Source: Straminergon stramineum (taxonomy: Eukaryota > Streptophyta > Bryopsida > Hypnales > Calliergonaceae). Taken from it: a stretch of DNA of 64,000 nt. The stretch is from assembly GCA_963920665.1 (NCBI GenBank), contig OY987271.1, positions 21,145,350-21,209,349 of the forward strand, read 5' to 3'. This document shows, piece by piece, positions 1-64,000 of this stretch (its first letter is position 1; every line of letters starts with the position of its first letter). The position numbers and the translations under genes were made by a program. Below the pieces are notes generated by a model that had not been told where the DNA came from, ran no database searches, and saw nothing but the letters and a program-made list of their open reading frames with translations.

Positions 1-290
1 ACATCATCATGTTCAAATGGTTGTCTGACAAAACAATATTTGACATGTCAGTAGTGGGGACCCACTTTGACCATGGGTAATTTTCATTTACATTATTATA
101 TTTTTAAATAACAACGCTGCCCACTTGAAAAAAAGAGTTGGGCAGCATTTTTGGGCAGGGTATGTTAAAAAGTGGTGACGTGGCAGATGACATGGCAGAT
201 GACGTGTTCCAAAGCTGACGTGGCAAACAATATGCTGACTTGGCACGCACTGCCACGTCAACAATTTCTTAGTTTAACCATTTTGATGGC
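1..290. repeat. Left subterminal repeat region of the CACTA element
   Basis: Several copies of TGACGTGGCA or TGACATGGCA lie between about 170 and 270, some in inverted orientation (GCCACGTCA at 252-260). Subterminal repeats of this kind are the usual binding sites of the accessory protein in CACTA elements; here that role is inferred. The matching inverted block near the right end (14340-14500) carries GCCACGTCA and GCCACATCA copies. No gene is seen between the window start and 969. Confidence 0.7.
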
Positions 291-969
291 CTTCTCTGGA
301 ATGCCATGAGCAACTCCAAGACGTCCCAAAAGACATCCACGTAGACGTTTAATGTTGTAAATGATGTCTCAGAGGACCTATTGGCGTTGAGGGTGATCTT
401 CCTATTAATATTCGGGTGTTTACATTGAGGCACATGAGACAAGAGGATGCTGATGATGAGATTAGGATAAGGCAATACGGACATTCCCTAAGACATTCAA
501 TGGGGCATGGCAGTCTTCATTGTCTTGCACATGTGCACTTCAACACAAGGTATGTTTGTCTGAGATGACATGCATTGAATTCACAAGAATTTAGCTTATG
601 CAATGTCTAAAGCATGAAACTTTACTATGATGTTTAGGGTGTTCACCATGGAAGATGATTTCCAACTATAAATGTCCATAGGGGAAGGTTCATGAGTGCT
701 CTTAATAATCTGATACAAAAGTTATAAGAACAAGTGGCATGGAGGAGCATGATGATGTGGGAAACTACAAAGACGTGCATTGCTTAGAGGGTTCACATGA
801 GGCACCTTCAATGCAAATTGGCAATGTCATATGAATGTTTTGGGAGTACTGAAACATGCACTAAAACATGCATTAAGACATACATATCGTCTACAGTATT
901 TTCATGATGTCTGCACAGACGGCTATGTGTTAGGCGACCCTATGCTACGTGTACAAGGGACAATGTCAA

Positions 970-3900
970 TCAAGCTTCATCGTCGGACACAACATTGTTT
1001 CCAAGGATGTCTCTAACGTCTTCTTCGACATCCATGGGATGTCTAATAGGGTCTGATTCAACTGCCACTAGCTGCAAGCCAGCAAAGTCACCATCGTTTC
1101 GCAATTGCAGAATGTTTGGAGTGTCTTCATCAAAGTGGATTGCTCTACGTCTTCCTCTAACAGTAGTTCGGCACACTACTTTCCACCCTCGTCGATGCCG
1201 GTCATCTGAGAAAAACACTTGCTGGCAATGAAGTGGAAAGGCAAATGAATCAGCATGGACCTGCCCATCCATGTTATTGAAGTTTGCCATACTAAAGCCA
1301 TACCGGTCCCGTTCAATACTTGGAAAACGAGCGTCTCGAGTCCCACGCACCCAATCGCAAAGCAGAATGGTAACACAATGATTTCGGTAATCTAAAACCA
1401 ATATTTCCTCAATGTATCCTACATACTCCTATGAAACTTCACGAGGCCTCCCGTTCAAATGACCCCAACGACATTGCCGGCGAAAAGATGCAACAACACA
1501 TGAATCTTGTGTAACAAGACCACCTTCCGCACTACGGACGCGCAGATGCATACCATGACAATACATTTGATGATGTGATGTTGCATTTCGTTGAGGGGGT
1601 TGTGAATACTGCAACACATCTTGCTGAACATGACGTCCAGAACGCTCTGCTTCTTTCACGGTAGATGTCAACCACTGCGTGAAAGGGGGGAAGTCACTCA
1701 ATTCTTGAGGATATTGGACAGTTTTGCGAGGATGTGAACGCCTTGAATGCCGACGAAACTCTTCGCGCTGCTCCCATCTTTGACTCCTTGCCTCAATGTA
1801 CTCCCTATTCTTGGAATCAACCCTCTACATATTTTAAAAAGATCTCCAATATGAAGTGCAAAGAGTTGGCATTTGTTTAGTGAGAAACACCCGCATTCAA
1901 ACTAAGCTATTTTTCACACCGTATCCAAGAGCATTGGTAATAAATTCCAATTACTAATATGCAAGACAATGATGAAAGGAATCTAGGATGCCCTAAAATC
2001 ATTCAGACATTAGACATTCCTCGAGAATGCAAAGTATCTTGTCAAACACATGGATAGAACAAAGACAACATCACAATTGACACAAGAACATCATTATTGA
2101 CATTGTTCAACTTACTCGCGCCAAGACTCCAAGCACGCGGCGTTGTCAATGACAAATGCATGTACCAACAAACGCAATTCATCTGACATGGGGCGCTTCT
2201 TTGGTGCCTTGCTCCGTATGACCTCATCATTCATGATGGGGTCTTCTTCTGCGTCCCATACTCGGTGCTGTGTTCCTCGAAAATCTTTCATGTACTCCGT
2301 GCAAAAGCCAAGAGTGTCTTCATTGTGATATCCTTCTGCTATGCTACCTTCTGGTCGTGCATATGTGCGGACATAATCTTTGAGTGTCTTCATGTACCTT
2401 TCTATAGGATACATCCATCTGCAATGCACTGGTCCACATACAAATAATTGTTGCACAAGGTGTAGTGGAAGATGTGTCATGATGTTCAAAAAAGTTGTTG
2501 GAAACTCCTTTTCCAACAAGCATATTGCCATGATCACATCATCCATGACGTCTTCTTTGTCTGCCTCTCTGATTTCTTTTTCACATAGTCGTTGGAAGAC
2601 TCTGCTAATTTTTATAATAGCCAATCTCACGTTCTCGTCCAAGATGTTTCGGACTGCCACCGGTAAAATCTGCATGCAACATAAATTACTTCATTAAAGA
2701 CATGTGGCCTATTATGTGACCTAAATCACCTAATTGAAGGCTTCTACTTCAACCATAGACATCTAACAGGAAAGTTTTCATTGAAATGGACAAGCTCTAT
2801 GTCTATTCAACTAGCGCAGTCAGACACAGTCTATCCAGCTAAGTGTTGTAACAGACAACAACACTTCCAGCACAATGTCTACTACAACAGTATCATGGAC
2901 AAAGCATGCTCATCATGAGCCCATTGCTGGATTTTGTAGACGTTTTCATTGGTGGATTCTGTAGACATCATTCACTTATAACAACTATCATGGGATTGTG
3001 TGGCTCACTTGTTGCATAAGCACGTGGTAGTCATGTGTCTTCATGTACTGAAGTCTTCCATCTTGGAATCGTTTGTGAATGGACCCCACATAGTTTGTTG
3101 GGGTGCGAATTTTGCATATAATGTCCATGAATTCCGTTCGCTCTTCTGGGGTCATGATGTAAGGCGCATGGGGCATGTAAAAATCATCTTGTCGACGACG
3201 TGAATCTTGTAGCCAAATTTCTTCGCGAATCCCCAACTCTTGTGCATCAACTCGACTTCCAGGGCTATCGTTCATAGCAAGAAGCGTCTTCACTATATTC
3301 TCGCACAAATTCTTCTTACAGTGCATGACGTCCAAAATGTGCCGTTCCAGAAGATGCTGCAAAAGTGGACATCTTCATTGTTAGACACAGAGTACAACTG
3401 TGCACACCTACAGTGTCTACAACATCGAAATTTACATCACAAGTGCGTCAGCGTACAACCTAAGTTATAGAAACTATAAAATGCTCACCTGAAAGTAATC
3501 AAGTTCGTATAAAGCACAAAGCCTTTTGACCCCAGTAAAACGGACTGGGTCATCTGGTCCATCTTCTTTCCCACCCAAATCCAAATATGATTGCCGCAAT
3601 GCAGCATATCGGACGACGTCTTCTCCGGTCATTCGAGCTGGTCTACTACGATGCTCTGTGCAACCATTGAACCGAAGATTCCGACGGTATGGATGATTAC
3701 GACATAAATACCTGCGTATGCCACCATAAACAATCTTGGACCCTCTTACACTTCGATCTACGCAAACATCACCCGTCCGCGCCATTCTAGAATCTGTCTC
3801 AGGTCCACAATCTGGACATCCTCTATAACCCTTGCAACAAAGACCGGAGATGAGGCTATACGCTGGAAAATCAGATATAGTCCACAACAACAACCCCCGC

Positions 3901-5285
3901 ATGATGAACTCCCTTGAACCTACAGGCTTAGAGAAATCTTGCGCTGCAACCCCTTGCCAAAGGGCATGTAGCTCCCGAAGTAGTGGTCACAAAAACACAT
4001 CCAAGTTCTTCGAAGTTGGGGAATGTTTCCTTGAAATGAGAATGCTTAATGAAATAAAGAACTTCTTAGTTACAAACCATGGCTCACAGTTATAAATCAA
4101 AATGAGCACGGGCCATGTAAACCAAGTGGTGTTGCTCAATTTGAAAGGGTTCACGCCATCCAATGCCAATGCCAGACGTAAATTCCTGTCTTCAGCACCA
4201 AAGTTGGCAAAGACAGGGTCTGAATTGACATGCTTCCAAGCGGGGCTATCCACCACTGAATGCATGACACCATCTTCACTAACATGCTTTGTCCAACCGG
4301 TCAACATCTGGGCCAACTCTGAAGATCGAAACATGCGTCTCAACCTTGGAATCAAGGGAAAATGCCGAATTACTCTTGCTGGTATGGAATTTGAGCCCTC
4401 CAACCATCGTGATTTTGTGCACTTAGGACAAGTGCTCAGCTCTGCATGCTCCGCCTCGTATAGTACACATCCACTTGGGCAAGCATGGATGTTGTTGTAC
4501 TCTAGGCCCAACTTCTTCATCATCTTCTTAGCCTCATACTGGCTACTTGGCATGTTATTGCCTTGTGGTAGCAAGTCCAATGACAAATACTGCAACAATT
4601 CATCCGCAAACTTGTTACTCACACGAAAGATTGCACACATATTCATGATGATGATGGTGGCTGAGAGAATACTACAAGTTGCATCCACGTACACTGGGGT
4701 GGTGGCGTGCTCGTACAGACGTTCCATATTATCCACTCTATCATCTTCTTCATCCGCCTCTATGGGCTCAAACGCCATGGTAGCTGCATGCAATGTGTCG
4801 CCACGATCAAAAGCCTCTAAGACTTGTCATTCGACATCATGTCCAACATCCATTGCATTGTCTTCGTCATGTGGTACGAAGCCAACATTGTCATCTTCCA
4901 TTTCATTGTCTTGGATATTGTCTGCAACACCAATGTTGTTGCCTTCAATATCTGCGTCATTGTCAATGACATCGTCACCATAAGCTTGGTCTTCTACCCA
5001 AATGCCATTATGAGGATAACCATCTAGAGGGTCCCCTCCCACCATCGACTTCATAAGGAAGTCATCTCGACCCCTCTCACAAAAATGTTTTCTAATAGTA
5101 TCTATGGCACGGCGTGGCCCTCCATGACAAGTCCGGCAAGGGCAACGGTAATTCCGCAAATCCATCTCCGTTGCCACCCTCAACTCTGTTTGAAGGATGA
5201 GGTCTGACACGGGAATGTGGCAGAGAACTCGCCCATCCTGATTGATTCTAATTCGTGCCCCTCGTAGCGGGGCTTCACGCACCAT
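970..5285 (-). pseudogene. TNP2-family CACTA transposase, four coding exons, three in-frame stops
   Basis: My exon model on the minus strand is 5285-3489, 3356-3009, 2669-2116 and 1822-970; all junctions have GT-AG borders and the phase is kept throughout (3552 nt, 1183 codons plus stop). Exon 1 starts MVREAPLRGAR and carries a Cys-rich transposase-associated region (YRCPCRTCHGG), then the TNP2 core with CPSGC, CPKC, a WFTWPVLILIYN-like block and a CCKGYRGCPDCG cluster. Exon 3 carries the DUF4218 region (GPVHCRWMYPIERYM, PEGSIAEGY). The last exon carries the DUF4216 region (VLDYRN, DSFAFPLHCQQVFFSDD, RGWKVV). In-frame stops are TGA at 4829-4827, TGA at 3989-3987 and TAG at 1431-1429; homology continues directly after each. 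The family cuts and pastes CACTA elements by binding their ends. Without the stops the protein would be of typical autonomous length. No frameshift was found. Confidence 0.9.
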
Positions 5286-7190
5286 GGTTGTATATGCTTC
5301 TTTAGCTTCACATTATGCTAAGAGCCTTGGAAGAAAGTTGAAGAAGCCCTCCTATTGCAACAAGATGCAATGAGACACATGCAACACGTTAGGACTTTGG
5401 TTTTGCACAAAACCATCACAAAAATGAACATTGGAAGTGGCAAACTGCCATACACATAGCTTCTAGAAGCCTGCCAGAGTTGACTTCACAATGCTATCAT
5501 GGACACTATAAAAGACATACTATGTCCAGCAACAAGGAAAAAACATCTTCATAAACATGAAGGACAAACGGGATGTAGTCTACCAAAGCAATTTTCTATA
5601 CTCTAGAAAGTCAAAGTAGACCTCTTTTTTGACACATAATCCTTGTTCTAAACATGCCAGCATGTGCATCCATGATACTACTACTTCCCAAATGAAGACC
5701 CTAAACAAGCACATTCATTTCATTCATTATATTGTAAGCCAAATACAAAGACTACCTCCTCTAACACTATACTAGGTGTACATCATATTTGAAATTGCAC
5801 ACATACATGTCATGAATTGTACAGTACAAAATACAAAATATCTGGGATAAATGCCATATCATATCACTTCAAAAACATAGTGTCCGAATGGACAAGTCTA
5901 ATTCTATTAACCATCCTGAAATTGATACAGTTTGTCCAAATGGACAAGGAATTATCTGAAAAAAGTCAATTTTGACATTAAAAACTATCATGAATGTCAA
6001 ACTAGACATTACTCTATGTAATGATGACTTGCACCTATCAAACCTGGAGCTTCAATTCATGCTGACTATGTGGTTCTCTTCCCATTCCTTGAGATATTGA
6101 TTGCCAACTTTTGTTGCTATTGCTAGTCTAGGGAAGACAAGGATCTCTTCTTCACTAGAGGCAACTAAAAAATCCCATGATGTGTGTTGTTTAGCAGACC
6201 AATCAAGCATTATAGAATAGGCAGAGTTTGCGAGACTATTTTCCATTTCTGTGGAGGACGAAAAACATAGATGTTAACATATTTGTGGATACAAGATATA
6301 TAGATCTCCTAGCACTTTTGGATGTCCACTACTTTTATGTACTTAAGGTCATTCAATTCTAAAACCACAAACAAATTAACATATAGACCCACTTCTCTTG
6401 ATGGAAATTGATGATGGCATGGAAGAAATAGGGGTGAGGGTTTAGGGTCTTCATTCTAGTCAAGAATGAAAAAAAAAAAATAGAACCAACATCTTTAATT
6501 CCCCTAAGGAAAAAAAATAGCAATGACCAATGTCCACATTGCTAGGACACAATTTAGTAATGAGGGCTGCATCGACGGGAACATGTCTAAAATGACCCTA
6601 AACTGACCCAAGAGGTTGTAAGTAACATGTCTTAATTGACAGAGAGTATCTAAATTGATCATGTTCATTTCAATAGAAAATATGGAAGCATCTCTGGCGC
6701 TCTAAATGCTTTCAATTTCCTAATGCCCCTCTAGGAAAAAATTTGTAGGCCCTTAAAGCCCACTTAGGAAAAAAATGGAGACATCTTTTGCACCCAAATC
6801 AGAAAAAATATGCAAACATGTGTGGGCCTCATAACTTCAATAACCCCAAAAGGAGGAACATCCATCCCACTAAAGAAAACAAACATGAGCACATCTGTAG
6901 TATCCCAAATCCATCTTAGGAAATAACAAAAGAAGATAAAAGGGTCCAAATTCATAGGTCCACATACACTAATTATATCCACATTCAAAAACAAATGTCT
7001 AAAATGACAAAGAATGGACCAAAAATGTCCAAACTAACACATCTTAATTGATTGAAAGTGTCCAAATTGACAATGTTCATTTGAACTAAAAATATGGAAA
7101 CATGCATAGCATCTGAAATCTCTCTATTGTTTTCAAGTAATCTCATGAAAAAACTTCGCAAGCCTCCAATCCTCCTATTAAAAACTAAAC
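5286..7190. other. Central non-coding region of the element, between the divergent genes
   Basis: This AT-rich stretch holds no convincing gene. It lies upstream of the transposase start and is the likely 5' side of both divergent genes. From about 6790 onward there are degenerate single copies of the motif that is tandemly repeated further right (ATGCAAACATGTGTGGGCCT near 6810). Recurrent phrases such as 'tgtccaaattgaca' also occur at 6640-7070. No promoter element could be placed with confidence. Confidence 0.5.
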
Positions 7191-7817
7191 TATGCAAACA
7201 TGTGTAGGCCTCCAAGCATCCTCATAAAATCCAAAAAAATATGCAAACATGTGTAGGCCTACAAGCATCCTCATAAAATCAAGAAAAATATGCAAACATG
7301 TGTAGGCCTCCAAGCATCCTCATAAAATCCAAAAAAATATGCAAACATGTGTAGGCCTACAAGCATCTTCATAAAATCCAAAAAAATATGCAAACATGTG
7401 TAGGCCTACAAGCATCCTCATAAAATCCAAAAAAATATGCAAACATGTGTAGGCCTACAAGCATCTTCATAAAATCCAAAAAAATATGCAAACATGTGTA
7501 GGCCTCCAAGCATCCTCATAAAATCCAAAAAAATATGCAAACATGTGTAGGCCTCCAAGCATCCTCATAAAATCCAAAAAAATATGCAAACATGTGTAGG
7601 CCTCCAAGCATCCTCATAAAATCCAAAAAAATATGCAAACATGTGTAGGCCTCCAAGCATCCTCATAAAATCAAGAAAAATATGCAAACATGTGTAGGCC
7701 TCCAAGCATCTTCATAAAATCCAAAAAAATATGCAAACATGTGTAGGCCTACAAGCATCTTCATAAAATCCAAAAAAATGTGCAAACATGTGTAGGCCTC
7801 CAAGCATCTTCATAAAA
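7191..7817. repeat. Tandem array, about 13 copies of a 49-bp unit
   Basis: Each unit contains ATGCAAACATGTGTAGGCCT followed by an A/C-variable CAAGCATC(C/T)TCATAAAAT and an A-rich run. Copies differ at only a few positions (CTCC/CTAC, CATCCTC/CATCTTC, TCCAAAAAAA/TCAAGAAAAA), so the array expanded recently. ATGCAAAC resembles an octamer-type site, ACATGT is palindromic and AGGCCT is palindromic, so each unit offers a dense set of possible protein-binding sites. The array lies upstream of both element genes and is followed by one degenerate copy at 7818-7850. A role as a shared promoter or enhancer is inference. Confidence 0.93.
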
Positions 7818-8559
7818 CAAAATATGGAAACATGGGCAGGCCTCCAAGATTTTGAAATTATATTATACTACTGTTATTGTCATCTATTTTGACAGAAATG
7901 GTTTAAAAAGGCGTGCCACCTGGGACTCTAAGATGTCTTAGAAGACATTGGAATGGACGTTATGATGTTCTATAGAACATCGTGATGCCACAGATCTTCA
8001 TTCTAGTGACAGTCAACAATCGTGACTACAGAACCCTAAAAAGGTGGACGCCTGCTTTTGCCTGTCGCGTGGAACCCTAAGGCATCTTCTTGCAGACTGT
8101 TCAGAAATTTAGCTTTGGAATTGAGAGCAATTTTTTGTGTGCAACATGACACTTCACTCAGGTGCGCATAGTTGTCTTCCGTTTCAAAGTGGAGAAGGAG
8201 CTTTAACAGAAGGAGATCATGATCTTGACAGGGATAGTGCAGGTCTCAGCATTTTCAAGAACTTTTTGGAGGGGGTTGTGGCCACATCACTCACCTCAAC
8301 AATGGAGGCAGCTGAGGCACCCACTGCATCCACCCAAAAACTCCGTAGAAGTAGCCGCCTACACAATCCAAGTGAGTTGGTCAATGAAATTGCAACACCC
8401 CTGCAACAAATTCCGAAGAAGAAGAAGGTAACAAACTCTCTTTACTACACACCTTCACTGTTTGGACACTATGTTTGGGTTTAGGGTGTTGGGGTTTTCG
8501 ACAGAGGTTGATTTTGCTTGCCTAATCGGAGGGAGAGAGTGCACAGGGGTGTGTAGATC

Positions 8560-8775
8560 GAGCTAGAGAGGGACAGGGTGCGATTTTAGGGTTCTGGCCC
8601 GTCCCTCACCTGCGCTCCCGTGGACGTCCCGATGGGGTACGGTGCTAAAGGCGCCGGTCCTCCTCGCACCTACGCCCGGTGCTGCGTCCCGCCCGGAGCC
8701 TGGTTCTTCACAACTCCGCTGTCTGTCCCTCCCAGCTGCGCCGGCCCTTAGCTTGGCGGTTGCTCGCTTCGGGAA
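8560..8775. other. GC-rich island inside intron 1 of the accessory gene
   Basis: This stretch is clearly GC- and CpG-richer than the rest of the element (for example CGGTGCTGCGTCCCGCCCGG near 8680). It has no long ORF and no recognised RNA gene. It could be a captured piece of host DNA or a promoter-like region; the sequence alone does not decide. Confidence 0.4.
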
Positions 8776-9190
8776 ATTTGAATTTCTTACTTGATGGTGG
8801 GTATCAATGACGGTGGGTGCGCGGACGTAGACTATTAATTATGGTGTTCATCTCCTTTGGTGGCTTGGCGTTCATCCATCCCCATCCATTAGCGTTCCAC
8901 AATACTCATTCTAGATATCTTCGGCAACACCGTAGCGTTTTCTCTTTCTTCGTAGTGTGCTTGCTTGTTGCTTCTATATTCTTGAATTTTGTGAAACTTT
9001 GCAATTCGGAGGAGCCTTAGGTGATGGGTGAGGTAGCGTAGTTTTCAGATTCTGGTGGAGTGATCGAGTACTGAATCTTGGTTGGGGGTTGAACTATGAG
9101 GGTCGCGGCAAGGGTGTCAACGTTGGTGGTCGGAGCGCAAGGGTGTGAGCGTCGGTGGTGTGAACGTCGGTGGCCTTGACGTCGTGAGCC

Positions 9191-9834
9191 TCTCTTGATC
9201 TCAGATTACTGTACTAAGGTTGAGAGTGAGGACGCCTGACTCTGCCGGAGTTTAGAATCAAGTCTAGGAGCTTTTGTAAGTAATCTCGGTGAACTTGTTG
9301 TTTGCTTTTTGTTGCCTGTCTTCAACGAGTGTTTTGAATTGAAATCATTGTTTTGAGTTATTTGGTGAAGACGCGTGGGTGATGCCACAAATCTAGTCTT
9401 TTGACGTTGGTCACGACCTGTGAGTGTTGGCTTCGACGTCTGAACGCTGTGTTGGACCGTGTCTTGGACATTGGTCGCAGCGCTGATCCTGTTGCCTTGT
9501 CGAGCTCTCTTGATCTCAGATTAGTGTGTCAGGTTGAGAGTGAGGACGCTTGACTGCCGGGGTTTAGGATCAATTCTGGGAGCTTTTGTAAGTAATCTCG
9601 GTGAACTAGTTGTGTGCTTTTTGTTGCCTGTCTTCAGTGAGTGTTTTGAATTGAAATCATTGTTTTGAATTATTTGGTGAAGACGCCTGGGTGATGCCAC
9701 AAATCTGGTCTTTTGATGTTGGTCACGACCTGTGAGTGTTGGCTTCGACGTTGGTCACGACCTATGAGTGTTGGCTTCGACGTCTGAACGCTGTGTTGGA
9801 CCGTGTCTTGGACATTGGTCGCAGCGCTGATTCC
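9191..9834. repeat. Tandem duplication of a ~315-bp unit in intron 1 of the accessory gene
   Basis: The block beginning TCTCTTGATCTCAGATTA at 9191 recurs at 9506 with minor differences. Both copies end in the phrase TGGTCGCAGCGCTGAT (about 9473 and 9817). The second copy holds an extra internal ~30-bp duplication (GACGTTGGTCACGACCTRTG at 9715-9770), so repeats are nested. Copy-to-copy differences are few, pointing to a fairly recent event. Confidence 0.85.
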
Positions 9835-12800
9835 AGTTGTTAACTATGGATTCTGGCCCCTCTATGGGTTTAGGGTTTTAATAGGTCAGGAAACGTAGTT
9901 TATGTTCATGAACATTGAGGCCCCCATTGAAAGCCTCCCTGATGTTTTAAATTATTTGTGTTGACATGGATTGGCTGTGCCCCCCAAGGTGCTTGTGTTT
10001 GGGCTTATATTTTTATTGATTATTTTGGTGAGACTGCATGTCGCTATTGATGTAAATCCGTCGTTGTGGACATCTAAGATGTCTGAACGCCATGGTGAAA
10101 TTCCAGGACCATGGGACCATGCTGTTGTAGTCATATGGTGTTCAAATCGGTAATTGTGAGACTTGTGTTGTCATGATCAGTGATGAAGGCCTTGTGTGTG
10201 TTGAATCTCAATTTTTGCCTACAACAATAGCTATGTTGCTTGAGTCTCATCTTTTTGGAAATCCCTGTACTTAGACACCCTTTTTGATATCTTGAAATAT
10301 ATGAAGGTCACGTGAGTGAACCCTAGAACGATGTCTAGATGTTGAGACTGATGTTGTAATAGACGTCTCAGTCATGTGAAGTGCTACATATTTAGCTTTG
10401 GGCGCCATAGGTGATGTTTAGGAAGTGTTACAATGATCTCGTTTGGTGTTTTTCCTTGCATGTTTGTTCCAGGTAGCAGGTGAAGATTTTGTAAAGTGGC
10501 CTTTATCAGAACCAAGAATGGCACCAAATCGTTCGAAATTGCCAATGAAGCGTGGACTAGAGTCACGACGTGGCCGGCGAATTTCATCAGATGCTAGGCC
10601 ACGTCAAGTGGTCCACAATCGTTCGTCCCCGGAGTAGCGCTCGAAGAATGGCAATGACAATTGGCAAGTGGCAAGCCGCCAACAAGAGAAGGGGAAGGGG
10701 AAGGCTGCAGCGAGGAGTCCACCATTGAAGAAGTGCCGAGCGCGCATGGCACAAGAGGAGGTGGAGGAGTCTGACCCGGAAGATGAAGTGGAGTATGAGG
10801 GTTCCAGTGATGACTCCGATGATCCCTCAAAATCCAAGTTTGTGCTTTCATTTTGTCCCTTTGTTTCCAGTTTCAGGTTTTCTTAGAGAATGCTTGCCTA
10901 TAGTAGCATGTCGTAGGAGTCCATGTGAAGGCCATTCAGTTGATTGAGGTGTTGTCAAGTGAGTCTCACGTCAACGTAATTTTGGTAGTAGACACTGATT
11001 CCAGCACCGACTTCGTCATGAGACGTTGATGTAGACATTGTTCTAGACATCGATGAAGACGTCGTATGTCTTTATGCAGCAGAGATATTCTTGGTTTGAC
11101 TTTGTGTTCTTCATGGCACAGGCAGATGTCCGAGTATGGGGACTTGTCGTCCTCAGACGATGATCCCGACACACTGATGTTGGAAAAGGAGCCAACTCCA
11201 TCTCCAAATCCACCCTCGAATCGTGTGAAACGGATCATGAAGAAGGAGGACACTGCAAAGGGGGATAAGCAAGTAGTGAAGGTGGATAGACATCGCAATC
11301 CTTATGGAAAAGCCGCTGAATATCTTGCAAATGACGTGAAGTCATTTACAAAGGATCTCCACCCGGCATATGGGTGGGGCGACCAACCAATGAAGGACAA
11401 GATGCAGTTCTTTGAACGCGTGGCAGCAGGTATTAATTGACATTGGAGTTGCTGTAATGGTTTGCGTTTTGGTGTTGGTGCAACAGACGTCCACATGCTG
11501 TCTCGGACGTTTTAGTGTTGAGCAAGATGTCAATTTATCAGATGACTCACTACTTTGGACTCTTAGTTCACTTGATTTTGTTGCCCTTGCAGACTGGACT
11601 GTTAAAGGTGGTCTTGAGATCAACCCAGGCTGGTATGCTCAGTTTGTGACGAAGACTTTGATCAATGTACGCCACAGCCTCATGAGGCTCATTGACCTTG
11701 ATTTACCTATGCCCGTTGGCTTGGACCCCGAGGTTTGGGAAACCCTCAAAGCGAAGCGTAGATCAACAAAGGCTCAAGAGAAGTCAATGCAAATGCGTGC
11801 AGTTTCAAAGTCTAAGAGCAACAAGGAAACCTAGATGAGGTCCATAGAGAAGCGTATGATGGGGGAGTTGGTAACATGTGCTTCACTCTAAGTGGTGTTT
11901 CAATGTTTCTATGCTAAATTTGTTGTCCTTACCGGCATTAGTTAATGTTGTTATCATGCATGTATAAGCATGGGTGTTGACAAGTGGCCTCTTATTTATT
12001 TCCTCATCGATGTCTAGATGCACATGTTTTGTTTTCTTTACTGTTTCTGTAGATTAACAGTGAGCTTGTGATGTATAATTGGCAGACTCTGAAACTGGGA
12101 CGCATACCCCAGGATGATGAGCTTCAGCGTGCCACCGAAGAAGAGTTTGCCTGGCATGAAAAAGAGCTCTGCAATGCAAACATCCGATATGCATCCCCCC
12201 AGGACATCGAGGGAGTGCATGCAACAACATCAGAGATTGGAAATCGTCTTGCTGAGATGACTAACTTGATCCGTTTGCTTGTGCAATCCTTTGGCCCTGA
12301 CAGTGTACAACATCAGATTCTTGCATCAACGCCTGCAGGCCTGGCACTCTTGCAGGGCAACGTCTACACCGATATTCCCCAAGTCTTTCACGGTCACAAC
12401 ACTGCTACAGGTGACGTTGATGGAGATAGAACCAATGCTGTGTAGGTTGGTGAAGTTGGTGCAAACGTTGGCGTGGATGTAGATGAGGACGCAGAGCCTA
12501 AGGTTGACTACTTGATGGACCATCCCCCGGACAACGCAGGAGACATTGATCCCGAACAGATTGAGGTTGATGTTGCTTCGGGTACCACTCCCGGCATTGA
12601 CGGAGTGGCCCTTAACCCCTCTACAACGCTTGTTGATAACGCGGTGAGCACTCCCATGGACGTCCCTGCGGATCCATATTCCATAGTGGCTCAGCCTGCA
12701 TCCGTCGAGGGAGAGGGTACTCCTATTGCCTTGGCAGGGCAATCCAACCCTCAAGAGGTATTTCTCATGTTGGACGGGACAAGAACATAGATGGGAGCTA

Positions 12801-13107
12801 GACATTGGTGTGTTGTTTTAGACATTGTAGTGGACATTCTGTATCTCTCTCTTATTGTAGTGTTTTATCATTTAGTTCTAATAGTATGTACGGTGGTATT
12901 ATGTGCAATCAGGTTGAAAATCTTCCATCAACGGGATCGTCGTCTCGCGCCAATCGAGTGACAAGGACCTTGAAGCCAACACCAAAGCCAACACAAGTGG
13001 TCACCACTGTAAAGGCTACGAAGGGAACCATGCAGCAAGTGCCCAAATCCAATCCCCCTACAAGAGGGAGGCAGTCCAAAAAAGGAGAAGCATCACGGAA
13101 GAAATGA

Positions 13108-14691
13108 CCATTGAGGTGTGTTTTGATTCTCTCAAAAGTATGGATATGTGGCCAGTAGGCCTTCAGTTGTTTGTTTGTCCATTGTCACTAACGTCCAGCG
13201 TTTGTTTGTAGGACTCCTTCTATCCATGGAGACCTCGCCTTCAACGCTCAGATGTTTGCTTAGACATAGAGGACGCTTCACGCAACATTGTGAGAACTTC
13301 TTGGTGGCACTATTTCATGATTATCTAAACGGGTTTAGTGTCTATCATATTTTTTGTGGGGCATGTTGTGCTATATTACCTTTTACAAAAGCTTTGTTCT
13401 CCTCCTGGAGATTTGTTTTCCTTGCAACACTTTATCGGTATATGAATATGATATTTTTTGTTTGCCTAGAGGTTCCTCCATTCAGTGGTGCATGTATTTC
13501 AAGTATTGTGATTGTGCTAAGCTCTCTTGCTATGCAATGTCATTCATTGATATAGTGTAAAACCAACTTTGGTAAATACGTGCCATGCCAGAGCGTTGTT
13601 TAGGTCTCTTCAAATGTGGGCACAATGTCTAATGTTCAACGTCCTCACGATCATTGCAATGTTGCACCGCATTGTTTTGATGTCTAAACGTGTGTCTACA
13701 AGCGCACATAGGAATGCACCATGTGGTTAGGTAGGACATAATCCTAGACCCCTTCAATTCAGTGTCAATGTCTGTGAAGTCTACAACATGTCTTCATTCA
13801 CATCTCATAGTGCACATTGCTATCACATCTAAGCTTGCCCTAAACGTGGAAGCATCAAAAGCTATGCATGCATGTCATTAAACCTAGCCCTATAGACGTC
13901 CTGAACATTGTCTACACAGACTTGTGCTTGTCAATTGCCTAACTAGTTAGTGTCATTTTAGACATCCCATGCTCAAACCCAATCTTCAAGGACGTTGGTA
14001 TGAAGCATGCACACGTTGTCTACAATGATTTGTTACTTGTAAAAATGTTGTACATGTGAATGTTGACATCCAACGCGCCACACGTCTAGTAGAAAATAGC
14101 ATGAACATGTCCTTAACCATGTCAAATTCCCCACTGTGAAAGCCTCAGACGACACAAATGGCGTTAGAATCAACGTGCTTACCAGCAGTGCATGTTCCGC
14201 ATAAACATTGTCGTTAACATAGGTATGTCTAGGACAACATCGTGTTAGACATTTTGATGTCTGAAAAGACATCTTTCATACGTATGTAGAAAGCTCCAAA
14301 AGAGGCTTCTCCATGCACCAAAATTGTCCACGTCAGCATTCGAAGATGCCACGTCACCTACTATTGACTCCCCGGTCAATGTACACATCAGATGCCACAT
14401 CAAATGCCACATCACCAAAATTGGATGGATGAGAAAATTGCCAACCTGGCTGCCTGTGCTCACTTGGCACCAAATTTGTAGCCACATGGCAGAGTTCTGG
14501 CACCCGTTGACTAGTGTTTTTTTGGATGTCCGGTGCTTAGCATGCCGCTGTCCAGGCTAATTCTTGGATGTCCAACCCCTATTTTTGCAGACACGATGTG
14601 ATTAGACACCTACATCGACATGCCTAATGTCTGATCGGACGTCTGAGTGTCTAAATTTCGCAGTCGGGCGACTGCGTGTTTTCTTCTAGTG
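13108..14691. repeat. Right flank of the CACTA element with subterminal repeats and terminal inverted repeat
   Basis: Beyond the accessory gene there is no ORF I trust. At 14340-14500 lie copies of GCCACGTCA and GCCACATCA, mirroring the left subterminal block. The terminal inverted repeat ends at 14691 (TTCTTCTAGTG). The three bases after it are AAA; without the left end the target-site duplication cannot be confirmed. The subterminal block is closely similar to that at 23500-23720 in the second element of this family. Confidence 0.8.
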
Positions 14692-16114
14692 AAATGGCTC
14701 TTGAAAACCCTACATAATTGAATGCAACAAAAATCAATAGAGTTTTGCAAACAAAGTTTTGAGAAAAAAATTGTAACAATGACGAGAGAAAAAACAAACC
14801 TTGCACAATATTTCTTGCCAAAGAGCTAGCATACAATTTATACCCGACAAAGATTTGCCTCCCACAATATATTCTGGCTTGTCTTCGAGATGTATGGCAT
14901 CATTTTGACTAGCATGGCAATACAATTGGTTTGTTTGAAATGCTAATAGGTTGATTGAGACAAGCTTTAAAATATTTAGGAAGATTGTAGCCTCTTCTTA
15001 CACTTTGTTCTTTTTCTAATGTATTCCTACACTCTTTTCTTTGATGTTTAGTATTTAACCCCTAAGCGCTCCACAAGCCAAAATATGGCCTCTCAATTTT
15101 GAAAGGTTGTATTTGTTTGACTATTATAATCTTTTTGACGGTACTGTCAAATCATTTGTCCCTTTTTTTGCAACTCTGGGCTTCTTTCTACTACCAATCG
15201 GTACAGTCAATTTTTGTGGAACTTGTGTAGATGATAGTTTGAGTGGAATAAGTTCAAAAGGGTCTAGATTTTGGTAAATATGCATAGGGTGCTTAGTGGT
15301 TAAGAAGGCAGTTTCAATAGAGATGTCCATGCTAGAAATTTTACCACTAATTCCTTAGGGCTACCTCCATTTCATCCATATGACAATATAGAGTTGACTC
15401 TCAAACAACCAATGGGAATTTAGTACTAAAATTGTCTTGTTTCGATCATTTTCATTGACACCTTGTTTCGATGAGCTCCCAAATCCAAAAAAAATTGAAA
15501 TAGTGTGTCATTTTCTTTTACTCTTAAAATGATGTAGTTAATATGATGCATGTTTCAATTTGACAAGATATTCAATTCATGAGCATTTTTTAGAGACCTT
15601 GCAATGAATGGTAGTACAAAGGAAATGATAAGATTTTGACAATATTGAATTATCCCTTGAACTCTTGTTCTATTGGAAGAATCTGCAAGCCACGTCAATG
15701 AAGGTCAAAGCACATCTACAACATGCATACTTGAAATATTGAATTATACGCGTTATAAACTTTTATAGGTAGTCATCAATGTTATGGACGTATAACCAGT
15801 ATTCTAACATAAATGGAAGATATTTTCATTATTTAAATTTTTTAATCTTCTAATCATGTTAAAAATTCAAAATAAATATATATTTTTTTCATATTTAGTA
15901 TTAATATCCAATTTAAGGTTCAAACTAAAGTACACTATGTTGTTGCCACAACCAATAGAAGCATTAGTCACAGTACTTTTCATCATATCTACATCTAGTA
16001 GAGATTAAATGGTTGTAGTAGTAGGTATCTCTAGGTCTCTTGCTTTTCATTTTTCTTAATAAACTTTGGTAGCCATAAATACTTCAAAATTCCAAAACTT
16101 TTCTACCCTAGATC
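14692..16114. other. AT-rich intergenic DNA between two CACTA elements
   Basis: No gene, RNA gene or clear repeat could be supported here. Short ORFs of up to about 68 codons look random in composition. Confidence 0.5.
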
Positions 16115-17335
16115 CACTAGAAGAAAATGAGGTTTTTTGTGACTGCAAAAAGCAACAAGTTTTGAGTTGCATAGGACATTTTGTGACTGGTGCTAATTTG
16201 GATCCCCCAGTTGCAATGGACAAGTTGTACATGGGATTGTAGTTGCAAGTTGTAGTGGCCTACTTAGAACTTCATCGCTGAACTTTTTTGATGTGGTTGC
16301 TTATGTGTTACTTGCTGTGACGTGAAGTTGGTCATTCAATTGGAGAGTGTGCAACTTATTGCCAACTCATTTGCGACTAATGTATGACTTGTTTGCGACT
16401 CATTTGTGACTTCATTGCAACTTGTTTATGACTCATTTGCAACTTGTCTAGGACTTGTAGATTGGTAGATTTTGAAATTTTAATCTCAAGGATTCATAGA
16501 TTTGTAGATTTGAGATCTATCTTTTTTTAAATTTCAAAAATTATAATAATAATATTTAATAGATTTCATTGGTTTCAAAAATTCTACAATTTCATAGGTT
16601 TTAAAAAATTTTGGATTAAAAATATTTTTAGATTTCTATAGAATGTAGAATCTACAAATTGTTGAAATCTACACACTATAGAAATCTACAAAATATAGAA
16701 GTCTATAAAATGTAGAAATCTTTGAATTCTATTGACAAAATTCATTACATTAGAACACAACAACTTACATGTCTTATATGTCCAACCTAATGGTACTCTT
16801 CACAATTGATATGGTACAATTGATATAAGACAATCGGGAAACGACTAAAAAATGACTAATTAATAACTTTGATACAACTAGGAATTGACTAGTAATTGTC
16901 TAAAAAACAATTAGAAATTGACCAGGAAACAACTAGCCTCGTTTTAAAATTGTCGTTGCTTTCTAGTCATTTCCTAGTCGTTTTTTGCTATAGTAAATTG
17001 ACATGGTGGATTCCACAGAGCATAGACTTGTCTACATCAACAACTATGATGAATATTAGATGAAGAATAATTCACATTCATTCTGAATTTGAACTTTGTT
17101 ACAACTCTCGTAATCCTACACTTCATTCTATGATTGCTATGCAACTAAAACAATGTAATCACTTCATTCTACAATTACTTTGCAACTAAACATTGTACTA
17201 TTGATGTATAAAAATGATGTCAAACAATTAGGTAAGAATTTGGTGCAAATAGAGAGGGCTACAATTGCAAGATAGTTGTATACGACACTTAGTTGCATTT
17301 CAATCGGTTGTGACAGACAAGTTTTTCTTCTAGTG
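16115..17335. mobile_element. Complete non-autonomous CACTA element, 1221 bp
   Basis: The left tip CACTAGAAGAAAA starts at 16115 and the right tip is its exact inverse (TTTTTCTTCTAGTG ending at 17335). Both ends are flanked by the same three bases, ATC (16112-16114 and 17336-17338), the 3-bp target-site duplication expected for CACTA transposition. The inside has no coding capacity. It carries many short repeats of TTGCGACT/TTGCAACTTG type (16140-16460) and GACTAG/CAACTAG type near the right side (16850-16990). It must have been moved by a transposase encoded elsewhere. Confidence 0.93.
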
Positions 17336-17338
17336 ATC

Positions 17339-19866
17339 CAAACATAACAAATCAAACTTATTACAACCCTCTTTCAAGAGTTTTTCAATGGTACCAAGAA
17401 CATGGCCACTAGACATGGTTTAGAAGATTTCATTGCATCAAAAAAAAAAACTTACAAACAAACAAAACAACTTATTTTCATGTGTAGATTTTTATGTTGG
17501 AATGTAATAACTGTTGATCATTGCCAAACAACTAGTAGAAAAATTGGGACTTGTACACTAAGCTTGGAATGGGATTGGAAAACCATCAAACCTATAAAAT
17601 ACAAACAACAATAGTACTAAGTCACAAGATAAATCCCAAGGAATTAATTAGAACTCCATCCTCTTATCTATCTTATGCTACCACACCTCCTTTGGAAGTT
17701 CACATTGAACCTGTGGTGAATGGAATCAATATGGCTCAATTGAATATCGGATTTCATTTTCCATGTTTATAAAACTTGATTTTGAACACGACATATATGC
17801 ATTAAGCTAACAAATGTGCAAGGTTTCAAAAATCATATAAAAAATGAGAAGATTGAAGGAAAGAAAAACTTAGCATTAGTTTTCAAATGAAAACATCTCT
17901 AAATTGAAAGCTGCATTGTGTTGATTCAAAACAGTTTTGCTTCTTTTTCCATCCTTAAATTTTTTAATGGCTCACAGTTTCTTAATGAATAATGACTTTT
18001 TGATAGGCAATGCATCTTTTAAAGCATTTCTGGTATCAAGGGTCACTCAATGTTGTTACTATGAGTTTTTTTCCTTGAATCTTTACTTTCATTTGCAAAA
18101 ACATTCCATTGTCCAAAATGACTTTAGTTTAATATCTTGTGTACAAGTTAAATCCAGACATGAATGAAGTATTTGTGGGGATGTATGATTGAATCCCTAA
18201 GAATTTTCAAAAATAAAATATTACAAATATTTTTGCTCATGTATATGAAAGATGCAACTTATTGTGTCATAATATCTTAAATTCACTTAAAATTCCCAAA
18301 TGTTTTAACTTTTGATTCGAAAGATCAAAGACCTATAATAAATCACAAAAGCACTACAATTGCCCCTCTATTCTTAAATAGTTTGTAGTAGCAAACATAG
18401 ATTAAACACGTGTGCATTGCTTGAAATAAAAATATTGTCATAGTCCCTCTGCCCTAATATAATCCCATTGTTTCATTTGAAATAAGCTCACAAGCCAACA
18501 ATTTGAAATAAGCTCACATTTTCTCACAAAGCAAGGTTACCATATGCTTTGTGAAGGAAATCTGATGTTGAATATTTTATAGAAATCTTGACTAATAATG
18601 AGCACTTTATTCATGAAAAATTATTATTTGAATAGCCATTTCTTAAGAGCAATTTCAATTTAAACTAGTGGATATAAATTTTTTTCCCATATAACCAATC
18701 TACTTGCATTCCAATTATTTATTCTATAGTTTGCATTTTGCATTTTGGCAAGAGCAATATTTTTTACAATTATTACAAAACAATGGTTCAACTTCTATGC
18801 ACTCCTGCTCAGAAGTAAGACACCCACGTGAGATACCTTGAACCTCTCTAAATTACAATCACCATGAACTTGAACTGTCTCGGCTCCACCATTAGCATAC
18901 AATAACTTGGAAGGTTGTATCATCTTCTACCTAGTCATTCCCTATGTGAAGACAACTATTTTCCAAAAATCACTCCAAAATGGTGCTTCCAAGATAAACA
19001 TGGGCCAAAGAGCCAGGTCTCATTGATGATCGATGGATGAGAATGTTGTTTTCTGTTCATCGCAATGTGGATGGTTTGAATACTACTTCAATTATGAAAT
19101 GATACTACCTATGGTTTGGGACGGGGGATAAAACCATCGAAATACTTGGCCAAGATTAGGATTCAAGTGCAAAATTCAAAAACTCACATGCTAGTGGATC
19201 CATTTTATATATTTGTATAAGTTCAACTGTTGACGTGGAGTTCCCATAGTTTGAGAACTCATGGGAACTTGCAAGTTGCAATCTCCTAGACTAGCTAAAT
19301 TCTTTCTAATTAATGTACATGTCTTAATTTTAATATAATGCCCCTCCCTACAATGTTTGAGAAATTTGCATATAAGAGGTTTTAGGATTAGAGGTGACAT
19401 GAAAAACTAGAAATTGTACACACTAAATACACTTTCAAAAATCTTAAGTTCAAATGAAGAACTATCAATTTCACTATACAATCCACCTTGCAATTGTTGA
19501 AATGCAATTTCTTTGATAAGTAGGAAATTGCAAATAACTCCAAATCAAAACTTGCATGTTTAAATTTTTTATAGTGAAAGTCATGAAAACACTTTACACT
19601 TTACACTAGGACCATTTTTTAAGCAAATGGATAAGTGCAATCAATTTTTTTAGATCTCAAAATCAAGTAAATTTAGCAAGCTTGTCTAAATAATGGAAGC
19701 AATCTCACAAAGGCACAAGGTACTATGCACTAATGGTACATATATGCCTTTGAGGACCTCTCAAAAATCAGGTAATAAGGAATTTATAGTTTACATTTTC
19801 TTTCAATTTCCTATTTACTTGTATTTAAATTTTTTTTAAAGAATGAAAATTAAGTTCATTTGTTTT
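17339..19866. other. AT-rich intergenic DNA without recognised genes
   Basis: No gene could be supported. There are only short ORFs of up to 76 codons. A small direct repeat of AATTTGAAATAAGCTCAC occurs twice near 18478-18520. A stretch at 17640-17770 is open for about 70 codons but matches nothing I know. Confidence 0.5.
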
Positions 19867-21824
19867 GAACACTATAAGAAAACTATGTTTTTTCTGATGT
19901 CTAACCAAAAACGTAGCGTGTCCAAGGTGGACATGCTATGTCTAGAAAAACATTGAGATGTTTATTGGATGGATGCAACAAAAGTGTAGATTTACGTGGA
20001 TGTTGTAGAAAATAGAGGAAAATTATGGTCACATGTAGGTGCTACCAAAAACAACTATGTCCTCAAAGACATGACTACAGACATAATGATGTTCCAAAGA
20101 TTGTCTTAGAAAACAATCGTTGCCATGTGAGCATCCTTGGTCCATTTTAACTATGGGTAAATTAGTAGAAGTTACTGTGGTCTAGGAAAAAATGGTTGCC
20201 CAAGGTGAAAAAAAAGATAACGGGCAGACAATTAGGGAAAAAAGATGATGTGGCATATGATGTGGTAGGTGAAAAAAGATGATGTGGAAATTCGTTGATG
20301 TAGACATGAAAATGATGATGTGGCATGTCACGTCAACATACAAGTTCCACCCATGTCATATTTGTCAGATGTTCTTGTGGACATCAATTGGGACGTACAA
20401 ACGTTTCTAAAGACATGAAGTTGTTTCTAAAGACATTAAGACATTTCTAAAGACATTACTTTTGGCATCATCATCTCCAACTCCCTATAAATATGATTTA
20501 ATAGCGCATATTGTCCAACGTGCAATTCATTATGTCTGAGCAAATGGCCTAACCTCCATCAAATGAAGAAAGGCATTTTTAGCAATGTTCACATGACTAC
20601 AACATGGCCTTTTACCTACCTTCTAGCAATATAAACGTCTATAAAAGAGTGCTTTCATGCATACCATACAATTTGACAATTGTTAGAAACGACCATACTC
20701 ATTGTAAGTATCTTGTGTGGATTTTGTGAACCCAATTTCTTCTTTGATGTATGACAATGGACATGGATGCACAAGAAAACATTAACATGAATGTGGATGA
20801 CAAATCCAAACAAGATAAACTATTCATTTTGTGCTCACAAATGGTGCAATTCATTACATTTTGACTATGAATTACAAGGTCCTGCACTGAACCCACCTCA
20901 GACAATTCAAAAAATGATAGTGGGTACAAGCATACTTCAATTCAAGTACCCTATAAAGGTCATCACACAATAGAAACTTGTTTGCCTCAAGTAGAATACA
21001 ATATGGAATCACCCAAAAAAATTGTCATTAATTGATTAAAGTTGTTCATTTGATTCTTGTAACCCCATTCAAGACTCTATCATAGTGTCCATTTTTCACT
21101 CAGGATTCAAAAAGGAATATAATTATGTAGTAGAAAGTGTTTTCAAATCACTTTATTGGTTTATAATGTTTTAATAGCCAATTGTAGTAATTTATAACTT
21201 GATATGGGATATTTAACTATTTTTTCTTATTTTTCAAATCTTGTTCAATATCACAAGGAGGGAATATGTTTAAAAGGAATTCAAAATTGGATATTCTTTT
21301 GGATTTCATTATTAAAACATGAAAAGTGAGTTGCAAAGTAATAAATAGGCAAAAAATCATGGTAGAATTTGTGTATATGTATATTTTCTATTGACATAAT
21401 ACCAAACTTTGCTAAATTCTAATATATATGAAAATGAAAGATTTAATAAGTTTTGATTCATGAAAATGATTTGACTATATGTGTTTTTATCAATACCAAT
21501 GTTTTTTAAAAATTACTCTTATTTCTATTTATAAAATAGGCTAATTGAAGATTGTTTCATTCATGATTCTTTAGTTTTTGGCTTCTGTATTCCCAGTTTG
21601 CTTGTACCATAGTTACATTTTCATATGAGCAACCCTCCTTGTTTAGATGATGTTAGACCCAAGTCACACCCAACATCCACAACTTCTACTTTTGTCACCT
21701 AATGAATGTTTTCAAGACAACGGTCCTTATAGGAGATATAGAAGTAGAAAAGCCACCCTATCCTTTAGAGGTTTTGTGTAACATTTGCAAGCCATTAGAC
21801 ATGTATGTGAAGGATGTAGACGAG

Positions 21825-22640
21825 CTAAACTTCAACCTTAAGAATTGTGATGTCGCCTACAATAACAAAGTAGGCTCTTCTTTTGTCTATGGGATGCCAC
21901 ATTGGGTCCTCAATTTGTTGCATTGGTTGTAGTCCATCAAAGTCTTTGTCATTTTGCAATTGAACCATGCTTGGGGGCAATTGGGTAGAGTGTAGTGCCT
22001 TCCATCTACCTCTAACCTCTATTCGGCACAAAACTTTCCAACCACTTAGATGTGGGTCGTTGAAGAACACTTATTGGCAATGCCAAAAAAAATGCAAATG
22101 AGTCAAGGTGGACCTTCCCGTATATTTGATTGAAGTTTGACAAGTTGAAGTTGTAACTATCTCGTTGAATGCTTAGGAATTCAGCATCTCTTGTCCCCCT
22201 CATGCAATTGTATAGCAACATTGTAATGTAGTGGTTTCTATAATCCAAGACAAAAATTTCCTCAATGTATTTATATACTTGTGGGTGGCTTCTAGTGACA
22301 TGTTCACATGTGTTTAATGAAATTGGTGGGTGAAACATGCTATTGCACTTGAGTCATAGGTGATGAGACCACCTTTTAAGCTACAAACAAGAAGATGCAT
22401 TCCATGACAATACATTTGAAGAGGCAATGTCACATTCCACTATAGGGGACCTAGGGGTTGTATGTACTACATTCTGTTATCTTCCAATGGATGTCCAAAA
22501 TGTTCATCTTCCTTCACCATGAATGTCAACTACTCCCCTAAAGGTGGGAATTTTACTTAAGGTAGATAACAAACAACTCTTTGTGGTTGAGAGTGCCTTG
22601 ACTGCAAAGAAAAAGCTCCACGCCACTTCCATCTCTAGGT
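21825..22640 (-). pseudogene. Decayed 3' part of a CACTA transposase (DUF4216 region)
   Basis: Minus-strand frames read YKYIEEIFVLDYRNHYITML, then YNCMRGTRDAEFLSIQRDSY, KVHLDSFAFF and, after a frameshift near 22060-22080, FFNDPHLSGWKVLCRIEVRG. These align with the last exon of the transposase at 970-1822. Further upstream (22300-22640) are remnants such as MYCHGMHLLV with stops, again matching that exon. This is a fossil of the same gene and cannot be functional. Confidence 0.85.
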
Positions 22641-23024
22641 CTTTGTCAAGATATATTCCTTACATGACGCAACGCTTGGTATTGTTTAGAGCATTAGTTT
22701 AAACAATTGCATGCAATACCTTGACACCAATATGAGGGCTATAGATGTCTACACTGATGCTCTTTGATTGGTGTCCATGTTTGCAAAGACAACTACCTAC
22801 AAAGTCTACTTATATATTTGCATTGATACCAACATCATAGGAAACATCATGTACTTTTGATGTTTTCTATGCCGTCTCAGAAAACATCTAGACATTTCAA
22901 TGTGCTTTGAAATTCTACTTGTAACAATTCCTACGTTTTTCATATCCCATATTGTTTGTCTAACTGCCTACCACCCACTAGTATAAAGAGGTCGTCTTGT
23001 CCTCTCCATATAATCACATCAAGT

Positions 23025-23205
23025 GGTTTGTAAAGCCATGTGCTGTATTATCCAAATATGGTGTATTTTGTATGGCATATTGTATATGTTGTATAGTATA
23101 TGGTGTATTATATATGACATGTTGTATTGGACATTATGTTGTATAATTTTTAGTATGTATTGTATATTGTATTTGAAATGTTGTATTGTATATTATGAAA
23201 TATGA
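23025..23205. repeat. TGTAT-rich low-complexity tract
   Basis: A run of imperfect TGTAT/TATTG units with almost no other words, inside the 4-kb CACTA element. Any ORF across it is a by-product of the repeat. Confidence 0.6.
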
Positions 23206-23848
23206 ATGTGCATTATGTAGGACTTGTGTAACTGTCTATATTGACATCATGCTGAACATTGCATCCAACCACATGAATGTTAAAGGTGACATGATTATGT
23301 TCTTCTAAATCATACTGGACGTTGCAAGAGGTATTGATGGTGAAATATGGACGTCTACAATGACATCCCAAATCATCTAGATATTTAAGTTGATGTCTTA
23401 ATAAACGTCTGGACATATACATTAACGTCTCAGAAAACGTTTGGATGTCTAAATTGATGTCTTCAAAAAAAATATTAAATTTCTTAAACAACAAGAAAGT
23501 GTGCTAACGTGGCATGCCACATCGTCCTTCATGGATGCCACATCACTTATTTTCCCGTCGCCACGTCATAGACTGGTATGGATGAAAAAACCTCCTACAT
23601 GGCTTTCTACGCACGCGTGGCACTTAGGTGGTAGCCACATGGCGACCTTATAGACCCTGTTGACCTATGTTTTCTATGATGTTTGGTGGAAAACATCGTG
23701 ATGTCCAGCCAGATTTTCGATGTTTTTGGCACGTCTGCACAAACACAATTTTTTGGACACCCACACAAACGTCAGAAAACATCACGCACAACATGCCAAC
23801 ACAAAATCCTAACATAAAAAAAAAAAACCCGGGTTTCTTATAGTGGAA

Positions 23849-25687
23849 GTTTTACCCCAGACGTTCAATTCAAATTTTTAACATAAAAACATTGGAAATT
23901 CAAAATTTGTAGTGCAAAATTTTTAAGGTATGAAGATTCAAAGTACATAATATAATCATGTAAGGTGCAAAAAAACTTATTTTGTTCACTTTGAACACAA
24001 TATCTTGCAATTTATGTCATCAAAGTTTTTGAAATTTCTTAAATACATTCTTATACTAGTTTAATGTAAGATCCTATGGTTAGATATGAAAAATAATCAA
24101 TTCTTTAAGATTTTTGCTCTTTGCAATAGAAATGATAGTTTTGAATGGTTTTTGATGAAAAAAGGGCCTTGAGACATTAGGGGTTAAAAGGGTAAAGGAC
24201 TAGATTCATTATCAAATGGTCACACATCATGTTTGAGCAAAAATTAGATAATTAAATATTTGAATATCAATCCTATATTTTTGTTATTTAAACTATGAAT
24301 TGTCTATTACTATAAAAAAATTTCATTTGTTATGTGAAACATTGATGTTATTATAACTTTGTAGCAAAAAATAAAAATAATTAAATAAAAATAGCAATTA
24401 CAATCCAATTAGTTTGAAATTTTTTCAAGAGATACAAGTTGCAATGGAGAGTTTTTACAAGCAAAATATCCTTGCCAATGACCTTTAAATTCCACTATCA
24501 AGCTATATTTATTCTTTTATATGGTTGGTGTATCAAAATTTGATGCTTTTACTTGTGAAAAATGTATTTTCTTTTGCAAATGATTTTTTTCATTATTTTG
24601 ATGGAAAAATAAAAATTTTGTATTTAAAAAAAAGTGAAATAAAATTATAAAAATTAGAATATATATAATTTGGAATTTTTACCATGATTGAGGTTAGAAT
24701 GGTAAATAAATTTTGTAATTTCAATTTAAAAATCATTTCAAAACAAAAGAAAAACATACAATATTTTTTCAGTTTGATTCTAAGACATTGATTTTGCAAT
24801 TGCAATTATTCTTTCAATTTTTTATTTTAAAAAAATCAAAATAGAGTAGAATCAAAATAGAGTAGAATCAAAATTTGTCAAACTTTATTTTCTTAGTTGT
24901 TTCGAGAGTTACAATCAAGGTTGACTAAGGCACATGCACTTTTTGGATGTGTAGACCTTTAGGGGTTAATCAAGACAAATTCCCTTTCCAAAGGAAAAAG
25001 GTAGAACAATCCATTGTGATTAGAAGACCTATAGTGGATAGTTAGACACCTACGGAATGAACTCATTATGAGTTTTTTTTAATAAATGAGATTTGGGCCA
25101 CAATCAATGTTTTAGGTGACAACAAGAGAGTGATTAGTGACCTCGTGAGAAACTTCCAACTTTTCAATGTAAATCCATTGTAGAAATCAATTTTTTTAGG
25201 CTTTTCATGTTAAAAAATATTGTGAATGATTTAGGTGAAGAAGATGACCATTATGGATATACATTTTGTTGGTTTTGGGATAATCTCGAGACTCTTTTGG
25301 ACATTACACTTCAAAAATTCATAACAAATTCATACTTTGTTGAATAATTATAATTTCAATTGCTCTCAATATTTCTCACACTAGTCTTTTCGTGGGAAAA
25401 AAATTAAACAAATTCAGAAATGGCATGAGGGCAAACTCCTAATTCTGACCACAATGGGCTATTTTACCTCAGTTTGTTCAATCTGAAGATTTAGTATACC
25501 GGTACATCTCTTTACAAATGGTCCCACTATCATACATTATGTACTTAAAGCCTCATTGTTGTTTATTCGTGATGTACTAGAAAGTGCTAGAGAACTCATG
25601 TAAGCTAATGCATCCAGTATCCAAATACTGTAAATACAGTGCACCCTAATCCCTACACCCTGCCGCCTTGATGCCATTCATTTGGTT
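23849..25687. other. AT-rich intergenic DNA with one dispersed repeat copy
   Basis: No gene is seen. At about 25420-25475 lies a phrase containing CTAATTCTGACCACAATGGG that also occurs, inverted, at 34082-34148 and, partly, at 34550-34596. A 15-bp direct repeat (AAAATAGAGTAGAATC) occurs near 24838-24870. Confidence 0.5.
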
Positions 25688-28600
25688 TTAGATACCATCC
25701 TCTCTTGCAGAGGTGCTCGTTTCAATGCCAATTAGATTCACATCACTTAAACTGGTGACTTGCCTCCCCCCAGAATTTGATGGAAGTCCCCTGTACCACG
25801 AACTATTGGGTTGAGAAACTCCGGACCCATCTGTCGATTCAGATGCTGGTACGTTATCAAAACCGAGTATACCGGTACGCATTCCACGGCCAGGTTGATC
25901 TGCACTGATATCAGATTCTGAACTGGCATCCCCTTGCAGAAGATTCACAACTCGGGACATGAGGGGTCGCATCTCGTCTGAATATTGCAAGCAAAGGAGA
26001 GTTGTACGTGTGTATCACTCTCTGAGCTTCTGCAATTTCATTGCCACGTAACTTGAGTTTTGGATCCACAAGATCCATGAGCTTGCCCTGTTGCTTCAAG
26101 TTCTGAACCTGCACATGTTTACACAAGAAAATATTTGTGGCACATTGATTTCTGCTCAGAATTTCTGGTTGACAATGCTATCTACGTTGAAGATGGTTTA
26201 TACAATTACAATTGTGAGAGAAATGATCCTAACTAGGGTTTGTAGATCGAACATAGCTATAGCCAATATCAACGTTATAGCAAAGCATTTATGTTCTAAG
26301 ACACGATTTTCAGCTACAACTTCAGCTACAACTTCAGCTAGACTTCTTATAGCAGGACGACTTTCAACTACTCTAGCTACTTCTTTGTTTGAAATAATAA
26401 GACACAGAATTTAATTTGCAAGTAGTTGTGTGTAGGATCATGTTAGGAATTGGATTTTGGAGCAGTGAAATATCCTCTACAGTCAAATGCAGTCAAGGAT
26501 ATCAAAAGAACTTACCCAAACCATGAGATATTCTTCAGGAGGTGGTGCCCCAATATTTATGTTTTTTCTTCCAGCGACTATCTCAAGACACAACACCCCG
26601 AAGCTGTAGACATCAGCTTTTTCACTCAGCTGACCTAACGTTGTATATTCAGGTGCCAAGTAACCTCTGCAAGTAAAAATAATTAGTTAGAAAGAACATG
26701 ATGCTCCTTAATTCAATCTGCTATACACCAATTACGTTAAGAACAAACATGTTAGAACTAAATATTGGCAAGAACTAAGTATACATAGATGTTTCTAGTT
26801 TGTCGAAAGTCCGAATATTCCTGAGTGAAATACAAATTTGAAATCCATCATATTCGCATTCACGTCAATGAAAAACGTAATGGATGCTCGAAAAATCCTA
26901 CCTTGTCCCAGCAACATGCTCAATGAGGATATGACTCTGTTCTTCGGGAAACATTAGGGGAAATCCAAAGTCAGCGATTTTTAGGTCTAGATTTTTGTCC
27001 AATAAAATGTTGCTTGCTTTTATGTCTCAATGGATGATGTTTGGATCCGCCAAGGCATGAAGATAGTGCAGGCCATGAGCAACTCCTAAGCAAATGTTCA
27101 TTTGCTTCGGCCAACTGACATGACCACCTTTTCCTTGTGCTCAATGTACAGAAATTACTGAATTAATTTGAAAATTAAAAAGACTAGATTTTGCAATAGG
27201 AGAAATTTTGAGAGAAAAATCATCACGAGAATGTACTGTAGGCCCAGGGCAAAATGGGGCGAGGAGATTTTGGATCATCTGACCAAGAAGAAACCAGTCA
27301 ACGTCGTGGTTGTCAGCAAAGTCGTAAACCAGAAACCTCTCTTTTCCCTTCACACAGCATCCTTTGAGTATAATGAGGTTCCGATGCCTCATTCCAATTA
27401 TCAGCACCATTTCTTTGAGAAACTCATCCATGCCTTGGTTCCTCTTGCTCATATAAAGCTGTTTCACAGCCACAGGAGTGCTGTTTGGTAGAACACCCTG
27501 CAGAAATTATTCAAACCATCAGTGTAGAAATGCTAAGTTTATCAAATCTTTTCATACCTTTAAACTGAACTTGGACAATAACTTGCAATAGAATCCCGAA
27601 GCTTCATTTCAAATTCATGCTAACCTTCAATTGAATAGTTCTCTTTTCATTTCAGAAAGCAAATAGGCACACATCTTGATATGTTCATATTCAATATGAA
27701 AACTTGGATCATTCACCACAGTTCTCTTGATCCTCAACACCTTGCCATTACTATCTGATACCACCACTAACTGAAATTGATGTTTTCACCTTATACAAAA
27801 CTCCGTGGCCTCCTTGACCCAACTTCATGCTTTGGTCGAAATTTCCGGTAGCATTTTGAAGCTCCCTGTAGCTGTATATGGTGGGCTTTACATCGTACTC
27901 GTCACATTCTGCACAACGTTAATCCACCATTTCTTTTTATCTAATGATACTTTTGTTGCACTAGAAGTGAAAGTGCCATTATTTGGTGGTATACGGCAAG
28001 AAATATGAAGCTTACTATGCCTCACTCCACTCAAGAGGTATCGTTGTTTGCGAGTGCTCCTGCGGTGAAACAGAGCTCCCAGAAGAAACACCAGAAATAC
28101 GGGAGGCAAAATTGCTGATAGAGCTATGGTAATGAATCGCTTCCGCATGTCGTCCATATTATCTGCGTCCGTCATAAACACATCCTCAATTAAAGTAACT
28201 GAAGAATATGATCGGCGGACTTCACAAGCTGTTCTTCAATAATTTCTTAGGTTTTAGATTACTGGCCGAGTTGAGTAAACCTGTGAGATGGTGAAACTGT
28301 TTCCCCAACTGAGAGATGTTTATTTTCGCACATTGTTGAATTCGCACTCACCTGGCATAAGTAAGAAACAAAGACAAAAGCATCTTGTGGCATCGTTCGC
28401 TTCAGCGTTCGAGCAATTCGGATTTCCTTCCAGTCTGCAAGGGACCATGAGTCCACAAGTCATCAGTTAGAAAGTAGATTCTAAGGATGATTTGGAGATA
28501 AGTAAGATAAGTTATAAATGAGCGTTGGTCTAAAGAAGCTAACCGGAATTGAATGGCATTTGGATCGATATCTGAAGGACTGTAGATTACATCGCCAATG

Positions 28601-29748
28601 TTATTATTCTTCAAGCTTATGACTTTCACAATTATCATGCCTGTGGCAGTGTCCACTTTCAAGCTTGTTGAGTCTGTAACCGATGTCAAGTTCTGAGAGA
28701 TGGCGGTTATGTTCAGAGTTCCACTAAAGGAGTTATTGTCAAGGTACCTGCACAAGTTCAAAAACAAACACAATTGATCAATTCGAAGAATCTTCAATGC
28801 ATATACGGTATATTTCAGGCTCATTCTCAACCCCAAGTTTTTCAGCAATTTCAGATGGAAAAAGATGATTTGGTTGAAAACAAGCTAGATGTGGACAGTC
28901 TTTTCTATTGACATTAGAGACACTCACAGTTCGTTCACACAGTCAAGCACCGTGCGATTGAAGCTTGGAATAGGATCAGTGAATCCATTTCCAGACATGT
29001 CCAAAAATTGAAGTGAATGTGAAAAGGCGCAGTTGACAATTGACGAGAACTTTATCCCCGTTGTATTGTAGTTATATTAACTCAAGTTTCTGAACAAGGA
29101 TATCAAAGTAGATAAAATAGTTAGCATAAAGATCGATTCTCAACGACACAATACATGCTCAGTTTGGAATTGTTTCACAAATTCAGAGATTAGAAAAATA
29201 CAGAACAAGAGTCAAGAAACTCATGAACTCACACACGATTTATTGCCGGGAGTGAAGACAAATCCGGAAATGGTCCATGGAAATTGTTCTCAGACAAGTC
29301 CCTGCCAATAGACCAACCAATAAATTACACACGCATCAACTCCAGTAAACACCAAAAACACCAGTAATGACAAGCTAATCTATTTAATGCTAGTATATGG
29401 AAACGGTATAAACTTGAAATTCATCCAGATGATGATCAATAGCAACAAATAAAGAGTGCTTATGGATACACTGGGTCTTACAAGTCTTGTAGCTCGATCA
29501 ATCGGCTAAAATTTAAATGGGACAGGATTCCTGTTATATGATTGCGGGCGAATTTGATCGTTTGTAGTATACTCATGTTGGTCCAATCCGGAAATTCTCC
29601 AGTTAGCTGATTGTCGCTTAACCCCTAAACGACGGACTGGTCCCCGCGGGGAAAAGGCAGGCTGAGTATTGTTCATTGTGCATTGACCATGGGAGAGAAA
29701 TACGTTCATGAACAGTACCAAAGAAAGGGGAACTCTCGTTGCCCTCAT
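25688..29748 (-). pseudogene. LRR receptor-like kinase (LRR-VIII type), decayed
   Basis: Read on the minus strand, 29748 starts a signal peptide (MRATRVPLSLVLFMNVFLSHG). LRR pieces follow (LSDNQLTGEFPDWTNMSIL, NNFHGPFPDLSSLPAINR, QFLDMSGNGFTDPIPSFN, YLDNNSFSGTL), then LEGNPNC, a membrane segment (28140-28060, ALSAILPPVFLVFLLGALF) and a kinase: GQGGHGVLYK loop (exon 27908-27790), AVKQL lysine (exon from 27497), catalytic loop and ADFG (exon ending 26902), APE region (exon 26666-26516, intact), and the end of the kinase plus a C-terminal tail (26100-25688). The catalytic HRD reads H-stop-D: TGA at 27029-27027 replaces Arg. A stop also sits near 29075 and in the first LRR. An extra base near 26000 shifts frame before LQYSDEMRPLM. 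The N-terminal cap and first LRRs seem missing. Introns keep GT-AG, so decay is recent. The family normally senses extracellular ligands at the plasma membrane. Confidence 0.85.
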
Positions 29749-32551
29749 GAAAATTGTAGGAGGGCAGCCTACGACCTAACACCGTGCATGGGTATTTCCG
29801 TGTTCTGTCCTCCATGTCTATGCTCCCTAAAATTATGAATGCATCCGAATGATAGTATTTTTGGCCCTCCAAGATGCAGCATGTCTCCACAATTGTGTTA
29901 AAAAAACCCGGATGAAAAACTGCATTCCTACTTCCTACAGATTACTTTCTTGTTATTCATCGGACGAAAAATGTCCGCATCGGCGTTTATGGGTTAAGTC
30001 TCTGCGGGTAGTCTCTAGCAGCAGCGACCTTGCCAATGTCACTGGGAGAATTGTTGGGTGACCCCTACCCTGTAGGGTAAATATGAAAGGGTTTAGGGGT
30101 TCATTGATCATGTTTATTTGGTTTTATAAAAAAATAAAAAATGTTAGAGCATTGGGCAGGTGGGCGGGATGGATGTCCTTCATTTACTGGCCAGAGAAGT
30201 GGGGTGGGATGGCACTCACCCGCCCATTCTTCAGGCAATGGCTACCAAGGTCACCTCTGCTACATCACAACTAAGGTTGCCACCTCCATAATACTATAAA
30301 TAAAGCCATTCACTACCCAAAATGACCCCCAACTCCACCTTATACTAATCCTTCTAATGCTCACCATTTTGGATATTCTCCTTGTTTAGTTTTCCTTCCA
30401 AAGTAGAGTTTGGTTTGATGGAGTGGTCAATTTTAGGTGTGATTACCTTGATTGATTGAAAGGGAAAGGGAAGGCCATCTTTCTAGTAGAATATATATGC
30501 AAATTTGTATACAAATTTTTTTAGGAGCCAAGAATAGTAAAAAAGAGGTTTAGTATTGGCTATGGTATAGGAGAATGACCTATAAGAATGACATTCAAGA
30601 AAATAAGCCTTGATGAGGAGGGCAAAGTCTGACGAGGAGGTCCTTCCCCAACGTAATCTTTTTTTGGTAGAATGCTCAACCATGGGCCATTGTTCCCTAG
30701 CATAAAGCTTCCTCAAAAAATTTCTTTTTTTAGAAATAGTCCTTATAATAGTGCAATGAAATCCCCTTGCCATGATAAGACAAATAGAAATGGAATTGGG
30801 ATGAAAATTGCATGATGCCTAACTTTTTAAATAGGAAACTTGTGTAATGCAAGTTAAAATTCTAATTATGCTTTGTAATGCACTTGGAAAATACATTGTA
30901 AATTTTTTGACAAGGGTTTACATCCACAAAAAAATATAAAAAGTGTTTACTAGAAGTAAATGTAAATATCTATCAGTTGTACTTTGTATTATTATTATTA
31001 TTATTGTGAATGATATTAATTTATTAATGTTGATTTTTTTTAATCAATAATTAAATTAATCTAGGGTGAATATTATTGTCTAGTGCCAACTTCCACAAAG
31101 ATTTCATTTTGTAGGTGACACTAATTTGGCACCCTCGCTACTAGAACAAATCAATATATTAGTGCCACAAAAATTTTATACACAAAATTAGAAAAAAATA
31201 ATTGCTTTTAAAAAACATGTAGATAAATGGAGAGAATAGCAAAAAAGATTTTCATTAGGAAATTAAATGACTAGGAAGGAATAGCTAGGAATATACATAA
31301 GTAAAATGATATCTTCATAAACAAAATTAGGCATATTTATGCATTAAAAAGATTCTTCTTCAAAATGAATTGCACACTATTCAAGAATATTATGATATAA
31401 GACCAGAAACCTCATATCTCAAAAGCCTCGAATATAAGGGAGAGATCAATTAAAAAATGAGGTATCAGTAACTATTGCCTCAGTATCTTTTGCAATGTCC
31501 AAATTGTGTCCTTATTTGTGTCTTATATTTTTGCATCTAGATACACTACATCCAAAAAATCTATCTCAAACTAGAAGTGCAAACAACCATTATATTATTA
31601 ACTAACCTACCCCCCCTATTGGAAGAGGGATAATGCCTCCCTATATGCTTAGGAGTGAACTTAGTTATAATGTGTAGATGATCATTGGCTGGTTAGGAAG
31701 TTGCAACACTAGCCATATCGTTGACTCACTAGGAAATTGCCATGTTGGGGCTCCTACTTTTAGTGGAAGCAAAAGCCCCACCACCTAGTTAACAATGTTA
31801 TGACATTCTAGGAATTTCTTAAACTTCTATCTATTATCTTTCAATTCCCTTAATCAACTCTTTTTACCAATTCATATACCACTTGTTGCTTCTATTTAGG
31901 CTATAATAAGAATTCTTGTAAAACTTTGACCATGTTTTATCATGCACTTTGGCGAAATCCAACCGATTATTTTCCCATTTCCACCAGCTCCCTTTTGTAT
32001 TAACTACACGTGTTTCCCAATCGTTACTGCAGTTGGATATCCAGTCACTGGTAGATTTCGCTTCACCTGCAAGTACCAGATCGCCCCATCCGCAGGGAGT
32101 GTGCTCTAAAGACTGACGCGTACTTAGGCCTACCTTAAGTTACTGCAGTGACGTTTTGCTACAGTACAAAACTCCACCCCCGCGTCCACGAGCTATCTTC
32201 GGCAAAACTTGTCTGCAACGACGCCAAACTTGACCCCCAAGCTTTGCGTATTAAATGCTGTCCTCAATCTTTTCTGCTGCAGACTGACCAGGAATTACTG
32301 CCCAAGCAATACGTACCACTTGCGGCATCTCTCCTTCAGTATATTTGAACTGACCGGCCGCCATGTCGTTTGGAATCATACATTAGCCTCCGCGCGTCCG
32401 AAAGTGGCGGCTGGAAGCAATCTCTTTGCCTTGATCAAATACTTCTGTTGGAATTGTCGCAAATTGATTAGAGGGTCGAAGTTTGCGTTAGCTTGCGTAC
32501 TGTAGTGATTTGAGGCCTCACAGAGCAATTGGGGAAGCGCAAGCCATCGAC
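29749..32551. other. Intergenic region, AT-rich, 5' flank of gene copy A at its right end
   Basis: No gene is supported. An (ATT)n microsatellite lies at about 30987-31006. A small self-complementary stretch (TTAATTTATTAATG…TCAATAATTAAATTAAT) lies at 31015-31063. From about 32440 the sequence matches the 5' leader of gene copies B and C (GTTAGCTTGCGTACTGTAGTG followed by GAAGCGCAAGC just before the ATG), so the leader of copy A starts somewhere before 32440. Confidence 0.5.
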
Positions 32552-33154
32552 ATGAGGCGGATGGGTCGAGTGCGAGGAAAGCGCAGCAACAAGAGCAGAG
32601 TGACGGGGCGTAAGCGCCGCGACAGGTGGAAGCAATTCACCGCCGCCAAGCACATTAACCCTGCTTGCGCTGAATTTTACCTCCAGCCATCGCTGAGAAT
32701 GTCTCATCGTAGTTTGGAGAATCAAGCACTTGATGAGCGGTGGAGTGCCGGCGATGATCGTGCAGATGCGGACGCTGTACAAGTGAAGAAAGAGACTGTG
32801 AATAACGTGATCGAAGCGGCTATGGCGAGAATGGACGACGGCTATGGAGATGATGAGGAAATGGGGGAGACGACGGTCATGACTTGCCCCGCATTTGAGC
32901 TTGCGAGTGGCCCAATTCTGGCTGGCGATGGCGCAGATATGATTCCTGCCATTGAAGAGGCATTCCACAGAGAGTTCGGGATCTATGAGAATGCCGTGGA
33001 AGGTTCAAACTTCTCTGAAACCCACTTCGCTAGAAGGTGGGGATCCGTTCTTAGCGAGGAAAGCTGGTCGGATGTTGAATTCTTGGAATCAGAGCTGGAG
33101 AGCTCCGAGGACGACGACTGGTGTATGGTGGTTGATGGAGAAGACGACGTGTGA
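32552..33154 (+). CDS. Unrecognised basic/acidic small protein, copy A (200 aa)
   Basis: I do not recognise this protein. The start at 32552 (MRRMGRVRGKRSNKSRVTGR) is chosen because copies B and C begin at the matching ATG with the same MRR.GRVRGK motif and the upstream GCGCAAGCYATCG is shared; an in-frame ATG 14 codons earlier is possible. Residues 1-30 are strongly basic, the middle is mixed, and the C-terminus is acidic. The segment IPAIEEAFHREFGIYENAVEGS is identical or nearly so in all three copies. The end holds three WxxV motifs at W163, W172 and W190 (WGSV, WSDV, WCMV). The last two follow acidic residues (EES, EDDD), as in ATG8-interacting motifs. No signal peptide or membrane segment is seen. 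It is a single exon. This copy is the most diverged of the three, especially in residues 20-110. Confidence 0.75.
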   Translation: MRRMGRVRGKRSNKSRVTGRKRRDRWKQFTAAKHINPACAEFYLQPSLRMSHRSLENQALDERWSAGDDRADADAVQVKKETVNNVIEAAMARMDDGYGDDEEMGETTVMTCPAFELASGPILAGDGADMIPAIEEAFHREFGIYENAVEGSNFSETHFARRWGSVLSEESWSDVEFLESELESSEDDDWCMVVDGEDDV

Positions 33155-34777
33155 ATTGGTGGTTCCCAAGATCAAAACACTCGCCCATTTGCTGTGAGAC
33201 TTTAAATTATTGTAAGCATTCTTCCACCGAGCTCCTGAAAGCTAGCGACTTGGAGTATGTCATCTGCACAACAACGGAACAGCTAAAATTCGCTCGCGGT
33301 CCTCTCTCACCGAGCTTTGCAATAAACAAAGATTCAGATCGAGGGGAGGCCATCCCTCTCCCAGTCCTTCGATTCTTGCGACGTGCACAGCGAAGGATTA
33401 AAGTTTGTTCAATCAGCGCCAAATCTTCGGACGTGAATCATTTGCAGCAATCAAAGCTTTCAGAACCAGTCTTGAATGTCCGCAACGCAATCCACTCCAT
33501 GCGGCCGCCTCGTGAGGTTCTAAGCACATTCCAGCGCACAGACGTGGCATTTACCAAACAGTCTAGCAATTAGACTGCAAGAATAATCACAATATGGTTG
33601 CCCAAGGTGATCTGTACAGAGTAGCGTACGTAGTGAGAGTTGTACATGAATGTTGATTCTAAGCCCAGGTACCGAATGTCGCTTCTTCACTCTGCATATA
33701 TGAGGGAAAACCCCATTAGTGCAAGAAAACATTTGGAAATAAACAAAAAAAAAACCAGATCTGGTGACCGCAAAGGGCAGTGTCCCGACTCCCGAGTAGA
33801 ATGCGGTAAATTGTGCTGAAGATTTCGTTGGATAACTTGATTAACTGAGGGTGACTCACCGTTACCCTTCACTGTAAACTGAACTCATTTAGGTAATCAA
33901 ATAAGGATACGATTGCAATGTGTGAATTCAAACTCCTAAACAACTCACTTGGGGAAATAGAAGCAGGTCTGTATGGTAAACATAACGTCAATGCAGGAGA
34001 GTTTCGCCATCATGGCATGTTTCGATTGGTTAAGGAGAGGTAGATTATGAGTAATGATGTTCAGTACTTGCCTTGTGCAAATTTTCGACAAGGTGTAAGG
34101 TAAAACAGCCCATTGCGGTCAGAATTAGGAGTTCATACTCATGCCATGGTTGAAATTTTTTCATTTTTTTCCAACATAAACACAAGTTTGAGAAACAGTA
34201 AGAGCATTTGAAATTATATTTTTTTGACAAAGTATGAATTTACTATGAATTTTTGAAGTGTTCAGCCCATCATGGCCCATAAGAGTCTGTAGACTACCCC
34301 AGAACCAACAAAATTTGTATCCATCATGCTCATCTTACACCCCTAAAGCAGTCACAACAATTTCTAATGTGAAAGGCCTATAAAGTCACTTCCTACAATG
34401 AAATTACACTGAAAAGTTAGAAGTTCCTAATGCAGTCACTAATCACTCCATTACTGTCAGGTAAGACATTGATTGTGGTCCAAATCTCATTTACTAATAA
34501 AACCCATGATGGGGGCTGGAAAAAACCACAATGGGGGGACTTGCTAGGTGACCACTATGGGTCATCTGACCACAATGGGCTGATTTACCTTACATGAAGT
34601 AAAAATTTCATTGGTCTTGTAGTGAGAGAAATCTCTACTACCATCAACTAGTATTAACTTAGTGAGTGTGGATCCACATAACATAATCTAAATGCAAGAG
34701 ATTTTTGCCATTGTTGCATATTTTGATTAGTTAAGCAATCAAAGAAGTTAAACGGCTCAACTCTCCTACATGAACAT

Positions 34778-34932
34778 TAATATTATGTCTGGTAATTGCA
34801 AAGTAGGCCAAGTCATCAAAAATAATCCTTGGTTAGTAACAACCTTGCTGCTTGCGGCTCAGTAGGTTCCAACTAATGATTATTTTTGATAACTTGGCCT
34901 ACTTTACAATTACCTAGTCCATAATTTGAATT
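34778..34932. mobile_element. Foldback (MITE-like) element of about 155 bp
   Basis: The left arm, containing GGTAATTGCAAAGTAGGCCA and ATCAAAAATAATC, is repeated inverted on the right (GATTATTTTTGAT, TGGCCTACTTTACAATTACC). The arms are nearly complete, leaving a loop of under 20 bases around 34850. Such hairpins are typical of small non-autonomous DNA transposons. No target-site duplication could be fixed with certainty. Confidence 0.7.
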
Positions 34933-37900
34933 GTACATTCTATACTAGGACCGAACTGTAACCATCAGAAAGTTATTAGAGAATTACCTCTTGCAAGAAC
35001 AGATGATCATACTTACTAAACCTTGGTTGCTAAAACCAAAATTCAAGTGACATGACTGCAAGCACTACCAGGCTTGGATCATTCATCAAATTTGCTTCTC
35101 CTTAGATTGCTCTAATTGATGTTCTAATGAGCCTGCATTGTTCTACAAGAGTATGTACTAGACAACTAGGCAAGGGGATTAGAATTAGGGTCTCAGTTGG
35201 ATATTGGGCATGGTCATCTCCTCCAAATTAGAGTAAGACCTTCAAATCTTGGAAATCTATGACTCTCTCAAAGAATGTGAGGAGAGCGGAGTAATAATAC
35301 TAATCACACTCCATCTTTCCAACCACATTGTGTCATGTGGCAATGAAAGAGCTAAGGAAGGATAGTAGATCAAATTAACCTCTAAGGTATGTGCATCCTA
35401 ATCATCACTACCCAAACGTGACACCAACATTTGAATAAAAAACAACACTAAAATTTGATGACTAAGATATTGATGACACAAGATGTTCACAATTAGAACA
35501 TGAGAGCTTGGAAGAGCCTTATGCTGATTTTTCGAACATCACCAAACAACACTTTGAAATTTTGAAACTTATTCATACAACGTCCAAATAGTGCATGCTA
35601 GAGTGAGTTGAAATTCTCTCACTTACCAACATTTAAGATCCAACTAAAATGATTTATGTTTGTAACACTCAATTGGTGTTAGCGAGGATTAGGTGCTCTT
35701 ACCATACCTATAATGAAACCCTAAATCCGAAACTTACAATGAGCTGCTCCTTACCCTCAGCAGCGACCCAATACTAGCCTTGACAAAAGGGATGAAAGGA
35801 GCTGAAATTGCCTTGGATTCATGTCTCCCAGAGGTCAAATCCTCCACCATGGTTTCAAACCCCACCACTGTACATTTCCAAATGAGCAACACAAAGCGGG
35901 ATGTGAATTTTGGGGCGTGATGCTGCATTCGGTAAGGAGCAGAATGGTCTGAGCTTTCTACCCATTTAGCAACACCTCTTTTTGAGTCATTGGGCCTTGC
36001 TTGAAAGACATTAGGAAAAGAATGGGGTCTAGACTCTAGAGAAGGTTGCCTCCCTTTCAGAAACTGTGACCAATAGTGAACAATAGATTACTGGTGTAAC
36101 TTAGATTTGACAGATTCAGCAGTCGTGTGGAAGCCCCAGTCTTCTTCTAATGGCATTAAAGAACTTTTGAGCCCATAGTACACAACAGCAACACAAGACA
36201 AAAAAAAAAGTAACAGCACGTACAGTATATCACACAATATGGGATCATATGAACATAAAAATGTGTGATGGATCACTGTTGTTCTAGTGACCTTTTCAAT
36301 TTTTCTATGGGAGTTTCTACTCTTACCACACTAAGCTCCTTGGTATGTAGGAGATGATGGAGATAGCTTCTAGGATGTGAAGACATTACTATCTTTAGTG
36401 CATATTTTTTGTATCATCCTTATCTTGTTCTCTTCAAACACTATTAATACAAGTCTGTTTTGACCATTCTCAACTTCAAGTTTATAACAATGATAATCTT
36501 TTCAAGATATTTGCTTGCATGTCCTATATTCCTTTTGAAGATTCTGTTTTAGAGCATTTGGGGATATTTATTTTACCATTTTGTAAGTATGATAATCTCA
36601 TTATTATACTTCTATTGTTATATCACTATTGATTGTACTAGACATAAATATATATTGGTCTTATGGATTGATGAAGAAGTACAAGGACAAGTCTATCATG
36701 TCTCCAATTGGAGTTTTGACAATTCTATTAACTCATATCAAAGGTTCGTCTATTGGAAATACAACAAATGAAGATTGTTTTTGATGTCAATGCATTGATA
36801 ATTGTTTTGTCTTAGTGTACCATGCATCATTGTATAAATAAGAACTTCTCTTTGAAAGAAGCTAAGGACATTTTCAATCGAGAGGCATTTGAAATGGTAG
36901 AATACAAGGAATATTGTGTTAGTATGATAAAAAAGGCAATTGTAATATTAAGAGATGAGTTCTATTGAATCTATGTAATTGATGGAAAAGGTGTTTCATA
37001 AGAAACAACTAGAAATGAAGGTAAGCAAAAAAGATGAGCAAAAAGAAATAGTAAAATTCCCAGTTTATGATGCATGTGATTTGAATCTTATACTTGTAAT
37101 AAAGAAGAAGAAACTTGGTGGAGAATATCCGTTATTTTGATATTTTTTAAGAACACAGCTTAGAATGTAAGTGGTCAAATCAAAATGTTGCTTCAATACA
37201 TATCCTTGTTCTCATGGCATATTATTATGACTTTTTGTTTGTTTGAAATGGTAGATATACAAAATTGATCATTATAATCTTACTTTCTACTTTTGCTTCT
37301 AAATTTCCAATTTTAGTTTAGAATATTTCAAGCTTCCTTCATATGTGCAATTAAAGTTTCTACTCTGGTGGTCCATAAATCAAGCTCAAAGGTTCTGACA
37401 TCTCTAACATGATTGTACTAAGAATCTTGTCGATGTGTTGAAATGAATCAATTCAAAAGAACTTTGTAACTTCTAGAAGTTTCCAACAATGACAATTCTA
37501 GCTTGAAATTGATCTCAATGATATACATGTACAATTTGTCTTTAGACTACTATATATTGGACTAACCTAAAGAGAAGATCTACCACCAATCAATATGCCA
37601 CTTGAGTTATAACAACTGATTCACACAAATTTGAGGTGCAATTGAAAGTGTTCATCCTTTGCACATGGGGAGATCCCATCTCCATGATGAAAAGCTTGTG
37701 TCATATTGCAGATCACATGCACATTGTATGTTGCTCCATGTCACAAGAAAAGTCTCTCCATCACTAGCTCCAAAATCACTTCACATTAAAAACACCATAT
37801 CTCACAATCCTACGATGATGCCATAGCACATGAAAAACAATGTGGAAGAAACCAAATTCCTCAATCAACCAAAGCTATCCATATCAATCACACCCGTCCA

Positions 37901-37989
37901 TAAAAACAACATATGACATTACATTTTGTGGTTAAAGAGCTATAATTGTTGCTCTCACTACCAGTAGTAGAAACATGGTCCGTGAAACT

Positions 37990-38064
37990 GAGCTTTAAGA
38001 CTCATGGACTTGCTCTAATTAGTCATAATATGATGAATTAGACCAAGTATGAGTCTTAAAGCTT
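37990..38064. repeat. Inverted repeat (hairpin) just beyond the stop of the membrane-protein gene
   Basis: The arms GCTTTAAGACTCATGGACTT (37992-38011) and its near inverse AAGTATGAGTCTTAAAGC (38045-38062) pair around a short AT-rich loop. The hairpin starts four bases past the stop codon (38070-38068) on the minus strand, so it would lie in the 3' UTR. Confidence 0.75.
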
Positions 38065-38067
38065 AAT

Positions 38068-40102
38068 CTATGCTGACCTTGTTCTGCTGATATCTTTGAA
38101 TGCGGGAGCTATAAAGCAAGCCATTAAGCATTCGTGCTCAAGAGGTCCTGGCACCCCAACCGTTTCAGGCCCTCCCCAAGTTTGACAAAACGCCACCACT
38201 GCAAACAATCCTGCTCTCATTGCCAATTCCACCTTTCTACTCTGTGGGCGTTCCGAATCTAGATTGTCAATCAAATGCAACACAGCTCGACGGGCTCCTT
38301 CCAAGCTAGCCATACCCAAACCAGCAGCCTTGGACACATCTTCTAAAGACGAGGATGGTTTAGATGGGTTGATATCTCCAACCAATACTTGTCGTACATC
38401 TGAAAGAGCTGTATGCCAAACTTCAGATTGTTCCAATGTAGCAGCGTGCCACATTGCTCTGCTGATGTTGGGCGATAACCACGAAGAGTCAACCATGCCA
38501 TCTTTGAAAGCTTTAAATGTCCACTTCCAAACATTCAACAAACTTTGAGGCTCATCAATTTCACCAGCCAAAGCCAAAGTAGCGGCCTGACCTAGTAGTT
38601 GGGAGAAGAGAACTGCTTCGAGCGCAGTCAATGAATAACAGGTCACGGGAGCAGATGTTGGCTCGCTTGGTGCTTCCAAACTACTTGCAATTGCAGTAGT
38701 GTCTGAAATGGAGGGATCCATAATTCTCTCCACCATGGACATTTCCTTTGGATATCTTCTCAGCAAATCTTGCAATGTTTGTAAGTTTGTGATACAATCC
38801 AATAATTGCTCATCGAGATGGCCACTCCCTTTGTGTTTCTTGCGCACTACATTCGACAAATCATGGAGATATTTCCCCCCACTTGCAAGTATAGCCATGG
38901 GCATAACGATGCACATAGCGATGATCCAACGGACAGCCTCAACCGATCGCTTCATCGTGTTGAAGTTCGACAACCTTCGCACCGTTCCCAATGCTAGCCA
39001 GTCCCGTCACAACAGCTTCAGCAATGCTACCCAGAATCAGATCCGTGATCACAAGGCAGGTCTGCATTACTGGACGAAGACCAAATTTTCTTAACCTACA
39101 CATTTCAGAGGATTGTTTATATACTTCGTCCGAAAGGTGGAACGCACGTCGACAGGTGAACACGTGGTAAAATAGCTCAAGACACCAAACCGACAAGCAC
39201 AAACATGCGGGCAAAGTTCTCTTCCCTTCCCTCCTCCATTCCCATTCCATGAGGGTTATGATGCTGAGAGCCAAGGTCACTTCACTCATTGCTAAATAGG
39301 AGTAATGGGCACTCAGAGTCGCCATGGAACCAAGCTTGGCCTTGAACTGGCGCTTGATGCTAAAGGCCACGGCGGGAATCACCGCGCTAGGCGTACTTCT
39401 AAAACTAACAGCTATGTCACAGCAATCTCGACCGATAGTGAATCCCCCTGGAATAGCACGTCGAGGCTTTCCCTCCAGTATTGATCTCCAGAAGAAGACA
39501 TTGTCTTCTAAGATTATGCCATTGGTGACCGATGTGACCTCAACTCGTTCCAGGTACGGGCTCCACTCTTTCTCCAACCAGGTCGCAACCGCTGCCAGAT
39601 GTTCACACTGTGTCTTGGAATCATCTTTGGTCTCGTCCCAGCTACTACAGTGCCATCCATGCAGGAAATGAAGTTTCATACCTTTCAGAACCACAACAGC
39701 TTGAAACAGGATCTGTTGTGCAGTCGATGAGGCTACAGATGTCCTCCTATACATAAGCCCCAACTGCAACCACGTGGAAAGCATCCACAGGACCCGCTTC
39801 CACGCCAGAGCATCTGTGTTGGGGTCATAGTTATCTGTCAATATGCTTGTGCACAAGCACCACAGCAACTGCTGCACACCAGTGTCATCCTGCGAAGCAA
39901 GTTCAGAGGCAGTAGTCGATGACAAAAACAAGGACAAACCAGCCAGACCAATCAAGGTTCTCAGGGAATACGAAGCTCTCTTCAAAACGCAGATATGCAC
40001 GAATGAGCTTACGAAAGCGAGGGCAACTGCAACGATCTGCCACGAAGGGATCTGCACAATGAAAGGTGCCAAAACGCCCAGTGGAACATGTCCTGCAGCC
40101 AT
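38068..40102 (-). CDS. Unrecognised multi-pass membrane protein, split into two overlapping frames
   Basis: Two long minus-strand frames overlap: 40102-38939 (387 codons from the first ATG, MAAGHVPLGVLAPF) and 38991-38068 (307 codons). They differ by one frame. The second continues where the first stops and holds further hydrophobic segments, so I read them as one ~680-aa gene with a frameshift in 38939-38991, or a sequencing error; two separate proteins cannot be excluded. Hydrophobic segments include IVAVALAFVSSFVHICVL and LIGLAGLSLFLS (N-terminus), YLAMSEVTLALSIITL and LPACLCLSVWCLELFYHVF (middle), CLVITDLILGSIAEAVV, and IIAMCIVMPMAILASG (start of the second frame). The C-terminal part is soluble and Trp/Leu-rich. 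No known domain is recognised. There is no good intron that would join the frames. A hairpin lies right after the stop. Confidence 0.6.
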
Positions 40103-40969
40103 AAGTATGCCCAATTGTAGCAGAGGGTCAGATTTTTTGTTTCAAACTTTTGATACCTGTCGTTTGCTCGTAAGCTTGATCCAACACTCTAAAGCAGGAA
40201 AACTATGCATGAAAGATGACCAGAAGTCATACTTTCATTGACAATTGGTGCAAGAACGATTTGTAGCTTTCAATCCCCCAACTGCTCCCCCAGACTGGAA
40301 TCAATTGGACTCCCCCTGACTGGAAATAATTGGACTCCCCCAGAACTGGAATCAGTTGGACTCCAGTAGAATAAGACTCTCTTCCCCCCGACTCTAATAT
40401 AATATTACTCCTTTCCCCCAATTGCGAAGAATTTACCAAGGCAATGCCGCAGTAGCAACCACATGCTGGAGCAGTGCCTCCGGTTCTCCCGGGCTGAGTA
40501 GTCAGGCCTAGCCGCCTAATAAAACGGCGTCCAATGGAGGCACGAGATCCTGCTCTGGAATCTGCTTTGCTCTGGTGCAGCTCGGCTCGATGCTGCAACG
40601 AACGTCGAGATGAGCCTCAAGCGGTGCAGGAGCGAGAGATGCCACTTAACATTCTTGAGGTTCATAGCACGGGGTCCCTTTCCTTCCCATGTCTTTCAGT
40701 GTAAACAATTATGAATGCATGGTAGCCCGGCGTTGTGAGCCACTGAAGAAGAATCATTTCCACTGTGACACGACAAGAAGCTAGGCTACGATTAGCTCTG
40801 ACACAGTCGCACTGGCACACATTTCGAGTAAAAGACCAACTCAAACCTTTTGACTGAGGACTGGCAGACTGTCGGTAACTCTTCTTCTTCTTTTTTAAAC
40901 AAATGAAACGAAATTTCCTTGCAAAGAAGAGAAAAACAAAACCGCCAGCCGCATCGGTAACTCTTCCAA
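40103..40969. other. Intergenic spacer and probable 5' region of the membrane-protein gene
   Basis: No additional gene is supported. At 40285-40365 there are three imperfect copies of a ~30-bp unit built on CCCCAGACTGGAATCAATTG (variants TGACTGGAAATAATTGG and AGAACTGGAATCAGTTGG). The motif AAACAAATGAAACGAAA at 40898-40914 resembles a phrase repeated at 60500, 61500 and 61950. Confidence 0.55.
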
Positions 40970-41388
40970 ATTCTCAAATGACTCAGATACAGACTGTAAT
41001 GACATTTACTCCCGGAATCCAGCCCGGTGACCAGTCATTTCGGTCACAGAAAGTCGTCCACAACGTCACTCACAAGCCCCAATCTTGCTGCCCAAGCACA
41101 CATCATTTGCAACTCACTATAAATCAAACCCCCCAATTTCCATCGAAATCAGAGTTGGTAGGAAAGTAGCCCTAGATCGACTTGAAGCATTCGCTTAATT
41201 TCGACATATACTTAGCCCGGATTCTCGTTGTGGCTTCATCAATACTTAGTTCACATTCTGGATTGTTGATTAGAGGATTGAAGTGGTCGCAATTTCGCTT
41301 GAGGGTTCGAAGACTGAAGTGCTGGTAAGCTTGCGTAATTTGGTAATTTGAGAACTGCAGAACAAGTAGAGAAGCGCAAGCTATCGCC

Positions 41389-42024
41389 ATGAGGCGGGAG
41401 GGTCGCGTGCGAGGAAAGCCCACCAGCAAGAGCCGCGTCACTGGGCGTTGCAGATGCCGTGACTGCCGCGACTACCCCGCCGATAAGTCTCGCTCCAAGC
41501 GCATGGGCAGGTACAAACGCCTCGCAGTCGACGTGCTCAACAACCCTTCTCTCGCTGAATTCCACCTCCAGCCGTCACTGAAAAAACTTCACAGTGCTCC
41601 TCTTCGTGACATAATGGATTGTGAAATTGATGAACAATTTCGTCATGCCGACGTGAGGATCTACTTTGCCACTGTGAATGGCGCGATCAACGCTGCCTTT
41701 TCGAGAATGCACGGAGGTTTGGGGTTTAATCGGGAGATGGAGGAGACGGCGGCCATGGCATTCGAGCTTGCGAGTGGCACAATTGTGACTGGCGATGGCG
41801 CCGAAGTAATTCCTGCCATTGAAGAGGCATTCCACAGAGAGTTCGGGATCTATGAGAATGCCGTGGAAGGTTCCGACTTCTCTGTGACTCGCTTCGCTAG
41901 AAGGTGGGGATCTGTTCTTAGCGAGGAAAGCTGGTCCGATGTTGAGCTCTTGAAATCCAGCTCGCAGGAGGACGACTGGACTATGGTGGACGACGGTGAC
42001 GTGAGAAGTGTTGACCCTTCTTGA
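41389..42024 (+). CDS. Unrecognised basic/acidic small protein, copy B (211 aa)
   Basis: The start is MRREGRVRGKPTSKSRVTGR, preceded by GCGCAAGCTATCGCC, which is also found before copy C. The N-terminus is basic with a small Cys cluster (CRCRDCRD, residues 24-31) and a second basic run (KSRSKRMGRYKR). The middle is neutral. A conserved core IPAIEEAFHREFGIYENAVE precedes an acidic C-terminus with WGSV (W173), WSDV (W182) and WTMV (W197). The last two follow acidic residues (EES, EDD) as in LIR motifs; that function is inference. From about codon 100 to the stop the nucleotide sequence looks identical to copy C by eye, including third positions. It is a single exon with no signal peptide. Compared with copy C it lacks five residues in the Cys-rich segment. 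The family is unknown to me. Confidence 0.8.
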   Translation: MRREGRVRGKPTSKSRVTGRCRCRDCRDYPADKSRSKRMGRYKRLAVDVLNNPSLAEFHLQPSLKKLHSAPLRDIMDCEIDEQFRHADVRIYFATVNGAINAAFSRMHGGLGFNREMEETAAMAFELASGTIVTGDGAEVIPAIEEAFHREFGIYENAVEGSDFSVTRFARRWGSVLSEESWSDVELLKSSSQEDDWTMVDDGDVRSVDPS

Positions 42025-44155
42025 CAAATGCTTGATCATTTTTTCGATCACGAGCAGAGTTTCGTCAGTTTTGTTTGGAGTCCGCAATCTGCACAACAAT
42101 CCCGCATCGTCTACTCTTTGCGGAACTCATTCAGACCAATATGGATGATCGATTCTTGCTGCAACATGGATTGGCCGGTTCGTACGATTGAGGGCCCGGA
42201 ACCCTAAACTTAAGTGACAGTTCACGATTCGCACCCCCGAGATTCTTCTGTTTGCTAATTTCCAAATCCAACTTCGCGCGATTACAAATGAGTCCAAGAA
42301 TCTCTCTAAAATTACAAGACCCCTTGTAGAAACTTTGCCCAGATCACCTTCCTCCTCAGAACACAAAGATTAGGGTTTCTAACGTGCTGTAGACTCCAGC
42401 ATGCTGCAGGGTTTCTTACTTCAAGCCCGATGCCTTGAAGACCTTCAGAGATGAAGACCGCCTATCTCAACTTCAAGAAGCTCTTCAAGATCCTCATACA
42501 TCGCAAATCCTAGGGGGTAGAGTGCAAAGCATTTCTTATAAGGTTGAAAAGGGTGTCACTGATGCTTAGTTTGTATAAAGTAGGGTCCGCTATGCTTTGG
42601 ATAGGGCTTTGTAGAATTGCTCAGAACCTATATATTGTTCTAAATCAAAACTCTAGTTGTAAAGCATATCCACCTCCACTAGGCCCGTGCACACAAGGCT
42701 TATAGGGCCCATGCGATGTCACATATGAGGGCCACACTTGTTAGCGTGCAACAACCCTCACGAAATCTGAAACTTCATGCCCTCACGGAATTCTCACTGT
42801 GCCACTTGGTCTGATTAATATTCTTTAAACCATGGAATACAAGATCTACCTCTAAACTAGGACTTCAATGACTTTGCACCAACAAAACCCTATTTTCACC
42901 CCCACCATCCACCTTGGTTTTATCTAGAGGTAGTATGCAAGGATATTGGGTGATGTTAAAAAAGGGTAGGTGGCAGGATAAGCACTTGATGCTCAAGCGT
43001 TGTGGTGAGAGGTTCAGAGGTAGGGGCCACCCTATGAATGTTCCAACCTTCACTAAGCCCTCACTTGTCCTCATGTTCACAACCCTACTGCTTGAGAAGT
43101 GTTTGCTACACAACCTTATTATACTAGACTAGTCCTAGGGCCAGATGGAATTTCATTGAATGGATGTATTTCATAACATATTTTACACAATACTCAATTG
43201 AATTCAATCCATTCCTTATGGATATACGATTTGGCACCAATTGAGGTGACATGTACCAAATAAAACAATTAGAACTTGCAATTATATGCTCTTGTGATCT
43301 GCAAAGACTATAATGCAAAACTAAATAATTCTATTGCTTAGAACTTCTATTTCTTTGTGGGTACTCCATTCCACTATGTTTCCATTTTTAGACACCAATA
43401 TACCCACTTGGAAATTGTCTCTGATCTTAATGGTGATATTACAAGAATTGCAAACATCTTCTACAATTGCCACTAAGAGCACCGGCACCCAAGCGCACTG
43501 CCTTAGTGACTCTTCATAGGCACTCACAAGAATCCTTGCCCCACCATTACTCTCCCAACAAAAACTTGCAAAATGGGCTCTTTAAAAATAATGTGGCCAT
43601 TCAACTATTTAGGGCCTTTCAATTGTTGATTCAAATCCGAGGATTCAAGAGAACCTAGTCAATGAAGACAATTGGTAAAAAGGAACAATAGTCATTACCA
43701 CATGGCCATTGAAAGAAGAGGAACAATGTGAGAATTGGAACGATACCATGAAGCAACTTTGCAGTGCAACCTCCACACTATAGGGAGGTGTGGAATTGTC
43801 AAACGGCCTCCACCCATGACCCCTAACGGATTGTCCCAAACCCTTCTAGTGTGTTATTTGTGGTGCACCTTGATGGTGAAGCTCTAATTAACACAAATGT
43901 GTGGAGCTCGCCATAATATATAGTTTTAGACCTACCTATTACTATGTGTATGATGAATTGAGTTTACAATGACTATATTGACTCCTAATTAGTTATGTGG
44001 TAGGTGGTTAGGTAGGTTTATCCTAAAAGGCAAGTATTTAGCAAGACTAAGTTTGAATAAATATCTACCATATAGAGATCAACAAGTACCACCAAGAATA
44101 GTTTTTGTTATTTCCATTGATATTGGTTGCATGATCCAACCATTGAAGATATATT
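42025..44155. other. 3' flank of copy B within the duplicated block, no further gene
   Basis: A plant telo-box-like TTAGGGTTT is at 42372-42380. At 43330-43500 a minus-strand frame (CNSCNITIKIRDNFQVGILV) matches a similar frame in block 2 at 48040-48150 (CNSCNITIEIRNSSQVGTLV). Both are short, interrupted and unrecognised, and may be remains of a gene that was part of the duplicated unit. Confidence 0.45.
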
Positions 44156-46232
44156 GGGCCACTTGAAAGTATAGCCTTGTTGTAGAAATAACATCCCTCG
44201 CTACTCCTTTAGTCAGCCTTTGTTTTTCCAATCTTAGCTTTGTATTTGGGTGGCTCCACAAATTTGATTGAGGCTACTAAATTTGAAAATTTTGAATTAC
44301 AACTTGTTACTTAGTTCAGAAAAGAATTAGTACCCATAGCGGCACAACTCAACAAGTTTTTTTCATAGCAATGCTCTATTCTCTCAATATTTAAGGTATT
44401 TGCTCCTAATTGGGACTTGTTTATAAAATTGATCTTTACATAGCCTTTCCTAAAATGTGAAGCCTTTATTCATAAGAGCCTACAATTGATTTTGGGCACA
44501 TAATTTTAGCACTTTGAAAATTCATATTTTCTTCATGTGGTGTTCAAAAAAGGATTCTAAAGGATCCAAATCCTCCCTTTGACACCCAATAGTACCCAAC
44601 AAAAACCTTATTGATAGTTGAAGTATATGAACTATGTATAGATGCTTTTGAGGACAATTTTAGATGTTGTTAGACTTGAGTCCATTTCTACCATTTACAA
44701 GATCTAAGTAATGTAGCCTCATCTAATTGCACCAATTTTTTTGTTCCACCAGAGTTGTTTTTGGACCATCTTCACCTAAAACTACTATAAGCTCCCAAGA
44801 ACAATCAATGGAAGTTCAAGTATTTTTGAGCTTCAAGAATGATTGTTTAAATGGTGCTTAATGGCATGAGTAAATCCCCTATGTGTTCAACTTTGAAAAT
44901 TGATTTCATTGGATATTGTATAAGTGCTAGAAAATTGGGGTTGTTTTCTCTCAAAGAAGCTATTCAATCTTAAAAAATCATCATTCAGATCGCCCACTTA
45001 TTAGGGACAAAAAAGTGGTGTTTGGGGATGCTTTTAGCTCAAAAAATGTTGTGTCCCAAACCACGACCCTAGCTAATTAGTTTGACTCAACCAATTTTTT
45101 TTGTTAATGCATTGGTAGAGCAATTTACACCCTAAAATGCATGTAGGTAAGGAAAAAATGGATTTGATCATTCACATGTGTATGTTCATCCACAACATTA
45201 TCTATTATTTGTACTTTCATCCAAATGTTGACAAATCTAATATTTATAAGGGGAAGGATTTGGCTATTTCATCCATTTTGTCACCCATTTTTCTTAGTCT
45301 TAACCTCGAAAGGACAAGACCTATTACCAAGATACTTTGTCAAAAATGATTTGATTTTTGGATCAATTGGTGCATTCTTCATCTCTACAATAATCTAGAA
45401 AGTCATCTATTGACCACTTTTTAGCCTATGAAGTATTTTAGGGTTAACCATGTAAGGATGTTGCAAACTTAAAAGGTAAAAAGTTTGATGGATGAATTTT
45501 TGTTAGCTATAGAAACAAAAAATGCACATATTGGTCTAGTAATTGGAGTATTTTGGTGACTACCTTTCATGGTCACTTCTTTCCAAAGTTAAAGTATCCA
45601 AACCTGTTCCCAAACAAGGAAAAATACTAGCAAAAATCCGACTTTGACTAAGGTAGAAGCACCTAAATGCGACACTTATTTTGGATCTCTTGATATGGAG
45701 GGTGCGTACAAGAAAAAATTATGTGCGTGTGTTAGGAAATGATTTAGGAAACCAACAAAATTGGTTTCGTATTTTTCGGAGCTTGTAGGAACATTATATA
45801 AATTTTTGAAAAGAACTTTGTAGATGTACCTATTCTGGACACTAGACTAATACCAAAGTGGGCACAAAAACACCCATAAGCGACACACTCTAAACTTGGA
45901 TCAAGTGTGGGTGATTGGCTACTTCTTGGAAGAATGACAACTTCTTGGAACCCCACATGTCTACTTTAGAACCCCACTTGTCTACTTTAGAACCCCACTT
46001 GTCTACTTTGCATCCACAAGCACTTGGATTTAGGTTGTTTTTTAGGTGTCTGTAAACGACTGGTGTTACATTGGGGCGCTTCTACCTTAATCTGGCTAGT
46101 CTGTATAGTCCAACTCCGAATTGAATCACGAATCTTGCATTCCAAGTTTGCCAAACGGAGACCAGCTTCCAGTCTTCAAACCCACAATCCTCACAGCCAT
46201 TGTCTGTTGGTTGGAGTCAACTAGCGAAAAAT
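44156..46232. other. Spacer between the two duplicated blocks
   Basis: No gene is supported. At 45305-45390 is a sequence that occurs inverted at 52113-52200. At 45948-46010 a 21-bp unit (GAACCCCACTTGTCTACTTT) is repeated three times in tandem. Confidence 0.55.
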
Positions 46233-48425
46233 CACTATTCTCAAATGAATCAGATGCAGACAACGTCACTGTTGAGAAAGCTCCAATCTTGTTGCCCAAG
46301 AAACTTCATTTGCAAGTCATCTTACTCACTGTAAACCAACCCCCCAATTTCCATCGAAATCGGTACAGTAGCGTAGAAAAATAGACCCAAGACTTGAAGC
46401 AGTTTCTTAGCTTGATCTATGCCGAGTTCATTCTCGCATGTAAATTAGAAGGCTGAAGTGTTCGCATTCTCGCTTGTTGATTCGAAGATTGAAGTGGTCG
46501 CAATTTCGCTTGAGGGTTTGAAGATTAAAGTGTTCGTAAGCTTGCGTAATTTGGTAATTTGAGAACTGCAGAACAAGTAGAGAAGCGCAAGCTATCGCCA
46601 TGAGGCGGGAGGGTCGCGTGCGAGGAAAGCCCACCAGCAAGAGCCGCGTCACTGGGCGTTGCAGGTCGGGCAAGACGCGATGCCGCAGCTGCCGCGACCA
46701 CCCCGCCGATAAGTCTCGCTCCAAGCGCATGGGCAGGTACAAACGCCTCGCAGTCGACGTGCTCAACAACCCTTCTCTCGCTGAATTCCGCCTCCAGCCG
46801 TCACTGAAAAAACTTCACAGTGCTCCTCTTCGTGACATAATGGGTCTTGAAATTGATGAACAATTTCGTCATGCCGACGTGAGGATCTACTTTGCCACTG
46901 TGAACGGCGCGATCAACGCTGCCTTTTCGAGAATGCACGGAGGTTTGGGGTTTAATCGGGAGATGGAGGAGACGGCGGCCATGGCATTCGAGCTTGCGAG
47001 TGGCACAATTGTGACTGGCGATGGCGCCGAAGTAATTCCTGCCATTGAAGAGGCATTCCACAGAGAGTTCGGGATCTATGAGAATGCCGTGGAAGGTTCC
47101 GACTTCTCTGTGACTCGCTTCGCTAGAAGGTGGGGATCTGTTCTTAGCGAGGAAAGCTGGTCCGATGTTGAGCTCTTGAAATCCAGCTCGCAGGAGGACG
47201 ACTGGACTATGGTGGACGACGGTGACGTGAGAAGTGTTGACCCTTCTTGACAAATGCTTGATCTTTTTTTCGATCACGAGCAGAGTTTCGTCAGTTTTGT
47301 TTGGAGTCCGCAATCTGCACAACAATCCCGCATCGTCTACTCTTTGCGGAACTCTTCGCGGAATTCTTTGCAATTACTGGCGAGGAGGCATGGAGTCTAT
47401 ATCTATATTCAGGGCCTGGAACCCTAAAACCCGAGGGATGTCACAGGTTACGATTTGCACCCCCGAAATTCAGCTTTGCGCGATTACGTATGAGTCCCAG
47501 AATCTCTTTCAAAGTACAAGAGCCCTTGTAGGAACTTTGGCCTGATCACCTTCTTTCTCAGAACACGAGGCTTCTATTGTGCCACTCATCATTCCAGCAC
47601 TCTTAGTTCAAGCCTGATGCTTGTAGACCTTCACAGATGAAGACCTCCAAATTTTACTTAAGGATGCTCTTCAAGACCCAAATAAATCACGAATCCTACG
47701 AAGCAGCGTGAGTAGAGTTTGAGATAATGTTGAAAAAAAATGGCACTGACACGTAGTTTTAATGAATTAGGTTCAAAACTCTAGTTATAAAGCATATCCA
47801 CTGTTTGGGTGTAAGTTGCACAACCTCATTTGCTTTGTACTCGACAAATATAATTCATAATACATCGTATGCAATGCTCATTCTAGATCAATCCACTCCA
47901 TCCACTCCACAAGGATGTAGACTCTGGCAGCAATTGAGGTGACATGTGCCAAACAAACAGTTAGAGCCTGCAATTATTGGCTCTTGTGATCTGCAAAGAC
48001 TGTTAATGCAGGACTAGATAATTCTGCTGCTTTGAACTTTTGTTTCCTCGTGGGTAATATACTCCATTTCACTGTGTTTCCATTCTCGGACACCAATGTA
48101 CCCACTTGGGAACTGTTTCTTATCTCGATGGTGATATTGCAAGAATTGCAAGCAACTTCTCTTTCTACAACTGCCACTGATACAGATGTGAGTGAAGCTT
48201 GCCACTAAATATTTCTTAGACCTACCTACCACCATGTGTGATGAATTGAGTGCGGTAACTCTGTTGAACCCTGATTAGTGATGTGGTAGGTGGTTAAGTT
48301 AGGTTTACTCTGAAAGGCAGGTAGTTAGCAAGACTAAGCTTCACAAATAAACAGCACAAAGAACAGTTTCTGTTGTTTCCACTGACATTGCTTGCATGTG
48401 CTGCACCACCATTGAAGCTCAGTCA
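46233..48425. repeat. Segmental duplication block 2 (contains gene copy C)
   Basis: This is the partner of the block at 40970-44155, in the same orientation, with the shared landmarks listed there. It ends about 160 bp before the start codon of the Mpv17-family gene. In the 5' leader, a ~35-bp unit with GAAGTG.TCGCA..TTCGCTTG appears about three times (46445-46547) against two in block 1. Confidence 0.85.
46600..47250 (+). CDS. Unrecognised basic/acidic small protein, copy C (216 aa)
   Basis: This is the same protein as copy B except for a five-residue insertion in the Cys-rich segment (CRSGKTRCRSCRD against CRCRDCRD) and a few substitutions before residue 80. The basic N-terminus (MRREGRVRGK), the core AIEEAFHREFGIYENAVEG and the acidic C-terminus with WGSV, WSDV and WTMV (W178, W187, W202) are all kept. 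The C-terminal coding half and the first ~100 bases of 3' flank look identical to copy B at the nucleotide level, whereas more distant flanks differ clearly. It is a single exon with no targeting signal. Intact frames in three copies argue that the protein is used. The function is unknown; an ATG8-binding role is only a motif-based suggestion. Confidence 0.8.
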   Translation: MRREGRVRGKPTSKSRVTGRCRSGKTRCRSCRDHPADKSRSKRMGRYKRLAVDVLNNPSLAEFRLQPSLKKLHSAPLRDIMGLEIDEQFRHADVRIYFATVNGAINAAFSRMHGGLGFNREMEETAAMAFELASGTIVTGDGAEVIPAIEEAFHREFGIYENAVEGSDFSVTRFARRWGSVLSEESWSDVELLKSSSQEDDWTMVDDGDVRSVDPS

Positions 48426-48582
48426 TCAACATACTGCTTCATCTTCCCCCAAACACGCAAAATTCTGCAACGATGCATACACAGACAGACATTCCATCCT
48501 TTTTTTAAGTGTGCGGGAAATTGTGCCTTAAATTGCAACCACTGCTGGAGATGAGCTTGCTGCCGATACCTGGCCCCTCAGC

Positions 48583-50420
48583 ATGCTCAGACTGGTGGCC
48601 AACCTAAGAAGATCAGTCAGTGGAGGTCATCCTCTTCATCTCTGCCAATATTATAACTCTGCAAAGATTGTATTCCATGGCAAGAATAATAACATTCCTG
48701 CATTGCCACTATGGCATCACCACGTCCGGCATCCCCAGCCCAGTACGCCTTGTATCAGAAAGAATTTCCAGAGAGATCCATTGGCCACGCTCTCTTTGGG
48801 AGGTTGGAGAGGCTTGGCTACTGGTACCACTTCCGCTGCCTCAGGAACACCCCCCTCGGGATTCTTAGCGTGGTACTTGCGGATGCTCAACAAATATCCC
48901 CTTCCCACTAAGAGCGTCACGGCTGCCAACATTCTTGCGTTTGCAGATATGACAGCCCAAGTACGTTACTCTAAGCGATGGTGTTAATCCCTGCGAACCT
49001 GAACGAATAATTAAAAACTGCACTACTATTAAAATAAGCAGATTTTTGTAACGTCCACAACTTATTGTTCTACTATTATAATGTAGGGTATGATTTCTTC
49101 TTTCTATTGATGCATTGGGTTGCTTTCATTGAAGCTACTTAAATGATTTGCTGCAACTCCTATAGAAGTGTAGAGAAGTGTAGAGAAGTGCAGAGGTGAA
49201 ATTCCTAGGTTTCTCTTGAGCTATTGAGAGTCCTCTTCCAAGCTTGAGGTGATTTTTAGTTCAAGGATCCAGGTTCTGTCCTTAGTTTTCTAAATTAGCT
49301 TCGAATAATTTGAGTAAAAGTAAAGTAAAGAATTGTTCAAATTTTAGTATCATTGGAACAAGGGGAAGCCAATGCAACAATTTCATGAGACTGAAGTTGC
49401 ATATTAGCGAATACCTGAAGTCGATTTTTGATATATCGGAAGTTGCATATTTGCAGATATCTAATTTCGATGCAATTGAAATTGCATATTTGCAAAACAG
49501 AAAAACCCAGATTCAACTGTTGATGTAATTGAATTTTTCATATTAGCAAATACCTAAGTTTGATTTTTGATGGAATTGAAGCTGACGCATACGAAACTTG
49601 ACCTTCCAGTATCTTGGCAACATGACATTGAAAGAAGGTGAGTCAAAGAAAGATTGGGACAAGATGCGGACGCTGCGGATGCTGGGGATTGGCGCGTTTT
49701 TCAGCGCGCCAATTCTTCACATGTGGTTCAACCTCATGCAGAGGATATTGCCCAGCACCGATATTGCCAGTTCCATCAAGAAAGTCCTGGCTGGACAAAT
49801 TGTTGCATCTCCGGTGGTCAACAGTGCTTTCTTTGCTGTCAACTCTTTCCTTCAAGGTTTACAATTCTCTAACCATATGCAGTGAGCCTCAATCATGGGT
49901 CCCGTCCAAACATCTCACTACGTGTGTAATTTGATGTCACAGATTGAAGTTACATTCAATTTCATTTGCATTTGACCATTTGAAATTGTGAAAGTCTCTT
50001 CAATCTTGATGAATAAGTTGTTGGGCATGGAATGGTGGTTACAGGGGAAAGTGCAGATCAAGCCATTGAAAAAATCAAGCGTGACTTGTGGCCGACTTGG
50101 AAAAGTGGGGCCATGTACTGGCCACCTCTTGATTTCGTCACATTTCGTTATGTTCCTGTTCATCTTCAGGTTGTTCCTCTCTGTCTCTGATGTATGATGA
50201 TAATAATAATATCCACGGCTTGAGTTTGAAGCACAGAGTTTTTAAGGCAAGTCATGTTTTTACCAGCAGCATTGCTAAGACAGGATTGAAATTGTGTCCT
50301 GTGTAGGTGTTTTTCAACAATTGCTGCTCCTTCATCTGGACAATCTACCTGACCTCCATGGCAGGGAAGAAAGCCGATGCTCCATCTACAGAGAAACTGG
50401 CACTTCATAAACCGTGTTGA
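48583..50420 (+). CDS. Mpv17/PMP22-family membrane protein, four exons, 287 aa
   Basis: The exons are 48583-48960, 49610-49856, 50045-50169 and 50307-50420. All introns are GT-AG and the phases join (864 nt). The N-terminus (MLRLVANLRRSVSGG…) is rich in Arg/Ser with no acidic residues, as in mitochondrial or plastid presequences. The family region starts around residue 93 with FLAWYLRMLNKYPLPTKSVT and AFADMTAQ, typical of Mpv17. Exon 2 holds RMLGIGAFFSAPILHMWF and the second hydrophobic pair. Exons 3-4 hold the signature WPPLDFVTFRYVPVHLQVFFNN followed by FIWTIYL. Proteins of this family are four-helix proteins of the inner mitochondrial, peroxisomal or plastid membrane, linked to small-metabolite channels; which membrane applies here is not shown by the sequence. 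The start ATG at 48583 is the first in frame. Intron 1 carries an imperfect ~45-bp repeat. The gene looks intact. Confidence 0.93.
49080..49590. repeat. Repeats inside intron 1 of the Mpv17-family gene
   Basis: At 49080-49165 lies a sequence (AGGGTATGATTTCTTCTTTC and following) that recurs at about 53285-53365 inside the BIM gene. At 49163-49195 a ten-base unit (GTGTAGAGAA) is repeated three times. At 49385-49590 an imperfect unit of about 45 bp with GTTGCATATT.GC and TCGATTTTTGAT recurs about four times. Confidence 0.65.
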
Positions 50421-52937
50421 ACAATGTTGAAGGTCAAAATCACATGGTTTGCTCCAATGCTCAACTTAACTCCTTAAGTGCTTCCGACATCCAAAATCTG
50501 AACGATGAACTGATTGGTTTCAAGGGTTTTTTTGACCACATAACTTTTCATTCTTCCAAACCAATGCTTGACTCTTAAAAGAAAGAATTAATGTATGATA
50601 AATTTGATGAAATTGGGGTAAATAACATATAATTATAAAGATGTAAGCAAAAATATGCAAAAATTCAAGAAAGGATTCAGACACTAAGAGATTATAGAAT
50701 GAGTTTTTTCAAACTGGATTTACCAAAATGTTTTGGCTTAAAGAGAATCAAAAGTCACATTTTTCAGCAAACTAAGATAAGTACACTTAATTTTGATCCT
50801 AGTACTAAAATTGACTCCTACACATTCTTGCCGATAATGTATAGATTGTAAACTTGAGAGCCTAGGATCTTTCTTGGTACACCTATAAACTCATATTTTA
50901 TTCATATGGAGTCTAAAATAAGGACTAACAGAACTAGAAATCACCCTTCAACTACCAACAAGATCCAACTATAAGCTAAGACAATTTAACCTTGAAACAA
51001 TATAGAAGAGGGTTTTTTGGTTCTTTGGATTATTTTGATCAAGGAGGCCTATTAAATGGAAAAAAATAATTTTTCATCCAAATTTTTAGGACAAGAGTTG
51101 CTTGAATACATTTTACAAGAATGAATTAGATATTCCTTTATTGAAATTTTGATGGCTTATAGAAGACATATAATTACATCTTTAAATAATTTCAATCATA
51201 CATAGTTGCAAAATAGGAGCATGCAAAGAGAAGCACTTTGAAGTTTGACAAAGTTGTTATATTTTTGTCTTTTTAGATAGGCTCATCAAAAAAGGGAACC
51301 ATGCTCAAATGCTTATTCTTGGTTTACACCAAAAATGAGGGGGGCAGAAAATTTAGAGGTCTGCCAGCCTTCTACATACTCCCTCATTTGCCATTGAAGA
51401 GTCCTCTTATAGAGGTCATGACTTGTGGATTGGTTTAAACCGCTTTTTCGTGAAGCCCCGCAAAATTTCCAATAGAATCACCTCCTCTTTGAGATAGGTC
51501 TAACTACAATTTTAAGGGCTCAAAATATGAAGATTTTTCTACACCATAGGGAATAAATAAGTTCTGCGTGATTGCACCTTTTTGGACACCCGTGCCCTAT
51601 GTTTCTTATTTAGAACAATAAAGCCCTCATGCCCTCTCAACTTTAGGGAACATTTGGAAGTAGCTACACTAAATAGTGAAATTAGGTTGCCTTAACAATT
51701 AGGTTGCCTTACCCTTCAAAAATCACTTTACAAGCCATCAAAGTCAACAAATAATGCTACAAACTTTTCCATTTGTACACATGGAAGTTTATGAGTCCCA
51801 ATTACAACAATATCTAATTCAAAAGTAGTGCATTCTTGTATAATACCTACAAATATTTATATAGTGTCAAATGGCAAGAAATTAGTGTGGGGCAACCTAA
51901 TTTCACTATTTAGTGTAGGTTAATAGGCTAAAATCATTTGACAAAGGCAATCTAGCACCCAAATAAAAGAACTTTTCCCACAACCTCTCATTTCGTAGTG
52001 TAAAACCCATTTTTTGAAGAATTCTCAATTTCAAGCAGAAACCTTCAAAAACTTCGAGCCTCTCGCTTTTGGATTAGATGTAGACCTAGTCAACGGATAA
52101 CTTCCACATTACTAAAGAGATGAAGAATGCACCTATTGGTCCATCAATTGGATCATTTTTAGCAATTTACCTTGGTGATAGGTCTTGTTCCTTCAGAGGT
52201 ATTTGAACAACTTTACGTGCAATTAGTGCTTAGGGTACACATCGGGCGCACTACAAGTAGCATGTAGTATTTCCGTATGTGTAACTGCAAGTTATCAGTG
52301 CCTTCATCGAAAAATTGGAAATGAAAGAGAGAATTGTAAGACAGAGGCACACACAGTTTGACCACCATTACCCCAAAACACATATTCCAGCACCAAAGAA
52401 TTATCCAACACCCAATAAAAAAAAACACTACCATTTGTGAGAACACTACACAGAACTGCTACTGTGGGAAACCCATGTCTGGCGAAACTAAAACTACTAT
52501 ACAGATTGGCAGGGAAACTAAACCTGCGCACGCCACAACCACCATGGCACAAAGCTTACAACTCCCATAAGGAGTAGCCCTCTCCTCTTCTTCTTCTTCT
52601 TCTTGTATGCATCCACACAGACTCCCATCGGTGGACATGCTTCATGATTGTTGAAGAAGATGGCTACAATGCTGTTTCTAGTAAATGACCTGCAGATGGG
52701 TGTCGAGATACACCCTACCCTATAATACCCCATGAAAACCTCAATCTATAATCCTCCAGACGCAAAATCCACACTAATTTGCGCAGAAAATTTACCAAAC
52801 GTCTCTCAAGATGCTACCTGATCTTCGGATCAGACCTAGAATCACAATCCAGAGACGTGAATCAAAACCATGTATGGTACAATTTTCTGAAACACACATC
52901 ACCCTACATCTTCAAACCCCGCACGAGCTGAGCTCTA
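50421..52937. other. Spacer between two convergent genes, AT-rich
   Basis: The Mpv17-family gene (plus) and the BIM-like gene (minus) converge on this spacer. No gene is supported. It holds a 255-bp inverted-repeat element (51664-51918), an inverted partner of 45305-45390 at 52113-52200, and a (CTT)n tract at about 52585-52604. Confidence 0.55.
51664..51918. mobile_element. MITE-like element with ~28-bp terminal inverted repeats
   Basis: CTACACTAAATAGTGAAATT at 51664 is matched by the exact inverse AATTTCACTATTTAGTGTAG ending at 51918; the match extends through GGTTGCC (28 bases). The inside is non-coding AT-rich DNA. No clear target-site duplication was identified, so the superfamily is open; the tips contain CACTAAA but do not behave like the CACTA elements of this window. 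Confidence 0.75.
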
Positions 52938-55900
52938 CTAGTGAGCCTCCAGCTTGGGCCTTTTCAGAGTAGGTTCAGGCTCTGCAGGTGATGGCCGAGT
53001 CCTTCCTTGTGATTGATGACTCTGAGCAGAAGACTCGGGTGTTGTAGCAACCTGATATCAATTTCAAAAACGAAGAAAGGGCAACCATTAGACACAAAAC
53101 ATGTGCTCCATTGAAATGTGACACAGGGTATTGCTAAGAAAACGAGTGTATGAACCAAGTTTTTAATTCACGAATATGCCAGGAACACCAGGACTAAACC
53201 CGTCGTGCTCCAGCTGAATATGCTTTTAAAAGCCGATTGCCAATTATAATAACTTCAAAACGTGTTCCTCTTGTTCCAGAATGCAGGGTATGATTTCTTC
53301 TTTCTATTGGTGCGTTTTGTTACTTTAAACCTTCCTAATTGATTTCTTTCAACTCCTGAAGCTATGAAAGCAGCCACATTTGACTATTAGGGCAAGCAAA
53401 TATGGGTCAACTGCTGCAATTGAATCCACCAGACTTTTAGAATTGTGAGTGAAGAAAGAAGAATTGTGACTGTTTACCTTGACTGAAGTGTCAGCAGCAG
53501 CGACTGTGGCATTCTGACCAAGATCAATTTGGACAGAAATATTTGCTTTACTCAGGTCCACTCCAGAGCTCTGCAACGCTCGTGTCAAAGTGTCCAGTAA
53601 CCTGCCAATTTGAGAAAAATAACAGTCTCAGCACAAGCATAAACCTCGCAGAGGTCTAGATTTGAAATACCATCATACTACACCCACAAAACACTGGTTA
53701 CAGGCCACTCACCCATGAGATATAGACACAGGGTACATATTACAATTGCGATAAGGTGTACAAATCTAGACACCGTCGCAGGACTTGCAATCAGTTTCAA
53801 GCACACGGAATTAGGGTTTAAGGGTTTAGGGTTTAAGTCTTACCCTTGGGAGTATACAGAAGACACATTGATGACCCCTCCTTGGATCCGAGGCAAAGCT
53901 TGCGCAGGTGAAGCAGCAGATCCATCTCCAGGGGTTCCGTGCTCATTTTGTTGCGACTGCAGATGCCTCGCTTGATTCTCTTGCGACAGCGGTGATTGTC
54001 TAGGAGCACTAGCACTTGGAGCTTGGGCTCCATCTATTCTACCCGCAAACGTTGCAGCGGATCTCTGAGGCTCAGCCTTGGATTGGTGGGTAGTCATTTG
54101 GTCAGCTTGGCTAGCAAGCGAGAATCGCGGCCTCACTTCAAACTGGTGATCTGGAGTGGCAGCTCGCACATAGCCCGGGTTGTACCCGTTTTCAAGGGAG
54201 CTCACAGTGTCTGGATCACTCAACTTCTCTTTCGCTGGAGAGTTGGAAGCAGGTGCTCCTCGACCGTAATCCTGCATCACAAAAGAGCCGCCATTAGAAT
54301 CACAAACTAATTTCTGTCAATTTTGTAGAACATCAGATCGATCTTGACTTGATGGTCACTTCATAGCTGCTACTATAATATCAAGCTAAAGGCAAAGACA
54401 CTGACACCAGACTAACATTAAAGCCTTTAAGAGCGAAGAAGTCCACATTTCGCCTCATGTTCTGGATTGTTCAAATAACTATTTTTTTGAACCCACACAT
54501 GCAATGTTCTTCACTCAATAAACTGATGTAAAGCTTTTCCCCGTTTGAACTATACTTTCCACAGTACGATCAGTCAAAGTGTTCAATTAAAAATCATGAA
54601 TTCTTCCTCACAAAGGGTAAGGCTACCAGCATTTGCACTACACCAACACTAACTTAAAAATAAAACTCAACATCACGAGCAAGGGCTTCTGCTGTGGCGT
54701 GTACCTTCGAGGGCACAATGGGCAAGGCATAGGGCAACGGAATGGCCTGCTGCAGAGACTGCACTCCCACTGGCAACGGTTGTGCAGTCAATGCAGTCGC
54801 ATTCTCTTTCTCCCCTTCTAATGAAGAAACGCAACTGTGAATGCTGCAAGCAGGTCGGCTGGAGCCTTGCTGCGTGTTCACGCCGACAGTCGACCGAGCT
54901 TCCGACACCGGTGCTCCTGCTTGTTCGGTGGAACGGGGAGCTGCGTTCACTTCCGTCGCAGGCTTAATGTGTACGGGACTCACTCCTGAACCGAAGTCCT
55001 TGGCAAATACTAGTGCATTGATCTGTGAGATCTCTTCGCCTGAGCCTGTCGCCCCTCGCTGCAAAATAGAGTACATCATGCGTACACATGAGGCATTGAT
55101 AGTGAAAATATTGAAGTGGACAACTTAGGGCTTCACTTTAACTGAGGGTTTGAAAATGGTCCGAATAGATCGAAAAATGATAGAATTCGATTGAATAAGA
55201 TCACTCTATATCAGTGAAGTACATGGCATGTGCTGGTTTAAAAATTCACAGATAGTCTCCATATGATTTACTGGACACTGCTAAGAAGAGAATGAGACCT
55301 AATTTGGGCGTTCCTGGGTTAAGAGAAAGTGATGGTTTGAACATTCGCTCACCTTGCAGAGATCCCACACCATGGACTTCAGCCTTTCCTGATGCCGTCC
55401 TTGCTCCACATTTTCAAACTTGCGAACCTTATCCTGAAGAACTTGAATATACTCAATAACCTGCAAGCAGATACAGTTCGTTAAGGAGACTTCGCTTACG
55501 GTGAGAGAATCTTTGGACTTCTGGTGGATGTGTGAACTGGCACTGTAATCAGAACGAGCCTGAAAAGTCGGTAATGACGGCATCGTATTGGTATAAATTC
55601 AGGATATTAAATAGGATAATCTATTACATGGACGGAAGGAAAACAGACCTCTCATAAAATCCCACAAACAAGGACTAGAAACTACAGACAGTATGATCCA
55701 TTGCATTCGTGAGTTCATTAATTACCTCAAGTAAGAAGGATGCTTTATCTCGCTTCTGATCACTGTGAGGAACTAGGTCTCGCAGCATTTGAAACCTGTC
55801 ATTAATTTTACTCCGCCTCCGCTGCTCCGTGGCGGAATGCTTGGACCTTGGCGTACACGCCCTCAAATCGGCATTCTTGGAATCCACTCTCTGTGCAGCA

Positions 55901-57898
55901 TCCCCTGAGAATGGCAGGAATAACAAAACGTTAAGCACAGGTTTCTTCAATGAAAACAAAAGAGACACCCATCATCCAAGCCTCCTGTAAAACACAAAAC
56001 CTACCTTTTTGCGACATTGGCTCTTTCCGGCTTCCTTTCATTCGCTCAGACGAGTCTTCGTCTTCGTCATCGTCTTCCTCCGATGGCGGTCGTGCAGGGC
56101 GTTTCGGAACCTCCAGCAAACCTTGAGCCGCTTGTGCCCACTGCCTGCAAATCCAACACAGTCCCAATTCAACATGGGTTCCATATGTACAAGAATCTAG
56201 AACACCAACCATGAAGCGCCATTGTAAGGGTGGAGAAAACAAACTTGTAGAAGAGTTTGAAATTGAAGCTTACTTGGCCATAGCTGGTATAGACTGATGT
56301 CCATTCTCAACTGTAGTTTTGACTGCTGGAATACCTGCAGGAAACGTCAGATCTGATGGCATACCAAATTTGAACCGGACTCCTGGCCAATACGCGAGAT
56401 TTTCTGTCAATTACAAAGAGAGAAGGCGTTCAGTTTCGTCACTCAAGAAATGCAAAACATACACGAAATCTCAGTCATGAACCAGAAAACAGGCCAGAAA
56501 ACACAAGTTTGCAAGTCCTTGTGACTCTGAACAAGTACACTTAACCCTCGTTATAATGAGCTTCTCTACAACGGCATTCTAGAACATCCTGCACACTCGC
56601 GACACTGTCGTCGATAGTAGCACATTTCTCACACCATATCCGGCTGAAAAACTTGGGCTCCCAGGTCGTGAAATTGAAGAGTATTGAGTGCAATATTATG
56701 CCAGTCGAATAAAGCAATAATCAAATTTTCACTACAGAGATGCTCAAATTTCCAGGTACATAACCTCAAAATCAAAAAGTAAAAAAGTGCATATCTGGGA
56801 CACTAACCTCGGCCATTAGCAGCTTCAGGATCTACGGCGACCTCCACGCCTCTCAAAGACTCCTGAGGCCCACTGTGATCCTCCCGCGACGAAAGCGTGG
56901 CCACGGGGTACCCCCGGCTTTGACGCAAGGCCTCCACCTCGCCCACCATCCGAATCATCGAGTTTGGCGGCACCGCATAAGGAACTTGAATGCTAGCGTA
57001 ATTCGGCAACACTCCAGGGTGCATCCGCTCACCAGGACCAGGAGTGGATTGACGGGATTGTAGCGCTGGGATCGTATTAGCAGGTTTCTCTCGCGGTGTG
57101 GGCGCGTCTCTATACGTTGATCGCGCGCCATTCCGTTCCAGTGGTTGCAGAAAATCATGTGTAGTGAGTGCAGAGGATAAGCCTGGATACCAGCAATAAA
57201 ACCTTCAAGGTCAGAGCTATTTCTAACTCTAGAGTTTTCAATGTGTAGGAAACGAATTAGCTAATCATGTATCGAACATGGCTGACGCGGAGGATCTAGT
57301 TTAGAAATGTGAACTTCGAAGATTGCTTTAAAGCGTCCCAATTCTAGAACTCGGCACAATTACGGTAAAAGGAAGGATGTGAGAACGTGAATCTTACCTG
57401 CGCTGGACCCGTTTTCCAGTTGCTGGGATGGTTTGTCGTAGAGCGAGAGAAAGTCGTGGGTGGAAGGTTTCGTGTCTGCAAACAAAACGAGGAATTCCTG
57501 GCAGTCAATTCGCCATTACTAAAATCCACTACTGCTGTGAAGGGCATCCGTCCAAGCACCAGGAACATTTTTCAGAAGGGATTCTGGTCCCCCTAAGTAC
57601 GAGGAGAATTGAGCACCAGCATTGAATAAGAACCTAAGGAGCCTCCTGAAATCAACCCAGATGGAAGGAAATGCGAACCTTCGTTGACAGCAAAATGGTG
57701 GGGCGACCTTTCAGCCTGTTGTTGTTGCTGCTGCTGCGCCATAGCCGCGTTGTATCTATGTACCACGTGAAACTCGCGTTGTTGTTGTTGCTGCTGCTGC
57801 TGCTGCTGTGCGGCGGAATCTCCGAAGCTAGCAGTGAACGAGGACGATCTCTCAGGCCCCTGCTGCTGTTTCTGCCCTGTCGTGGCCACAAACGCCAT
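52938..57898 (-). CDS. BIM-like bHLH transcription factor (BES1-interacting Myc-like), 11 exons, 749 aa
   Basis: The exons on the minus strand are 57898-57679, 57475-57398, 57182-56808, 56403-56274, 56144-56005, 55904-55726, 55460-55353, 55058-54705, 54271-53844, 53601-53478 and 53051-52938. All phases join (2250 nt). Exon 1 encodes two glutamine runs (ten and seven Q). Two THDFL motifs follow (exons 2 and 3), the first as [12 protein letters not shown], conserved in BIM proteins. An acidic Asp/Glu patch ([12 protein letters not shown]) comes before the bHLH at residues ~335-392. Its basic region [17 protein letters not shown] has the His-Glu-Arg set that reads E-boxes, and the loop/helix 2 [20 protein letters not shown] is diagnostic of the BIM group. 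The C-terminus has [16 protein letters not shown], also a BIM feature, and a basic tail TLKRPKLE. In flowering plants BIMs partner BES1/BZR1 in brassinosteroid signalling; the role here may be older. It should be nuclear. The gene appears intact. Confidence 0.95.
53809..53836. promoter_or_regulatory. Cluster of telo-box (TTTAGGG) motifs in an intron of the BIM-like gene
   Basis: TTAGGGTTTAAGGGTTTAGG and a further GTTTAAG lie a few bases inside intron 9, just after its donor site. On the gene's strand this reads as repeated AAACCCTAA-type telo-boxes. Such motifs in plant genes are known binding sites of telomere-repeat-binding proteins and of Polycomb recruitment factors; a role here is inferred. 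Confidence 0.6.
57710..57815 (-). repeat. CAG-type trinucleotide repeats coding for polyglutamine
   Basis: Two runs of CAG/CAA codons in exon 1 of the BIM-like gene (about 57778-57812 and 57715-57740) encode Q10 and Q7, separated by the segment [14 protein letters not shown]. The mixture of CAG and CAA in the first tract would slow slippage; the length may still vary between individuals. Confidence 0.85.
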
Positions 57899-59650
57899 CT
57901 AACTCTCACCACGACCACAACACCAACACCTACACCTACACTGGTTTCCACGGATGCTTGAAACCAGCCAATTCCCAAGTGCTTGCACTAAATCTCCGCC
58001 TCAGAACCTCGAACAATTCGTAGCCGAGGCTTAGGGACCACACCCACAATCACAGCTCCGCTTGTGAGATTACTCTTCGCACGCAAATGTCGTCAGCTTA
58101 TCTCCTGAACAAAACTCCAAGTTGTTCCTATCCTAAATCAAAATCTACAAGCGCCACTCGAAATTCCTCCCCTTGGAAACGAAGGCTTGATCCTTGATAT
58201 TATCCTCTAAAGCTGGTTAAATCGCCACGTACAAGCTAGCTCTATATCATATCCTCTGGCGTAAGTAAGCTTGGTCCTCATCCTCCGACCACCACGCCCG
58301 TCGTGCGCACGAAGAAAAGCCCCGTCCGCTCAGTTGGAGACGTCAACATCGAGCATGCGTCCTGTTCCTGCTGCTGCTCTCGCTTCTCCTCCTCGTCGTC
58401 GTCGTCCTCATCTGCTCATCATCATCATAGTTGCCAGCCCCTGTGAGCGCCACCCCAGCTCCTGGAGTGCTGCTGCACCAGCAGCGTGGCCCCAGCAGGC
58501 GTGGTGCCCCTGGTGGGGACCCCGAACGCATTCACGTGTCCGTCGTGTCCACAACATGCGCATGCACGGACAACCAGGCGCAATCCCAGGGAATCACGCG
58601 GGGGGCAGCTGGGGGGGACGCCAGGAATGAACTCACGCACCTGCTCCAGGGCTCCTACTCCCAAGCCTCGGGCGCCTCCCCTCGCGTTTACCTTACCTTA
58701 CCTCCACGAAACGGTATTGTACTCATCATCACCATCACTACAACGCAAACTGCGCCTGCTAGCACCAAGGAACTTGATGATACTCAACCTGAGACTCAAC
58801 CAGCGAGCGCCACCCACGCATGATGAGCTACACTAGTGCAGGGGGGGCGCAAAGGCCGAGGAATCGACTGCCCGAAAACGCTAGTGGGGTGAAGTGTTGG
58901 TCACGAGTTGTGACAGGAATGGACGCAAGGGAAGGGGCTGATTGGGCGACGGGTGGGGTTGGCTTCCTGACGGGCGGGCTGGGCTTCCGGACGGGTGGGC
59001 GTGGTTACCTGACGGATGGGCGTGGCTACCTGACGGGTGGGTTGGGGTCCCTGACGGGTGGGTTGGGTCCCTGACGGGTGGGCTTGACTTCCTGACGGGT
59101 GGGGCTTGCTTTCCCTGGCTCCCCTGACGGCTGCACTGACAAGCGGGCAGGCATGGCGAGGCCCGTGATGCGAATTGATGATGACATTGCGGAACCAGGC
59201 TTCACCCCCCTGCGTGCGTCAGCCGCCAGCACTTCCAGCAGCAGGAGGAGCAGGAGGGGCAGGAGGCCGCGGAGCAGGCGTGACGGTCGCCACGGCTCGG
59301 AAAGCACGGCGGCAGTGCGGCCGGGTCTCGCGGAGGCCGGGAAGGGCGGCGCCGGGGCGTGCTGGGGCTTCGCCACGTGTGCGAGAGCTGCCAATCGTGA
59401 CTCAGGAGAGAGGGCGAGAGGGCGCCAGGGCGGGGTTCTTTTTCTTTTCTGTTTTTTTCTTTTCCATGGGGTTTCTTTTATGGGGGCGTGACGCCGTGCC
59501 GGGGGATGCCGCCGAGATGCTCGGTCTCCGTGCAACCCTTGGCCGCCATGGTCGCTCCGTCCGTCCATGCGCCTGCCGGGTATCCTTCGGATTACGTTTT
59601 AGTAAGTTAGACCGCTTTCGGTGGGTGAGTGGGGGTGAGGAAAAAAAAAA
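57899..59650. other. GC-rich upstream region of the BIM-like gene
   Basis: This contains the presumed 5' UTR and promoter of the BIM-like gene, then a strikingly GC-rich stretch (about 58400-59620). Several overlapping ORFs of 80-180 codons occur in all frames, as expected in GC-rich DNA, and none resembles a known protein. I see no convincing gene. A (CCT/CGT)n tract lies at about 58385-58410 and a minisatellite at 58946-59120. Confidence 0.5.
58946..59120. repeat. Minisatellite, about eight copies of a 21-bp unit
   Basis: Units start with GACGGGTGGG and continue CKTGGSTWCCT. Copies differ at several positions and one is extended. As 21 is a multiple of three, every frame across it stays open and encodes a heptapeptide repeat (TGGLGFL-like in one plus frame). 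This explains the apparent ORFs over the array. Confidence 0.85.
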
Positions 59651-62185
<2,535 letters not shown>

Positions 62186-64000
62186 CATCATCTTGCAAAC
62201 TAAAATCCCAAAAATTTCGGATTTCATTTTTAGGAATTTTTTTTGCCAACCCTAATTACTCAATATAACAATTGAAAATTTGCAACATGTCTACAAACAT
62301 CTATAATTACCTTTAAATGAGGTTGTTTGTTTTGTTTGTTACGTTGAGATCTCTTAGACCATGTTCCCTTGATCTTGTTTTTGGTACCATTGGAAATCCC
62401 ACAATGAAGAGGGGTGAATGGGCTTTACTTCAAGGCATTCATACTCATAGAAGAAAGGATATTGAATTTCAAAGTTTTTATGAATTGTAAAAGTACATAT
62501 TTATTTTAATTTTGGTTGTGGCAAACAACACAAGGCACACCAAGGTAATTACACCCAAAATGGAACAATCCTAACAACCAACCCCTATTTTTGAAGGAAA
62601 AATCAATAGGGAAGGTACCGAAAATAGTGTGCATCACAAGGACAATTATAAGGTGTAGTTAAGGGCCATTTTGAAAATTGTACAACTCTATTAATAGCAT
62701 TGTGGAGGTGGCAACCTAACAAGTGGTTGATTTTTGGTAAACTTTATGTTCTTTCAACTTCTTCTTTATGTCATGTTTCAATACTACTAGTGTGATTTCT
62801 TGATGTGCATCACATGCATTTTCATGTCACCTACATGACAGTTTTAGCACTCTACACCTTGCATCTCCGAAAATTTGTAATAAATTTACAATGTACCCAA
62901 AAATTATAAAACCACTTGCATTTTGATTCATAATCTTTCACCAATGTGCAAAAATTGTTATTCATTTTCTAAAGCAATCAAATCATGCCCTAGAGCTTAT
63001 TTGTGCAATTTCAGGTGTAGTTACCTTAGCATATATTATACTGTGACCTAGGTGAACATGAGAGAAGACACCACAACCATCTACAAAGTTTGCTTGATTA
63101 TAGTCACATTCACACCATAAGCACAAACAAGTAAATAATGCAACATATAAGTCATCCATATGTCAAGTTAGGTTTTTTATTTTGTTTTGTCTTGTTTGTT
63201 ACACTAAAATCTCTCGGACCATGTCTACCCAAATGGCGTGCTTGGTACTATCGGACAGCCCTTAGTAAAGAGGGGTGCATGGGCTTTGTTTCATGAAGTT
63301 TGTACCTCCAGTGTGAAAGTTATTAAATTTCAAAGGACTTTTTGATTAAAAAAATTAGAAAATTACTTTAACTTTTCCAATTCTTGTGGCAATTGCACAA
63401 GACACACCTACGGTCTGAAAGTTATTGAATCAAAAAATTTGAAAATCACTTTTATTGTATTTTTGGTTGTGGCAATGGTACAAGGCACACTAGTTACCTC
63501 CCAAAGTCCCATTATCTCCTCGAGGGACAAAGTGGAATTTGGGCAAGTTCCTACAATCTCAATACTTATTATAACTAGGGATATTGTGCCATTGCCACAT
63601 CCAAAATTAAAACATAAGTACTTTTTTTAATTTAGGAAAAAATTCAGAATTCAATCATTTGTCCACCATAGGTCCAAGCACCATAAATTAAAGCCCATGC
63701 ATCCTTCTTCACCAAGAGCTTTCCACCGGTACCAAGAGTGCAACTGGAGGACACATGATTTTAGAGATCTCACCATAGCAATTAAAACTAACTAACTAAC
63801 TTAATGTATAAATTCTTAGAAGCTTTTTGTGAAGATAGAAAAACACATGAGCTTGGGGGGAATATAATTTTTATTCCAATCAATGACCAGGAGCAAAAGT
63901 TATGGCACAAAAATCCCTTTTCTTAGGTGATGCAACTAGAACCCCCCCTACTGAGAATGATATTTTGAAAATTTAAAAATTTGTCTCTCGTAGATTATAA
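62186..64000. repeat. Terminal AT-rich region with three copies of a diverged repeat
   Basis: A unit containing GAGATCTCTTAGACCATGTT, GGTACCATTGG, GAAGAGGGGTGAATGGGCTT and GTTGTGGCAAACAACACAAG at 62322-62555 recurs in diverged form at 63170-63412. Part of it recurs inverted at 63605-63775 (AAAGCCCATGCATCC, GGTACCAAGAG, AGAGATCTCACC). A further fragment with GGTTGTGGCAATGGTACAAG is at 63464-63500. No coding capacity is seen. This looks like an old transposon family with no intact copy in the window. Confidence 0.65.

What the first reader, a model, noticed from the sequence alone, without database searches (positions are those of the whole stretch)
32552..47250. Three-copy unrecognised gene family with conserved WxxV motifs at an acidic C-terminus
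Copies A (32552-33154), B (41389-42024) and C (46600-47250) encode 200-216 aa proteins with a basic N-terminus, a conserved core and three WxxV motifs (WGSV, WSDV, WTMV/WCMV) kept in all copies. The last two are preceded by acidic residues, the classic context of ATG8-interacting motifs. I know of no family with this arrangement; a clade-restricted adaptor, for example in selective autophagy, is a testable guess.
Basis: partly seen in the sequence, partly recalled or inferred. Interest (0 to 1): 0.78.

Follow-up and report, generated by a model that had tools for sequence, protein, structure and literature searches.

The report
Moss protein family with acidic tryptophan tail
The window holds three copies of an unnamed, probably mostly unstructured moss-type protein whose best-kept parts are two small tryptophan-valine motifs in an acidic tail; they look like docking sites for another protein, but which protein they dock to is not known.

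Summary
In detail: A, B and C are open single-exon ORFs of 200, 211 and 216 aa at the stated places, basic at the start and acidic at the end. Three protein searches gave 24 relatives; the three with a species name are mosses. No Pfam family or credible PDB relative was found. In the 24 of 27 sequences with a complete C-terminus, the second and third tryptophans are the two best-kept columns (24 of 24 each) and the last motif is W-x-x-V in 24 of 24; WGSV is kept in 9 of 24. Structure models are weak, consistent with disorder. Autophagy is only partly supported: the strict LIR pattern fits 0 of 24, the relaxed one fits the last motif in 4 of 24. Acidic aromatic-x-x-valine strings also dock TFIIE, XPC, UVSSA, Rad4 and RPB6 on the PH domain of TFIIH p62, and the unvarying valine fits that rule slightly better. 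I favour a nuclear docking protein of that type, at low confidence. B and C share a homogenised block, probably gene conversion.

The parts
32552..33154 (+). copy A, 200 aa; an A-type paralogue, N-terminal Cys motif absent
   Evidence: ORF; 88% identical over 115 aa to relative P0017, which is 68% identical to B and C; motif scan
33038..33049 (+). copy A WGSV (not kept in the wider family)
   Evidence: coordinates by arithmetic
33065..33076 (+). copy A motif W1, WSDV
   Evidence: coordinates by arithmetic
33119..33130 (+). copy A motif W2, WCMV
   Evidence: coordinates by arithmetic
41389..42024 (+). copy B, 211 aa
   Evidence: ORF; tree with C at 100/99 support
41905..41916 (+). copy B WGSV (not kept in the wider family)
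   Evidence: coordinates by arithmetic
41932..41943 (+). copy B motif W1, WSDV
   Evidence: coordinates by arithmetic
41977..41988 (+). copy B motif W2, WTMV
   Evidence: coordinates by arithmetic
46600..47250 (+). copy C, 216 aa, the only one of the three with the complete N-terminal Cys/His motif
   Evidence: ORF; motif scan
46660..46701 (+). copy C N-terminal C-x6-C-x2-C-x2-H in a basic stretch (possible small metal site, inferred)
   Evidence: a Cys3-His pattern is in 12 of the 23 sequences (of 27) that have an N-terminus, incl. the four deepest, P0019 and P0021-P0023
47131..47142 (+). copy C WGSV (not kept in the wider family)
   Evidence: coordinates by arithmetic
47158..47169 (+). copy C motif W1, WSDV
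   Evidence: W in 24 of 24; V 18, I 5, G 1 at +3
47203..47214 (+). copy C motif W2, WTMV
   Evidence: W in 24 of 24; V in 24 of 24 at +3
41249..42125 (.). block homogenised with copy C (partner about 46460-47351)
   Evidence: 130 of 140, 627 of 636 and 100 of 101 bases identical inside; 115 of 170 and 292 of 413 in the flanks just outside

Best explanation
A family of small, probably largely disordered proteins of mosses. A basic N-terminal stretch, perhaps ancestrally with a Cys3-His motif, would bring the protein to the nucleus or to nucleic acid (inferred). A variable middle with two predicted helices follows. The acidic C-terminal tail carries two motifs, typically EESWSDVE and DDWSMVD, their tryptophans 14 to 22 residues apart. 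Each would dock by putting W and the residue three further on (V, at W1 sometimes I) into two pockets of a partner with a basic surface. Shown: the two motifs, their conservation and acidic context, and weak structure models. Inferred: docking, nuclear site and partner. The best-fitting partner is the PH domain of the TFIIH subunit p62 (an 'acidic string'), or a similar transcription/repair cofactor; the protein would then recruit that machinery.
For: The two tryptophans are the two best-kept columns of the family (24 of 24 each; 13 clusters at 70% identity); W2 has V at +3 in 24 of 24, W1 has V 18, I 5, G 1. The varying W1-W2 spacing, 14-22, suits two separate short motifs. Structure models are weak: mean pLDDT 49.8 for copy C and 58.9 for P0023, the tail at block means of about 49-63. 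Published rule: an acidic disordered string puts an aromatic in pocket 1 and a V three residues on in pocket 2: XPC W133/V136 and Rad4 F95/V98 (passages of PMC10345426), UVSSA F408/V411 and TFIIE-alpha F387/V390 (passages of PMC11266705), RPB6 F13/V16, where F13A and V16A both weaken binding (passages of PMC8754651). The second residue after the aromatic, a partner of a PH lysine in some yeast ligands, is D in 22 and E in 1 of 24 at W1.
Against: No binding, localisation or expression data. Acidic W-x-x-V is short and also fits a loose LIR. Of the ligands cited here only XPC and fission yeast Rhp41 use W; UVSSA, TFIIE-alpha, Rad4 and RPB6 use F and Elf1 Y. Rhp41 has L, not V, and p53, DP1 and Elf1 lack the valine, so V does not define the TFIIH rule. 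At W2 the second residue after W is M 16, V 4, I 3, L 1, not acidic. One search for plant TFIIH acidic strings listed 2 papers, neither on such a plant protein by title or abstract; PMC11266705 only hypothesises a role for plant Elf1 tails (passage).
Confidence: 0.33

Rival explanations
1. Selective-autophagy adaptor: W1 and W2 are ATG8-interacting motifs (AIM/LIR) and the N-terminal part binds a cargo.
For: W-x-x-[ILV] in acidic context in 24 of 24 at W2 and 23 of 24 at W1. Copies B and C have DDWTMV, which passes the relaxed pattern and is close to SQSTM1 DDWTHL and STBD1 EEWEMV. PMC5119064 treats NEK9 RGWHTI and DSWCLL, with one mismatch at the place after W, as good candidates (passage); WCMV of copy A has the same C. 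Physcomitrium has the core autophagy machinery (start of abstract of PMC9807217).
Against: Strict LIR pattern 0 of 24; relaxed pattern at W2 4 of 24 and at W1 0 of 24. S follows W at W1 in 23 of 24 and at W2 in 14 of 24, but in 0 of 27 verified LIRs; V at +3 occurs in 7 of those 27 (my count). No Pfam domain that could bind cargo. The LIR score matrix and membrane anchors were not tested.
Confidence: 0.2
2. General acidic activation or chromatin/histone-binding tail: acidic residues with W and V make fuzzy contacts with Mediator, histone H2A-H2B or similar, not one specific pocket.
For: Basic N-terminus and acidic C-terminus with aromatic residues; weak structure models. The general rule for such tails is recalled, not from a call.
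Against: Fuzzy tails should tolerate swaps of W, F and L (recalled); here W is fixed in 24 of 24 at both sites and V in 24 of 24 at W2.
Confidence: 0.25
3. The tail is a SUMO-interacting motif.
For: P0008, P0012 and P0016 have VVDLD or IVDVD overlapping W2.
Against: The pattern is found in 3 of the 23 sequences scanned and in none of the window's copies (P0013, P0015, P0017 and P0024 were not scanned).
Confidence: 0.03

Closest known systems
Acidic strings of TFIIH p62/Tfb1 PH-domain ligands (XPC, UVSSA, TFIIE-alpha, Rad4, RPB6)
   Same: Acidic, probably disordered tail; aromatic with V at +3
   Different: No sequence homology found; two strings per protein; W at both; hydrophobic residue at +2 in the last one; binding untested
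ATG8-interacting motifs (LIR/AIM), e.g. SQSTM1 DDWTHL, STBD1 EEWEMV
   Same: W-x-x-V with acidic residues before W
   Different: S after W in most members; V fixed at +3 in W2; strict pattern in 0 of 24; binding untested
Hypothetical proteins M758_10G007100 (Ceratodon purpureus, P0008) and A9SG34 (Physcomitrium patens, P0009)
   Same: Homologues with the same layout
   Different: 47% and 44% identical to copy C; also without a known function

Membership tests
TFIIH p62 PH acidic string | aromatic residue in an acidic stretch | tested here: met
   net acidity within 6 residues is +3 to +5 at W1 (23 of 24, P0018 not scored) and +4 to +8 at W2 (24 of 24)
TFIIH p62 PH acidic string | valine three residues after the aromatic (five ligands cited; absent in Rhp41, p53, DP1, Elf1) | tested here: met
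   W2 24 of 24 V; W1 18 of 24 V, 5 I, 1 G
TFIIH p62 PH acidic string | stretch disordered when free | tested here: inconclusive
   tail pLDDT about 49-63; consistent with disorder, but the alignments were shallow (21 and 22 rows)
TFIIH p62 PH acidic string | binds the p62/Tfb1 PH domain | not testable with these tools
   no complex prediction or assay available
ATG8-interacting motif (LIR/AIM) | [WFY]xx[ILV] | tested here: met
   W2 24 of 24; W1 23 of 24
[quoted passage not shown]
   0 of 24 C-terminally complete sequences; of the three set aside, P0011 matches at W1
ATG8-interacting motif (LIR/AIM) | relaxed xLIR pattern | tested here: inconclusive
   W2 in 4 of 24 (P0001, P0024, copies B and C), W1 in 0 of 24; P0005 at the shifted first W
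ATG8-interacting motif (LIR/AIM) | binds ATG8 | not testable with these tools
   no assay or complex prediction
SUMO-interacting motif | hydrophobic core followed by acidic residues | tested here: not met
   3 of 23 sequences scanned, none of the window's copies
AT-hook protein | Pfam AT-hook match at E up to 1 | tested here: not met
   none in the 21 members of A4 nor in P0019 and P0021-P0023 (P0011, P0013, P0024 not scanned); RG[KR]P in 16 of 23, RGRP seen in P0010; AT-hook core recalled; so short a model can be missed
Any curated protein family (Pfam) | score above cut-off | tested here: not met
   P0011, P0013 and P0024 were not scanned, their precomputed Pfam column is empty

The most novel reading that the evidence does not exclude
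A moss-specific nuclear adaptor with two TFIIH-docking strings in one tail, which recruits TFIIH for transcription or DNA repair in plants exposed to UV and drying.
Probability: 0.1. Interest if true: 0.65.

Novelty: new variant of a known kind. Interest (0 to 1): 0.38.

Why it matters
Lineage-specific disordered proteins are mostly passed over. Here the best-kept part is reduced to two tetrapeptides, which makes the partner question directly testable with a 45-residue peptide against two candidates (p62 PH domain, ATG8). Physcomitrium, where knock-outs are routine (recalled), has a homologue.

Tried and rejected
Zinc finger as a family-wide feature: a Cys3-His pattern is in 12 of 23 sequences; copies A and B do not match it, so it is at best ancestral. 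SUMO motif: 3 of 23. AT-hook: no Pfam match. KaiB (Pfam E 0.034, score below cut-off, 1 of 21 members) and weak PDB matches (seven up to E 10, best 0.029, one, E 1.6) rejected as chance; searches of the PDB with the tail alone and with P0023 gave nothing. Antisense ORFs over B and C rejected as coding because relatives are found in the sense frame. Bacterial/archaeal and viral collections: 11 and 94 pattern matches, none a relative. Fold search was not run, because the models are too weak. Vascular-plant relatives: none named, but those searches need shared 5-residue words and 21 of 24 hits have no species, so a distant relative is not excluded.

In print: searches are listings with starts of abstracts; (two identifiers and two sequence words) found 0 papers. 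One search was uninformative. Papers read: PMC10345426, PMC11266705 and PMC8754651 passages only; PMC5119064 passages and one section (Table 1); PMC4731421 part 1 of 2 of the whole text (background only).

Full report
What is there. All have a basic first part and an acidic end (for A and C; B by its 98% identity to C). Their GC is 0.54-0.56 against 0.405 for the whole window. Tblastn with the 24 relatives found no fourth copy in the window at E up to 0.01.

Relatives. Three protein searches gave 24 distinct proteins, P0001-P0024. Three carry species names, all mosses: P0008 and P0011 Ceratodon purpureus, P0009 Physcomitrium patens; the other 21 have none. No Pfam family passes its cut-off in those scanned, no PDB match is credible, and no relative was confirmed in the bacterial/archaeal or viral collections. 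P0009 is on 385 contigs, the longest 2518 bases, which I read as transcript assemblies (inference). A tree of 21 rows (18 relatives and the three copies; P0011, P0013, P0015, P0017, P0020 and P0024 left out as short or damaged) puts P0019 and P0021-P0023 on one side of a long, well-supported branch (100/100) and everything else on the other. B and C join P0001 (100/99); A is outside that set, its exact place unresolved. P0017, not in the tree, is 88% identical to A and 68% to B and C. So A-type and B/C-type paralogues are probably older than the split between the window's species and the sources of P0001 and P0017 (inference).

What is conserved. Of 27 sequences (24 relatives, three copies), P0011, P0013 and P0020 were set aside because their C-terminus departs from the rest: P0011 and P0013 keep W1 but lack W2, and P0020 lacks both (its end looks like a frame-shifted reading of the same region, by eye). 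In the remaining 24 (13 clusters at 70% identity) the two best-kept columns are the tryptophans of W1 and W2, 24 of 24 each. W2 has V at +3 in 24 of 24; W1 has V in 18, I in 5 and G in 1. The residue after W is S in 23 of 24 and L in 1 at W1, and S in 14, T in 4, F in 3, C in 2 and A in 1 of 24 at W2. The W1-W2 distance varies from 14 to 22. The first motif, WGSV, is kept in 9 of 24 and is not acidic in context; 5 of 24 have a W shifted by a place or so (GW.TL) that is in acidic context, and 10 of 24 have neither (hand count).

Structure. AlphaFold2 on copy C (21 rows) gave mean pLDDT 49.8 and pTM 0.19. On the deep relative P0023 (22 rows) it gave 58.9 and 0.26, with two helices, 120-150 and 172-190, where block means reach 76-84; the tail stays at 49-63. 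This fits a mostly disordered protein with two helices and a docking tail, but shallow alignments also lower confidence.

Selection and history. A against C: dN 0.267, dS 0.499 (NG86), falling to 0.120 and 0.333 in the last 90 aligned codons. B against C: dN 0.014, dS 0.021 (10 differences in 211 codons), with none in the last 90 codons. Constraint is modest overall and strongest at the C-terminus. B and C agree at 627 of 636 compared coding bases plus 15 gap columns, at 100 of 101 bases just after and 130 of 140 just before, but only at 115 of 170 and 292 of 413 in the flanks beyond. Low synonymous divergence inside more diverged flanks points to gene conversion (inference).

How it may work. 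Short, fixed W-x-x-V in probable acidic disorder is a docking-motif signature. Two established rules fit. For LIR/AIM, the strict pattern matches 0 of 24 and the relaxed one matches W2 in 4 of 24, including B and C (patterns from PMC5119064). Counting the first block of its Table 1, S follows the aromatic in 0 of 27 verified motifs and V is at +3 in 7 of 27; the relaxed pattern was derived from these same 27, and the paper itself keeps one-mismatch peptides as candidates. For TFIIH p62 PH acidic strings, the aromatic with V at +3 is reported for XPC, Rad4, UVSSA, TFIIE-alpha and RPB6, though Rhp41 has L, and p53, DP1 and Elf1 lack the V. On pattern alone the second rule fits slightly better; with a basic N-terminus that would suit a nuclear protein, I favour it at about one in three. 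Neither has been tested for binding.

Verdict. A real, conserved, uncharacterised moss-type family with an interesting tail; the autophagy guess is possible but not favoured. Ordinary in kind (a disordered protein with docking motifs), unassigned in function.

Noticed in passing
41249-42125 and about 46460-47351: Copies B and C share a block at 93-99% identity per segment inside flanks at about 68-71%: probable gene conversion confined to the gene and its edges.
   Followed up: partly
970-5312 (-): Pieces of a TNP2-type transposon: Transposase_21 (2.3e-22), DUF4218 (2.4e-33), and DUF4216 below its cut-off (7.1e-5); a diverged relative of 1079-1587 lies at 21934-22436 (67%).
   Followed up: partly
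7162-7848: Tandem array, copies 87-94% identical at offsets of about 95-98 bases and multiples.
   Followed up: no
25064-25469 and 34511-34098: Inverted copies of about 415 bases, 78% identical, probably a dispersed repeat.
   Followed up: no
27141-27506 (-): Protein kinase fragment (8.1e-9).
   Followed up: no
38068-40114 (-): Two long ORFs of 307 and 391 aa with overlapping ends, perhaps one gene with an intron, without a Pfam match above cut-off.
   Followed up: no
55675-55971 (-): bHLH domain exon (2.5e-13).
   Followed up: no
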